From positions 186,001 through 250,000 of the forward strand of contig KV423934.1 in NCBI GenBank assembly GCA_001632435.1: 64,000 nucleotides of DNA, given 5' to 3'. The DNA is from Calocera cornea HHB12733 (taxonomy: Eukaryota > Basidiomycota > Dacrymycetes > Dacrymycetales > Dacrymycetaceae). The notes below the pieces were generated by a model that did no database searches, was not told the DNA's origin, and saw nothing but the letters and a program-made list of their open reading frames with translations. The position numbers and the translations under genes are program-made. Positions 1 through 64,000 of the stretch are shown in pieces. Position 1 is the stretch's first letter; each line of letters starts with the position of its first letter.

Positions 1-192
1 TCGCCGACAGCGGGNNNNNNNNNNNNNNNNNNNNNNNNNNNNNNNNNNNNNNNNNNNNNNNNNNNNNNNNNNNNNNNNNNNNNNNNNNNNNNNNNNNNNN
101 NNNNNNNNNNNNNNTCTTCAGCGTCGCCGACAGCGGGCTCTTCAGCGTCGCCGACAGCGGGATCTTCAGCGTCGCCGACAGCGAGCTCTTCA
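1..192 (-). repeat. 24-bp coding tandem repeat with assembly gap
   Basis: The unit gcgtcgccgacagcggg + (c/a)tcttca is 24 bp. Copies lie at 121-144, 145-168 and 169-192 with one or two substitutions, and a part copy (1-14) lies on the other side of the gap. The period equals eight codons, so copy-number change keeps the reading frame. The array probably caused the gap. Confidence 0.9.
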
Positions 193-407
193 GCAGCCTT
201 CTTAACCTCGTTCTCCTGGTCTTCTGTGGGTGCATCTTCAGCGGCCTGTTGCATCTCCTCAACAGCCGCGTCTTTCGGTACAGAATCGGTGGCTTCTGTA
301 GGGTCGGCAGGTTGGGCCGCGGCTTCCTCGACGGCCTCAGGGATGGGCTCCTCGACGTGGGCTGCTGCGCACTCCCCTAGGGGAACGATCTGCTTGGGCC
401 CAGCCAT
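1..407 (-). CDS. N-terminal part of an acidic Ala/Glu-rich repeat protein (partial)
   Basis: Read on the minus strand from an ATG at 405-407, the frame stays open to the window edge, interrupted only by the gap at 15-114. The first ~71 residues are rich in Ala, Glu, Pro and Asp with no hydrophobic stretch, so the chain looks soluble and disordered. An octapeptide repeat of the type AEEPAVGD follows (three copies at 121-192, part of another at 1-14). The frame is bounded by a proper start, and codon third positions in the repeat copies vary little, as in a recently expanded coding minisatellite. I do not recognise the family, and the C-terminal body lies outside the window. It is divergent from the gene at 822. 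The gap is exactly 100 N, a placeholder length, so the true repeat number is unknown. Confidence 0.6.
   Translation of the reverse strand, partial: MAGPKQIVPLGECAAAHVEEPIPEAVEEAAAQPADPTEATDSVPKDAAVEEMQQAAEDAPTEDQENEVKKAAEELAVGDAEDPAVGDAEEPAVGDAEXXXXXXXXXXXXXXXXXXXXXXXXXXXXXXXXXXPAVG
15..114. other. assembly gap (100 N)
   Basis: Exactly 100 N between two copies of the same 24-bp repeat, so this is a placeholder of unknown real size inside a tandem array. Confidence 0.98.
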
Positions 408-821
408 ACACTCGAGAACAGAACAGTACAGTTGTCCGCGCTGTCGATCGTGTGCGCGCAGCTCGCGGGGGTGGTATGATGCACCGCCCCTGCGGGCTTG
501 GGCATTGACTGTGCGGAAGCAGAGTGGTGAGGCCGGGCGTCATGTGAGACGAGTGGTGTCGGGATCGGCCGCCCGCACGCGGCGGTGGGTGGTGGGTCGA
601 GCGGGGCGGTGCTGTCATGTCAGCGAGACGAGACGACAGCGACAAAACGATTGCTGGCCGCCTTCTTCCTGTGGCTTCCTCTTCCTACATCTTCTCCTTC
701 CTCCTTCCTCCTCCTTCCCGCTACCCGCCCGCCGCCTCGCCTCCTCGCCCTCCTCGCTTCCCCCTCGTCATAACCCTCTCCCGCAGGATCTCCCCTCCTG
801 CCCTCCTCCTAATCACCAGCG
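408..821. promoter_or_regulatory. divergent promoter region with CT-rich leader
   Basis: This 414-bp region separates two divergently transcribed genes. From about 660 to 805 the plus strand is almost pure C/T, ending 15-20 bp before the ATG at 822. Pyrimidine-rich leaders of this kind are common just upstream of fungal start codons. No TATA box was seen. Confidence 0.5.
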
Positions 822-1826
822 ATGGCGACGACGACTCTCTCCTCCTTCTCCTCCCCCTCCTCCACCGCAATGTCCCTCCCCTCAACGACCATGATGCCCT
901 CCACCGTCCTCATGCCTGTCTCCGTCTCCGCATCCTCCCCCTCCCCCTCCCCGTCAGAGACGCCCTCGGGCAACCAGTCCCAGGGAACGCCCAGTACGCC
1001 CGTTTCCCCCCAGCCCGCACAGACCCGGGCGAGCGAGCAGCAGCTGACCGTACAGGCTTCGCCTCAGGCTCCCTCTACCTCTTCACATTCCTCACCACCC
1101 TCCTCCTCCTCCTCACAGTCTCATTCGGCATCGTCCTCCGCTCATTCGTCCTCCGCCGCCGCTTCCGCAGGCGCGTGGAGGCCGCAATCGCAGCGGGCGT
1201 GCTCTTGCCAGGCAGCCTGAATGCGGGCAGGGGCGACAGGCGCCTCCAGGAGAAGCCCAAGCTATGGGAGGTATGGATGGATGAGGAGAAGGCAGCCAAG
1301 GGGACGGACGGCGCCGCATGGGACGACATCATGGTGCGTACACCTCCTTCCTCCCCGGGCCTTGCAACCCGAACTAACCACCCACTCTCCATAGCCAATC
1401 TCGGCCCAAGTGCTCACGCGCTCCACCGCCCCGCCGTCCCCCCCCCCTCCGGCGCCCCAACGTCCGCGCGGCCTCTTCTCCCGCCTCCCGTTCGTCAGCC
1501 GGCCCGCCCCGCCGCTCCCGACCTACTCCCCCCCAACGCCCGCAACAGCAGCATTCGACTCCGAGGTCCCACGAGGGCCCGACAACGTCCAGGTCACCGT
1601 GCTCATCGCCATGCCGTCCGCGGCGCGCGCGGGGTCGGACGACGGGAGCTCGGCGGACCGGGACCTGAAGGGCAAGGGCAAGGCTGCCGAGGAGGATGAG
1701 GACGAGGAGCTGCCCGAGGTGTGCTTCGGCACTACCGAGGTGGTCGTGCGGGAGCTCGGCAGCCTGGGCTTGCCCCAGTTGAGCCCGGCCCAGCATGCGG
1801 CTAATGCGGAAGAACAGCAGCGGTAG
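822..1826 (+). CDS. single-pass membrane protein with Pro-rich cytosolic tail (hypothetical)
   Basis: Three exons: 822-993, 1056-1333, 1395-1826, giving 293 aa. Introns 994-1055 (gtacgc...acag) and 1334-1394 (gtgcgt...atag) are GT-AG, and splicing keeps one frame. Residues 1-57 are Ser/Thr/Pro-rich. After the first junction comes one strong hydrophobic segment (about 63-85, Leu-rich) followed at once by a basic cluster (RSFVLRRRFRRR), the classic cytosolic-side stop-transfer. The rest holds a KPKLWEVW motif, a long Pro-rich linker and an acidic C-terminus. The start at 822 was chosen because the first exon then joins in frame to the membrane segment and sits just after the CT-rich leader. The function is unknown. 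It converges on the decarboxylase gene. Confidence 0.65.
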
Positions 1827-2259
1827 TGCGCCGCGCGGGGATCTAGACTGCGCAGAGTCGACGGGAGCGAGGCACGGGGAGGAGGGGAGGCCCGCTGTAT
1901 CTTCTACCGTTTCTCACTGTTCTCTATCCACCGCACTTCCCGCCCTGCCCCGCCCTCATCACATTATTCTGCTTTTCTTTCTTCCCGGAGGGACATCTGT
2001 GCTCATCATACCATTGTTGGCAGAGTGTACACTTTGTATCGTAACCGCAATGACAGTGACGTTGACAGACTATGGAGCTGCGGCAGGTGTGGACTGGCGC
2101 TTCTTGGTGGCTTTTGGGTGCACAGGGGACCACAAGTACAATTCTATTGCTTGCGTACAGCGCATACATCCAACGTCTATTGTACAACCGCCCTCGCTCA
2201 GCGCCCGCGTGCAGAGATCGGCTATGCCGCCCTTCCTGCTCTCTCCGCAACGACACCCG
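1827..2259. other. convergent intergenic region
   Basis: 433 bp between two convergent genes. I see no gene in it, only presumed 3' UTR and termination signals of both neighbours. Confidence 0.6.
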
Positions 2260-3214
2260 CTAGCCACCACACACCTTCACCCCCGCTTCCCCCATCCTTT
2301 CCGCCTCCTCCGTGGGCGCAGCCGTCACCCCATCCTTCAGCGGCACCTTCCTCGGCACCTCCTCGACCCCCACCCTCCTCCTCCTCGCATACCGCTCCGC
2401 GACCAGCAAGCAAATATCCCGCCAGTCCATCATCGCCCCCATCCCGACGTCTCCACACGCGAGCGCCTTGGCCTCGGGCGAGCCGACCTGCCAGCCCAGC
2501 TCTTCGGCCGTGCAGAGGTGGGACGCGGTGTGCGGGTGCAGGTACATGAACGTGTTCATTGCGGGGAAGAGGTGCTTGGGCGTCTCGGGGGTTAGGGCGC
2601 GCAGGAGGGAGGTCTGCGGGGGAGGCGGGGGTTAGCGCTTTTCTCACGGGGCACTGGGTACTGGAGTGCAGGGAGAGGGAAGGGGAGGGAGAGAGAGCGT
2701 ACCAGGAGGTTGTCGCATAGCCCCGCGGCGAGCTTCGCGAGTGTGTTGGCGCTGCACGGTGCGAGAAGGACCACGTCCGCCCACCGGCGCAGCTCGATAT
2801 GCAGCACCGGGTCGCCCATCCTATCCCACGTCTGTTCCCATCACCACACCCATGTGATAATGAGTCAAAGTGCTTTATAGGTGCGACGTGGGAAAGGGGG
2901 GCGCACCGCCCACTCGTCCTCGTCCCGCCACACCTTGACCCCCACGGCGAGGTTGTCCTCCTCCAGCTTGGCCGCGTCGAAGAAGTGCATGCTCGGTTTT
3001 GTAGATACGACCTGTACAAGCGTGTTCTCGTACTAGTCCCTCTGAATCAGCATATTGAGGCGTTGGGTCTGCAGGTGCAAGCGCGCACGTTTAGAAGCTC
3101 CTTGACGATCAGCGGCGCCTTCACGCTCGCTACGGAGCCCGTGGTGAGCAGGAGGACGTGCAGCGCGCCCTCGGCGGAGGAGCGGCGCGGGAAGGGACGC
3201 CCGGGATTCGGCAT
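2260..3214 (-). CDS. phosphopantothenoylcysteine decarboxylase (PPCDC/Hal3 flavoprotein)
   Basis: Four exons on the minus strand: 3214-3089, 3011-2907, 2831-2703, 2613-2260, giving about 237 aa, all junctions GT-AG and phase 0. It decarboxylates 4'-phosphopantothenoylcysteine to 4'-phosphopantetheine in coenzyme A synthesis, with FMN as cofactor. Family marks in order: TTGSVASVKAPLIVKELL at the flavin-binding start, the His of PSMHFFD, VVLLAPCSANTLAKLAAG, the Asn of PAMNTFMYLHP, and the Cys of ALACGDVGMGAM. The three residues known to matter for catalysis in plant and animal PPCDC (His, Asn, Cys) are all present, so the product should be an active enzyme and not only a Hal3-type phosphatase regulator. 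It lacks the long N-terminal and acidic C-terminal extensions of yeast Hal3/Sis2. The first junction (residue 42) is the least certain. Confidence 0.9.
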
Positions 3215-3474
3215 TGGGTGGATAGCTTGGTATAATACACGGGTAGGAGAGGGGAAGGAGAAATGGGAGAGGGAGGAAGGCTGCTGAGCAAGCTGGAGTG
3301 TTATGTAAGGTGACGAGCGCTCGGAAGAGGAATGCAGCGCGGAAGCGCCCGTGCTCTCTCCATCAGCTTCGACTGGAATATAATATGCGGCTACCAAATA
3401 CCATATCAGCAATACATATCGATATGAACGAGCTATCAGAAGAGGAGAAATGGTAAACAGAACGGTATCGGCTG

Positions 3475-6400
3475 CTAGCGGTTGTTTGCAGGATGAGAAC
3501 TCGACCCGGTTGCCTCTGATCCTCCCGAGCCGCCACGTTCATACACAATATTGACCTCGAGGCTCTCATGAACCTGCCCAGGCGACCTACCTCCTCCCTC
3601 CGACCCATACTGGAGGCACCGCTCCTCGCACAGGCTGCTCTCTTCCCCCATTTCCGTCGATGTGTGGCTGGGTGTCGGCCCGCCGGTCTCGCGATGCCGA
3701 CTTCCATGTCTCGTTAGCTGTTCCCTTCCAAGCTGTCGCCCTTCCTCGATGTCGGGATTATGGGTCTCGTCTAGCGTCTGTATGACTATGTCCTCTTGTG
3801 CCAATTCCCGGTTCACTACAGGTATCAGAGTGGGGTCGACCGTGCCCGTCCGGAGATAATCGTCCACCAGTTCCATGGAGTCTGCCAGTTCTTGCTCGGC
3901 TTTGCGACGCGCATGTTTAGGCGATATGGGTGGGCAATGTTGCGCCATTACCATCATAACTCCTGTTTGATTGAGAACAGAGTTATACGGGCCGTTGACC
4001 AAGCGTAGGAGGCGCCGAAGTAGACCGGAATAAATGTAGGCGGGTACCGGAGGCTGCTTTCGGCTGAAGTACACGACTATCGCCTCCACCGAACCAGCCT
4101 CCATGAATTCGTCCAGATGGTCCATAAACCGTCCTGCCCGAGACACCTTATGGAACAGGTACACTGGGGTCCCAATATTCTTGCACGGCGATCCATTCCA
4201 TGCGAATGTGCGCATATCGAAGATGATGTTCTTCAGATAGCCTTGATCCATGATCCATGAGGCGCAGTCCTCGATCAGGTCTGTTGCCGACAGAAGAGCC
4301 CCGAGGAACTGACGAGCGCATGATTTTCCCTCTTCCGGGCAGGTCGAGTGTTCGGATAGCTGAGTCAACAAAGCGCCCAGCGTAGCATGCAGGAGGGTGT
4401 TGTCATTTAGGAAAAGTTTGACTTTATCCTGAAACGAATCCGATGCCGTGCTACCGAGATCGTGTGCGAACCACAGGTAGATTTCCTCAGCCACGGAGAG
4501 CGCACCATTGGCCACATTCGTTGACAGTGACACTCTCAGTACCTCGGATAAGCAACCGACCGTGCGGTGTACATCCCCTGTGGTGATGGATGAATGGTTC
4601 GGTCCAATTCGACCAAATTGGAAAATTCTCCGGATCGCGCCCAAAGCGGCCGTCAAACTGGTATCATCACTGAATCGGCGCTTCTCCAGCTGATCTATCA
4701 TTCTCCCAACCGAGAGTCTCGAGGCAATGGGCCAGATGTCCAAGGGGAACTCGGCAAAGCGTTGCGGCATTTGAATTGCCGCCGCCTACCAGTCGTCGTG
4801 TTGTGAGTTCGTGGATGAAAGCCATGAATATGATCACCCACTAGCAACGGCTTACTCTCCGACGTCTCCAACACTTCTGCCAGTCTGTTGAAGAATCCGA
4901 GGAGAAGGTCATCGATTGGCCGTATCCCACTGACTTTCCTATCTTTTGCGCTGGGCGGTTCTGGAGTCCGCCTCCAGAGCTTGACCCTGTCCGCAATAGC
5001 ATGGAGAATGGTTTCCATGCGCCTGTGATAGACCTCGTGTGGCCCCTCGTTCCAGAATCGGTCGATGGCTTGGAGGATGCTTATCATGAGAGTATCCTCT
5101 GCTGTCGCGCAGCTCTCAAATCGAAGATACAAGGAAGATAAGATCTCTTCCTTAGTTGATGCAAAGTGAGTATCATGCTCCCGTGCTACACCGGTGCAAG
5201 GATCCCGTCTTAGTCGCTCCACAACGGCGGCCTGCAAGTGCGTCAGCTCAATAGTAGTCTTCAATGAAATGAGTACTCGCCACGACAGTCAAGCTGCTCT
5301 TCGCATTTTCCAGGAGAGAAACCAGCTTCGTGAACACGGCAAGATATAGCTCTTTCGAGACCACACGGAAGTCTCTCCCGTCGGGGGTCGAAGCTCCTGT
5401 ATCTTTTGAGTCCAAGAGTGCCCCAATGGCACTGAGGATGAGACCGATGCGGTCCTCTTTCTCCGGGTCACAGTCCAAAAAGAGCAGATATAATGTTTCC
5501 AAGACCCCTTCTTTAAGTAATGCCCGACGCTGCGGTTCGAGAGCAGCCAAGTGCTTCAGCGCAGCGAGAGCCACATGTTGCACATGCGTCATTTCTGTTG
5601 AGGTCTCGGTTAACCGAAGGAGCCAGGCCACCGCACCGGGCTCAACAGCGGGAGTCTGATCGATGGTATAGATCTCGCGCTCCCGAACGGACGTCGGTCG
5701 ATGCCTTCCTTTGCCGAGTTTGTTCAGGATCCATACCCGGAGGGCCGTTATAGGAGGGAACCGATATGGGCAGTCGGGGAAAGCAAGGGGGAGTACGGAG
5801 AAGATGATGTACACGGCGAAGGTGGCCGCTACCAACGGGGTAACAATCTGGAAGAGGGTGCTGTTCAGGTCCTGCAAGAAAACGACCAGACCCGCAAAGA
5901 ACAAAAAGAGCGAGATATGCAGGAGGATCATCAAGGAGTCGATTACAGCACCAAGCTCCCACCGGACTTGTCCTCTATAACGGTACTCCCGTTGTCGAGC
6001 TCGATCATACGGAATAGATGCAAAGTCGGAAGAGTATTCTCGGATCCAAGTCTTTGCCAACATGGCCAACAGAGCAGCGGCCAGACTGAAGGTAGTAGTG
6101 GGTACAGTCAATGAATGTACGATCGTGTTCTCGGACAGTACAACGCACCTGAAAGTCAAGGCGGCGAACCAAAACACATTCACCATCAAGTCCTGCCAAT
6201 CAATCTGGAAGCAGGCGGGGTTGTATTGCATATCCTCAGAATTTGAACAGTTTCCCGTAAGCCTCACCGTGGATCCACTGAGCTGCCCCAAAGCAATGGC
6301 CACGGCATACTGATCGTACGGAACCTGAAGATTGCCGATCGCGTTTTGAGAGAGAAAAGAGGTGACAACAGCAGAGAAGAGGCCGGCCTATTGTAGTGAT

Positions 6401-6789
6401 GAGGGCAGGACAGGGGTATACGACAAAAATTTTCGTACGAACAGAAGGAGCAGATCCATGTCACCGTTCCAACCCTTTACTAGATCGGTATCCTGTGCCT
6501 TTGACTCCTTGAGATAGATGGGCCATATCTCCCAGTCACGGTGTTGCTTTGAGAGTTGTTGTTCTCGTATGGACTCCCCAACCTCAGGAAGGGGATCAGC
6601 ATCGGACATACAGCCACGATTCGATAGAGCTACCGTGTTGATCAGAATTGGAGGCGCAGACTCTCTGGACCCCTCAGTCTGACGACCAGCTTGGTAGATG
6701 GAACCATCATAATTAGTTGGTGGAAGTGTCGGGATGTGACCTAGTTGGACCGTAGGTAGATCAACGTTGCTAACGGAGCCGCCAAACAA
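3475..6789 (-). CDS. DUF6535 membrane protein, paralogue A
   Basis: Exons on the minus strand: about 6789-6439, 6387-6149, 6085-5284 (or 5287), 5231-4842, 4785-3475, all GT-AG; joined lengths keep frame. The N-terminal exon ends in the DUF6535 opening (HRDWEIWPIYLKE, then a Trp-Asn-Asp-Met-Asp stretch). It is followed by AGLFSAVVTSFLSQ, a WFAAL segment into LLAMLAKTWIREY, and two more membrane helices around LFLFFAGLVVFL and VYIIFSVLPLAFPDCPYRF: about four membrane spans. The C-terminal ~600 residues are largely helical with a low-complexity tail. The 239-bp second exon is conserved in length with the other paralogues. The family function is unknown (Pfam domain of unknown function, expanded in Agaricomycetes). 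No break is seen. The true start is uncertain because the frame at 6789 begins without an ATG, so an upstream exon is likely. Confidence 0.85.
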
Positions 6790-7229
6790 GCTTGTTAGTT
6801 CAGATCCGTTGACGTTTGTTTTGGGTTTCTATCTCTCAGGTGAGCTGGCATGATCGACAGGGTAAATTTGGGTGCTCACACGGGGTCGGAGTCGGTCTAT
6901 GAAAAGTGGGAGCAAGAAGGGGGCGCGACGGGACGCTTTGCTTCTGCTGCTGAGAGAAGCCATAAGACCTTGGCAACGTCGAGCTGCGTACACTCCCAGG
7001 TTGAGGTGTCTGTCAAGCAATGCGAGACATATATATATGCTGGAATGAGCGCCGAAGTTTGCGAAAAGCGGTGCATCGCCCATTGTCGCATCTCTTCGGA
7101 TGCCCCTAACGACGAATATGATTTAGCCGAGAAATCCTGCCAGCAGAACACAGAGCAAGCGTGGACACAGGGTCTGCAGATTGCGCTATTTGGAGCAGTG
7201 ATCCAGCGCGTATCGAACCATCGATAGAT
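6790..7229. other. intergenic/5' region of DUF6535 paralogue A
   Basis: About 440 bp between the first supported exon of paralogue A and the tail of the broken copy next door. It should hold an upstream exon or the promoter of paralogue A. I could not fix either. Confidence 0.4.
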
Positions 7230-8165
7230 TTCTTTCAGACGACTTGCACGTGGAATTCGACAAAGTTGCTGTGGAGATGTTGGAATCTGAACTGTTGGCT
7301 CGAGCCTCTGGACCGAGTTGAGATATTCGCGAGCCAGTTCCTTCTAATGGTAAGGTCTTCTCATCGATCATGCTCGCGGAAGAGACGCGGGCTACGCTGA
7401 CCGTGATCTCCATGCCTCAGTTTTGCTGCATTCACACCTCGTGTCCGGCGCAGGGAAGCATTACTGTGATGCCACGATTTGCTCCCGTCTCTAGTCGTTC
7501 GTGCTTCCGCGTGATCCTTGAAGTACTTCCCCTCTCCAAAAGCATCCGTCTCACTTTATGTTTCCGTCTGGGCATTTTCCTGCGGTGACCCCTTTCAATC
7601 TTGCGTCCGCCTAAAACTATTACCTCCGTGGAAGAGAATTGCTTTGCTCCGCTGGAATTGTTTCCCTCCTTAGGTTGCTTCCGCTAGCTGATACCTCCGC
7701 CGAAGTACTGGCTTAAAGCGGGAGCACATTTTGGGAGCGGAAGCAATACCTTAGCGCGGAGGTAATCGCAGTAGCGGAAGCAACTCAAAGGGCAGTGGAA
7801 GCACGAATAGCCCCAAACGGGAACAAATATCTACTGCGTTAGTGGGAGGGACGTCTCCGGTTTATTGGGCCCAGCCTTAATCTGCACATACGCACCGTGT
7901 ACGTACGTCACCTTCGCGTCGGGACGGGGTACCATCACTTCAGTGTCTGGCTGTGGATGTCGAACTTACCCTCGTTGACCGACCTGGGCCTTGACGTCAA
8001 CTTAACGAGGCAGGAGACCAGCGGTTATCTGTGGGCCATTTACCAAACGCAGGAGCCGTCGTAGAAGACCGGCTTAGACAGTTGTGGTCAGAACGGGATC
8101 CTCCTCGCGGCTGAGGTGCGCTGCGATTAATTCCACTGGCCCAGCACCCATGAATTGCAGCGCGA
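7230..8165 (-). pseudogene. DUF6535 C-terminal fragment split by an insert
   Basis: Two minus-strand blocks match consecutive parts of the C-terminal domain of the intact paralogue at 42.5-45.0 kb. Block 8165-8015 gives FMGAGPVELIAAHLSREEDP, then a TAA where the paralogue has Tyr (TAT), then AGLLRRLLRLVNGPQIT. Block 7430-7230 resumes near the paralogue's MELMAQRCPRLF and continues to REYLNSVQRLEPTVQI. About 580 bp lie between them. The stop codon, truncation and insert make this a dead copy. Confidence 0.75.
7432..8008. mobile_element. inverted-repeat-rich insert inside a DUF6535 pseudogene
   Basis: This ~580-bp segment has no counterpart in intact paralogues. It is built of inverted copies of two short words: gcttccg (7502, 7677) against cggaagc (7737, 7774), and acctccg (7621, 7692) against cggaggt (7757). 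An outer pair, ttcgtgcttcc (~7498) and ggaagcacgaa (~7797), also pairs. It has no coding capacity. A MITE-like or foldback element is the simplest reading. Exact ends and target duplication were not resolved. Confidence 0.5.
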
Positions 8166-8384
8166 AGCGCCGCCCTCGAGAGACGCGCCTCTGCCGTCGA
8201 GTGCATCTGTCGCGAGCACAGGCTTTCCTGTTTGTATGCTAGCTCTCGATCCCACCCTTTGCTTCGATCCCACCCTTTGCTTCGATCTCCTCGTCAACTT
8301 GCACGTCGGCATGTATGTGTGTGTACGCTCAAGTGGCCTTTTCAGCAGTAGCGCGTCATCTCGGCGCGTTATCTCCCCGCCACG

Positions 8385-9328
8385 GCCGCTCGCGCAAGCT
8401 GAGGAATCGGCTCCTCGTGCAGCCTATGCATCTCGTCCCCTCTTCCGGGCCATCTGAGGGCGCCGCTGCGGCCCAGTCGTACTCCCATTCACAGCATGCG
8501 GACGGAGGGGTGATATGTGGTCCAGGAGCCAGTCTCTGTCATACCTGTTCCGCATATTCTCTGGCTCTGCTGCATGCTGCGGAATTTGGGCGCGCTCATG
8601 TCCATGCCGGGCATACTATAAGCCTTCGACACGCAAATATTTGATCCCAGTCTGCGTCGAAGTTGACACCAACGCGCACCGGGTTCGCGACTCGTTTCTC
8701 CGGATCCTGCACCCGGGGGACGTGCAGCCCGAGGCTTGACCCGCCAGTTCCTGACCGAGCTCGACGTGCCCCAGAGTTATGCCGACCAGGTGGTGGCGAT
8801 GATCCCCGCCCGGGTGGAGGATACTGTGGGGATTGTAACGTTTAGGGAGGATGAGGGGGAAGCAGGGGAGGCCGGAAGGACCAGGCGCCGGACTGTCGAG
8901 TGTTCCTCAATGTGCGTCTTCTCACCTCGGCTTCACTCTATTGCCGTTCTAACGCCCGTACAGTATGCATCTGGACGTGAGGATCTCCACCTATCACCTA
9001 ATGGGAACGATCCAGTACTCGCTCTACCTCACCCCCAGCAACGTGATCCCCCTCGCTCTTCGCGCACACCCTCGCCCTGGACCTCTTCCTCCCTTTCTCC
9101 TCAACGCCCCTCATAGCGCACGTGCTGACCGAAGAGCTCCTCCGCCGTAAGAAGACGCCAGCCACTCGGGCGTCCTAGGCGTGGTGCCGCAGAGCAGGAG
9201 CAAAGCCGTCCAGGTTGGAGGCTCTGTCTGAGGAGGAGCTGGAATGGAGAGAGGGGGAGAAGGAGAGGGCTATTAGAAGGGTGAGGAGGGAGACTGCGAG
9301 GCAGATGCGGGCTAGCAGGAGGCGCTAG
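8385..9328 (+). pseudogene. SNF5/SFH1 duplicate, internally deleted
   Basis: It matches the functional gene at 50.7-52.3 kb in order: LLVQPMHLVPSSGPS (~8420), then a large internal deletion, VSVIPVPHI (~8550), the first SNF5 repeat (STRKYLIPVCVEVDTN..., 8620-8850), a second-repeat piece around LDVRISTYHLMGTIQYSLY (8965-9030), and the C-terminal Arg/Glu helix ending at 9328. A frame break follows QPEA near 8738. The intron before the second repeat is still recognisable (gtgcgt...acag at ~8912-8963), so the copy arose by DNA duplication and not through mRNA. It lies tail-to-tail with a DUF6535 remnant, as the functional gene does with DUF6535 paralogue D. Confidence 0.8.
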
Positions 9329-9472
9329 CTTCGGGGAAGGGGGAGGAATTGGCACGTTCATGTTGTTATTCTATCCGGTGCAGTCATTATTCCTCTGCGC
9401 ATAATAGTTTCCAGCTCAGGCATATAGGTTCGGAAGGGAAAGAAAGAAATACAATCTGAAAGAAAACGGCTT

Positions 9473-10097
9473 CTACTCTTGCTGCGGGCGGTTGGTCGTG
9501 ATAATTGTCCGTACCAAGGCTTTGAAACGCGCGTGATCCACTTCGCCAGTTCCATCGCCATCGCTTATTGACTCGGCGCCCTCTTCCTCAGGCGGCTCAT
9601 CCGCCTCTCTGAGAATGTGCTCTCCTGCCTCTTCTGCTCTCTGGACGTGCCCAGCATCGCCAAATTTGGTTCCCTCGTGCAGTTCCACAGACAGTTCCTC
9701 GCTTGGCTCCACATTTGGTCTGCGCACGTCGGTCACATCGTTTCGTAGCACCGTGTGCGTTGACAGTTCCGGGTTGTGTTGCTGTTCCTGGAATCCACTG
9801 ACGCTATTACCTGCCCACTCTTGACTCTGGGGCGGCATTCCCGAACCGAGTACGAGCGCACGGCTGCCCGATTCCTGGCTCCTCTCCTGCTGTGATGGTG
9901 CGACCAGCCTAGCGTCCAGCATTCCGGTCGAGAGAGATTCCCGTACCAAGTCCAATAGTTTTGCAAGTTCCTGCTCCTCTTGGCCGCCACGCTCGCTAAG
10001 GAGCATTGGAGCAAAACGATGCTCCATATGCTTCAATACGTTGGTTTCTTGGAGTTTGCTGCGGTATGGAGTTACAATTAGGGAGAGGAATAGGCGG
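9473..10097 (-). pseudogene. DUF6535 paralogue B, 3' part, cut by Gypsy insertion
   Basis: From the LTR boundary this minus-strand frame reads LFLSLIVTPYRSKLQETN, then a region matching the MMVMAQHCPPISPKHARRKAEQE part of paralogue A, then a hydrophilic tail to the stop at 9473. Its start is fused to the retrotransposon. The 5' continuation lies beyond the element at 20932. Joining the two flanks after removing one 4-bp target duplication gives an uninterrupted frame through the conserved LLRLLR-type motif, so this is one gene split by the insertion. Confidence 0.85.
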
Positions 10098-10530
10098 TGA
10101 ATAGCTATTACCACAATCTGTAGTAGATAGAATAATGGGATCTGTGTTGAGTTCTATCAGAGGAGTGTCGCCCGTGAGATATCGATATAACGNNNNNNNN
10201 NNNNNNNNNNNNNNNNNNNNNNNNNNNNNNNNNNNNNNNNNNNNNNNNNNNNNNNNNNNNNNNNNNNNNNNNNNNNNNNNNNNNNNNNNNNNNNNNNNNN
10301 NNNNNNNNNNNNNNNNNNNNNNNNNNNNNNNNNNNNNNNNNNNNNNNNNNNNNNNNNNNNNNNNNNNNNNNNNNNNNNNNNNNNNNNNNNNNNNNNNNNN
10401 NNNNNNNNNNNNNNNNNNNNNNNNNNNNNNNNNNNNNNNNNNNNNNNNNNNNNNNNNNNNNNNNNNNNNNNNNNNNNNNNNNNNNNNNNNNNNNNNNNNN
10501 NNNNNNNNNNNNAAGAGAATCGGATGTACA
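10098..10530 (-). repeat. 3' LTR of Gypsy-1 (contains gap)
   Basis: Positions 10098-10192 equal 20580-20674 base for base, and 10513-10530 equal 20914-20931. The middle is a 320-N gap, whereas the other LTR implies only about 239 missing bases. It begins TG and ends CA. Confidence 0.95.
10193..10512. other. assembly gap (320 N) inside LTR
   Basis: A run of 320 N. The intact LTR at 20580-20931 predicts about 239 bp here, so the gap size is probably overestimated. Confidence 0.95.
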
Positions 10531-10816
10531 TCCGCGGGGAACTTTAGAAAATGACTGTCCTCAGTCATGAGGCATGAACGCGGATCAAAATCGAGATGAA
10601 GAGGCAGCTCAGAAGAAGGAAGGAGACTCTAACGCGTTATTTTGGCGTTATGTTGGATATCCGAGACAGGCGTTATTTCTTTTTGGTCGGTTTTCGTTTT
10701 TCTGAGGGTATTTGTTGGTTCTCTTTGTGATTCTTTTTGGTTTTTCTTGATTTTCCAGTGCTACTGGGCTTCAACATCCGCGGGGAACTTTGAAGAATCA
10801 CCCTTCCATGGGTGAT
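10531..10816. repeat. paired box-plus-hairpin modules
   Basis: The box catccgcggggaacttt occurs at 10528-10544 and 10775-10791. Each is followed by a perfect small hairpin with a 6-nt loop: ATGACT/AGTCAT at 10551-10568, and ATCACCC/GGGTGAT at 10797-10816. The stems differ in sequence but both pair completely. They lie between the 3' LTR and the antisense gene. The intervening ~230 bp are T-rich and non-coding. Confidence 0.7.
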
Positions 10817-10974
10817 GCGGCGTTTAGGCGGCGATCACTACCTGAAACAGGGGGTTTTTGCGCGTAGAGTTGGTGGCAGTGCGGTCGCCTGATAACGCTC
10901 GACGTCGGCAGCGCCGTTCGCTGCGCTCTGTCTTCTCGTCTAACGTCGATCCTCTGCTTTGATCGTCATACGCC

Positions 10975-13267
10975 ATGTCTGACTCTGTCGCTATGGAACC
11001 GTTCGAGCTCGAGCTGGTGGACGAGGATGTGCGTGAGGATGTGGCGGCGATGGAGACGCTGAACGCGGCGACGGAGGAAGAAGAAACGCTGGCGCGGTTG
11101 AAGGCGTGGAAGGGTATGCTGGGAGCGCGGTTCCCGAAGACGCTGTTGGATTTCGTTGGCTACGAGAAGAGCCAGTTCCGGCAGACGCAGTATCGGGTAC
11201 GCATGCCGATCGCGTTAGTTCTAACGGCGTGCTGATACCGCTTGCTGCAGAAGCACTGTGTGGCCTTGATGGCGAAGGCTCCCCACGCGCTGATCTTTCA
11301 GCCGTGGTTCTATGTGAAGTACATGGGCCCGCGGATGCAGCGGCTCTGGTATTTCGGGCGGCTCCGCGCTGGGAAGGAGGTACGTCCAGGTCGATAACGC
11401 CACGGGTAACGCCTGACTAACGCCTTTGCGGTAGGTATCGAACGAATTCGATCCCATGGTGCGCGGCCTGGGTCTTGCCAGCGCGCAAGAAGACTTTCCA
11501 GGGCCAATCGTGGTCCCTGAGGCGTTACCGAGCGGCAGCGGCCCGTACACGGGTGACGAGGTCTGGCCTTTCCCTCGTCAGGGTTGGCAGGCCGAGACGA
11601 AATTGGGGATGACTTCCCGCTCGGGGACGAGTACCGCGGACGCGGGGCGCAAGGAGGTGGAGAAGGCGGTAGAGGTCGCTGCCGCAAAGACGACCGCTGT
11701 GGCGAAGCGCCAGCAGGAGAAGGCGCCGGGGCGCGAGGTGGAAGAAGCGGTATGTATCTAACGCGTGCCGATAACGCTCGTGACTGATGGTTGTGACAGG
11801 ATGGGTCCGTTGTCGATCTCGACAGTGAGACCAAAGGCGATCTCGTTATCGCCGGGGCCAAGTCGAAGCAGGTGGCGCCGCTGAAGACGGGGGGAAAGGC
11901 TGTGGCGTCGTCGACGGTAAGTAACGCGCCGCGTTACTTGTGACGCTCACTGATGCCGCTCCGCAGAAGGCTGAGAAACCGCCGGCGCAGGCGGCCGCTC
12001 CAAAGGCGAGCAAGAAGACGGGTAAGCCGGAGAAGCAGGCCGCGGCGACCGGGACGAAGAAGCCGAAGGATGAGAAGGGGAAGAAGCGGGCGGTAAGCGC
12101 GTTACTGTTATAACGCTTTTTCTTGTGATGCTGATTGGATGTTTGTGGGAATGCTAGGAACCGGCCTTGACGTGGGAGGCCTTCAAGAACAAGTCGGGCA
12201 AAATCTGGCTGGTGAAGGACTTCGGGGAGAAGGTACGTGACCAGCCGCGCGTTTAAGCGCGTTAGAAATAACGCTGTGCTGACTCGTTTGTGTTGGATTG
12301 TTGTAGTGCGAGCGCTGCGACGCCAGCGACAAGGTCTGCAAGACGCGGGCCTTGGACAAGCCCTGCACGGCGTGTCATATGCTGGCCAAGCCGTGCTCGT
12401 TCACGCCACCGACAGGTGAGTACCACGTAGTCAAAGTAACGCGGCGTTACTGACAATAACGCAGATGGACGGCGCTTCCGTGAACACGGCGTCCACACGG
12501 ATCCGGCGAAGCGCCTGAAGCACGAGTCGGTCGAGCCGAGGATGACGCGCGCACAGGCTCCTGTCCGTGTCAAGCAGGAGGATATTGACGCGCCGCGGGA
12601 GTACAAGGAAGTCGAGCTTCCTATCCGTGAGTCGCCGAGTAACGTCGCGTTAACGCGAGCTAACGCTCTTGTCGCAGATTTGGCAGTCCAGCACATGCAG
12701 TCGTCATTCGACTTCCTCTACGGCGGACTGATGGAAACCGGCGCTAATTTGCGCGAATTGGCGTCGGCGATTTCGGAGGGCAGCAAGACTGTCAACCTCC
12801 TGCTGAGCTCGGAGATGTGGAGGGGGAAGATTGACGGCGAAACGGGCCGTATCGTTACGATGGATCCGTCGGTCCCAGAAGCGGACACCGAGACCGACGA
12901 TAACGACGATAACGACAGCGACGTCCCCGTCGTTAAAAGGGAGAAGATCAAGCCGAGCAAGCCGCTGGTTCCAGCCAAGCGCAAGGCGACGTCCGACATA
13001 GAGGAGCCCGAAGGGAGCTCAGTGCGCCGTGTCAGTCGGCGCATGCGGAACATACGCCCTGAGATCGAGTTGGGCGGTAGAAATAACGACAAGGTCGTTA
13101 TTCCCGACTCCGAGGCCGAGAAGGACGGGCAGGAGTTGGAGAGCGAGGAGGAGGCGGGGAATGGCGAGGAGTCCGATTCAGGGGACTCTCAGGACGATTT
13201 CCAACCGGAAACGTCGGCGGCGGGTTTGCGGCGGAGTGGGAAGTCGGCCAGGAGTGGCCGCCGGTAG
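10975..13267 (+). CDS. Zn(2)Cys(6) zinc-cluster protein carried antisense in Gypsy-1
   Basis: Nine exons (10975-11196, 11251-11379, 11435-11749, 11800-11916, 11967-12092, 12158-12232, 12307-12415, 12465-12626, 12678-13267) give ~614 aa; all introns are GT-AG, 49-74 bp. Layout: acidic N-terminus; a Trp/Tyr/Phe-rich segment (~residues 45-115, with IFQPWFYVKYMGPRMQRLWYF); a Lys/Ala-rich linker; then a cluster of six Cys at 329, 332, 339, 348, 351 and 358 (CX2CX6CX8CX2CX6C), which fits the fungal binuclear zinc cluster that binds DNA in nuclear regulators; two VKQE/VKRE sites of the sumoylation type; an acidic Ser-rich tail. The last intron (51 bp) is stop-free and in frame, so it may be retained. 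Between them the introns hold 20 TAACG/CGTTA sites in 448 bp. It is tail-to-tail with pol. Role inferred: a factor controlling the element. Confidence 0.85.
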
Positions 13268-13616
13268 ATAACGTCGGAGAGAATAGGTAACGCACGGGCG
13301 TTATCCGGAGTGGGGCCCGTTAGTAGGATGGCCACTTAGATAGTTTTGTAACGGTAGTAGCGGTGGAAAGAAAACGTGCGAAAACCCCAAGCTGAATTGG
13401 TGTGCCAGAGAGTGCCACCTTGGACAAGAAAAGTAAAGATGTTTTTTGTGTTTGGCGACTATTTTTGGAGGATAACGCTTGAATAACGCTGCGGTAGCGC
13501 TAATTGAGAGACTGAGGATTTCTTTTTCTTGTTCTTGTTGTTTTCCTGTTGAGAAGGATGCGCTGGTATCTTCAGGGTATCTTGCGACACATTTGGCCCT
13601 ATCTGGTGATTGATTC
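13268..13616. other. spacer between convergent zinc-cluster gene and pol
   Basis: 349 bp between two convergent stop codons. It carries seven TAACG/CGTTA sites (for example 13268, 13287, 13298, 13474, 13486) and no gene. It presumably holds both polyadenylation regions. Confidence 0.7.
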
Positions 13617-16600
13617 TCAGGTGTCCATGTTGGACTGTACCCTGGCTTCATGGGCGGTATCGTCGTTATCGTCTGACGGTATAACTTCGGTAACGTCGTA
13701 CGGTGCAGAGTCCAATCGACGGAGCAATTCTTCCACTGTCGAAGCAAGTGATTCTCTTGCATGATATGGAATGAGTCTGAATGCCGCAATGGAGTATCTT
13801 GCAATAGTCCCATCCAATTCCGCGATGATATAGGACTTCCCCGTCGTCCGGCGGATAACGACAAACGGTCCTAAGTAATGCGGCAAGGACTTATCTCGTA
13901 AATCTCCATCATTCTTGCTGTTGCGGACCAGTACAAGTGCGCCAGGGCCGAAGTCAAAGTCTTTGATGACATTGGCATACTTCTGACTGAACCGTTTGGC
14001 TGAGACTTCTCGGGCCTTGACGATACGGTCATGCATGTCCTTGAGATCGTCTTCTCTTCTCATCAAGAGTCTTGCACGTGCGCCAATCAGGTCTTCCGTT
14101 GTATACAAGGAGGACGGAGGAGGTAATAAGAATGTGGCCTCAGCCAGATCCAAAGGTAGACTGGGGTGCGTTCCATGTGCCATATAGTATGGGCTTAGAC
14201 CGGTGATAGAATTGAGCGTTATTCGTTCCGCCCAGAATACCGCCGGTGCTGCCACGGGCCACTGGGAGATATCGCCTTTGGTAGCCTTCACAAGACTTTC
14301 ACGGACTCCTCTGTGACTTTGTTCCACTACACCATTTGCTCTGGAATTGTACCCGGAGATTCGGATATGGTTGACGTTATATCGACGCGTTAACTCCGAT
14401 AACACTTTTACCCATGGGGTACCATTATCGGTGACAATTTCGTATAGCGCGCCCCATCGGCATAGGAGTGTATTGAACACAAAGTCTGCCAGGTTCTTTC
14501 CTGTTTCCGTGCGAAACATGGCCCATTCTGGGTAATGTGTGAGAGAACAACGGGCTTGGGCGATATATCGGTATCCGGCTTTCGGCGTTTTCGACGGTGT
14601 CATGAGCATTGTATCACAGTACGCCTTGCCAAATAACTTGGCCGGTTGCTGTACTGTTGGGGGAATAAGGACTTTTCGTGTTTGTTGTTGTTGACAGAGT
14701 GGACAGGTCTTCAGGTACCATTCCAGGTCCTCTGCCATATAGGGCCACCAGAATCGGAGTGAGAGGTGTCCTCGAAGAGCCTTCAGTCCTTTGTGACCGA
14801 GATCGTCGTGTCCCATTTGCATTGCCCGGTATCGCCGGGCATATGGAAGGAAAAGTTTATGTTCAGCGTTATCCTGGCGGCGGTATAATTCGTCGTTATC
14901 TGCCAGGAAGAACTGTGCTGAATATTCCAACAGGTGTTTCCATTCTCGGCTGGAGAGTCCTTCAGGTCTTTGAAGGGATCGCTGGAACTGTTTGACTTGT
15001 TCTAAACGCTTGTCTAGTGCAAAGGCCTTTGGTGATAGGGGTAGAAGCGTTATTGGGACGGTATCCGGATAACGCTCGGTGGGTGGAATATCGTCCTGCG
15101 TGGGAGAACTTGGTCTTGTAGGCGGTTCACTATTTGGTGGAGTAGTGAAGGGTGACAGTGGCATGGTAATAAGTTCATCCTCATCCTCAGAGCCACCTTT
15201 CCTTGTGCTGTCCAGGTTCAATCCTTGAACAGAGGTGTCTGCTTGGATAACGCTCGATACACCGGCGATATCGGCGTGAGTGTCCTCCCCCTCCAGGTTT
15301 AGAAGAAGAGGCACTCCGGGCCTCAAGGTCGGGCGAACCGGCACGGCGAGGGAAAGATGAAGGCACGGCGTGAACGAGAAGTCAAACGTGTCATCATCGT
15401 AGGGCAACACCGGTTCAGGAGCAGGGTCAGCGTTATCCCGTGGGCGGCGGGATAACGCGTCAGGGGCGGTATGCTGTGTTGCCGGAACATGAACGAGGTT
15501 GAAGCTGAAGAGGCAGATGTAGGCAATCCATCGGTTCAAGGCGGTGTTGGGCTGCACGTCAGGGTTACGCAACATGCCTCTAAGGTACTGGGCGTCGACT
15601 TCCAAGTCGAAAGTGTCCAAACCGATGAGCCAGACGCGATATGCTTTTAACGCCACGAAAACGCCATAACATTCAAGCTTGGCCTGAGAATAACGGGCTT
15701 CGCGGTCGTTCCAAGTAATAGAGCCGAAACGGGAGGGGCACCGTTTACCGGTAGAGTCGAGTTGGTAGAGGACGAAGCCCACAGCAATGTTGGACGAATC
15801 AACAGCAAAGATAACGCGCCGTCCACTGCTGTAATCAATAGGGCGGAGGACGTTATTATGTAACGCTGCCTGTGCGGCGTCTTGTAGTTGTTGAACTGCA
15901 GCATAATGGGCAGGGCCAAACTCAAAAGGCACGTCTTTTTTCTTCAGGTGCTCCAGGGGCCGGGCGATATGGGCGAAGTTGCGTATGAAGGTTCTCATAA
16001 TACCAATCGTGCCAAGAAACGAACGGACTTCAGAGACGTTCTCACAAGGTAGCTTCCAGTCGAGAATCTTCTGGATTTTGGACGGGTCCGGGTGACGGCC
16101 TTCATATGAGCAACGGTGCCCAAGGAGAATAATTTCTGGGACGCAGATTTCGACTTTTTCTCCGGACAAGGTAGCTCCCGAGTGCTCAATACGGGTAAGG
16201 ATCCGGTGAACATCTTGTAAGTGCTCCCATATAAAGCGGCGGATGCCTGGGTTCAAGGCAATGGTTTCGTAGTCGCCAGCGTTATTCTGATAACGCGTGG
16301 GCGGTCCTTTTATACCGCTGTCGTCAATGAAAGGGGTTGTGATATGGGGTATTTCCGGCTCGAGAATAAACGTCACGTTATCCTGCATAATGCCAGGCAT
16401 GTTGTGAGCACCCATGGGAGCGACACAATAGCGGAGAGGTCCCATGGGAGATTGGAACGACGTTAGATCGCGGGATTCAGGAGATAACGCGTGTTGTTCG
16501 AAGCCTCGGTAGAAGTCAATGAGGGAATAACAGGCACGGCCGCCATAGGACTCGATTAAGTGCTCGGTGAGAGGAGGCACGGACGAGCTTTTGACCATAA

Positions 16601-17399
16601 CACCATTGAGGGGTTGGAGATTGATGACCGGACGCAGGGAGCCGTTCTTTTTAAGCACGACGAACCAGCTTGAGCGGTAAGCGGACTGAGCGGGCTCATA
16701 AGCACCGGCTTGGATCTTCTCCCGAATGGTTTGGATAACGCTCGGAACTAACGCCGGCGGTATGGGAATGTTCTTCTCTTGCCATGGGGTGTGTTCAATG
16801 ACTGGGAACACGACGGGGCTGAAGTAGTCGTCACGGAACCGGCCGATCTCGATCTCTTCCCAGGAAAAGGCAAATTCGTGGGTACGCAGGATCCAAGCCA
16901 CTAGGCGTTCTTCCTCTGGCCAGAGGAAGTTGAACTTGTTAATCCGCATGGCGTCAAAGCGGGCCTGAGTCAGTCGCGTTCCAGGTGTAAAGGGAGGTGC
17001 GACCGGTGGAAGTGGCGATAGATTCGCAAGTGGGTCGGATGGGAAGCGGCGGCGGATCTTCATATCTTCGGGGTGTGTGGTAGAGACCGGCTTCACGCGG
17101 TGCTCCACTTTCTTGTACTTTCGGAGAGCGAGGACGTGATGGTTGGTATCGTAGAAATAGGTTCGAGACAGTAGAGGAGAAGGGGGCAGGGTATAAAGTT
17201 CAGGTATAACGCTTTCGGCGTTATCAGCGTTACTGTTGGAGTAAAGCAAGACGTCTCCCCAGTTAGAAACCGGATCATCGAGTCTCAAAAATCCTCGTGA
17301 TTGCTGACCGTTGGGGCCACTGGTGGTTTGCCGGACGGTCGAGGAGTAGGATGCCACGGACGTGTGGGAACTTCCACCCGTATGCCGGTATTGGGGCAC
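13617..17399 (-). CDS. Gypsy-1 Pol: reverse transcriptase, RNase H, integrase
   Basis: An intact frame of up to 1260 aa. Reverse transcriptase spans roughly residues 200-450, with SLIDFYRGF and an active-site FIDD at 357-360 in place of the usual YxDD. RNase H begins near AVDSSNIAVGF (~532), with DAQYLRG and a PDALSRRP end. A Pro/Asp-rich linker follows. Integrase shows the zinc-binding HDDLGH (864-869) and CPLC (899-902), then the catalytic Asp of YCDTMLM (929), Asp of VTDNGTPW (991) and Glu of NGVVEQSHR (1026), and a C-terminal GPGALVLVRNSK domain. All catalytic residues are present. The protein copies the element's RNA and inserts the cDNA. It begins in a frame overlapping the protease C-terminal frame (17620-17285), so it is probably made by frameshifting from Gag-protease. 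Confidence 0.95.
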   Translation of the reverse strand: MPQYRHTGGSSHTSVASYSSTVRQTTSGPNGQQSRGFLRLDDPVSNWGDVLLYSNSNADNAESVIPELYTLPPSPLLSRTYFYDTNHHVLALRKYKKVEHRVKPVSTTHPEDMKIRRRFPSDPLANLSPLPPVAPPFTPGTRLTQARFDAMRINKFNFLWPEEERLVAWILRTHEFAFSWEEIEIGRFRDDYFSPVVFPVIEHTPWQEKNIPIPPALVPSVIQTIREKIQAGAYEPAQSAYRSSWFVVLKKNGSLRPVINLQPLNGVMVKSSSVPPLTEHLIESYGGRACYSLIDFYRGFEQHALSPESRDLTSFQSPMGPLRYCVAPMGAHNMPGIMQDNVTFILEPEIPHITTPFIDDSGIKGPPTRYQNNAGDYETIALNPGIRRFIWEHLQDVHRILTRIEHSGATLSGEKVEICVPEIILLGHRCSYEGRHPDPSKIQKILDWKLPCENVSEVRSFLGTIGIMRTFIRNFAHIARPLEHLKKKDVPFEFGPAHYAAVQQLQDAAQAALHNNVLRPIDYSSGRRVIFAVDSSNIAVGFVLYQLDSTGKRCPSRFGSITWNDREARYSQAKLECYGVFVALKAYRVWLIGLDTFDLEVDAQYLRGMLRNPDVQPNTALNRWIAYICLFSFNLVHVPATQHTAPDALSRRPRDNADPAPEPVLPYDDDTFDFSFTPCLHLSLAVPVRPTLRPGVPLLLNLEGEDTHADIAGVSSVIQADTSVQGLNLDSTRKGGSEDEDELITMPLSPFTTPPNSEPPTRPSSPTQDDIPPTERYPDTVPITLLPLSPKAFALDKRLEQVKQFQRSLQRPEGLSSREWKHLLEYSAQFFLADNDELYRRQDNAEHKLFLPYARRYRAMQMGHDDLGHKGLKALRGHLSLRFWWPYMAEDLEWYLKTCPLCQQQQTRKVLIPPTVQQPAKLFGKAYCDTMLMTPSKTPKAGYRYIAQARCSLTHYPEWAMFRTETGKNLADFVFNTLLCRWGALYEIVTDNGTPWVKVLSELTRRYNVNHIRISGYNSRANGVVEQSHRGVRESLVKATKGDISQWPVAAPAVFWAERITLNSITGLSPYYMAHGTHPSLPLDLAEATFLLPPPSSLYTTEDLIGARARLLMRREDDLKDMHDRIVKAREVSAKRFSQKYANVIKDFDFGPGALVLVRNSKNDGDLRDKSLPHYLGPFVVIRRTTGKSYIIAELDGTIARYSIAAFRLIPYHARESLASTVEELLRRLDSAPYDVTEVIPSDDNDDTAHEARVQSNMDT

Positions 17400-17544
17400 G
17401 TCAATTGCAGCGTCAGATCTCCGTCGATGTTGTCGTAGGATATGGCGTTAAGCAGGGTTAAAAATGGACGGCCCAGGAGTAACCGGAAGGGGCATTCGAC
17501 GACGATATGCACTTGTAGCAAGAGCGTTATATTACCGCTGTCTG

Positions 17545-18175
17545 CACCACTCAGTTTTGGACTGTACGGAGTCCGTCTGAATGGGCAATCCGAGGGCGTC
17601 GTATTCCGTGAAGTCGTCACAGGTCCGGAAGGGTATTCCGGAGTCGGAATAGCAAACGGGATAGGTGTAATTAGTTAGGAAGGTCCGGAATAGAGTGTAA
17701 AGTGTAGGGAGCGATAGGAGATCTGGGGAAGTAGAGGAGTATAGTCGAGAGAAGATGTCGGAAGCCGGCCCCCCTTTCGGAGAAGGAGAATCCGGCTTTT
17801 ATCTGCCTAACCCGATGTTTACCTTTCGGAATCCCATCTCACGGGGTATATCACCGGGGGCTGATTTCACCCAACCTAAGGGACCCTCTCATCCGACGGG
17901 ACGCCTTTCCAGTTGTCCCGTTTGTAAATTGAGGACCATCCGATGAGAGAGAGTCTTCGCCCGTGAATCCGTCGGGTGCGTTCCGTCGTATACGCCATTC
18001 CGAGAGGGTTCCGTGACCGGAACGGCTATACGGAATAAACCCCTCCAACCCGGAATTGGCTGACGGACCGGAGGGCGAGGCAGGGCGAGTCCGGAAGGTG
18101 TCCGGACTTCCGGTGCCGTATCTCCGGAAGGCCGGAACGCGAAAAATTGGGCCACAGTGACAAAGGGAACTGTAC
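17545..18175. mobile_element. foreign TCCGGA-rich insert in the Gypsy-1 protease
   Basis: The protease should run from DSGS and VTVGG straight into LLLQVHIVV and LLLGRPFLTLL, as it does in the older Gypsy at 28 kb. Here ~0.6 kb separates the two halves (ends are approximate). This piece has no TAACG site but about eleven CCGGA/TCCGG and about eight GGAAT/ATTCC words, the composition of the element at 22.9-24.35 kb. I infer a nested insertion, perhaps a solo LTR of that family. It truncates the Gag-protease frame at 18026. Confidence 0.6.
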
Positions 18176-20311
18176 ACCGCCCACGGTAACGCGTAAGTTG
18201 CGGACGCAACCGACCGTCGCTGAGGCTTGGTTATTGGCCGACTCCATGGTAATCTTGCGGTCAAGATCCAGAGGGAGCTGCAAGGATTTCCAGGTTTCCT
18301 GGCTCATGGCGGCAATGACAGACCCAGAATCGATACACCCTGACATGGGAGTGTCAAGATCTCCTACCAAGAGATCGATTTGTCGCAAGCCGACAACGTC
18401 ATGTGCCGTCACGACTCCGTCTGGAGCTTTAAATGATCCGGATATATGAAGTGATTGAACCGGTGATAACGATGCAACTTCTGGGTTGGTGTCGTTATAT
18501 AACGCGCTTGGTAACGTCGTTATCTCGGAACTGACATTTAGAACCGGAGCGTTAGTCTTCTGTACCCATTGGGACATGCAATCCTGTATGATCCGGCCGC
18601 GAAAGTCGTTGGAGACTGCCATCAATTGTCGTACCGTCAATTGGACTTGTTGTTCATAGACTGAATCCAAGGCTTCCTCCTTGGTGCCATCCATTTCAAT
18701 AGGAGCCTGCCAAAACGTTTTGGTCTTCTCTTTCTTGTCGACCTCGAGGGTTTTGGTAGGGGATGAGATTGTTGGACCTCCAGTGGGCATATTCGGTTGA
18801 GTCGGACGTGCGTTACTCTGGGGCGCTAGCGTTACATCAGGAACCGTTTTCTTGGGTACCGGACGACCTCTGCTCTCTTCGGCCCTCTTAATGTTACTGA
18901 TTTCCACTTGGAGAGCATGAATACGCTTGGCTGCTTGGAACGATAACGGGGATTCTGCGTATTGAGGAAGAGGGTTCGGGTATGATTGAGATGGGGGTGT
19001 TATCTCAGTGAGCGCTGCATTGGGAGTGTCGAAGGTGAAGGCTGGTGCGTGATGTTCGGACACGGCAAAGAGGGCGACCGGGGCTTTGGTCTGAGATTCT
19101 CTCGCCAAGATGTCTGACTGAGTGTTTCCCGGATTCGCCGCATGCCAGTTGAGAACGCGTTCACGGAGGTTAACGCCCTGATAACGGAAGGGGACGTAAT
19201 TGCCGTTTGGAAGGCATAGGCGACGGTCCGGGTTACGCATCACCAGTCCCTTCTGAATGTATTCGTTGACATCTTGACATTCGGCCACGTAGTGGGATTC
19301 ACCACACCAGATGCATCCTGGCGGTCGAGAGGGAGGTCCTTGATTCACCGTGGGTAACATGGGTGACATCGCGCTATTGGAGGCGTTATAAGGAGCGTTA
19401 ACTGGGGGAGCGGTGGTCGGCATTCGTATGTTTTGATGGTTCGCTTGCTGTTGACCGTTAATGAGAAGTGTAACAGCCGACGTAAGAGCTGCAACCATGT
19501 TGAGCATTCGATCTTCCGGTTCTGACTTTACGACCCGTGTGGACAGCGTCATGCTGGTGTCAGAAGTAACGTCGGATAACGCTACTACCGGTGCTTCGGC
19601 TGACGTCCCCGCAAGCAGCCAGTTAGAGGCGTCCAAGAGTTCCTTCATCTCATACGGATCCTCGGGGTAATGGTCAGAGGCCTTGATCTGGAGTCGTCCG
19701 ATTAAGCGCTCGCGGAAAGCAGGCTCGAAACCTCTCATGAATTCTCGGCTCTGTTCGTGTTTGGATATTTTCTGTTTCTGGACCAACCACGACGAGATCC
19801 TGTTGAATTCTCGGTAGTACTCTCCAAATTGAGCTCGGTTCTTCAAGGCGATCTTGGAAGACCGGTCGACCAGTAACTCCAAGTCCGTACGGGAATATCG
19901 GCGGTCGTCCGAAGTGGCTCCTGGGTAGAGTCCCAGTACCTCGGCCTTGAAGGCTTCATAGCTTGCACCGTCGTAGGTAGGGAGCGCCGTCCAGGTTTCT
20001 TCGACGTTACCTGGAGGATAACGCACCACCCAGCTGATCTTGTCTCTATCATCAAGCGACGCTGCTGTTGCACATTGCTCGAAGTCTTCAAAGTAACGGC
20101 GGACATCCGTCGGATTGCCTGAGACAAACTTTGGGGCATCCCTGGAGGTGCGAAGTGGCATCGGTTTCTCCGCCATGTTGAACGTATCGTTGATAACGCC
20201 TGATAACGCTCGACGGAGTTCCGCGTCGAGGGTCGCCTGTGGTGCAGACGGAGGAATATCGAGAAGAGCCTGGATTGTCGCTTCGTCTGTGGATCCTGCT
20301 CGGGACGACAA
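18026..20311 (-). CDS. Gypsy-1 Gag with aspartic protease (truncated)
   Basis: A 761-codon frame, of which the last ~50 codons belong to the inserted segment. The capsid-like part (~60-240) has the Gag signature AQFGEYYREFNRISSWL. One zinc knuckle, CIWCGESHYVAEC, starts at residue 333. Its spacing is CX2CX3HX4C, one residue short of the canonical form, while the sister element at 29.2 kb has the full CX2CX4HX4C. The retroviral-type protease active site CIDSGS lies near residue 670. The protease is cut off after VTVGGVQF, and its C-terminal half is found downstream in another frame at 17620-17285. The Gag particle should form, but protease activity of this copy is doubtful. Confidence 0.85.
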   Translation of the reverse strand: MSSRAGSTDEATIQALLDIPPSAPQATLDAELRRALSGVINDTFNMAEKPMPLRTSRDAPKFVSGNPTDVRRYFEDFEQCATAASLDDRDKISWVVRYPPGNVEETWTALPTYDGASYEAFKAEVLGLYPGATSDDRRYSRTDLELLVDRSSKIALKNRAQFGEYYREFNRISSWLVQKQKISKHEQSREFMRGFEPAFRERLIGRLQIKASDHYPEDPYEMKELLDASNWLLAGTSAEAPVVALSDVTSDTSMTLSTRVVKSEPEDRMLNMVAALTSAVTLLINGQQQANHQNIRMPTTAPPVNAPYNASNSAMSPMLPTVNQGPPSRPPGCIWCGESHYVAECQDVNEYIQKGLVMRNPDRRLCLPNGNYVPFRYQGVNLRERVLNWHAANPGNTQSDILARESQTKAPVALFAVSEHHAPAFTFDTPNAALTEITPPSQSYPNPLPQYAESPLSFQAAKRIHALQVEISNIKRAEESRGRPVPKKTVPDVTLAPQSNARPTQPNMPTGGPTISSPTKTLEVDKKEKTKTFWQAPIEMDGTKEEALDSVYEQQVQLTVRQLMAVSNDFRGRIIQDCMSQWVQKTNAPVLNVSSEITTLPSALYNDTNPEVASLSPVQSLHISGSFKAPDGVVTAHDVVGLRQIDLLVGDLDTPMSGCIDSGSVIAAMSQETWKSLQLPLDLDRKITMESANNQASATVGCVRNLRVTVGGVQFPLSLWPNFSRSGLPEIRHRKSGHLPDSPCLALRSVSQFRVGGVYSV

Positions 20312-20560
20312 CTCCGTGGATGGGGTAAGAGAATCCGGGGTTTGATGGATGTTGATTGGAGGTAACGCGGGCGTTATAGTGGGAGCTGAGGCGACGAGAG
20401 ATGGGGGCGAAGGAGTTGGATATTGGTTCCGGCGTGTATTGACAATGATGGCTGAAGAGGGACGTCGAAGGAAGATACGTTATGTTGTCGGGGATATCGC
20501 AATGTCGAAGATACTAATCGAGACAAGTGAGCACTGTCAGTCTGATAGAAACTCACCAGA

Positions 20561-20578
20561 ATCCCGGCATGACCTCCA
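20561..20578 (-). other. primer-binding site of Gypsy-1
   Basis: One base inside the 5' LTR the minus strand reads TGGAGGTCATGCCGGGAT. This is complementary to a tRNA 3' end: CCA, a discriminator, seven acceptor bases, then a CCCGG T-stem. The priming tRNA was not identified. Confidence 0.75.
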
Positions 20579-20579
20579 A

Positions 20580-20931
20580 TGAATAGCTATTACCACAATC
20601 TGTAGTAGATAGAATAATGGGATCTGTGTTGAGTTCTATCAGAGGAGTGTCGCCCGTGAGATATCGATATAACGCTTTGTCGATAACGCGAAGTAACGCT
20701 TCGTCTGGTGTCTGGGTAGGGGGGGAAAGATAACTCATATTCACTACCTAGACAGCATGGTTAAGTAGCTACGGGATTCCTGTATATTCCCAGGCACCAG
20801 GCACCAGGCACGAAGCCGTTCCTGGTACCTGACCAAGTGAGACTTGTGTAACTCGGAATCCGTACGGAGCGTTATCTACGTAACGCCCCTCTAACGCTTT
20901 GTCACCAATCACAAAGAGAATCGGATGTACA
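20580..20931 (-). repeat. 5' LTR of Gypsy-1
   Basis: 352 bp, TG...CA, matching the LTR at 10098-10530 over every readable base. It holds six TAACG/CGTTA sites (20671-20695 and 20870-20895). The element's promoter should lie here. Confidence 0.95.
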
Positions 20932-22091
20932 GCGGAGCAGCCTGGAACAGAGGGAGGCTGGGGGAATGGGGGTTTTCTCTCGGCCGAAGTACGCAGCGAG
21001 GGCCTCTACGGATCTCGCCACCATGAACTTGTCCGGATGGTTGATAAATCCTCCGTCGCGAGAGACCACATCGAACAGATCCATTGGCGTCTTCTCATCT
21101 GTCCCTTCGGAGGCGGGGCTCCCGAAGTAAGTCTCCATGTCGAAGGTGATGGTTCTCAGGTGGCCGTGGTTTATGAGCCAGGACACCGCGGCTTCTCCGA
21201 CATCAATCGAGGTGAGAATACGCCAATGCGCTCAAAGTCGAGCATTATCTTCCGAGATGGTTGAAGGCGCCGACAGACGAGTGAGCAAGGCGTTGAGCAA
21301 GCCTGTTCCTCAAGGTACAGTTCATCGTTGTCCATGAGCCAGACTGATAGTACTTCGCAATGGACTCTGCGATCCATGAACCAGGAGATCTCCTCAACGA
21401 ACTTGAGTGCAAGGGTAATCAAGTCCATCGACTGCCCGGTTAGCAATAGGCTTGATAAATACCAAAGGGCACGGTGTGCATCTTCCAATGTAACTTCGAC
21501 GTCCGGGTTTCGGAAGAACCCGAATGACGCTCAAAGCCAGTCTGAGTTTGGGCCCACTGTTGAATCGGTCGTACTCCAGCTGGTTCAGTAGCTTTGGCAA
21601 TGCTAAGGGTGCACCGCAAAGAGCTGCTCGGGAGTTATTGCGGGAAAAGACATTCTTCACGTTTGCTATAGTGTCCTGACCATTCCGGTTAATCACTTGC
21701 AAGCTCTTTGCTGCTCTCCTTACCAGAAGGTTCTCCTCTTCGGACGTAGCCAAGACATCTACCAGGCTGCTGAAGAACCTTTTGTACGACATTTTGATCC
21801 GTTTCCGAGTATTAATCTTGAGTCGGATTGCGCGTCGCCCCATCTCGCTTCCGTCTGATTGATCAATCTCGTCTTCATCCTCCGGTACCATAATTCATCA
21901 ATGGCTGCAAGGATATGCTCCAGCCCACCTAGTTCGTGCTGAACACGGTCTCCAAAGGCATCCAGCAAAGCGGGTAAGGTGTGCTCCTTGACCATTGCCC
22001 GCATTGAGTCCCGGGGTCCATGTCCTGGTAGAAGCAAAGTGTTTTCGAAGGCCGGAATAGACGCAGGCACCAGTTGTTGTGACACAACCAC
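20932..22091 (-). pseudogene. DUF6535 paralogue B, middle part, frameshifted
   Basis: Minus-strand pieces match consecutive exons of the intact paralogues: 22091-21897 and 21890-21720 (exon around DELWYRRMK and VDVLATSEEENLLV), 21720-21500 (LLNQLEYDRFNSGPKLRLAL), 21488-21190, and 21186-20932, ending EKTPIPPASLCSRLLR at the Gypsy-1 boundary. At least three frame changes separate them. The exons for the membrane region are absent, so the gene was already degenerate or has decayed since. The 3' continuation is at 10097-9473. Confidence 0.8.
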
Positions 22092-22136
22092 CTACAAGGG
22101 CAATATATGAGAGCATGGATATGTACCAACAAAAGG

Positions 22137-22938
22137 TTACAGTCAACTCTGCCTAAGCGAATTGCGTCTAAGGGAATATCCTCTCTAAGAGGATACAATT
22201 TGGCTTTCTCGAGTTGAGATTGGTGGGAAATCCAGGCCGATGCATAAGGAGAATATGCATACTATTGGCCGACACAGCTCATAGTGATATGCTTTTAGAG
22301 AGAGGCCTGATCTGCCCGATGCTTCCGTTAATATTATGCCTCATAGTAAAACTTTTCACCACAAGCCTTGCGTTACCTCAGGACTACCACAATGCCTTCC
22401 CTCACACTTGAAAAGTGTCTTGAAATCATCGAGTACTGTGAGCAGCATTGTGGATCAAAGCTGGTCACACAACGAGACATTGCTGCAAAGTTTGGAGTTG
22501 GACAGCCGACAGTCTCACGTCTCTGGAAAGAGCAAGACCAGATTTGACAGCAGGCAACAGAGAGCAAGAATCTGAGAGCAAAGCGACAGCGTCAAGTGGA
22601 ATACCCAGCAGTGGAGTACATGCTGGCAATATGGCTTGCACAATCCGAGGCTGAAGGTCTGGCAATCACTGGTGAAGTTCTTCGCACCAAATGGCAGTGG
22701 TTTGCCACGGAGGCTGACATTGAGCCAAGTGACTGGCTGAAGCTCTCCAATGGCTGGCTGACAGCCTTCAAGTGACATCATGGCTTGAAGGGGTATCACT
22801 TGCATGGCGAAGCAGCTTCAGTAAACCAGAATGAGGGCATTGAGGCACGAGCAAAGCTGCGGAAGATCACTGATGAGTACACACTGCCGAACATCTTCAA
22901 CATGGATGAGATGGGTGTGAGGGCACACAACCCACAAT
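22137..22938 (+). pseudogene. pogo/Fot1-type DNA transposase, 5' part
   Basis: After a TA at 22137 the sequence begins cagtcaactctgcctaagcg, the style of a pogo-superfamily terminal inverted repeat. The transposase frame starts with ATG at 22392 and has a helix-turn-helix (TLEKCLEIIEYCEQ... DIAAKFGVGQPTVSRLWK) of the CENP-B/psq type, a second CENP-B-type domain (ITGEVLRTKWQWF), and the first catalytic Asp in IFNMDEMGV. TGA stops replace Arg at two places. The frame ends abruptly at about 22938, where ATTCC-rich sequence begins, so the catalytic domain was cut off by a later insertion. Confidence 0.8.
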
Positions 22939-24350
22939 AGGACAAGCTGGAGGAATTGGAATAGGTGGAGGGGGTGTAGAGGATGTTGTATAAGCTATTC
23001 CGATCCCCTAGAGTGTGATAGAGTCCAATTCTGCTTCTGGTTGGTGGCTGGAGGTCCGGAATGGGTGATTCCGGATATTTGGTGAAGTGGTCGACTTGTG
23101 GGGCCAATTCCAAGGAGGGGGATCGATGGGGAATGTGTAGGAGAACACACTACAACCAATTCTGAAGGGGCAGAGCTGATATTGAGCTATTCCTGCTCCA
23201 TTTGGGGATGGGAGATTGGAATTACACAATTCCGGAGTTGGCAGTCCGGAATAGGAATTGGCAGGTGTAGAAGGGCAATCAGAGAGCGGAATAGGCATGA
23301 GATGAGATGCTGGGTTACTATCTCCCACAGGAGGTTGCGGGGAATCCTCAGAGATCAGATCTGAGGACTCCTGTACTATCCTAGTCTACTATATATAGGA
23401 ATTTGGAGTGCACTGCTATCCAAAACATGTTGGGAGTGTTGTCTAGCCTTCCTGTGCCCTTGTATAGCCTATTCCGATCCTGCACTGCCCATTCCGCTTG
23501 TTGGAAGAGCATTCCAGTGATGCATCACCTTGGGGCAGTGCAGAGGTTGTGTATGGCTATGCAAGGGTGGGAATGGACTGGAATACCTGGAGAACCTTCG
23601 GAATAGGAGCCTGGGCATTGCCTGAGGCTGGGACATCTTGTTCTGTCCGATTCCCTTCCGTATTGAGCTATTCCATGGGGCTTCAAGGTGTTGCAGAGTC
23701 CGGAATATTGGAATAGGCTTCAGAGTTGCTGTAGTGCCCTGACACCTCCACCAGGACAGTGGCTTCTGCTGTGTAGATTTCTTCCCCTGTATTGTTCATT
23801 TGCCTACACTTTTGGATTTGCATCTGCATCCACCTTTGCCTCCGCTTTATCATTTGCTTCCATGATGATGTTTGCCTCCAAAGAGAGGCTTGTTCTGAGG
23901 CTAATCGATGCTCCAGAAACCGTCCTGCACGGCATGAGTGAGGAATTTGCCCGCATGCAAGTCATGAATGCCATTGCGGAGGACAACCTGAAGGTCATCC
24001 GTCGGACTGTTGGCGCCAGTGAGGATTTGAAGTCCGAGCTGTATCGAATCCTTGTGGCTCCCGTCAGTGGCAAGGAGCTGAAGCCGAAGAAGTGTTATCA
24101 AATTGTGACCGGCACCATTTACGAGACCGCACATGAAGTCATTGAAATTGATGACGAGGACAATGACAATGAGGAGTTGGTGGTCTCAAAGGCCAAATTG
24201 AAGAACAAGGGGAAGCAGAGGGCGAGGGACTAGTGCTGGGAACAGGGGGGGGGTAGGAATCTGATATATGCAGCGGTTACGTTACGGAATAGTAGGAGCC
24301 GGAATGGGGGGCTCAATTCGATGTATGATAGATAGTGCGGTGGAATGAAA
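22939..24350. mobile_element. ATTCC/TCCGGAAT-saturated element
   Basis: About 29 GGAAT/ATTCC words in ~1.4 kb, against about three expected, often as TCCGGAAT or GGAATAGG. It begins where the pogo transposase stops and ends about 110 bp before the stop of the Gypsy-2 pol. It carries a box-plus-hairpin (gcggggaa at 23337-23344, then TCCTCAGA/TCTGAGGA at 23345-23367), a TATA-like tatatatagg (~23391) and a plus-strand gene remnant. It could be a separate insertion or the antisense-gene module of a Gypsy element. Confidence 0.5.
23403..24233 (+). pseudogene. gene remnant tail-to-tail with Gypsy-2 pol
   Basis: The best-supported part is the terminal frame from about 23880 to 24233: LVLRLIDAPETVLHGMSEEF, then EDLKSELYRILVAPVSGKEL, ending in an acidic then basic tail (EIDDEDNDNEELVV... 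KGKQRARD). Upstream pieces at 23403-23660 can be joined only through short GT-AG introns packed with ATTCC (for example 23462-23517). Position and orientation match the zinc-cluster gene in Gypsy-1: plus strand, 225 bp from the stop of a minus-strand pol. No zinc cluster was seen in the surviving part. The function is unknown. Confidence 0.45.
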
Positions 24351-24458
24351 TCGAGTTGAAAATCCCATGAGCGTGCGATCGAATCAACAGTTTTGACGGA
24401 GTCTTTGTTATGTTCTGTCTTGGGGTATGGGTATAGGAAGACTAGGCGAGGACCATCC

Positions 24459-27400
24459 TCATGCCTTGTTCCTTCGCTCCGGTCTTTCGATAGATTCGAC
24501 AGTCCCCGAATCCACTGCGTCTATATCCTCTTCTTCATCTTTGGCGATATCTGCTCCAATTCCAGTGTTATCGAGGCCTTCAATATCACTTTCAACAACT
24601 TCTTCTATCGCTGCCATGCCTTGGTTGATTCCGTCCATGTAATTGGCATTGTCGAGGTTTCAAAGTACAGTTTCGACTGCTGCTGAAAGGTCTTTCCGGC
24701 TCAGGTATGGAATTACCCTAAACTTCGCCATTGTGTGCCAAAACACCAACCCGTCTAAATTGGCCAATGTGTATGCGCCGCCCGAGTGTCTTTTGACCAC
24801 TATGTATGGCCCTAGATACCAATGTTGCGTCTTGTCTCACAGGGGCCCGTCGTGTCTGCTGTTTCTCATGAGTACTAGATCCCCCGTATTGAATCAATGA
24901 TCGAAAATCAGGGTTTTGAATTTCTCCTTGAAACGTTCGGCATTTCAGAACCTTGATCGCGAAATGCGACTTTCGATATTGTTCAGGTCTTTGGTTCGCT
25001 TCAGAAGCTGCCTTGCTCGATACAATATCAATTCCTCTCTTGATAGGAGCTGATTTGGCGGTGGCACAAGCCAAGTTGCTTTGAGTATGTCCATGGGCAG
25101 TAATGGGTGTATACCGTGAACCACGTAGAACGGACTCATACCCGTGGCGCTGTGAATAGCTATCCTCTGAGCCCAGAATACCGACAGTATGACTTCAGGC
25201 CAATGCAAAACGTGCCCGGGAATACTTTGTACTATGGATTCTCGAACGCTTCGATGGCTCTGTTCTACCAGCCTGTTGGCCCTCGAATTGTAGCTGGAGA
25301 TTCAAATATGTGCCAGGTGATACTTCTTCTGGAGATTCAATACTGCACTAACATATGGAGTCCTGTTATTGGTAACGATTTCTCCTAGAGCGCCCCATCG
25401 ACATAGAACATTCTTGTACAGGAACTCCTCAATTACTTCTGCCGTTTCTTTTTGACATATGATGTACTCGGGCCAGTGCGTCAGCGAGCACCTGGCTTGT
25501 AGCACAAATCACATGCCTCGATGACGTCCTTTCGAAAACGGCATTACCATTGTATCGCAGTAAGCCTTGAAGAATAACGGTTGCGGCAGTTGCACTGTTG
25601 GTGGAATGACTACATGTCACATCTGCTGTTTCTGGCATTCCTCACATGTTCGCAGGTACCACTTGGCGTCATCACCCATGTTTGGCCAGAAGAACCTTAA
25701 TCAAAGGTGTTCATATGCGGTTCGGTATCCTCAATGCCCCATGCCGTCGTGAACATTTTGAAGCATGTTTAGGCATTTCTTGAATTCGATATACAGACGA
25801 TGCTCTCCATTCGGATCCCGTCGATAAAGGTTGTCCTCTCCCTGTAAGAAGTACTTCAAGCTCTTTTCGAGGAACGACTTCCATTGGGCATCTGTTAGTC
25901 CGTTTGGTCGTCAAAAGTTCCTAAGGTATTGTCAACTCGACAATATCGCCTCATCCACTTGTCACGTGGATTCGAGCCTTGGCAGCATCTCCTCCGGGGG
26001 GGCCGCAAAAATTGGAACGGGCAGCTTTGACGACTGTTCCAAGAAAAATGTGTGGGACAAGCCTAAGGAGTCGTTGTCGTCTGCTTCGGGGAATCAAGCA
26101 TCTATTTCAGCTTGGTTCAATGGGGGCTGCCTCGAGAGACCGTTGGGCACCGTGTGCTTATCAGCCGGGACGTGCCGAATTACGCCGTTGAAGAGGTGAA
26201 TCCAGTGGATCCAGCGGTTAAGGGCAACAGTGGGGGCTATATCCAGATGGTTCAGCATCCCCTGGATGGACTTGGCATCAACTCCAATATCGAACTCGGG
26301 AACCCCAACAAGCCAGATTCGAAACACTTTTAACACCTGATACACACCGTACAGCTCAAGCTTGACCTGTGAGTACCTGCTTTTGACGTCATTCCAGCCT
26401 ATCGATCCGAATCAAGAGGGGTGACGTTTGCCGTTGGCGTCATTCTGGTATAGGACGAACCTGACGCCAATATTCAAAGAATCGATGGCTAGGGTGATTT
26501 GATGGCCGCTCTTGTAATCAAGGGGTGTGAGGACGTTGTTACGCTCTGCTTCAAGTGCAGACTGCTGGAGTTGATGCACAGCTTGCATTTTGACTTCGCC
26601 AAATTTGAAGGGCACATCCTTTCGCTTCAGCCTTTCGAGAGGTCTCACTTTGCGGGCAAAGTCTTTGATGAAGATGCACATTATACCGACCGTGCTGAGG
26701 AATGCTTGAACCTCCGTAAGGCTCTCACAAGGCAGTTTCCATTTGACGATTTTCTGGACTTTCAAAGGGTCTGGCCCACGGTGGTCATAACCACATCAAT
26801 ACCTGAGGAGGATTATGTCGGGCACGCACAGGAGAGCTTTTGGGCCTGAGAAGGTAGCCCCGGCATGCTGAGCGCGCTGAATGATACAATGCATATTCCC
26901 AGGTGTTCGAAAACTTCTTGACGAATGCCTGGGTTCTCAGGAATCGTTTCAAAGCCACAGTTTTCTTTGTATTGGGTCTTGGGTCCCTTTACACTGATGT
27001 CATCAATGAAGGGAGTAGTGAGATGTGGAATTTTGTGTTGGGATAGGAAGTTCACATTGTCTTGCATGACTCCAGGCATGTTGTGGGCACCCATCGGGGC
27101 AACTGTATAACAAAGTGGTCCGATTGGGGACTGAAATGAGGTATAGTCGTGAGACTCGGGGTGTACTGGGTGTTGCTTGAATCCCCGATAGAAATTGAGC
27201 AATCCATAGCAGCCTCACACGCCATAGTCTTTGAGGATGTGTTTGGTAAGGGGAGGTACAGTGCTACTTCAAATCATGACGCTGTTGAGCGGACGGGCGT
27301 CAATAACCAGGCGGAGCTTGCCGCTTTTCTTGGTTACGGCGAACACTCGGGACCAATACGACAACTGTGAAGGCTTGTACGTCCCAGCTGCTATGTTCGA

Positions 27401-28015
27401 GCAAAGCATATCGATGACCTCGTCCTGCAGTGCAGGGGGAATTAGTATGTTTTTCTCTTGCCACGGAACATGGGGCACTGTTGGGAATATGACCGGATCA
27501 AAATACGCAGGGTCGAAATGACCAATCTCGGATTCCGTCCAAGCGAATGCCATCTCGTGCTCTTTCATTACCCACACCGCTAGGTTGACCTCTTCTGGAG
27601 TAAGAAAGTGGTCTTTGTTGAGATATAGTGCGTCAAATTGTTCCTGAGTGAGTCGTTCCCCCAGCGTAAACAAAGGTGGGTGCATTGGTAAACATTTCAT
27701 GTGCACGAGAGGATCCAAAGGGAATCGACGGCCGATTTTGAGCCTTTTGGGGTGGGCTGCTGTGACAGGCTTAACGCGGTCTTTGACTTTCTTGTATTTA
27801 CGGACGGCCAGGACATTGGTATACGGATTGTACTGATAATGGGAATTTACGGTATCGACGTCGAAATCGTCGATTCGGGGTATCAAAGGGTTTACTGGTT
27901 TGTGAAGAAAGATGTCTCTCCAAGGTGATCTCAGGTCATGCACTATCAAAAATACGCGCCTTTTGGTATCAATTCCTTGGTCATTACGACATACTCTTTT
28001 GAGGTATTTGGGCAT
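24459..28015 (-). pseudogene. Gypsy-2 Pol (nonsense-riddled)
   Basis: Starts at 28015 and runs to a stop at 24459. Recognisable in order: LAVRKYKKVKDRVKPVTAAH, reverse transcriptase with TPFIDD (again FIDD), RNase H (SLNIGVRFVLYQ, VDAKSIQGML), integrase (LQARCSLTHWPEY, EIVTNNRTPY where the catalytic Asp-Asn-Gly reads Asn-Asn), and a C-terminal FRVIPYLSRKDLSAAVE tail. TGA replaces Arg at the positions matching GGRACY, CPSRFGS, QQTRKV, AGYRYIA, DLRDKS and ELLRRLD of Gypsy-1. It is not functional. Confidence 0.85.
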
Positions 28016-30373
28016 ATCAGGGTGAGTTCCTGGTAACCATCGACGTAGTCCTTTGCTGTACAGCTGAACAGTGTAAGGAAGGGCCGGCCTAGGAGCAATC
28101 CAACAGGCAGCCTTTTGGCGATGTGCACTTGGAACAGTCCTGAGACCTGTCCGACGGATATTCTCATATTCTTCACATAGCCCATGGTGCTACTAATGCC
28201 GCTGTTGGCAGTCCTCATGCCAATTTTCTCCGCCAGGCTGAGCAACATGTTGGTCTTTTTCCAGAGCGAGTGGTGCATAGCAATAAGCGAACACCCCGAA
28301 TCGATATATCCGAGTATCGGAACGTTGCCGTCCCCAATGGTGACTTCCACATCTTGCAGGCTGACCATCTCCGGGGCTATGGTGGAGGTGCCCGAGTCGT
28401 CAACGATGCTGTTGATTTGACTATGCAACACCGAGCCAACTGCGATACCTGCCTGGCCTTCCTCTTGTCTGCGCACGTACAATTCGGCGGCCGTTTCCTC
28501 ATCGTCCTCAATAGCTACTGTTGTGTTCCAGACTGGTGTCGTGCGAGCAACCTTTCGAGGCTGGGTCTGCTGCAATAGGTAGTTGCGTATGTGCGGGGAC
28601 ATGGCCATAACCTCTGTGAGAGACAGCAATATGGAGCTCTTCATGAGATTCGAGAGAACTGTATTGACGAGGGCTTCACTTTTGGCGGCTGAACGGTACT
28701 GCATACATGGAGCTGCTTCCTTCAATTCGAACCGCTCAGTATTCTTGCTAGGCCCGGCCTCACCACTCTTGTGACTTGAAGATACCGGGTTGTCGTCTAG
28801 GCTTTCGAATTCAACGCGTTTCAACTTTCCCTTTCGGTTTGGAGGATCAGGCTTGTCATTGTCCGCATGGCCCGTGGCCTTCGCCAGTCTCGTTTTGAGG
28901 ACCAATATGACAGATCGAAGCTCATCTACTTCATTCGTTTCGGTGTGGCCTAAAAGTCGCACATCGGCCTCTCGAAAGGGTAGGACGTTGCTGTCGAATC
29001 GATCATTGACTGAGAATGCCTGTATAATATTGACAGGTGTAGGGTTTCGATTCTCATTCCAAGATCTAGCCTCCCACCTTGGCCGTTGTTTGGTTTGGGT
29101 TGCGCTGATGCCAGGAGAGGACCTTGTCCTTCATCCATAGGCCCGGGTATCTTGGTGGCTCGTTGCCGTTGGGTAGTGCAATTTGATGCTGCACATTTCA
29201 AATGACCAGTCCCTTCTGAATATGTTTCTCGAGGTCCCGACAGTCCTTCACCCAGTGTTCTACTGCTCCACACCAGAGGCAGTGATTCGTGCCGCTATCG
29301 CTGCTTCGATTCCGGTTGCCTCATTGGCCTCCTTGATTGTACCCTGCTGTGGTTGCGTATCACGCTCCCAAAACTGACCTCGATTGTTCTCGTATTGCGG
29401 CGCAGGATGATCGAGTTTTGATTCGATACGGGATAGAAGAGCCAGCATGCACTCCTGTATTGACCAGTCCGTTTTGACCTTTATCAAAGTGGGGGGCTTG
29501 ACTTTGGTCAACACTGTTTCGGATTCAACCTTGGTAGTAGGAATCAACATTCCCAGTCTCAATGGTACAAAATCGATACTAGCTGGGGTGTTGGTCAGGA
29601 GGAATTTCGGCGGCCTCAGTGACATGCCCGATTTCGTAAGGATCACCCAGAAGGATGTCGGGTTGCTTCATCATCAATCAAGTCCTCAGCTTCTCCTGGA
29701 AATCGAAATAGAATCCTTGCATGTACTGTTGGGCTCTTTCCATGGTTGATATCTTGCCCTTTTCTTCCAGCCATGTCGATATCATTAGGAACTGTCAATA
29801 GTACTCACCGAATTGGGCCCGGCTCTCCATTGGAATCGCTGCGCTCTTACTGACTATTATTTCGAGATTGGTCTTCGTATACCATCTCGTATCGTTGGTC
29901 GACCCTGGATACAGCTTGAGAACTGCCTTTTGAAACACCGCAAAGTTGGTCGGCACAGCCTTTGATTCAGGTAGCGATTCCCAGACTTGTGCCACATCAA
30001 TATCGACGTACTTCAGACTGTAGTCAACCCACTTCTCTGGGGACACCTCATGCCCCTCGCATAACTGCTGCACGTCTTCTAAGAATCAAATGATGTGTTT
30101 GGGTTGGGCCAGCTCCAAGACTGGGGCATTCCGGCTCGACCTCAATGGCATCATCGATTTCGGCATGCTGGGCAATAATGGTTGAAACAATGCATCAAAC
30201 TTGGAGGGTACCGGCTGGTCGAGGATGCGGTCTGAGGACGTCGAGCTCGGAGGGGAGGTAACGTCAATAGCGACAGATTTGGCGAGTTTTCTGAAACTAG
30301 GGGAGGTGGAGGTGGATCCGATGACCGGCGATGAAAGATCCGATGTGGTTGATATGTCGGTATCTGGCTCCAA
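27946..30373 (-). pseudogene. Gypsy-2 Gag-protease (nonsense-riddled)
   Basis: The Gag frame opens at 30373 (MEPDTDISTTSDLSS). TGA codons replace Arg in AQFGEYY(R)QF and after LVI in the segment following the zinc knuckle. The knuckle CLWCGAVEHWVKDC is canonical. The protease has GYIDSGCSLIAMH and the C-terminal LLLGRPFLTL, uninterrupted, so this copy shows what the Gypsy-1 protease looked like before its insertion. It overlaps pol by 70 bp in another frame. Confidence 0.8.
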
Positions 30374-30822
30374 AAGGGTCTGCCGCTGCGGAGCGTCACT
30401 GTTGCTGATGGGTCTTGGGTCGCTGGATGACCCGACGAATTTTCACTTGCACGCTGTAGTAACCCCAACCAGAAATCCCTCACGTTGGGCTCCAATGTAC
30501 CTATACCCTAATATTGGGCTGTAGGCTGCGAGACGCTGGGAGGGGTACTGATCTGTCGAATTGTCGAATGTACTGTAGTAGTATAGGGTAATCCACTAGT
30601 GTTGCGTTGAATCAAGGCCTTGAATGGCCAATGCACGAGTGAACCAAGCGACACGGTCAAATGGGAAAGGGATTGTATTGGGGCCCAAAGGCGTCAGGGG
30701 GTATTCTACACTACGGGCTGTGCCCAATCAGCATACCGAAGGCCCGAATCGAAGACGGTATGGGTCAGTGTGCGCCGAACCTGACCGTTTTGACAATTCG
30801 AGGTATCGAAAGGCGTCAAGAT

Positions 30823-30873
30823 GAAGGAAAACAAGATACGAAGGAAAACAAGATACGAAGGAAAACAAACTAC
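30823..30873. repeat. three 17-bp tandem repeats
   Basis: gaaggaaaacaagatac occurs three times in a row (30823, 30840, 30857), the last copy with a changed end. It is purine-rich and lies at the outer edge of Gypsy-2. Confidence 0.9.
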
Positions 30874-30904
30874 ACAGGTGTCTATCTATACTAGTCCTCT
30901 ACAC

Positions 30905-31290
30905 CTATCTAGCAGCACACCATTGTTTGGTCAAATTGTCGTCTCTCGCCCTGGCTTCCTGGACATACAGTGGCCATATCTTCCAATCCCATTCAGGTTC
31001 GAGCAATGCACCATCTTGACTTGTATTGGCCGTATCCTCCTCAGGGTCGGGTTTCTTGGAGTTGGGTTTCTTGGAGTTTTGAGATGCGGGATTGTTGTGG
31101 AGTTGCCGCTGCTCCGGCTCATCTTGTTCCTCCTGATGGCCCTGAAGAGCAACTGTTGTCAGCAGGCAGCCACAACACGGCGCTCTAGAAACGTTACCGT
31201 GATCTCGGGCACCGGCACAGTGCGAGCCTCACCTTCGACAGCATCGCTCAGTAAGGGTGCAAGTTCAACGTTGCGTTCTTGTGCGTGACG
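30905..31290 (-). pseudogene. DUF6535 N-terminal exon fragment
   Basis: The minus strand reads a Gln/Glu-rich stretch with a NSKKP repeat, then EPEWDWKIWPLYVQEARARD and DNLTKQW, the family's opening motif. After the Trp the match ends at the Gypsy-2 edge (~30915). It is probably the 5' exon of paralogue B, separated from its other pieces (20932-22091 and 9473-10097) by the stacked transposons. Confidence 0.75.
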
Positions 31291-31299
31291 GGTCTAACA

Positions 31300-34013
31300 A
31301 TGCAGCACTCAATGAGGTGATTGAAGACACACTCCGTTTATGGCTACTGACACATGTATGCCAACACTTGATCAGAAGAGGGACCAAAAGCGCAGCTCGC
31401 TGAGGGAGTGATATGTAGCTGTTGTCGGCAGTCGCCATGAAGCAATCTTAAAAAGATGGAGCTAGGCAAGCAACCAAGTTGTTCAGAAAGAGAGTGATTG
31501 AGCTGCACGGCGCGGGCGGGGTCTCATTGTAGCCCAAGATAGCGAACCTGGTATCACCTTCAAAGAGCGTTGAATCCCACTGAACAGCAACTGCAACAGA
31601 ACGCTGGCCCGCAGTGCATAAACGCGTGGAGCGATAACAGGCACGTGGAGAAACCCAAAACAATGGTAATTGTTCCGGCGCGTTGAGGGGTTACAGCATC
31701 AATCCGGAGGGCGCGGAGCCGAGCCGACAGGGAGAAAAGCAGTCGCCTTCTATACGCGCAAACGACGATGTTTATCCGCACAAGCGTGTTCTCTTGGGAT
31801 GAGAGCAACAACACAGTTTCCATAGGTATAGGATTTGGATAGCGATATTGCGACACACATGCCCATGTACGTGATCAAACCCTCCTTCAAGGATCAGGGG
31901 AACTAGGTACTTCCTCGTTTGCTCTCAACAGAAGAGAGAGAGTCTTCTCGCGCTCATAACTGTTACTTATCTGTGCCAACTTCATACTCATCAGTTTGCT
32001 AATGAAGCCGCACTGGCCGTTCGAGCTTTGCACGCGTATTCACCTGTCCTGAGGTATACTATTACGGACAAAGTCAGGCTGCTTCAAGCCAGCGTGTCTG
32101 GAACAATCCATCTGCCAGCTCGGTCTAGCGCGCAAGGCTTGAGGAGCCTTGTGACGCACGCAGACATGCTGGTTTCCGGAAAGCGGAAGGTCGAGTCTAG
32201 GACCACCGATGCTTTCCAAGCCGATTTGTTCACTCCGGCTCCAACTCGATTATTGACTGTAGAGCACCTGCTGGACGCAAGAAACGGCAGGACACGGCCG
32301 GCGGGACGGCTTGAATCCAGAGCGTACAACGACCGGGAGTTATCGAGCACATCCTTTGCGCCTGAAAGAGAAATGCGGGCCCGAGCCAAACGCACCCGAC
32401 GAACCGCGTCCACCGGTCGTGCGGCAGGGCTGCTATATATAGGCTAGGCCCCTCTACCCTGGCCCACATAGGCGCATAGCTGTCGTAGCATATTCATCCT
32501 CACTTTCTATTCTTAGGCGCTCGACAATGGACAGCCTGGAGGAAATGAGACATTGTACGAGGCGTTGATATGCTCCGCCCGACCGTTGGGCGGCGGGCGG
32601 CAGGGCGCTTGCGGGCGCGCGTCGAGCTTAGACGACGGTACTTTACCGGTGCGACGCCGTCGGGGGCGTGTGCTGGCAGGGTTCTGCAATGGGCGCATTT
32701 GGAATCGGAAGGAGAGTACAGTAGTGACGTACAGCCGCTGATGATCATCTGCTTCTGCAGATCTACTGTATCTGCGTATGTATGTGTACGTGTACACCTG
32801 ATCAGCGCATCGGGCAGATCGGCGCATCAACAATGCGCGTGGTGGACCCCAGCGTGGGTGATGGGCGGCTGCAACTGGAAAGGAAGGAGCTGACCCGACA
32901 ACGCCTTTGGTGACGGAAGACGCTCGGGGGATACCCGGAGGGCAACGCTCGCGAGGCTCCGAAGACGCTCGACGGCGAGGGAGCGAGAGAGGAAGGGGCA
33001 AGCCGAAGCCCGAAGCCCGAAGGGAGCACGCGACGTCGGGCCTGCGCCACCAACACGAATGTGGTCATCCTTCTTCTGCCAGCAGCATTGGCTCAGCAGG
33101 AATAGTCAGCGATAGGCTCCCCGCCGGACGCTGATAACTGTGATTGCGTGCAGTGCCCCACAAGGCGTGTTCAAATGCGCGCGCCAGGTGCAAAAAGTGA
33201 GAAAATGGGAAAATCGAAGGGCGCTGTGGAAGACGCGCGACGCGCCGACACGCCGACGCGCTCGGCTCGGCAGGGGTTGGGCAGGGTTCAGGGTTCCGTC
33301 ATTTTTGGTGGACAGGCGGAAGGGACAGGCGGAAGGGAGGGGCTGGCGATGCTGGGCGATAGCGCCCGCGTCTCAAAGACAAGGAGCGACAGTACTGCCT
33401 GCCAAGCCACCGCGCGGCCGGCGGGGCGCTGTCTGGACATTGGCGTAACTAGTGGGCCAAAGCGCATACAATAATAATAACAAACAGCTGGCGGCTGCCT
33501 GTACCTGTGCCTCGCCTACCGATGGAGCAGATGTACGCGCCCGCCCGCCGAAGCACGGGACAGATATGCCGTCAGCGCTCGCTCGTCCGGTGGACGCGGA
33601 GACCCCTGCGCCGGCATGCCCTGATAGCGCGCCAAGCCGGCCGCGCGCGGCAGAAGCGCCGCCCAGAGCAGCCCTGTTCTTGATCGTCTCCTCCCCTTCC
33701 CCCTTTCCCCCTTCCCGGGCGTGGTGGGTGTGGGACAAAGCCGGCGCGGGTCTGTCTCGAGCGCAAAAGGCAGACCATGACAAGCTCGCCCCTGCCTTCT
33801 CTGGCGGCAAGGAGTGCTATTATAAGACGGGGTTGCAGCGCCCGTCCACACTCCGCACGCTCCCCAACTCCCCCTCCGCTGTTCCCTCCCCAGCCCGCCG
33901 ACACCGTCATCGCCCGCGCACTCTTTCCTTTCTGGGTGCTTATCGGCAGCATTGTCCAACATCCCCGGCTCGCCCAGTCCATTCATTCCGCACCAGGCCA
34001 ACCAAGGCCACCT
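31300..34013. other. long region without a supported gene
   Basis: 2.7 kb with only GC-driven open frames on both strands, no domain and no consistent splice structure. A strong TATA word (tatatata at ~32436) stands 90 bp before an ATG at 32527 that opens only 15 codons, and another (tataaga at ~33821) lies further on. It probably includes the upstream control region of the chitin deacetylase gene. Confidence 0.5.
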
Positions 34014-34022
34014 TCATATAAA
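34012..34022 (+). promoter_or_regulatory. TATA box of chitin deacetylase gene
   Basis: tcatataaaca about 80 bp before the ATG at 34097, followed by a C/T-rich leader. This is the usual spacing for a regulated fungal promoter. Confidence 0.5.
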
Positions 34023-34096
34023 CACCCTCACCCGCACAGGTCAACACCCCTCCCTCACCCTCCCTTCCCCCATTCACGCCCAACATCAACATCAAC

Positions 34097-35486
34097 ATGC
34101 CCTCCTCCCTCCCCTCCCTCCGCGCACTCCCCGCCCTCCTCGCTGCCCTCCCCCTCGCAGCAGCAGCACCAGCATGGTACCACCCCTCCTCCTCCCCCTT
34201 CCACGCCCTCTTCCAGCGCCAGTCCGCAATCCCCCCCGTCGGCTCAGACGCATGGCTCGCCCTCTACCCCCAGGCGGGCGGCACGCCCACCTCCATACCA
34301 CAGAGCTGGACAGACGCATTCAACACCGCCGTCGCGGCAGGGCTCATCCCAAACATTAGCGTGAGCAACCTCAATGGCGGGTATCCGACCTACGCGGACG
34401 GGACGGGCACAGACCCCGACATCTGCTCGTTTACCTATGTTTGTGAGTACATCTGTTGGGCGGTGCAGAGCCGGTCGGCCCGATAGCGTCGGGGCCGCTG
34501 CTCCGCCCGCCAGTGGTAGTAACCGACACTGACCCCCCTTAGGTAACGCCACGACGGACCTAAACAACCCACCGGACGGGGTGATCGCATTGGCCTTCGA
34601 CGACGGCCCGACGCCGGTGTCGGACGACCTGTACGACTTCCTCTCTGCGCACAACCAGCACGCGACGCACTTTATGATCGGGATCAACATCCTGTGGAAC
34701 AGCGCGCAGTTCACCCACGCGTTCAACACGAACCAGGACCACATCGCCGTGCACACGTGGTCGCACCCGTACATGACGACGTTGACGAACGCGCAGGTGC
34801 TGGCCGAGCTCGGCTGGACAGTGCAGATCATCCACGACTCGACGGGCGGCCTGCTGCCCGCGTTCTGGCGCCCGCCGTACGGCGACGTCGACAACCGCGT
34901 GCGCGCCATCGCGCAGCACGTGTTTGGCCTAAAGACCGTCACCTGGAACCAGGACAGCGCGGACTGGTCGATCACCACCGGGTACACGACGCTGCCCGCG
35001 GTCGAGGCGCAGCTCAACGCCTGGGTGTCGGGGAGCAAGAGCCCCGGGCTCGAGATCCTCGAGCACGAGCTCACGAACGACACCATCGGCGCGTTCATGA
35101 ACGCGTACCCGGAGATGGTCTCGAACGGCTGGCAGATCAAGCCTGTGCCCGAGGCGTACGGGTTCCCGTGGTACCAGAATGCGGACAACTCGACCAGCCC
35201 CGTGCAGTTCACGGCCGGCGTGGCGAGCCCAGTGCCGAGCTTGACGTCCGGGTCCTCCACCCCGCCTGTGTCCTCCTCCTCTTCGTCCTCCGCCGCTGCA
35301 GGGGGGTCGAGCGCAGCGGGAGGGGGCACGTTCACCGCTAGCGGGAGTGCGAGCGGGAGCAAGAGCTCGCCGAGCGCTGGGGGCTCCTCCGGCAGCGCTG
35401 CGGCGAGCGGCGCGGCCCACCTGCCTATTGTGGGTGCCTCGGCGCTGCTGGGCGCGCTCGCGCTCGCCGTCACCGCCTTCCTCTAG
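34097..35486 (+). CDS. GPI-anchored chitin deacetylase (CE4/NodB)
   Basis: Two exons, 34097-34442 and 34543-35486, 429 aa. It removes acetyl groups from chitin to make chitosan at the cell surface. Residues 1-24 are a signal peptide (LPALLAALPLAAAAPA). The NodB motifs are complete: FDDGPT (134-139), the metal-binding HTWSHP, RPPYGDVDNRVR, the Trp-rich DSADW segment, and the LEHE motif. The metal triad Asp-His-His is present. The last ~90 residues are Ser/Gly/Ala-rich and end in a hydrophobic segment (LLGALALAVTAFL), as required for a GPI anchor. The single intron lies just before the catalytic domain, and splicing restores a Cys codon. Length and layout are normal for basidiomycete chitin deacetylases. 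Confidence 0.95.
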
Positions 35487-36541
35487 ACAACCTACAACCG
35501 ACATCGTACACCCGAATCAGCTAATAATCACGTAACGACCTCCCGCGGTGCCGGTCTGGTAGATGAGCCAAGGACTGCGGCTGCTCTTTTCCTCCTTGTC
35601 TATGCTTGTCGCGTCTCCTGATGGACTCTGATGTTGTTGTTGTTGTTGGGCTCAGCAGACGGCACCTCCCTAACGCATTCTTGTCATTTTTGTCACGTTT
35701 CACCTAGAGCTTGCTCTTGCCTTTGACTTCATGTCTATCATGTCCCTTCCTGTGTATCTCTTCTTTCACCTCAGTTCATCTCAGTACATCGACCAGCGAA
35801 CTGCGCACGCTCTACGCAAACAGTATCTATACAGGTAGTCTACATCTCCCTCTCTCTCTGTCTCTTCTTTGTTATTGGCATGGACTTCGGGTTTGGGCTT
35901 CGGGGCGACGGGAATGGGATGTGGGGTACATATACAGTACAGTTACAGGGGGACACGCGGGCAATGACATGGTTGATGTTGCACACACCTGCGCGTGGGT
36001 ATTTCGAGCTCAAGGAGACGCCCGCACACATGCGCATGCGTGGAGAAGACCGGAGCGTGATTGTCATACAGACCAGAATAAGCTGCGGGTCAGATGAAGT
36101 GCACGAACGTGCTTGCGCTCTGACGTGCTTGTGACGCGCGAGGATAGGTGTGTGGGGAGGTGGGAAGGCTGTGAATGTGGGCGAGATGGGCAGATGGGGG
36201 GTAGTACGTTTTGGAGGAATGGTTGGTTTGCTGGCGCTGACCCGGAGCGTGATGGCGAAGAGAGGGCGGGTTGGTTTTTCCGAGGAACCGAGTTGATTTT
36301 CCGGGCTGCCTTATACTGCTTACAGTAGCACCTTTCACAGAGCTCAGATCTGATATCGAAAAAGACGTATATCTTGGCTTGTGCGACGCTCCAGACTCTA
36401 GGTGGTCATCTCGGGAAAGAAGGCGCCATCAGAAACATGAAGATTCCGGCGAGCCCTCATTAGGGCACAACGACGTAAATTGCCTCCGCCCCTCCCTCAC
36501 CCTCCCTCCCTTAGCACCGTCCCCACCACCTCCAATCAACG
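35487..36541. other. intergenic region
   Basis: About 1.05 kb with no supported gene. It should hold the 3' UTR of the deacetylase and the promoter of the next gene, with a C-rich leader (36485-36540) directly before the ATG at 36542. Confidence 0.5.
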
Positions 36542-37274
36542 ATGCTCGCTGCCCGGCGTCTGCAACACGCGCAGCACCAAGTCCGCCGGCTCGCGACCTC
36601 TTCTGTGAGGCGCGCAGACCCCGTCGTCCCCGCTACCACCACCCCGGCTTCCCCTGCGGGCACACGCCCGGAAGTGGTGACGACCGCGGCGCCCAGGTCC
36701 AGCATCGTCGAGAATGCGTTTCCGGTCGAGGCGGTCAAGGTGAGGCGGCCAGTGGGCGGGTTCAGGGGAGGGTATGTGTGCAGACGTGTGTGGTGAGGAT
36801 ATGGCTGATCGGACTGGGCAGGATCTTCGGCTTCCTCCTGGGGTTCTCGGTCGCTAGCGGGTACGCGAGCTACCAGCTTCTCGAGGAGTACAAGAACGCT
36901 TCTGCGCTGCTCCAGGCGAGCGTCGAGGAGCTCCAGATGTCCACCGTAAAGGTAGGCATGCACTCCCAAAGGAAATTGCGAGGCTGATGTTGGCGCGCAG
37001 GTCTCTCAACATATCCGTCGCATCGAGGAGGTCGAGCGGGACCTCAAGGCGCTCGCCTCGACAAGCGCGAGTAAGGACGAGCTCGCGCGCATCAGGGAGG
37101 AGGCCAAGAAGATCTACGATGGCCTGCGCATCGAGTTCCTGGACCTGCGGACACATGTTTGGGGGATGCGTACGTTTGTCACTCTCCTGCTCTGTGGGCG
37201 GCTGGCTGACACGCTGTGCAGAACAAGACCTGCACGCACTGGCAAAGAAAGAGAACACCAGTGTCCGCATATAG
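36542..37274 (+). CDS. mitochondrial single-pass coiled-coil protein (hypothetical)
   Basis: Four exons, 36542-36771, 36822-36951, 37001-37169 and 37222-37274, 193 aa, all GT-AG. The N-terminus is rich in Arg, Ala and Ser without acidic residues (MLAARRLQHAQHQVRRLATS), a typical mitochondrial targeting peptide. A Gly-rich membrane segment (GIFGFLLGFSVASGYASY, ~77-94) is followed by an extended coiled coil (EEYKNASALLQASVEELQ through ARIREEAKKIYDGLRIEFL). It is probably an inner-membrane protein with the coiled coil exposed to one compartment. An alternative first donor at 36740 also keeps frame. I do not recognise the family by name. Confidence 0.7.
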
Positions 37275-37622
37275 ATATCATACCTCTTCACGGAAGGGCA
37301 TACCGGCCCGTGCATGCGAGCTTCCCTGTCTGGTGGGAGCCTCGCCAAAACAATGGCATAATGCAGTTGCGAAACGTGCGGCTGCCGAACTTCCGCACAA
37401 AACTCTAGTCGTCGATAACCAATAAGACGGTTGCTTTATACCAAAGACGGGGCCAAACCGGACATCGTAAGAGGAGATCCTGGCTTTGTTCCCAAATGTC
37501 GGAATGCAATATCTAATTGGGAAACCGCGCTGTTGTGACAAGAGACTATCGTCTGTGTAGTGGAACAGGTATAAAATACGAAGGCAAGGAACGAACATGC
37601 ACACCGCTCTCCACCGCCAATC
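37275..37622. other. convergent intergenic region
   Basis: 348 bp between two convergent genes. No gene seen. Confidence 0.5.
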
Positions 37623-38876
37623 TCACAGCGTCCACTTGCTCAGCGTCTGCTGTACAAGCTTGATCATATCCTCGCGTGCCTTCTTCCTCGCACTCTCCGT
37701 GATGCCCTCCAGCTCGTCCAGTTCATCCGGACTGGTAATAAGCGGGTCAAACTCGATGATATGCCCGTCCTTCGTAGGCACGCTGAGCAGAGCAGTCGGT
37801 TTCGCCTTGGCCAAGGTGCTTGCCGACAAGCTTGGCTCTCGGCGAAGGGAGATGCTCGTCCTTTTCTTACCCGCGGCCAGTCCCGCCTTGCTGGGTCCTC
37901 CAGCAGCGGCGTGCAGCTGGTCCTTCAAACTCTTCGGCACCTCGATTTCCCCACTGCTCTCCACATCCAGGCCAAGGTAGTCGTAAGGGTTCTCGAGGGG
38001 TGAGCCGTTAACCGACATCAAGCTCTCGTTTCGCTTCACTTTGCGCGGGAAGGCGGGCGTGGACGGGAGCAGGGGATTGAACGTCCTCGCGGTTGGTGGA
38101 CGCGTCGTGCTCTTTGCGGGTACAGGCACTGATGCGGAGGTCTTGAGCGGCGTTGAGGCGAAGGGAGGGCGAAAGCCATCCGGACCGTTTCGAGGAGCGA
38201 GCTGCACAGATTGAACTTTGAACCAACACAAGCGCAAATTTACATACTGGTGATCGAGCTCCTCTGCCAAAGAGCATGCGGTTCGGTGTGCGTGACGGGG
38301 TCGGCGCCGGCTTCTTACTCAGGGGTACGACCTTGCGGGCTGGTGAACATGTCAGTCCAAGCGCATGCTGCTGCATCGTTCTGCTGGCTTACGGGTCTTG
38401 CTCGGCTTGGTGTTCTCTAGCTCCTGTTCCTGGGGAAACTCCTGTCGCTTCCTACTGTGAATGAGCCATCTTATCTCATATCAGAGCGCGGAAAGCGCAC
38501 CTCTTTCTCGCGCTTGCATCCAGCTCCTGCAATCCCTCCTCGCCCAGCCTCTCCCTCGCCATCGTCTCCATACAGTACTTGATATCCCCATTGTACTTCT
38601 CTCCAAAGTCGCGAATCGTCATCCCACGCAAGCTGCGTGGTATACGCGTTACCTCCGACTCCTGCCGCAGGAGGAAGGACTTGAGCAGCCGGTCGAGGTA
38701 GTCATCGAATCGGCGCTTCTTGTCGGCCACTGGAGCAAGCTTTAGCACTGCCAACGCGTTTCTCAACCAAGGTCCGTACCTTCTATATCTAAGTTCTCGA
38801 GGATCGACTGCTTCTCCTCGTACGAGTACCCGCTCGTCGACGCGACTCTGGTAGCGCGGGGCGTCTCGACGTCCAT
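37623..38876 (-). CDS. borealin/Nbl1-type chromosomal passenger complex subunit
   Basis: Minus strand, about five exons from ATG 38876 to the stop at 37623. Introns fall after LENLDIE, after LDASARK, after KPSKT and before QLAPRNGPDG. The N-terminal region matches the borealin N-terminal domain: SYEEKQSILENLDIE, then FDDYLDRLLKSFLLRQESEVTRIPRSLRGMTIRDFGEKYNGD. This helix binds the survivin/Bir1 and INCENP/Sli15 subunits of the complex that carries Aurora B to centromeres and the spindle midzone. The rest is basic and Ser/Pro-rich, then a C-terminal conserved-looking block with DPLITSPDELDEL and a final helix. It is much longer than yeast Nbl1, as in animals and basidiomycetes. Exon joins in the middle are approximate. 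Confidence 0.8.
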
Positions 38877-39301
38877 TTTGCTTGGGGAGGATAGGGGAGG
38901 GCGGTGAGCCTGCGCCAGAAGGTGCGGCACCGACAGTCGACGCGCTCCACGATGAGGCACGTGCCAACGCGTGATTGCTCCCGCTTTCTAGGAGGGACGT
39001 GACCGGGCAGGAGAACTCCGACCTTGCATTCAATCGACCGTAACTACACTTCTGCTAGCAGTATTGCATGCAACTTCTTGTCGCAGGTTGGAGGGACGAT
39101 CCATGCCGTTCAATGGTACTACATACGATCCTCCCATCACACGAGGTCGTCTCGTTGTCCGGTGATCTTGTCTGTCCAAGCACGGCCTGTAAAATTGCAA
39201 AGAAGACTAACTTCTACAAATGCATACACTGTGTCAAACTGTCCTTGGTAATACTACAAAATGTACGCTTCCCCGCCGTCCCTACCTCCCACCGGGGTCG
39301 A
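38877..39301. other. intergenic region
   Basis: 425 bp between the borealin start and the F-box gene stop, both on the minus strand. It presumably holds the borealin promoter. No motif is claimed. Confidence 0.4.
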
Positions 39302-40609
39302 TCAGGAGAACCACCCCTTCTTCCCCTCCTTCCCCTCCCTCTTCTCCTTCTGAACAGACCCACTCAGCCCTTCTTCCCACTTCTGATTAGCAACCTCCAC
39401 GCTCGTATCCCTGCTCTGCAGCGGGCCGAACACCCACACGCCGTCCATCTGCTCCTTCAGATCCCGCAGCACACGCTCATCAAGGAGTCCGAAGCCCAGT
39501 CGAAGCCGGCGCAGCTTCGGATATCGGCCAGGAGTGACGAGGGATGACACCTGGAAGAGGCTCTCCCTGCCGTGCGATGGGTGGGACCCGATTATGAGAT
39601 TCTTGAGCGCGGGGACACGGAGATGCTCGAGCATATGCTGTTCGGGGTAGATGGGATTGTGTGAGAGGTCGAGCGTGTGGAGCTGGGGCAGGTGGATCGG
39701 TTCCGCCGGAGGGAGGGAGGCGGGCGGCGAGCGCTGGATGCATTGGACAAGAGAGAGGCTCTGCAGCCGGCGCATGCTCCGCAGTATTGGCAGGAAGTCC
39801 GTTGCGCAGGCCCGGAGCTCGCTGGGCACGCTGAGTATTTGCAGCTCTATGACGGTTGCCAGAGTTTCCCTCCGTACGCATGTAGGCAGGGGGAAGCCGT
39901 CGATCTGGAAGTGCCTCAGCCGCGGCAGGTGGATAGGCTCCATCATCGGGTCCGCCTTGCTCTGCTTCAGTCGTTGATGATCTGACCGATGTATGACCAG
40001 CTTCTCCAACCCTGCTGCTCGGGGAAGCACACGCCGGAGGAACTCTTCGAGATCGAACGCGCTTGGGACGGACATCTCGAGACTGCGCCAGCGCTCCGCG
40101 TGCGGCTCGACCGTCTCGAGAATGATGCCTGCTCGCCAGACTGCGCCGGCCTCATCGCAGCCCTTGCGATACATGCCCACGTCGAGCTTGAGGTCGACCG
40201 GCATGCCCTGGCCGCGGGAGAGAACACCATTGATATACGACGGCGGGAGGAGATCGTCGAACGACCGGCTGAGGAGGATCGTCCCCCACAGTGCAGGTGT
40301 GCTGAGCGCGAGCGAGCGCCAGAGCCGGCAGACATGCGAGAAGACGATGGGGAAGGAGAAGTGCTCGAGCGTGCCTAGTTGGGCGATGTGCAGCAAGAGC
40401 TCGGTTGGAAGGCGAGAGATGGGAGTCTGGCGTCTCCGCAGGCTGTTGACGGTGCGTCGGAGGACCTTGACGGGAGAGATGCAGAGTTCGTCGATGTCGT
40501 TAAGGATGATGATCGGGGGCGGGACGGTGTTCGTAATGTCGACGAGAGAGGGCCGGTGGCTGACTCTCCGAGCGCGAGGCGAAGAGCGGATCTGTAGCAT
40601 CGCCGTCAT
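39302..40609 (-). CDS. F-box protein with leucine-rich repeats
   Basis: Single exon, 435 aa, from ATG 40609. The F-box is at about 62-105: ISRLPTELLLHIAQL, then VCRLWRSLALSTPALWGTI, the form typical of Agaricomycete F-box proteins. Degenerate leucine-rich segments follow (LRHFQIDGFPLP, LQSLSLVQC, LHTLDLSHNPIYPEQHMLEHLRVPALKNLII). The C-terminus is Lys/Glu-rich. The protein would recruit an unknown target to an SCF ubiquitin ligase through Skp1. These proteins are numerous in mushrooms and their targets are rarely known. Confidence 0.9.
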   Translation of the reverse strand: MTAMLQIRSSPRARRVSHRPSLVDITNTVPPPIIILNDIDELCISPVKVLRRTVNSLRRRQTPISRLPTELLLHIAQLGTLEHFSFPIVFSHVCRLWRSLALSTPALWGTILLSRSFDDLLPPSYINGVLSRGQGMPVDLKLDVGMYRKGCDEAGAVWRAGIILETVEPHAERWRSLEMSVPSAFDLEEFLRRVLPRAAGLEKLVIHRSDHQRLKQSKADPMMEPIHLPRLRHFQIDGFPLPTCVRRETLATVIELQILSVPSELRACATDFLPILRSMRRLQSLSLVQCIQRSPPASLPPAEPIHLPQLHTLDLSHNPIYPEQHMLEHLRVPALKNLIIGSHPSHGRESLFQVSSLVTPGRYPKLRRLRLGFGLLDERVLRDLKEQMDGVWVFGPLQSRDTSVEVANQKWEEGLSGSVQKEKREGKEGKKGWFS

Positions 40610-42500
40610 GATGAAACTTGGACTTGTGTCGGTTGAACAAGAGGCCAGGTAGTAGCAGAGTTGTACAAGGAGATGTATGCGGGTGTTCGGGTTGAAGTGG
40701 TTGTCGTATATGTAGGTGAAAAGAAGCAGGAGCTATATGCGTCGATGCCGTCGACTCCACCGAGAGTGCCGTTGCCGACGCGCAGAGCTAGTCAAGCTTT
40801 AGGTAACTCGCCCCAAGCAGCAGTCGCCGATCATCCCCAGAGTCCAGGATGCATCGTCGTTCAGCGGAATGTCTCGCCCGCGTGCTCGCGCCGCTCCCCT
40901 TCCGCGCAGACTCACACGCCCCTGTTCCCCTATTCCATTTGATGGGCGAATACATTCACCCGGACGCCCGTGTTTCGCACAGCTTGCCCCGGAATATACA
41001 GCGCAACGATAACCCCAGACGGGGATATCCATTCGGGGGATGTACGCCCAAGATGGGCGTTAGGAGCAGGCTTGTCATTTGTCGCACGACCTCAAGGCGG
41101 CTGCAATCCGATCAGGCTACGGTGTTCTGGAGTAGGGTCCCCCGATGCGCCCCGATGGATTCCGAGTTACACGGTCGACATCCTGATGCAAGAACATCTG
41201 GTGCGAGTAGCTAGGCGGAAAAACCTGAATCGCCGTCGCATCCGTTGTTGCACACTCGTCTTCACCCCCAAAGACGGAACTCGGCTCGGAGGGCGATGAC
41301 ACATGATATCACAATCTATGCCATCTACGTGTTGGGTGCAAGTTCACCATTGCCGAGTCGGATATGCACGCTTGCTTGTAGTCGTGTTCAGCGTTCAGAT
41401 GAGTCGAACGAACGTCGTCCTTACGTCGCCGCACAGGCGGTAACCCATGAGTTCGGACACGATTGGCGCCCAATAGTGCCGAGATGCCGTGTCCACCAAA
41501 AGGGATCCGCCATGGAAGGAAGACCCTTACATCCTTCCTTTCTAGTCCCATTCGAAGAAGCAGTGCTTCCGCCAACATTGACCAATCACATTCTTACTCC
41601 ACGCACGTTCGTCGGTCGCTGCCCTGGACCGTTTCCGACTTTTCTCATGATGGCTGCATGGCTTTTCTGCACGGATAACGGGGGAATGGTGGGCTGCAAT
41701 GCTGCCCAAGATCGTGAACGAACAATGATCGGAGCTCCCGGGCTGAGAGCGTGTCAATCCATCAATTCAGTCGCCTCCTGTCGCAGACTACACCACAGGA
41801 ACCAAGCTGTGTGCCTTGTCCCTTGTCTACGAAGGCCGTGCCTGTTGCAAACCCGGCCGGCTCCTGCTGATCACCAGTCGCGCACTCTCTGACGACTATA
41901 TCTGCGCGGTAACCATGCATAATCCGCAATAGTACCTGCTCAGCGTGGTCCCCCTCTTCCCCATCAACCAGCATCCACATTGATATCCCGCGAGCACGCT
42001 GGCCTGTCAACTCTCGCAATAACACCTGCAGGAAGATGGCCCAGAGCACGTCGCCACCGGTCGCGCGCGGGCTCCCGGCGACCCCGCCACCGCGTCGCCA
42101 GCAGGTCCAGGTACGCGCGGCAGCTTCCCACGCGTCGCTGACATGTCTCATTTCCTGTTCGCCTATCCCATTGCTAGAATCCTCGCACAGGTGGTGATGC
42201 GTTCGAGCTCTATGGCGTCGGCAATGGCATGGTTGGAGGTATTGGCTACGCCGGTGCATATCTCAGGGTACCTCCTGCGCCGCACGCTCCGTCAGCCGCT
42301 TCACAACAGCAACCCACCAGGAGCGGGACGAGAAAGCGGAGGATCAGTCATGGTCACCGGAGCAGTCACGTTGTAAGTTTTCAGCCTAGACCGTAGCAAG
42401 CATGACTCACGAAGCCGCGGGTTTCCTTGCAGAACCAGGCATGTGGACCTCTTACAATCATCACATCGCCTGGCTCGTGCTGACATACGGTCGTGTGCAG
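40610..42500. other. region without a supported gene, possible 5' exons of DUF6535 C
   Basis: 1.9 kb. The first half shows only GC-driven open frames. At 42035 an ATG opens a Pro/Arg-rich frame (MAQSTSPPVARGLPATPPPR) that could splice (gtacgc at ~42113 to cacag at ~42189) into a Gly/Pro-rich exon and on to 42501. Splice phases were not settled. Confidence 0.35.
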
Positions 42501-44959
42501 TCCCCCGGCGAGACAAAACGGTTCTTAGAAGGAGACGAGGGCGCCCAGTCTATCCGCCAAACGCCTCTTTCCCAAAGGCATAGAGACTGGAAGATATGGC
42601 CGATATATATCAAAGAAGCCACGGAGCGCGATCGAGAGCTTACCGCCGACTGGGACGAGGATATGGACGTCCTGCTCATCTTTGTATGCGCATATATTCG
42701 CCTGTTCTCGCGGATCTTGACATGTCGATGGCGAACAGGCAGGCTTGTTCTCCGCCGTGGTCACCTCCTTCCTCTCTCAGAACGCGATTGGGAATCTCTC
42801 TCCTCCGTACGAGCAGTACACGGCCGCCATCGCCTTGCAACAGCTGAGTGGGAAGACGGTACAGCTGACGGACGACTGCTCAACCGACGACGATCTGCAG
42901 TTCAATTCGGCATGTTGGCAGATTGCGTGGGAGGACCAGCTGGTCAACGGGTTCTGGTTTGCAGCCCTGACATTCAGGTGTGTTGTCCATCGTGGAACAA
43001 GCGGCTTTCAAGTGACGCGTAGGCAAAGTTTATCAGCGGCTCTGCTGGCCATGTTATCAAAAACTTGGATCCGAGAGTACTCGTCTGGACTGGCGTCGAT
43101 CCCGTACGATCAAGCACGGCAGCGGCAGTACCGCTACGTCGGGCAAAAGCGATGGCGGCTGGGAGCCGTGATCAACTCGCTCATGATGCTCCTGCATATC
43201 TCGGTATTCCTCTTCTTCGCCGGCGTCATCGTGTTCCTCGAGGAAGCCGACAATACCGGCCCTGTTTTCAAGGCTGTGACGAGCCTGTTCGCCGCGACCC
43301 TCGCCATATACGCCATCATCTCCTCCCTTCCGCTTATCTTCCCCGACTGCCCCTATCGCTTCCCGCTCATGAAGGTGTTCCGCGTATGGATGCTACAGAA
43401 GATTCGCAAGGCTAGACAAGGACAAGGGACGTTCCGCGAACAGGAGCTGTTCACCATCCAGGAGGATTCGGACGTGGTCGAGGCCGGTGCACTCGCCTGG
43501 CTCCTCCGTGTCTCCGAGACATCCAAGGAGAAGGATGATGTGGAGGACGCCGCACTGGAAGCGATGGAGCTACTCACATCGACCAACGCGCAACGCAGCG
43601 CCATGCTGAAGGAAGGCATCTTGAACACTCTATACCGTCTGTTCATGGATTGCGACAAGCACGAGGAGGACCGTATGGTGCGGATCCTTCAAGCGATCGA
43701 GGCGCTATGGAAGTCGGACCCAACCAGAGGAGCGGTTTATAATGCAAAGGACCGCCAGGTGCCATCAGATGACCTGCACATCGGCTTCTTCAACAAGTTG
43801 GTCGAGGTCTTGGAGACCGCAGAGAGCCAACGGTTGCTGGTGAGCATCACGGTAGATACCTTCGTCTGAGTCTCTGAATACGCTTTGTTAGGGAGCAGCA
43901 ATTCAATTGCCAAAGCAGTTCTCCGGATTCCCGGTAGCGGAGTGGCCTATTGCCTCACGATTATCTATCCCAAAGATGATTGACCAACTGGAAAACGATC
44001 GATTCACCACCGAGGGGAACTTAATCGCGGCTTTGAACGTCATTACCAGAATCTTCCGATTCAGCCGTAACGGGTTGAGTAAGCGACCTCCCAGAAACAT
44101 CACGCAAGAAGACCTCAGGCGCGCCATCCCCTGCGTTTCCGAGATCCTGCTCCTTTCGCATTCAACGGACGTCACAACCAGCGCGCTCGGCGTCGTGGAT
44201 GAAATCTACGAGTTCTTCGATCATGGCCTAGACACCAGAGCGCCGTCTGGCTGGCTTAAAGATAACATGAAGCTGTTCCTAAATCCGAAGGGTTTGCTCC
44301 CAGCTTTGCTGACCCAGTTATCCGGCCAGTCCTACTGTCGCGATGAAGACAAGCCAATCGTGCGTCAATTCATCTGGTATCTTCTCACCTCAACCGAGAT
44401 CCGCGAGGACTGCGTCGATTGGATCATATCCGAAGGTTACTTGGAAGACATCGCGTATGATATGAAGACATTTGTGTGGAAGTCAGACATGAACGTCGAC
44501 ATCACAACACCTGTGTATCTATTCGACCAAGTTTCTCAAGCGGGCCAATTTACCATCCACCTCTCCAAATTCATGGATGCTGGGTCCGTGGAAGCTCTCG
44601 CGGCGTACCTCAGCCGCGAGCAGAATCCTGTTCCGACCGCCACTGTCTACGCTGGTCTTCTTCGACGACTCTTGCGCTTGGTAAACGGCCCGCAGATCGC
44701 CACATTACGGCAAACCAGAGTGATGGAACTCATGGCCCAGCGCTGCCCTCGTCTCTTCCCCGAGCACGCCCGAGGAGAAGCTCAACAGGATCTGGCCAAT
44801 CAGATGGAATTGGTGCGGGAATACCTCAGGACGGGTCAACTCGACCCCAGGCTCGAGCCGCCAGTGCAGATTCATGATGACGACGAGGCCGATGCATTCG
44901 ACGGGCAGAGTACGCATGAGAGCGAAACGGGACAGTTCCTTCCACCGATCATTGAATGA
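42501..44959 (+). CDS. DUF6535 membrane protein, paralogue C
   Basis: Exons 42501-42683, 42739-42977, 43029-43839 and 43892-44959, giving 766 aa from the first supported exon, with all junctions GT-AG and frame kept. Domain order: RDWKIWPIYIKEATERD; AGLFSAVVTSFLSQNAIGN; NGFWFAALTF into LLAMLSKTWIREY; the membrane pair HISVFLFFAGVIVFL and YAIISSLPLIFPDCPYRF; then a long helical region with AALEAMELL-like repeats, VDEIYEFFD and the conserved YAGLLRRLLRLVNGP; and an acidic tail. Function unknown. Exon lengths 183 and 239 recur exactly in paralogue E, so the family's gene structure is old and stable. The true N-terminus is upstream. Its tail faces a dead SNF5 fragment. Confidence 0.88.
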
Positions 44960-45109
44960 GCGTGTTGGTTCGGCAACATGTACAATTATCTTAGCGTCGT
45001 ATATCTGTATGAGCATTGACGGCTTATTATTATTGGCGAGTTTAAGTATATATGTATTCGGCCCTTGGCTTGTATGCGCGGTTCACCACCGTTGCGGTCA
45101 CAGCCAACA

Positions 45110-45530
45110 GGCCCGACCAGCGCCTCCCTCCCCACGCCCTTCTTGGTCTCCCCCTGATTCAGGCACCACTACAAAGGCTCAGGAGTCGATTATGTCCTTC
45201 TTCCAGCCGATACGTGCTTCTGTGCGGTGCTGCGCGTTAGGGGTTTGGAGCTCGGGGAGAGGCAAAAGACCGAGGCGAGACTGGGTGATAAGGGAGCGAG
45301 CGAGCACGTCGGAGGAAGCAACGTCGAGGGAGTACTCGATCGTATCCATTCAGTGGTAGATGGAGATTCCCACGTTGAGCTCTATACGTGCGTTAGTACG
45401 GCAAGAAAGCAGAGGCAGAGGCAGAAGCTGGACATTAAGGAACACGGGACAGTCCGACCCTTCCTCCTCCCGCGGCACCTGCTCGCCCTCGTCGAACCGC
45501 AACGTCGCGAGCCCCTCATGTCAACCCGCT
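45110..45530 (-). pseudogene. second SNF5/SFH1 fragment
   Basis: The minus strand gives EGLATLRFDEGEQ, DCPVFLN, an intron remnant, then the second-repeat piece MDTIEYSLDVASSDVL and WKKDIIDS followed by a stop, matching the functional gene at 50.7-52.3 kb. In-frame stops (for example before MDTIEYS) and missing ends show it is dead. Like the other copies it is tail-to-tail with a DUF6535 gene. Confidence 0.75.
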
Positions 45531-45769
45531 GGGCACCACCGCTTTTGCGCTTCGCGGGGTTTCTGCAGTGCATCGACTCGGAACGGAGGGAAAGAAACGG
45601 ATCGGGAACCACCGTTCCGCTTTTATAACGGAACCCCTCTGCATGCATCACGCCGCTCTTTGAGCGCTTGCACGCTATATTGCATTGGTAAGGGGCATTA
45701 TCTAGGACTTAGGACTCGTGTCCTCGGTGAAGGTGTATCTCAGCATGGGACAAGTTGCTCCAAAGCTGA

Positions 45770-45895
45770 ATACCTACTGAAGAACGATGATCAAGTCGAC
45801 GAGGACAAGGTTGACGCCGGGAGCAGTCATGAGAACGAAACGGAGAAGCTTCTCCCACCAAAGTTTACATTAGAGTTACCAGGACAAGCATGCTA
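45770..45895 (+). pseudogene. DUF6535 C-terminal tail fragment
   Basis: The plus strand reads DDQVDEDKVDAGSSHENETEKLLPP, closely resembling the last 30 residues of paralogue C (44874-44959), then a short extension and a stop at 45895. It is a leftover of a tandem duplication. Confidence 0.6.
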
Positions 45896-46429
45896 ACAAC
45901 CTGTATGTAGAGAAACAGGGATACATAGAGAGACCACATGGCACAGATTGAAATCAGCTTCGCACAATGGCATGCGGGCTCGGCACACCGATAGAAGTCA
46001 AACTCTAGACAGCTTTGCTGGCGCGTATCGATTGCGGCAATCCTTCCATTTGCAGAAATTGTTCCAAAGTCGTCTCTTTCGTTCGCTGGCCGTGCAGGCT
46101 TCTGGCGCTAATGGGTGTATCATCATCCGTGGCGTTCAGTCGTCTCATATCATCCAACCTAATATCCTCACAGCTTGCTGTCGTAGATCCTCCAACATCG
46201 ATCTACAAAATTTTTCGCTTGCTTTTACGTGACTGTCTACCTTCCGATAGGACCGCAACATGAGTGATATTGTGGACGAGTGGAGAAGCAGTTCACAGGG
46301 TCTGCTGCACCGTTGGAAGGGGGCCGTATTTTCCTCCATATTTGCGCAAAGACTCAGAGGGTACAAGGCAGGTGCCCTATCAACCACTATTCACCACCAT
46401 CCATGCTTACCCCGGATTGGCACCGCTAG
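45896..46429. other. upstream region of DUF6535 paralogue D
   Basis: No complete gene. An ATG at 46260 opens 37 codons up to a possible donor at 46372 and could be the true first exon of paralogue D, but the splice phase I tried does not fit the next exon. Confidence 0.35.
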
Positions 46430-49400
46430 AAACTCTCCAAAGACGAAGAGGCCATTCCTCTCATCCGTGTGCCTTCAGCTCGAAGCGACAACACCGGAGC
46501 ACCTGGCTTCCAGTCCAGTTATACCGGGGGGGCAGCCCTGCCAGCGTCCCATGCAAAGCCTCAGCTTCATGACAACGACGTCGAACTGGATCCAGACAAT
46601 GCTACGCTTCGTCGACAGAGAAGTGCCATAAGCTTCGAAGTAGGCTTTGATGAATCGGTGTGCTCCACCCATCATACCCAATGGCGATAGCTGACCGAAG
46701 CTTAGGCAGGGAGCGATAGCCATCCATCCCTTGATGAGAGACCTACTCGGCAAGAAGGTACTGCGTCCCTACCTCAACGGGACTGGAAAATATGGGAAAT
46801 TTTTGTCACGGAAGCAACTGAAAGAGACCGTATCCTGGCCGAGAAATGGAATGGAGATAAGGAGAATCTGCTTGTATTCGTATGTCAAAAGATCAATGCC
46901 GAGTGCCGCTCTTGACAGAAATGTCTCTTAACAGGCAGGCTTGTTCTCTGCCGTTGTCACATCCTTCCTCTCCCAGAATGCCATTGGAAATCTTCAAGTA
47001 CCATACGATCAGTATGCGGTAGCCATCGCCTTGCAGCAGCTGAGTGGGTCGCCGGTGCAACTTTCGGGAGACTGCGCGAACTCCATAGATCAGCAGCTGA
47101 ATCCGACATGCTACCAAATCGATATGCACGACCACATTGTTAGCGGCCTCTGGTTTGCTGCCTTGGCACTCAGGTTCGTCCTTCAACCGGGAGGCAACGG
47201 ACTTGTTGCTTAAACCTGGTTTCAGTCTTTCGGCGGCTCTGTTGGCCATGTTGTCCACAACATGGATTCGGGAATATACTGAAGGGCTTTCTTCACGTGC
47301 TGACGAAGAAGCGCGGGAACGACAATATCGCTACACTGGACAGAAACGATGGCAACTCGGGACTGTCATCAATTCTCTGACAACGCTTCTACATTTGTCT
47401 GTGTTCCTCTTCCTAGCGGGTCTCGTCGTTTTCACTGCCGACCTGGACAGCATTTCTTTTCGCGCTACTGTCAGTCTATTTGGGGCAACATTGGTGATCT
47501 ACGCGACACTCTCTATTCTACCTCTGTGTTATCCCGACTGTCCATATCGCTTTCCGCCATTGCTCCAGATCTATCAACTCTGGACCGTGATGAAATCGAA
47601 GGAGTCCAGGGCACTATACTTTTCAGGTCAAATGATGAAGGTTTGGTCGCCTGAGCTAGCTGCATCTACAGAAGTTGCTTTGCTCGCATGGACCCTTGGA
47701 ACTCCACAGCTGTCCACCCGACGACTCGTTGTAGAAGACGCAGCTCTGACCGCACTGGAACACCTGGCGGAGCAGGAGGATCACTGCAGGGCAATGATAG
47801 AATACGACATTATTGGCGCATTGTACCGCTTAATTGTAGACTGTGCAGTGGAGGAAGTGGATCGAGCAGTGCGGATTTTTCTGGCTTTTGCAACCTTGTG
47901 GGACGCCAAAGCCTTGCAAGAAGTCATGCACGACAACTCATACGACATGCCCAGGATGGAAGCTCTATATTCTTCTTTCCTTGACCAGCTCGTCGCTCAA
48001 TTGGAGACCTCTAACGATCCGAGCAGACTGGTGAGTGCCGTACGCCATTGGATTGTTCATTTTCTCATTGTTGGCATCAGGAGGTCGCTCTCCAACATGT
48101 GGCTCGCGCAATTCTTTTCATCTCAAGCCGAGAATTGTACAAGGCTGCAGCAAACTGCTCTTCCCAAACTCTATCGGTGGGTTGATTTATGCAGCGAGCA
48201 CGACGAAATCCGAATCCTTGGGCTTCTGAGAGCAATCAAGGCACTGTGGCAGAAAGCTCCGACAACTAACGTCTCCGTGCCACCTTACCTCTCCATTGCG
48301 TTCCTGAACAAGCTGGCTCATCTCTTGGGAGACTCCGATAATTCCCATATTCAGGTGTGTACCGGCACTTAATGGACAATGACAATTATGCCTAATCTAT
48401 GTAGACCGCTGCGATCCAAGTGATCACATGCTTGTGCAAGATCACTCCTCGGGTACTGGCACCGTGGCTCCTCAGACAGCACCTGTTGCCCCCCATATAC
48501 AAACGCTTTATCAAGCTCTCAGAAGCTGATGGCTCCCACTCGATGACAACACTCCTAGAAGTCGTTGATTTGGTATGGAAGGACTATCCGGAATCATATC
48601 CGCTCTCCCACAACAGAGTAGTGAACTATCCTGCACTCGACAAGTTCTTCATCAAGGTGGTGGATGTATTGGAAACTTCCCACAATGAGAGGCTACGGGT
48701 ACGTGGTGAATACATGTCCTTTCCAGGATGCTTATGGCAACCGTAGGGCTTAGCACTTCGGATAACGGAACACTTTCGGGATGCGAGTGACGACACCTGT
48801 CCAACTCCTCTATACTTTTCTATTGACCAGATGGTCAATAAGTTGCTTCCACTTGCATCCGACCGTGATGTGGCTGCAACGTTGGATCTTATCAGGAGAG
48901 CCGCTCCTGGTATGATGTTGGCTCATCAGCCAGGCTCTCGCTTTGGAGCCAATACTGATCTTCTCAGAAGGGGTATTCCTGGAATATCACAGTGGAATCA
49001 TGACTTAGGCTCCAGATTTGGCGACTCCACGGAAAGTTACTCTGCTTCGATATGCGGGGTATTGTTCCCTTACTTGTCAGACTTCTTGGGAGGATCACGA
49101 TCAGTCGAGGTGAAGTACACGTCACTCCAAGTCCTCAACGTGCTTTTTCGCACCAGCTTTTCTGAGGGGTTTGCCCAAGACCTCTGGCAGATGATTATCA
49201 ATGCGAACGGTTTGATCCCAGGACTGCTTGAACAACTGTCAACACATCCCTACACGGATGCACGTAACATTGCTCGCTACTGCATATACCGTGTACTCCA
49301 AATCGAAACAAGTGCATTTGGGGAGAGTTTTCTGGAAAGTCTCATAGATGAAGGTTGTCTGAAGATTGTCCTATCCGACATGATCAAGTCTGGTTCTGTG

Positions 49401-50396
49401 TCCCACAACGGCCCCATTGTTGACAGTGGGGAACGGGTCTCCCCGATTCAGCTTTATACTCTAGTCTGCGAGAAAGTATTTACAACGTATCTGGACAACA
49501 TTGCAAGTACGGACTTGGTGAGCATGTTGCATATCTACGTCGACCAAAAAGAAGCTGGCAACCTCACGTACGAGCCCGATGCCGCAGTGTATGCTGCCTT
49601 GCTCAGACGGCTACTGAAATTAGTGGACCGCCCTGCAAGTGATCGTAGCCTCAGTGGTCAAGACGGACTCCTGCTGGAAGCCATGGTTCGGAACTGCCCA
49701 CACTATTCACCTCATCATCCTCCAAGCCCACACGAGCAAGAGCTGAGAATCCTGATTGCGACAGCGGAGGAGTCTATCCGGCAGAACAAAGTCGAGAGGC
49801 AGCCTAGCTATAAGGGAAAGGATAAAGCAAATCAGCAAGTGCAGCTTGGCATGGAGAACAAAGCAGACACTCTCGCACACATCAACATCCATGAGAGCGA
49901 AGAAGGCTCGTCTGCACTGGCTCAGGCAAGCGAGGCCAAACACCGGGAAACGGAATTGGACCAAGAGGATATGGGGGACACGTCAGGTGACATCGGCCGC
50001 GCAGAGGAGCAATTTCGCTCCACATTAGACCAAACGGATGAACTACGTTCAGATCTGGAAAACAACACTCAACCGATTGTGGACTCCGGAACGCCAACTT
50101 CAGAGAAACCAGATGAACGTGCCCAAATGGAGGGGAGCACACCAAACCTGGAAGCAGTGATCCAACCGTCTGCAGGACCTCACCCACCCAACTCCGAGGA
50201 AGACACCTCAGTACTATCCGAAGTACCCAAACGGCGCGGAGCTGAGGACGCTTCGCATGAACCAGATGGACCAGGACGAGGCCAAGCCCCCGAGTCATCC
50301 TCGGGCACTCTCAAGGCGAATGACGAAGTCCACGAGCGAGGCGAACCAGGACCCAGTGGATCAGCAACGGTTTCTCCCCTTGACACGGACACTTAG
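46430..50396 (+). CDS. DUF6535 membrane protein, paralogue D
   Basis: Exons about 46430-46639, 46706-46879, 46935-47173, 47226-48030, 48151-48354, 48405-48698 and 48747-50396; all joins are GT-AG and keep frame. It has the family order: RDWKIWEIFVTEATERD, AGLFSAVVTSFLSQNAIGN, ALLAMLSTTWIREY, LSVFLFLAGLVVF, ATLSILPLCYPDCPYRF, then helical repeats and AALLRRLLKLVDRP. The tail is the longest of the family here (~200 residues of Gln/Glu/Ser/Pro-rich low complexity). The intron at 48031-48150 is 120 bp, twice the usual size. A nearer acceptor (48080) would hit a stop. Codon use is less GC-rich than in paralogues C and E, suggesting an older split. The start is uncertain. Confidence 0.8.
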
Positions 50397-50433
50397 CACG
50401 ACCAACCAGCAGTAGCAGCAGATACCGTTTCCT

Positions 50434-50625
50434 TTCATATGCCTTTCTTTCCTATGCCGTTCCTTCTCATATGCAGTTTCAATATGCCGTTTCTTTTCAT
50501 ATGCCGTTTTCATATGTCGTTTCCGTTTTCATACGCCGTCCCCTTCATATGCCGTTCTCCCTTCACATGTCGTTTCTCGTTTCTTTTCGTAAGCCGTCCC
50601 CCTCCATATGCAGATTCCCTTCCGA
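50434..50625. repeat. degenerate CATATG satellite in 3' UTR of DUF6535 D
   Basis: Units of the type ttttcatatgccgt(tt) recur with 12-25 bp spacing; six carry an exact CATATG and several carry one-base variants. The array begins ~40 bp after the stop at 50396 and ends before the SNF5 stop. Confidence 0.8.
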
Positions 50626-50704
50626 ACCCCTATGCCCAGAACACTTATGCGCACATCAATGATTATTGCACCGAATAGAATAACATGCTACACCGTCCCC
50701 CCGA

Positions 50705-52324
50705 CTAGCGCCTCCTCCTGACCGGCAACTGCCTCGCCGTCTCCCTCCTGAGCCTCCTAATAGCCCTCTCCCTCTCCCCTTCCCTCCTCTCCAGCTCCTC
50801 CTCACTAAGCACCTCAAGCCTCGGCGTTCCCCCGCCCACCCAGCCGTGGGGGGGCACCTCCCTCCACACGCCCACGCCCTCTTTCGGCCTCGCACGGGAC
50901 TGCGGCACACCACCCAGGACGCCGGAGTCTATTGCGTCCTTTTTTCTGCGGAGGAGCTCTTCGGTCAGCGCGTGCGCGATGAGGGGCTTGGCGCTGGGCG
51001 GGAGGGACAGGTCGCAGGCGAGCGTGTGCGCGAGGAGGGAGGGGGGCAGGACGTCCGAGGAGGTGGGGTCGAGCGAGTACTCGATCGTGTCCATCAGGTG
51101 GTACGTCGAGATCTGCACGTCCAGCTGCGTATGCGGGTTAGCCATGGATAACCCAGCACGGCATGAAGTAGACAAAGATGGGAAGGTGGGAAAACGCACG
51201 TTGAGGAACACCCTGCAGTCCGGGCCCTCCTCCTCCTGCTCCCCCTGCTCCTGCTCGTCCTCCCCAAACGTCGCGATCCCCTCATTATCCTCGATCTGCG
51301 CTCGGATCATGGCGACGACCTGGTCCGCATAGCTCTGGGGCACGTCGATCTCGGTCAGGAACTGGTGCGCGAACGCCTCGGGCTGCAGGTGCGGCTCGTA
51401 CAGGTTCCACAGGAAGGAGTCGCGGATCCGGTGTGTATCAGTGTCGAATTCTACGCGGATGGGGATCAGGCACTCGCGCGTGGTGGACGTCTTGTCGATC
51501 GCGTCTTGCGAGCTGCATGCGGCATCAGTATCGGCACTCTCGAAGCGTGCAGCAGAGATGAAGACGCACATGTGCGGAACAGGCATGATAGAGACGGGCG
51601 TCTTGCCGACAAACCGGCCGGGCGGGGGCTCGCCCAGCCAACTCCTGTCCAGCTCCGTCGACTCCTTCTTCTGCGTCTTCCCCGCGCCTCCCGTACCCGG
51701 TGCGCCCGCGCCCTCGCCCGCATAGTCGCTCCCTGCCTCGTCCTCGTCCTCGTCCTCGTCGTCCTCAGAGCTAAACGAGTCCAGCTCAGCATAGTTGATC
51801 GCCTTGCCCCTCCTGCCCCTAGTGACGTCCGCCGCCGCCTGGGAGTGGGAGTGCGACTGGGCCGCAGCTGTGCCTGCTGAAGGCCCCGATGAGGGCGTGA
51901 GGTGCATAGGCTGCACGAGGAGGGTTGTGCCTGTGCGCAGGCGGGACGGGAAGGTCGAGATGAGGGCCTGCTTGGCCGGGCGGGGGATGTGCGGGTTCGG
52001 CCCCATTGGCATGGGGGGTAGGGCTACTTGGGCGTACTGCGCCTGGGGCTGCGGAGTCGTCGTCCCCGCAGCCGCGGCTGGAGCAGCAGCGGTAGCAGGA
52101 GTTTGCGCAGCGGGAGTGCTGGCCGTTCTCTGCGGATATGGCTGATACCGCCCGTTCCCCGCCGGCGTGCCCGGGGCCGGAGTGGCATTCTGTGACGCAG
52201 GGCGGCTGCGGGCCGAGCGCCGGATTGGGCCTGAAGAGGGAGTGAGGTTTGCGGATGTTGATGGCTGGAGGGAGGGCTTGAGCGGCGGGGGGATGGGTGC
52301 ATGGTGCGAGGCTGTTGTTGCCAT
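50705..52324 (-). CDS. SNF5/SFH1 (SMARCB1-type) chromatin-remodelling subunit
   Basis: An up-to-539-codon frame from ATG 52324, with two likely introns that are in frame and stop-free (51514-51570, 57 bp; 51125-51199, 75 bp). The Pro/Ala/Thr-rich N-terminus ends in an IRRSARSR basic patch. A central PAKQALISTFPSRLRTGTTLLVQP motif and an acidic Asp/Glu run follow. The two SNF5 repeats are LIPIRVEFDTDTHRIRDSF...VPQSYADQVVAMI and LDVQISTYHLMDTIEYSLD...LPPSAKPLIAHAL. The C-terminus is a basic Arg/Glu helix. The protein is a core subunit of SWI/SNF or RSC that contacts the nucleosome. Two broken copies elsewhere in the window keep the intron positions, which supports the introns as real. Confidence 0.9.
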   Translation of the reverse strand: MATTASHHAPIPPPLKPSLQPSTSANLTPSSGPIRRSARSRPASQNATPAPGTPAGNGRYQPYPQRTASTPAAQTPATAAAPAAAAGTTTPQPQAQYAQVALPPMPMGPNPHIPRPAKQALISTFPSRLRTGTTLLVQPMHLTPSSGPSAGTAAAQSHSHSQAAADVTRGRRGKAINYAELDSFSSEDDEDEDEDEAGSDYAGEGAGAPGTGGAGKTQKKESTELDRSWLGEPPPGRFVGKTPVSIMPVPHMCVFISAARFESADTDAACSSQDAIDKTSTTRECLIPIRVEFDTDTHRIRDSFLWNLYEPHLQPEAFAHQFLTEIDVPQSYADQVVAMIRAQIEDNEGIATFGEDEQEQGEQEEEGPDCRVFLNVRFPTFPSLSTSCRAGLSMANPHTQLDVQISTYHLMDTIEYSLDPTSSDVLPPSLLAHTLACDLSLPPSAKPLIAHALTEELLRRKKDAIDSGVLGGVPQSRARPKEGVGVWREVPPHGWVGGGTPRLEVLSEEELERREGERERAIRRLRRETARQLPVRRRR

Positions 52325-52728
52325 TGTTGGGGTAGGGGTGGCGAGAAGACGCGTCGGGGTCGTGTGCTGTTGCCGACGGGGATGCTTCCGCCGTGCTCGT
52401 CAATTTTGGTCGTCAGTCACAGCAGCAGGTGCTCCTAGTGTCGGGCCGAGGGTGCACAGAGTAGAAAGACGAAAGACGTGCTGAGGACGAGCGGCGTGGC
52501 CTCGGCGTTTGAGCTGAGTGCGAAGGGTGAGTGGACGAGACGCGCCGAGCGGCGCGCACCAAATTTGACGCCGCGGAGCCTTTCTCGCCCGGAGTTCGGC
52601 AGCGCCGGCGCTTCTGGCCGCGGCAGTTCTCGGAAGCGAGCACCGACGCACCGTTCTGTGTTCAATATTCAATACTGTTGTCAACCACGGGCCTTCTCGC
52701 ATTCTGGTGTAGAATAGACAGCCTACTT
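52325..52728. promoter_or_regulatory. SNF5 promoter / 3' region of DUF6535 E
   Basis: 404 bp upstream of the SNF5 start and downstream of the stop of paralogue E, both on the minus strand. No other gene. No specific element is claimed. Confidence 0.45.
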
Positions 52729-55700
52729 CTATCGGAGAGTGTCCCGCGGAACCTCGGGCAACGCCTTCCCCGTCCCGCTCTCCCAACTGCTCCCTACCTC
52801 CCTCCGGAGCCAATACCGGTCCCACTCCCGGACCAAACGCGGATCACTCTCCTCCCCGTCCCTCTCGCTTACCGAAGGCATCTCACCCTCCTCCCCGCCC
52901 GCGCTAACACCCCCAAACCCGGACGCATCCGCGTCCGCGTCCCACCCCCTCTCGCTCACCTCATACTCATCATACCCCTCGCTCACCTCATGCTCATAAT
53001 ACCCGCCCATGAGCCGCTCGTACTGCTGCACCACCTTGGGCTTGGGCCGCTGCTCCCTCCCGGGCTTCTTGGGTGCGGGCCGATCAGGCACGCCCAGGTA
53101 CCGCCTCACGGCCCCAATGCGCTTGGCCAGCTCCTGCTGGTGCACATCCCCTGCTCCTTTCTCAGGCGGCGCGGGGCATAGCCGCTCCATGATCTGCAGG
53201 ACCTTGCTTTCCCTGACCGTGCTCTCGTAGCGCGTGTTGAGCAGGCGCAGGAGCCGCCTGAGCAGCCCCGCAAAGATCGCCGGGGGAGGGACGAGGTACT
53301 CGCCCAGGTGGGTGAAGTACGCCGCGAGCGCGTCCACCGACCCGGCGGCCATAAATGCATCGACGTGCGCGAGCAGCCGGCCGTGCGCCGAGACGGTGTA
53401 GAAGAAGGAGATGGGCATGACGGGGGGCAGCTGGTAGATCTCCGAGTACGCAAAGTTCTTCATGTCGAAGGTGATGCAGGGGAGGAAGCCTTCGGCGATG
53501 ATCCACGACGCGCACGCCTCGCCCAGCTTCCGGTCCTTGGACGCCAGGTACCGCCAGGCGTGGTTCCGCACCAGCGTCTTCTCCTCCGCGCCGGAGGTGG
53601 ACTCCTCAGACAGGCGCGTCAGTAATGCGCCGAGCAGCCCCTTCCGACTGAGCAGCAGACCGTCTTGAAGCCAGTTGAACGTCGTTGGGCGTGCAAACAT
53701 TGGCGCGGACGGCGGGGGAGGGTAGTAGCCCACAGTGCTCACTTCGACCAGCCGGAGAGCGCTCCGGACGACATTGGTCGAGCACGTGCCGAGCAAGAGC
53801 CCCGACACGCACGAGACGGCCCGCCGCACCTCGTCATTCGTCGTCTCGCCTCCCGCGTGATACTCGAAGAGCCGTGTGACGAGCTTCAGAGCGGCGACCA
53901 GGCTCGGCTCGGTGGTGAATCGTCCTCTCTCCAACTGGCCGAGCATCCCTGGGATGGAGATACGAAAGGCAAACACGGGCTCGTGCCGGTCCGCAGCTCG
54001 CTCAATGTTCTCCGCAAGCTGCGCAGTCATGTCCTACAGCCAACGGTGAGTAGGCCAAACGAGGAGTATTGCGAGATATGCTTACCACCAAGCGGTGGCT
54101 TTCACACGAAATCAGGACAGCCGCGCACTGGTCCCAGAAGGCGGAGTGAAGTATCCTGTACGGTTGGTCCCGGCGCTTATAGACGTGCGTCATCATCGAA
54201 TCTTCCTTGCAGAGCGCTTGGATCGCTTGAAGGATCATCGCCATGCGGTCCTTGTCGTCGATGTCGCCGTGTACGAAAGATCGGTATAGCTCGGGCAAGA
54301 TCTCTCCTTCTAGCATGGCGTAACGGGAGTCGCCTTCGCGAAGTCCAGGCAACGGCTTGCGTAGCAGCGGCTGCAATGCTGCGATCTGTACTCGATGGTA
54401 AGGTTGTGTGAATAGACGCCGCTCACCGTCAGACTCACCTGGACGCGGGGGCTTTTGGAGGTCGCAAGGAGATTGACCAGCTTGAGGAAGAAGGCGACAT
54501 ACAAGTCACTCGACATGAAGTGCGGGTCCTTGGCGGCATAGATTTCCCTTGTCATGGCATCCGATTTCCACAGTGCCTCGAGCGCTTCAAGAAGCCGTAT
54601 TATTCGGTTCTCCTCCTCTTCGTTGCAGTCCACAAGCAAGCGGTACAACGTGGCTAGTGTCCCTTCTTTGAGCATTGCCCGGCATTGCTCGTCGGTCTGG
54701 GAAAACTGCCGCATTGCCGTCAGCGTAGCATCTTCCACGTCGGCTTTCTGTGCTGAAGTCTCCGACACACGGAGCAGCCAGGCGAGCGCACGAGCTTCCA
54801 CCGACGAGTCCTTCTGGATCGTGTACAGCTCTTGTTCCCGAAAGGAGGTTGCCCGATGCTTGTACCCTCTTCGCAATAACCAGACCCGGAGCACCGTGAT
54901 GAGCGGGAAGCGATAGGGGCAGTCAGGGAAGAAGAGGGGAAGTGCCGAGAGAATGGCATAAACCGCCAAGGTTGCAGTAAACATTGTCGTGACGGCTTGA
55001 AACACAATGTTGTCAACCTCCTCAACGAAGACAATCACCCCAGCAAAGAACAAAAAGACGGATACATGCAGGAGCATCATCAGCGAGTTGATGACGGCCC
55101 CAAGCTGCCACCGGTTTTGACCGCTGTAGCGGTATTGTCGTTGTCGGGCCTGGTCATATGGGCCGGACGCAAGTCCGGAAGAGTATTCTCGTATCCACGT
55201 TTTGGATAGCATGGCTAGCAGAGCCGCCGATAGACTATTAAGGCTGATCAACGACCCGGCTGAACAGTACTAACAAAACGCACCTGAAAGCAAGTGCAGC
55301 AAACCAGAACACATTCACCATGCGGTCTTGCCAGTTGATTTGAAAGCAGGTTGGATTCAACGCCTGATCTGCAGCGTTCCCGCAATTTCCAGTGATTTGA
55401 ACCGTCGAGCCGCTGAGTTGCTGCAAAGCAATGGCAACAGCGTACTGGTCGTAGGGTACTTGAAGATTCCCAATGGCGTTCTGGGACAGAAAGGAGGTTA
55501 CGACGGCGGAGAACAAGCCGGCCTTTGCAGCAACAGTAGGGTACTTAGCATGTCAAACGATAGAGGGGCAAGGACATACAAAGATGAGAAGTGAATCCAT
55601 GTCCTCATCCCAGCGTTTAGTCATTTTACCATCTCTCTCTACAGCTTCCTTGAGGTAGATTTGCCATATCTTCCAATCGCGTTGTGGTTGCGAAAACGGA

Positions 55701-56067
55701 GCTTCACGACGAGGCGAAGTGATGTCATCCAGGTCATACAAGCTCTTGGTTTCTCCTGCGGGCTGTAAGATGATATGTGTCAGGAAGACGCTAGATGCAG
55801 GACATCTCAACTGTCACGCACATTTATCTGAAAAAAAAAGACTGGTCACAATTGTAATGCATGAGTCTTATGGAAGCCTACCGTATCAGTAGAGAGTGTA
55901 CGATAAGTTCCTCGATTCTTCTTGATAGGGTGGCCAGTTCTGCCAGTCCGCATAGGTCTGAGGTCGCCAGTTTGTAGTCGGAGTGGAGTGCGGCTTGGAC
56001 GAGCATTTGGGCCGATAAGAGGAGAACTGGCATCCTCAGCCGACTTGGTGGAGGCCCGAGTCTCCAT
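52729..56067 (-). CDS. DUF6535 membrane protein, paralogue E
   Basis: Minus-strand exons 56067-55882, 55827-55822, 55762-55580, 55522-55284, 55234-54439, 54385-54086 and 54033-52729, giving ~1004 aa with frame kept at every GT-AG join. The N-terminus is METRASTKSAEDASS and basic. A 6-nt exon (ATAAAT) links it to PAGETKSLYDLDD. Then RDWKIWQIYLKEAVERD, AGLFSAVVTSFLSQNAIGN, LLAMLSKTWIREY, HVSVFLFFAGVIVFV, YAILSALPLFFPDCPYRF, helical repeats, and FAGLLRRLLRLLNTR. A GE/GD-rich acidic tail ends the protein. This is the most completely modelled family member here and gives the best N-terminus for the family. It is GC-rich in the last exon like the neighbouring SNF5 gene. Confidence 0.87.
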
Positions 56068-56655
56068 ATGATAGAGACCAACTTCCTCCGCTTCATCTAG
56101 GTCCGGCGTCTATCAAAGCCGAGCGTCGTCAGTGGTGTCAGCCTGATTTTTGGATGTCAGGGGCACAGACCTGGTAGACTGGCAGGACAGGCGGGTCCAA
56201 TTGGACCACCCTGGAAACTCGATTATGAAACATGGCGTTGTTGAACAGACAATGGGTTGGCGTCAATGTGTCTTGTTAGAACTGACCGCAGGGAATGAGA
56301 GGCTTGCAAGCAAGGACAGCAGTGTAGTAATGTTGGCCTGCTCATTGTTCTGCAGCCAGGTACACAGCAAAGGCCGCTACCGCATGATAAAGCCATGTGT
56401 AGTTATAGTTCCTTTCCAAAAGAGGCGCGCTAGTAGTGTTCTTTGCTTGCAAACCCCATCAGACTTAGGAAATAGGTTGCTTCTCCCGAGAATTGACTCC
56501 GCTTCACGGGTTTGCGCAGTGAAGGCACGCCTCAGACACGCGTCAGCTGCATGGAGCAGCTCCCCTTCCACTAAACCCACCACATTTGAGTAAATGCTTC
56601 ACAGGTCTGTTGATGTGCACCACCTCAATGCTATAGAACCAGGGCTTAGGAGATC
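56068..56655. other. intergenic region
   Basis: 588 bp with no supported gene. It separates the first exon of paralogue E from the end of the permease gene, both on the minus strand. Confidence 0.5.
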
Positions 56656-58973
56656 CTACTCGCTAGCAAGCGCAGCGCGCACTTCCGCCCTACCCTCGTT
56701 TCCCTTATTCTTCAGCTCATCAGATGACATCGAAGCGGTCTCGCTCTTTTCCTTCCCCTCCTTCCTCTCACCCTCGTGCTCATTGTGCACCCCAACATTG
56801 GCCACTGGGCCGCGGAACCACGCGTACCCACCGTATTTGGGGAAGAAGTAGTACGACAGGGAGAGGACGGTGACGCCGCCAAGGACGACGATGCCTACGC
56901 ATGTTTCAGGATCAGCGCGGCTTGGAGAAGGAGAAGGAGAGGGAGACGTACAGTAGTTCATATTGGCTGCGTCCGAGTCTGGAGCAGTGGGAAAGAGGAA
57001 TATGACCTGCCTCCGAGTCAGATACCGCCATGGACGCGTGTAGAACCGAACATACGTTCATGAACGTCATATACGCGACTGCGACCACCGCGACCGGCAG
57101 CCCGAACGCCCCCAAGGTGAATGGCCCCGGCTTAAAGTCGTTCGTGAATGCGAAGCGGCACGTAATGGGGATAGACCATGTCACGTAAAACGCTGAATGG
57201 CGTCAGGCACAGCACTCGCCCCGAGAACTTATGTGACATACCGACCACAGCCAATGAGAAGATCGCGCCTATCGCAGCGTTACCCGCAAAGGCGAGTGCA
57301 CACAGCGCTATAGCACACACAGCGCACAGGATCACGGCGTTGATAGGTGTCAGGGTGCGCTGATTGACCTTTGAGAGGTACCGCGACAAGGGCAGAGCGC
57401 CGTCCCGAGAGAAGGCAAATATCTGGCGGGAGGAGGACATCATCTACGCGTTTACGGCGAATGGTTAGAAGACAGGCGGAGGGTGGGGTGGGAGAAGGGT
57501 ACCATGCTACTGCCGATCATGTACTGGACGATGATCACGACGGACCATACTGCCAATGTACCCTTCTGACCGAAGCTATTGAAGAAGATCTGCGACTACG
57601 GTCAGCGTCAGCGCATTTCATCGGTAGAGAAGGCTTACAGTCGCCATGGGTTGTCCGATGGGGCTGTTGATTATTGCCTCCAGGTCGGGGCCCATGCAGA
57701 ATGCCATTGCCACGTTGATCGCCCAGCCTAGCAGGCAGCAGATGAAGACAGCGCTCACCATCCCCCACGGAACGGCGACCGCCGCGTTCGCCGCTTCTTC
57801 GCTGATATGAATGCAGCCATCGAACCCCCCAACGGACCAGGACGGAGCGAGCCAGCCAAGGAAAAATGCGAAGCCGCTACTGGACCATCCGCTCACTAAA
57901 ATGGCTGAGTAATCCGAGGTTGTGTAATGATGAGATCGCCTTACAGTTGGTAAAGTTCCCGAAAACGAAGGAGGCGGGGTTGCGCAGTTCGCTAGGCGTT
58001 GCCGCCGGCAGAGCGATGATAACCGCGAAACAGAGACTGTCTGGGACATCAACTGACATTCGAAGCGCACACTAAGTTTTGATGTCACTCACACAAGGTT
58101 TAGGAACACGTAGAAGTTCTGCAGCCGAGCTAACACAGCGGTCGCAAGACTAGCAAGCAGGGCTTGTGTCAATATGATCAATACGACAACGGCACTTGAC
58201 GAGATGATCAGTTACGAGGGCTCCAAGGCGCTTATATGCTTCTTACAAGGTTTGAGGCAGCGTGGCAGTAAAGCTGCCGTTGGTGCCGATCGACGCGGCA
58301 GCCGTGATCATAACCGCACATCCCCAATCTGCCGACGCCATTCCTGCAATGTTTGCCACGGAGTTGGTGTCTAAACGGGACAATCAGACTTGATCACCCA
58401 ATCAAACACGGCTCTTACATCCAACAATCCAGCTCAGCAGGTTTCTCCATCGGGGCGACGAGAACGCGTACGTCCAATAGTACAACTGTCCTCGATCAGG
58501 ATTCGAACAAGACCGACCACTGGCTACTCACACCTCCGGCCGTTGGTGCTCCGCTGCCGAGCTCTGCCAGGGCCATCGCGATGGCCATGATGAAGAAACT
58601 GCAGATCGCCCACGACCAGACCATGGAAACTGGTCCACCATAAGGAATAGCATAGATCAAGACGGATCTGGAAGACGCTTAGAAAGAACGATGAGTGAAG
58701 TACTAGGCGTACGATAAACTCGACAAGCTGCCAATGATACTCAGAGCAATGCTGGCTTCAACTCAGTTTCTATTTCAGACGCGTATCAATGGCATTACCC
58801 GAAGGTCTATACATGATGAGAACGGAGTGATAACGTGGTGCATAAACGCGTACCTCAAGCGGAGTGAAGGCACGTTTGAACTGCTGCTTGTAGCCGAGCG
58901 TAGCAAGCAGTTGCTCATCCGCAACACGATGTTTGTCGCTATCGCCTCCTCCAAACAGGCCGAGTAACTTCAT
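56656..58973 (-). CDS. amino-acid/choline/GABA-type permease (APC superfamily)
   Basis: Minus strand, many exons from ATG 58973 to the stop at 56656. The start MKLLGLFGGGDSDKHRVADE is followed by LATLGYKQQFKRAFTPLE, the N-terminal signature of the fungal Uga4/Hnm1/Bat1-like transporters. Then come ALSIIGSLSSL, IPYGGPVSMVWSWAICSFF, the conserved MALAELGSGAPTAGG and LYYWTYAFSSPRWRNLL, IIALPAATPSELRNPASFVFG, a GFDGCIHISEEAANA segment (the E-E-x-x-N-A marker), SRQIFAFSRDGALPLSRYL, and a C-terminal hydrophobic run ending at PKYGGYAWFRGP. About 12 membrane spans are expected at the plasma membrane or vacuole. The hydrophilic C-terminus is Lys/Glu-rich. Substrate cannot be fixed from sequence. Exon borders in the 58.0-58.9 kb part are only partly resolved. 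Confidence 0.88.
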
Positions 58974-60205
58974 GGTGGTAGACAGAAACTGAACAGCGAG
59001 CCGACATACGAGATATCGTGTCGCTGGACCTTATCCAAACGCTGACCGGATCCGCGCCGTTTCCACAATGATTCAAGCGAAAGAACGCATGGTACAGGGA
59101 ATCAGGCAGATGCCATGGAATTCGTGGGGCAGAATTATCCTCAAGTTGCTACTTGATAAGTAGACCACATCATCTCTGACGAATGCTGGCATAAAGCCTC
59201 AGGTGGGGCGCGACGCGCGATAAGAGGCTTTCGTATCGAAGGGTATTCATTCTGCCAGCGTACGGGGTTGCCGTTGAAGCCGCGGAGGATGGAAAGAACC
59301 GCTCCATGAAAGCGGGACGATCCATCAGAGGCCGCTGGAAAGCCAAGAACAAGACTAGAGTATTGCTCATTGGGACATGGACTTCGTTGTTGGCGATCTC
59401 GACGACGGCAACGACGTGAGGGGTAGCACGGAGGACGGCGAAGTTGGGCTACAAGGTAGTAACTGTGTTCGAGGTCAGCGGCGGATTCTCAACAAAGAGT
59501 GGTAAGAAATGGTATCAGCGAAGCAGAATTGCAAGGATTATCTCGACACGGATGATTAAGCCAGGGATAACCGAAAAAACTCATCCTGAAAAGAACATAG
59601 TTTGGAACGAGATACGCACCATAACGAGCGACAGCAGCACTCCGGACGAGCTTCAACTCATTTGTGCCCTTCGAACCCCGGGAGCTTGTCGTGTGGGAGT
59701 ACGATTAAAAATGAGACAGACCATCGACGAGCTTGATGTGAGTCGTCCCCATCAGTGTTTCACGTACAGCAATCCATCTCTAAGAGGCCGGACGCGAGTT
59801 GGCATCTCAGCCTCTGCAGACACATATATCGACAGCCATGACGAGTTGACGATATCAAGGTGATACGCTGGCAAGAGACCGACTCATGAAAAAGTCATGT
59901 CTTGAGCGAATGAGTAGGGCAGCGCCGCGCGTGCAACCGAAAGCATAACTGGATGCTTCCGCTGATGCTTCCTCCTCAGGTTTGTGGCGTATACTGTACA
60001 GCACTCATGGAGGGACACCCTCAACGGTGCACTTTACGAGCTCGAATGCTTCTTTACGCATACGTAACGAACTCCCTTGAACCAGGATATGGCTGGTTTA
60101 CGGTGGACGGGCCAATGATAAGAGCATTCTTCCAAATATGTGTGGGATCGGTGCATTGGTATCGTGTCGATGTCCAGTCTGCAGTTATGGTCCGTGATCG
60201 CTCTG
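58974..60205. other. region without a supported gene
   Basis: 1.2 kb. The longest frame (59444-59863 plus) shows no recognisable domain and no leader, and codon use is unlike neighbouring genes. Probably permease promoter and intergenic sequence. Confidence 0.5.
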
Positions 60206-61174
60206 TCACCATTTCCGCCTGGCAGCCTTCATCTCCTTCCTTCTTCTCATCGTCAGCTTCCCCCTCTCGCCCCTCACGCCTTGCAGGTCCAGGAACTTCC
60301 TCTTTGCATACGACTTCGCCTCCGCATCCTCCACCAGCTCGTCCACAATGCTCTTCTTCCTCTCCGCTCTCGTAAGGTTCTTGTTCGACCGCGTCTCGAA
60401 CGGAGTCTTGGTAGCGACGATCTTCCCGAGCTGGACATACTTTGGCACCTCCTCTTTCATCGCCTCCTTGCGGAGGAACGTCTTGGGGTCAAGTGCAGCA
60501 GCCAGTCGCGCGGCCTCCATCTCCCGCTTGATCTTCGCCAGCTCCGTTCCCGACGGGGTAGGCATGTCGAACCACTCCGGCCCGGCTGTCTTCTCCCGCA
60601 GCTCGCGCCGCTGCTTCTTGGTGAGACGCTCTGGCTCTGGCTCCGCTTTTCGCTTCTGTGCGGCTTTGGTTACGCGTTCCATGCCAGGGTCGATGGCGAG
60701 CTTGGCAGGCTCTTGTTTGGATGTAGGGGTCGTGAAGTACGGTTTAGGTAGGAGGGAGCTGACGTCCAGTTTAGGCAGTGGTCTGGGAGGTATTAGATTA
60801 CATCAATGCACTACAAATGCAAGTGCGCACCGGTCATCGGACAGCTTGACGACATCCTCGTCCAAGTTCGCCTTCTCAGCCGCCCATTGCCTCTCCTTCT
60901 CCCGCGCCTTCTCCAACAGGGCGTTTAACCGTTCAGAGGTGACCGAATTGTCACTCTCAGCACCGGTATCATCCTCATCCTCTTCACTCTCTTCGCTATC
61001 TTCCTCTGAAGAATCTTCTGTCTCGTCGTTGTCCTCCTCTTCAGCCTCTACAGCGTCGTTGCCTTCGTCTGACTGGGGGAATTCGATGAAGTCGTGTATG
61101 TCGGGCGTCACAATCTTGGGAGAAGACGGGCCAGCGACGGCTGATGATGCCTCAGCAGCACCAGTTGTAGGCAT
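60206..61174 (-). CDS. FCF2: Fcf2 pre-rRNA processing protein
   Basis: Two exons, 61174-60831 and 60782-60206, 306 aa. The first half is an acidic Glu/Asp/Ser run. The second half is the Fcf2 domain: AGPEWFDMPTPSGTELAKIKREMEAARLAAALDPKTFLRKE, then VPKYVQLGKIVATKTPFE and NLTRAERKKSIVDELVEDAE, ending in a basic RKFLDL...RRKEMKAARRKW tail. Fcf2 acts in the nucleolus in early cleavages of pre-18S rRNA (animal relative: TdT-interacting factor 2). It is head-to-head with SAS10/UTP3 over less than 200 bp. Confidence 0.92.
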
Positions 61175-61371
61175 AGTTGATACCAAGAGTTTGCAGGGTT
61201 CGCAAAGTAGTAGTAGGACAGGCGCACGACCGTAATAAGGCCTGAAAAACACATGCAAGCGCTCGAAATTCTGCTCCCGCTTCACTCGCTAGGGTCCATT
61301 GAATTGGCCTGAAATTTCCTGCTCATCGCAGTCAGACAACCGGTTTATAGCCTCACACTCAACTTTCTACA
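61175..61371. promoter_or_regulatory. shared bidirectional promoter of FCF2 and SAS10/UTP3
   Basis: Only 197 bp separate the two divergent start codons, so the genes must share or overlap their control regions. Both products belong to early 40S ribosome assembly, so joint regulation by a ribosome-biogenesis programme is likely. No known site was identified with confidence. Confidence 0.75.
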
Positions 61372-63570
61372 ATGGCTCGCAGGAGAGTCAAGTCCGGCGC
61401 TGGGAAGCCAAAAGCATCGCCGAAAGAAGTCAGCCGGCGGGATGCCAGGATCATTGCGCCTGTGACGCATGAGGATCTCGGCCTCGACGAGGAAGAGACG
61501 TGTGCGTTGGCATCTTTGCAAGTTCGGATATAGTGGCTGATGGTATCTTCAGGGCACAAGGATCAAGACCGGATACTGCTTGAAAATGACAGGGTGGAAG
61601 AGGATAGCGAGGGAGAGGAGGAAGTATTTGCCCTGAAAGGGATGCCCGTAGATGACGAAGATGAGGACGAGGACGACTATGAAGACATAGATGAGGAGGA
61701 TGAGGAAGAAGAACTTCCCGTTCCACCCTCCAAGAAGGCGGCCAAGTCAAAGTCTACCCCGAAATCTGCAGCGGCAGTACCAGCAGAATCCGAGTCAGAG
61801 TCTGAATCGGAGGAAGAGGGCTGGGGCACTAAACGGTCGGCCTACTACACGGCGCCTGGCGATGAGGTCGATTCGGAGGACGAGGAGGCGCGAGCGCTCG
61901 AGACAGCTGAAGCGAAGCGGCTGCAGCGGAAGGCGAGGGAGGCACTGGAGGAGGACGACTTTGGGCTTGGTGATGTGGAGGACGAGGTCGATGAAGTGGA
62001 GTGAGTTGCCTCACGCTTCAAAGTGGCATGGATGCTGATCTACCGTCAGTGTGATAATGGAAGAGACTCCTGCGGCTATGGAGAAGCAGGAATTGCCTCA
62101 GGATAAGGAGGGACTGATACGACACCTGGAGATGCGGTCGCCGGAGACACTTGCTTTGGCAAGGGAATGGGGCGACATCGCGTACCGGATATGTGAAATC
62201 AAGAAGCTAATTGAGGGGTAAGCATCCTGTTACCTCTCATTCATTATGCGTACTTATGACTGTTTGATAGGCAACCTGGAGATACCGAACCCGAGCTTTT
62301 GGGAATCATGCAAGCGCACTACCAAGTGCTCCTCACCTACGGCACGACCCTCGCTTTCTACCTCCATTTACGTGCAACCCCGTCCCACGCACGTTCCGCC
62401 GCTCCACTCTCAGCCCACCCGGTTCTGGAACGCCTCCTCCAGCTCAAGCAGTTCCTCCACGTCATGGAGAGCTACAACTTCGCCGCTGATGACCCGCTAC
62501 GGACTGGCGAGATGGGAAGCGACGAAGAGGAGGAGGAGGGCATGGAAAGCTTGTGGGCAGTGCAGAAGCGGTTGGGGTTGGAAGATGGGGAGCTGGAGGC
62601 GCTTATTAGGGAGGCGCAGGGCCAAGGAGATGAGGATGGGGACGATCTCGAGCTGGGGCCTCCGCCCAAGGTAAATGGCAAGCCGAAGGTCAAGGCTGCC
62701 GCACAAACAAATGGGAAGGAGAAGAAGCCCATGAAGGGGAAGAAGAAGAAGGGAGTGACCTTCGACCTCGTTCAGCCCGAGTTCGTCCCCTCAGCTCGCA
62801 AGCGATCGGCAGCCGCGATGGACGCGGATGCCGATGCGGAGGACCTTGCCTACGGCGAGCCCACCACGCTCAGCGCTGCCGACGCAGCGGACAAGACTGC
62901 GCGCAAGCGCTCGCTGCGCTTCCACACGTCGCGCATCGAGAGCGGTGCGGCTCGTCGCGATGCCGCACGTCGTTCGCGCGAAGGTGGGGACGAAGACATC
63001 CCGTACAAGGCGCGGCGGAAGGAGCAGGAGGCACAGGCCAAAGCCCGATCGGAGGCGCGGCTGAAGACTCAGAAACAGGAAGGGGCGGATCTGGACGAGG
63101 AGGAGTGGGGCGAGAGTGATAAGAAGAGGGCGAGGGAGGTGATGAGCGGTGGTGGGGAGGAGGAGGACTACGAGGGACTGTATGAGGCAGTGGAGAGGGA
63201 TAGAAAGAGGAGGAAGGTCGACAAGAAGGAGGTGTACGAGGCGGAACGCGCAGCTGAAAGGTCGGTCATTTGCGGCATCGCGTTTACCATGCTAAATCAT
63301 CATCGTCGCAGATATGTTCCGACGGAGGACGACGGCGACGGTCCTCGCTCCCTCACTCGGGCTATTCTTACCAACAGAGGTCTCACTCCCAAGCGCTCCA
63401 AACTGGCACGCAATCCTCGTGTCAAGAAACGTGTCAAGTTTGAGCAGGCGAAGAAGAAGCTTGCCAGCCAGAAGGCAGTTTACAAGGGAGGCCAAGCTGC
63501 ACTGGGCGGTGACTATACTGGAGAGAAGAGCGGTATCAGCAAGAGACTCGTTAAGAGTGTCAAGCTATGA
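61372..63570 (+). CDS. SAS10: Sas10/Utp3, U3 snoRNP-associated SSU processome protein
   Basis: Five exons, 61372-61501, 61553-62000, 62050-62217, 62271-63260 and 63312-63570, giving 664 aa with all joins in frame. A basic start (MARRRVKSGAGKPKASPKE) precedes long acidic runs, then the Sas10/Utp3/C1D domain (EMRSPETLALAREWGDIAYRI... YGTTLAFYLHLRA... HPVLERLLQLKQFL). The highly conserved C-terminal Sas10 domain is RGLTPKRSKLARNPRVKKRVKFEQAKKK... YKGGQ... GEKSGISKRLVKSVKL. It works in the nucleolar 90S pre-ribosome in 18S rRNA maturation. The last intron (51 bp) is stop-free and in frame. Confidence 0.95.
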
Positions 63571-64000
63571 TCGTAAGCAATGAGTTTCTAGGATGAATCT
63601 CATTGTCTGATATCAATGCCGCTCAGCTAGATACATAATGATATCATGTGGCCGCTGGGCTGGCTTTCGCCGCAAACCCGAACGTTTTGTTTGAGGTTGA
63701 TGACTAGCTAGCGCGGAAGACAAAAGAAGCCCCTATAAGCTACTGCGCACGGACGCCGTCGACGTTGGTCTGAACTCGTCATCTCTTCTTTCTGCCACGA
63801 CCACACCGACGTCTTTTCGTTCCATATCCTCCCGCTTGATATAGGTTTTACGTGTTTTCCATTTCCCCTCCGCTGAAGCTTGTTTCGAAACCTTTTCCTG
63901 TTAGAAGTTCTGATTTGGTGCAAACCCGGGGCTCGGGCGCGAGTCGGAAGCAAGTGCGATAAGACCCAGGTTCAGGGCCGGCTGTCATCGTCCATCCCCA
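63571..64000. other. intergenic region at window end
   Basis: 430 bp with no supported gene after the SAS10 stop. T/C-rich stretches near 63777-63900 could be the leader of a gene outside the window. Confidence 0.4.

Follow-up and report, generated by a model that had tools for sequence, protein, structure and literature searches.

A dense and conserved TAACG word in a Calocera cornea Gypsy retrotransposon and its possible role as a protein-binding address

A Ty3/Gypsy retrotransposon of the wood-decay fungus Calocera cornea HHB12733, here called E1, carries about one hundred copies of the short word TAACG, in coding and non-coding parts alike, and copies of the family keep this word better than other words containing CpG. 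We consider it very probable that the TAACG(C) words are selected sites for binding to double-stranded DNA. Relatives of E1 carry different words, which suggests an address code for protein binding that is specific to each family and may serve to escape silencing. Whatever the mechanism, purifying selection on some 100 copies of a short word, even within introns, is unusual.

Results

Layout of the element

The window analyzed is a stretch of 64,000 nucleotides (contig KV423934.1, positions 186,001 to 250,000). E1 (10098..20931) is flanked by GCGG on both sides and was assigned to Ty3/Gypsy from its LTRs and the order RT, RNase H, integrase in Pfam searches, in which RT_RNaseH and Integrase_H2C2 scored above cut-off and RVT_1 (E 1e-4) below its own. 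Coordinates are collected in Table 1. The gag-pol open frames lie on the minus strand, which corrects an earlier reading made from the letters of the window (hereafter the sequence-only reading). Since a 320-N assembly gap at 10193-10512 lies within the 3′ LTR, the true length of this LTR is uncertain. The 5′ LTR holds six TAACG sites, arranged as two groups of three. When pol DNA was used to search for copies of the same family, only E1 itself and two low-identity relatives were returned; the other E1 copies that we saw were assembled only beside LTRs, often at contig ends.

Table 1. Features of E1, in window positions
Feature	Position	Strand	Remarks
E1, whole Gypsy element	10098..20931	- (gag-pol sense)	LTR repeat; RNase H and integrase zinc-binding domains
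3′ LTR (left)	10098..10530	-	first 95 bases equal the right LTR
TAACG/CGTTA array	10188..20896	.	103 sites in 48 clusters
aORF, antisense gene	10975..13267	+	9 exons, 614 aa; between pol and 3′ LTR
aORF introns	11197-11250, 11380-11434, 11750-11799, 11917-11966, 12093-12157, 12233-12306, 12416-12464, 12627-12677		8, all GT-AG
aORF cysteine cluster	12307..12396	+	CX2CX6CX8CX2CX6C; candidate DNA-binding part
pol open frame	13620..17447	-	1276 aa; RT, RNase H, integrase zinc-binding
Solo LTR of TCCGG-word Gypsy family	17555..18165	.	between gag/protease and pol frames
gag and protease start	18189..20479	-	open frame of 763 codons
5′ LTR (right)	20580..20931	-	352 bp, TG...CA

Enrichment of TAACG

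The 103 sites (59 TAACG, 44 CGTTA) compare with 17.9 expected under a dinucleotide model, a 5.8-fold excess, and 69 of them are TAACGC/GCGTTA, in line with earlier estimates of about 100 words, mostly of the six-base form, at roughly five times chance. GCGTTA occurs 69 times where 4.3 are expected, and AGCGTTAT and GATAACGC are top-ranked among all 8-mers of the element. In the k-mer ranking that the sequence-only reading had proposed, CGTTA is the top 5-mer of E1; it remains so under a stricter 4-mer-aware model, in which the excess is only 103 against 58 because GTTA and AACG are themselves raised. The observed-to-expected ratio (O/E) of TAACG is 6.2 in E1 versus 0-1.6 in the 14 other regions tested, and 0.5-1.2 in four other slices of the window (1-10097, 32-42k, 42-52k and 52-64k). 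The density is about 10-fold that of the 10,097 preceding bases, which hold 10 sites, rather than 17-fold as first claimed. Specificity is sharp, judged by one-mismatch neighbors: among one-base changes of TAACGC, TACCGC reaches 3.8x, TATCGC 2.0x, last-base variants 1.9-3.2x and the rest 0-1.6x. Other window slices have enriched words too, mostly AGG/CCT and AT simple runs.

As had been noticed, sites lie in LTRs, introns, exons and spacers and in both orientations, and one long stretch is silent. This longest gap between sites (17525-18187) contains the inserted segment of about 17.55-18.17 kb, which is a solo LTR from a different family; TAACG is absent from it, and TCCGGA has an O/E of 9.6. 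The observation that the word follows the element and not base composition is borne out. Against the 28 sites of pol and 23 of gag (51 together, where about 50 had been estimated), 500 synonymous shuffles of each frame left 8.4 ± 2.5 and 7.0 ± 2.5, respectively, with a maximum of 16 in each case, so that neither the proteins nor codon bias can be the cause. The densest part of E1 is the set of aORF introns, with 20 sites in 448 bp; the aORF exons have 8 in 1,846 bp.

Spacing of the sites

The sites had been described as not in tandem. No tandem array is reported within E1, but placement is not random. When sites no more than 60 bp apart are joined into clusters, steps within clusters are mostly 9-14 bp (about 11 bp), and clusters often lie about 155-215 bp apart. 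Neighbors at 15 bp or less number 37, compared with 14.8 expected (maximum 28 in 2,000 simulations). Pairs 60-149 bp apart are depleted (33 versus 89 ± 13 expected) and pairs 155-215 bp apart are in excess (104 versus 61 ± 11), neither value being reached in 4,000 simulations. The excess at 155-215 bp falls short of significance on the gag side (p 0.13), and long-range periodicity of the clusters is not supported (maximum power p 0.64); local order remains. Genome-wide, the paired-site pattern matched 146 times and its reversed control 130 times; pairing by itself is therefore not specific. A five-site TAACG cluster with steps of about 10 bp occurs at C39:72006-72053, between frames that by eye appear C2H2-like; the surrounding 3 kb show no BLAST similarity to E1.

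Conservation between copies

Comparison of copies, also proposed earlier, showed that living copies keep TAACG better than other CpG words. In four gag-side copies, 13-17% diverged, 90-92% of TAACG sites are intact (L016 12/13, L017 11/12, L021 9/10, L008 9/10), compared with 41-47% of other CpG 5-mers (40/94, 33/81, 32/75 and 35/75, in the same order). Like the k-mer ranking, this conservation speaks for selection, in agreement with the view that the gag-pol copies demand selection or a directed process. The aORF introns give the same contrast: against E1, motif columns are identical at 96/98 in each of the two long copies C2 and C247, and other columns at 262/337 in C2, whose introns differ by 22%, and 294/339 in C247. 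The contrast is absent from the introns of L009 (24/25 versus 79/84) and L022 (14/15 versus 55/59). Among other pairs of E1 copies, one of eight was significant and seven of eight ran in the expected direction, and the LTR alignment shows just a small contrast (motif 0.979 versus 0.953). Conservation of the word is clear for the E1 family only.

Two decayed copies keep 3/18 and 3/23 whole TAACG words and 24/217 and 18/287 other CpG 5-mers. That they lose TAACG like other CpG 5-mers argues against low mutability of the word. By column identity, the introns of the two decayed copies are still higher at motifs (20/25 versus 55/84; 47/55 versus 141/200). A CpG-depletion artifact was dropped, the CpG o/e of E1 being 1.12-1.13. 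One Gypsy-like stretch of the C. cornea genome has a CpG o/e of 0.03, which indicates that CpG loss operates in this genome.

The antisense gene

Two deposited C. cornea proteins agree with our model of the antisense gene, aORF: P0001 covers it from the start to exon 8, and P0003 from exon 5 to the C terminus. An intron ends directly ahead of the first cysteine codon of the aORF cluster, and likewise in two sister families. Zn(2)-Cys(6) binuclear clusters follow the spacing CX2CX6CX5-12CX2CX6-8C. E1 fits this rule, with X8; the C88 relative has a 21-residue loop, and the C127 cluster is degenerate. PF00172 (Zn_clus) did not match the E1 aORF piece and reached E 0.033 in the C88 piece (14.7 bits, under the cut-off of 21), and nothing in the aORF proteins scored above a Pfam cut-off. 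P0001 had no match among PDB sequences; its single-sequence AlphaFold2 model is poor (mean pLDDT 45.9), and a Foldseek search with this model gave no match at E ≤ 0.001. Homologue searches with three aORF proteins, which scored just those candidates with most words in common, returned 3, 3 and 1 matches, all from C. cornea. E1 and C88 share about 23% identity in aORF versus 64% in RT, a sequence contrast that suggests aORF is a fast-evolving partner gene.

Words of related families

Is the word private to E1, as first described? TAACG is dense in E1 and rare in the 14 other regions, but words of their own recur in several Gypsy families. In one related Gypsy lineage (C88, C20, C5 and E2), TTCGA has an O/E of 2.9-3.6; in a second (C127 and C251), TCCGGA reaches 6.2 and 5.4. 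TAACG stands at 0.7-1.1 in all six. Antisense genes with several introns and related cysteine motifs are present in C88 and C127 too, divergent from the E1 aORF. Three Gypsy lineages thus combine different words with divergent aORFs, whereas the C1 chromovirus has a word without an aORF: its 21 CATTTCG words all fall within its 5.9 kb, and the roughly 40 bp between pol and LTR leave no room for an aORF, so a private word does not need one, which speaks against the antisense protein as the reader in all families. In C23, a distant family, TTCGA is raised to 2.8 and is therefore not strictly private. The words of C13/C101 and C23 are just moderately above those of other window slices, and C37 has no dense word. 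Conservation of sister words is supported for C88 versus C20 only and was not seen for C88 versus C5, C88 versus E2 or C127 versus C251.

Discussion

How might these words act? Their two orientations (59/44) point to a DNA-level motif, and an RNA-level motif was dropped for the same reason. In the explanation that we favor, a sequence-specific protein would recognize the E1 family through TAACG(C) on double-stranded DNA. Neighboring sites in a group are offset by roughly a turn of the helix, and the distance between groups is close to that of a nucleosome repeat; the bound protein would therefore occupy linkers along the whole element. The likeliest binder is the cysteine-cluster protein that the element itself encodes in antisense, and on balance we predict the aORF product in this role. 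The likeliest effect would be to keep the chromatin of the family open against silencing of the CpG-methylation type, as VANC does for VANDAL; that chromatin opening is the main role of the sites seems to us slightly better than an even guess. A change of binder in a family would replace its complete set of words, and the differences between the words of sister families would follow from this. What we observe are the enrichment, both spacing scales, the keeping of the word in living copies and its loss from dead ones, the antisense gene and the different sister words; the binding, the identity of the binder, its linker position and its anti-silencing effect we infer. Taken whole (selected sites on double-stranded DNA for a family-recognizing protein, likeliest the aORF product, that opens chromatin against silencing), the explanation is tentative, its chances falling somewhat short of even.

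A bolder version, which we regard as doubtful, is that each Gypsy family of C. cornea has its own address code, a CpG-containing word together with a rapidly evolving antisense-encoded reader that would open the chromatin of that family alone. Along the whole length of E1, its words would stand in clusters stepped with the helix and separated by intervals the size of a nucleosome, and reader and code would be swapped together, so that coexisting families would give no mutual rescue.

Another possibility, unlikely yet the best of the alternatives, is that a host transcription or architectural factor, different for each Gypsy family, binds the sites for expression or open chromatin, and that aORF has some other role. 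The C1 chromovirus, with its private word and no space for an antisense gene, fits such a factor, as do the C39 cluster outside any similarity to E1 and the likeness of TAACG to the c-Myb core. However, the four other window slices show no TAACG excess, about 100 sites including coding sequence go far beyond the needs of a promoter, and in three lineages the words change along with a fast-evolving element gene.

It is improbable, although in keeping with sites that run from LTR to LTR at nucleosome-scale spacing, that an element protein uses them for a different DNA-recognition step, for example to phase nucleosomes, to position the element in the nucleus, or to direct integration towards or away from itself; a word that contains CpG, together with the loss of CpG from dead copies, is more in line with methylation. 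We give very little weight to the idea that a host silencing factor recognizes the word, with the element as prey. Such a factor could efficiently target dense sites that are specific to one family, but prey would be selected to lose its sites, and living copies keep TAACG far better than other CpG words, whereas dead copies do not. Least probable is a functionless artifact of composition, codon usage or mutation, which the enriched simple words of other window slices might suggest and which the synonymous shuffles, one-mismatch neighbors, intron conservation and dead-copy control contradict.

Sequence-specific anti-silencing by a transposon-encoded protein has been described for plant DNA transposons (PMC5735166; PMC10398659). 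If such anti-silencing has also arisen in fungal LTR retrotransposons, self-recognition codes may be a general strategy of transposable elements. In the fungal case the sites would be so dense that they extend through coding sequence, with spacing on the nucleosome scale, and coevolution of reader and code could be tested directly across the several families of a single 32-Mb genome.

Among known systems, Retand-lineage plant Gypsy elements also have an antisense ORF between pol and the 3′ LTR, with predicted DNA-binding capacity as in E1; as described, most Retand antisense proteins carry TRP28, and tandem repeats are reported where E1 has a dispersed short word (PMC11963269). Fungal DNA transposons with TET/JBP dioxygenases may likewise be a case of fungal elements countering cytosine methylation, by an enzyme rather than a dispersed recognition word (PMC12730594). 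Instead of TRP28, for which the E1 aORF gave no Pfam match at E up to 1, the E1 antisense gene has a cysteine cluster and eight introns. Sites for TnpA of the DNA transposon Spm/En are subterminal, near the element ends, whereas those of E1 run along its whole body. TnpA is described as tied to demethylation of its own element (PMC10398659).

The closest likeness is to VANC, an anti-silencing protein encoded by VANDAL DNA transposons of Arabidopsis. The published accounts share with E1 a short word that is dense in one family and rare in relatives (PMC5735166; PMC10398659), sister families with different words, words in introns, and an element-encoded binder (in E1 a candidate) evolving faster than the replication gene. 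The analogy, drawn already in the sequence-only reading, is strengthened by an element-encoded cysteine-cluster protein and by the different sister words but does not extend to the arrangement of the sites. VANC sites are described as tandem-repeated, in one orientation and mainly non-coding (PMC5735166; PMC10398659); those of E1 stand in both orientations, form no tandem arrays, follow the roughly 11-bp and 155-215-bp spacing and extend through gag-pol. The candidate binder of E1 is a cysteine-cluster protein, unlike VANC, and E1 is a Gypsy LTR retrotransposon outside the Mutator-like VANDALs. By analogy, E1 most likely resembles VANC/VANDAL in its way of working without being a member of that system.

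Results

E1, a Ty3/Gypsy retrotransposon of the wood-decaying basidiomycete Calocera cornea, has a left LTR of uncertain length, since an assembly gap lies within it; the bases preceding the gap are identical between the two LTRs (95/95). Its antisense gene, aORF, is so called because it lies on the strand opposite to pol. The gene model is supported by two deposited proteins of Calocera cornea HHB12733: P0001, which matches from the start through exon 8 and then runs into the model's last intron, and P0003, which matches from exon 5 through the C terminus, including the last joint. The product contains a cysteine cluster, CX2CX6CX8CX2CX6C, whose spacing fits that of Zn(2)-Cys(6) clusters; a Pfam search of the product did not recognize this cluster.

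Features of E1 and of the sequence that follows it
Feature	Position	Strand	Description
E1	10098–20931		Ty3/Gypsy retrotransposon
E1 left LTR	10098–10530		includes 320-N assembly gap at 10193–10512
E1 right LTR	20580–20931		
E1 gag		minus	open frame, 763 codons
E1 pol		minus	1276 aa, RNase H and integrase matches
E1 aORF	10975–13267	plus	between pol and 3′ LTR; 9 exons, 8 GT-AG introns, 614 aa
Insert in E1	17555–18165		most likely a solo LTR
Repeat region	21000–24300		rich in TCCGG/GGAATA words; TCCGGA observed/expected (O/E) 8.5
E2	24300–31500		Gypsy relative, pol frames broken; TTCGA/TATCGA words, TAACG not in excess

The word TAACG/CGTTA occurs 103 times in E1 (69 as TAACGC), close to the roughly 100 copies of the sequence-only reading, against 17.9 expected from a dinucleotide model. 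The expectation rises to 58 when 4-mers are already modelled, and CGTTA still ranks first among the 5-mers of E1, so that the proposed enrichment withstands a k-mer test. GATAACGC is enriched 71-fold (21 vs. 0.3). The only raised one-mismatch neighbors of TAACGC are TACCGC (3.8-fold), TATCGC (2.0-fold) and last-base variants (1.9- to 3.2-fold). As the 10,097 bases preceding E1 (1–10097) hold 10 sites, the density contrast is about tenfold, not the seventeenfold first estimated.

This density is not explained by coding or composition. When synonymous codons were permuted 500 times with protein and codon usage held fixed, the 28 sites in pol compared with 8.4 ± 2.5 (maximum 16) and the 23 in gag with 7.0 ± 2.5 (maximum 16), in line with the earlier view that some 50 copies within gag and pol are hard to explain without selection or a directed process; unrelated words in pol showed no excess (TTCGA, 8 vs. 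13.1; TCCGG, 15 vs. 12.3). The least-constrained sequence accumulates the word: aORF introns contain 20 sites in 448 bp (44.6/kb), compared with 8 in 1,846 bp of exons (4.3/kb).

Adjacent sites are mostly 9–14 bp apart, and 37 neighbors lie within 15 bp (14.8 expected). When the observed clusters were placed at random in 4,000 simulations, pairs were depleted at 60–149 bp (33 vs. 89 ± 13; 0/4,000) and in excess at 155–215 bp (104 vs. 61 ± 11; 0/4,000). The respective p values by section were <0.001 and 0.002 for aORF, 0.011 and 0.023 for pol, and 0.029 and 0.13 for the gag side; in aORF, the spacing of the introns may play a part. No long-range periodicity of E1 sites was detected. The pattern looks like an exclusion of ~150 bp combined with a nucleosome-like repeat.

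An E1 LTR probe matched 32 places, many at contig ends, in the genome (32.1 Mb, 302 contigs). On the aORF side, the long copies C247 and C2 each retain 96/98 intron motif bases, compared with 294/339 and 262/337 of the remaining intron bases; coding bases outside the word are 0.971 and 0.945 identical to E1, and 27/29 and 27/28 whole sites are kept. Six shorter non-decayed copies were also included. L011, L015 and L024 agree with the long copies (35/35 vs. 88/111, 24/24 vs. 68/82 and 25/25 vs. 74/77), the intron contrast is absent in L009 (24/25 vs. 79/84) and L022 (14/15 vs. 55/59), and L019, in which no intron is present, does not enter it. On the gag side, in four copies at 0.835–0.868 non-motif identity, intact TAACG sites compare with other CpG 5-mers as 12/13 vs. 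40/94 (L016), 11/12 vs. 33/81 (L017), 9/10 vs. 32/75 (L021) and 9/10 vs. 35/75 (L008). Overall, TAACG is better kept than control CpG words in 13/13 non-decayed loci (p < 0.05 in 9), conservation among copies being one test that the sequence-only reading had proposed. These copies are related by descent (gag-side copies are 0.95–0.97 identical to one another), so the gag side represents about one divergence and the aORF side about two; several loci also share a contig. Among copy-versus-copy pairs, in which the window is not the reference, 7/8 point in the same direction and one is significant (L038 vs. L061, 21/21 vs. 226/291, p 0.006). The contrast in the LTR alignment is small (0.979 vs. 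0.953; 25/32 places, 20 distinct rows).

In the decayed copies L034 and L036, whole words are not kept significantly better than other CpG words (3/18 vs. 24/217 and 3/23 vs. 18/287), and almost all losses are CpG transitions, either C to T or G to A. At single intron columns the motif is more conserved (20/25 vs. 55/84 and 47/55 vs. 141/200), as would be expected if decay followed a period of selection. A Gypsy-like stretch on contig C66 (L076, G000:C66:47500-51500), stripped of CpG (o/e 0.03) and hence outside the word comparison, is a case of strong CpG-directed decay in this genome.

A reverse transcriptase (RT) piece of E1 pol gave 55 match rows, and DNA was compared at 13 of these places. 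TAACG has an O/E of 6.2 in E1 and 0.7–1.1 in the related elements C88, C20, C5, E2, C127 and C251. TTCGA is raised in C88, C20, C5 and E2 (2.9–3.6; ≤0.7 in E1, C127 and C251) and in the distant C23 (2.8), and TCCGGA in C127 (6.2) and C251 (5.4; ≤1.0 in E1, C88, C20, C5 and E2). In C13/C101 and C23, words are moderately raised. The sister words are upheld when synonymous codons are shuffled: TTCGA occurs 32, 14, 17 and 23 times in four C88 pieces (shuffled, 13.9, 5.9, 6.9 and 9.1; beyond all shuffles in 3/4) and TCCGGA 5 and 13 times in two C127 pieces (0.9 and 4.0). Sister words are better kept than control CpG words between C88 and C20 (80/84 vs. 878/1053, p 0.001), but not between C88 and C5 (33/51 vs. 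399/548), C88 and E2 (28/88 vs. 282/756) or C127 and C251 (51/73 vs. 572/806); for C13 and C101, p was 0.09. The distant Gypsy element C37 (L074, G000:C37:118500-122500), with a 1326-codon open frame, has no private word at a CpG o/e of 0.68 and is a useful negative case. In the pair counts examined, the C88 and C127 words revealed no E1-type spacing, so this spacing may be special to E1.

C88 and C127 carry antisense multi-intron genes at the position of aORF, with related cysteine motifs, and in all three elements an intron ends directly before the first cysteine codon. The C88 model equals deposited P0004 in length (786 aa; 93% identity). RT identity between E1 and C88 is 64%, and their antisense proteins are ~23% identical (E 8e-10, composition correction off); similarity between those of E1 and C127 is not significant. 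The compact chromovirus C1 (L080/L071/L079, G000:C1 about 54909-60828; Chromo domain, E 3.5e-9; LTRs 99.2% identical) has 15 CATTTCG in its 4.5-kb middle (0.7 expected) and 21 in total, all inside the 5.9-kb element; AGCGAAAT occurs 7 times vs. 0.4 after synonymous shuffling. Its pol-to-LTR interval of ~40 bp contains no antisense gene.

The insert in E1, a long stretch devoid of TAACG, matches 41 genomic places and is 9.6-fold enriched in TCCGGA. It is most likely a solo LTR of the TCCGG family, since its matches bracket the pol matches of C251 (two, 11 kb apart) and C127 (partial, C127:1-288; full, C127:10576-11187). The repeat region following E1 is partly common to L078, L030, L023 and the C88/C20 loci. 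L078 also contains a ~730-bp repeat (1476–2208, G000:C87; 92% copy at C41) with two TAACGC-rich clusters; unrelated to E1 by BLAST, it could be another family sharing the word. On C39, five TAACG-type sites in ~10-bp steps (L077 1508–1554, G000:C39:72006-72053) lie between frames that by eye resemble C2H2 zinc fingers; the surroundings have no BLAST similarity to E1, and the cluster is possibly a host site of the reader proposed for E1.

Discussion

What might the word do? Its presence in both orientations and its DNA-level spacing point to recognition as double-stranded DNA. That living copies keep the word and dead ones lose it suggests that the element benefits. From these patterns we infer binding, a reader and a function. 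The one obvious candidate reader that E1 encodes is the aORF product; C1, with a private word and no antisense gene between pol and LTR, stands against aORF as a universal reader. CpG-directed mutation usually signals methylation or RIP-like action. Since CpG decay in dead copies indicates that such mutation operates in this genome, the best-supported role is that of a reader that would shield CpG-containing sites and open E1 chromatin.

Our literature search, within the text accessible from open-licence papers, turned up no LTR element of a fungus in which a word of its own is dispersed. In plants, Retand Gypsy elements carry, between pol and the 3′ LTR, antisense ORFs that are predicted to bind DNA (PMC11963269). 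VANC21 binds a word of nine bases in the non-coding sequence of VANDAL21. Copies of this word point in a single direction and often form tandem repeats, and binding is accompanied by loss of CG methylation; VANC6 targets carry words unlike those of VANC21 (PMC5735166; PMC10398659).
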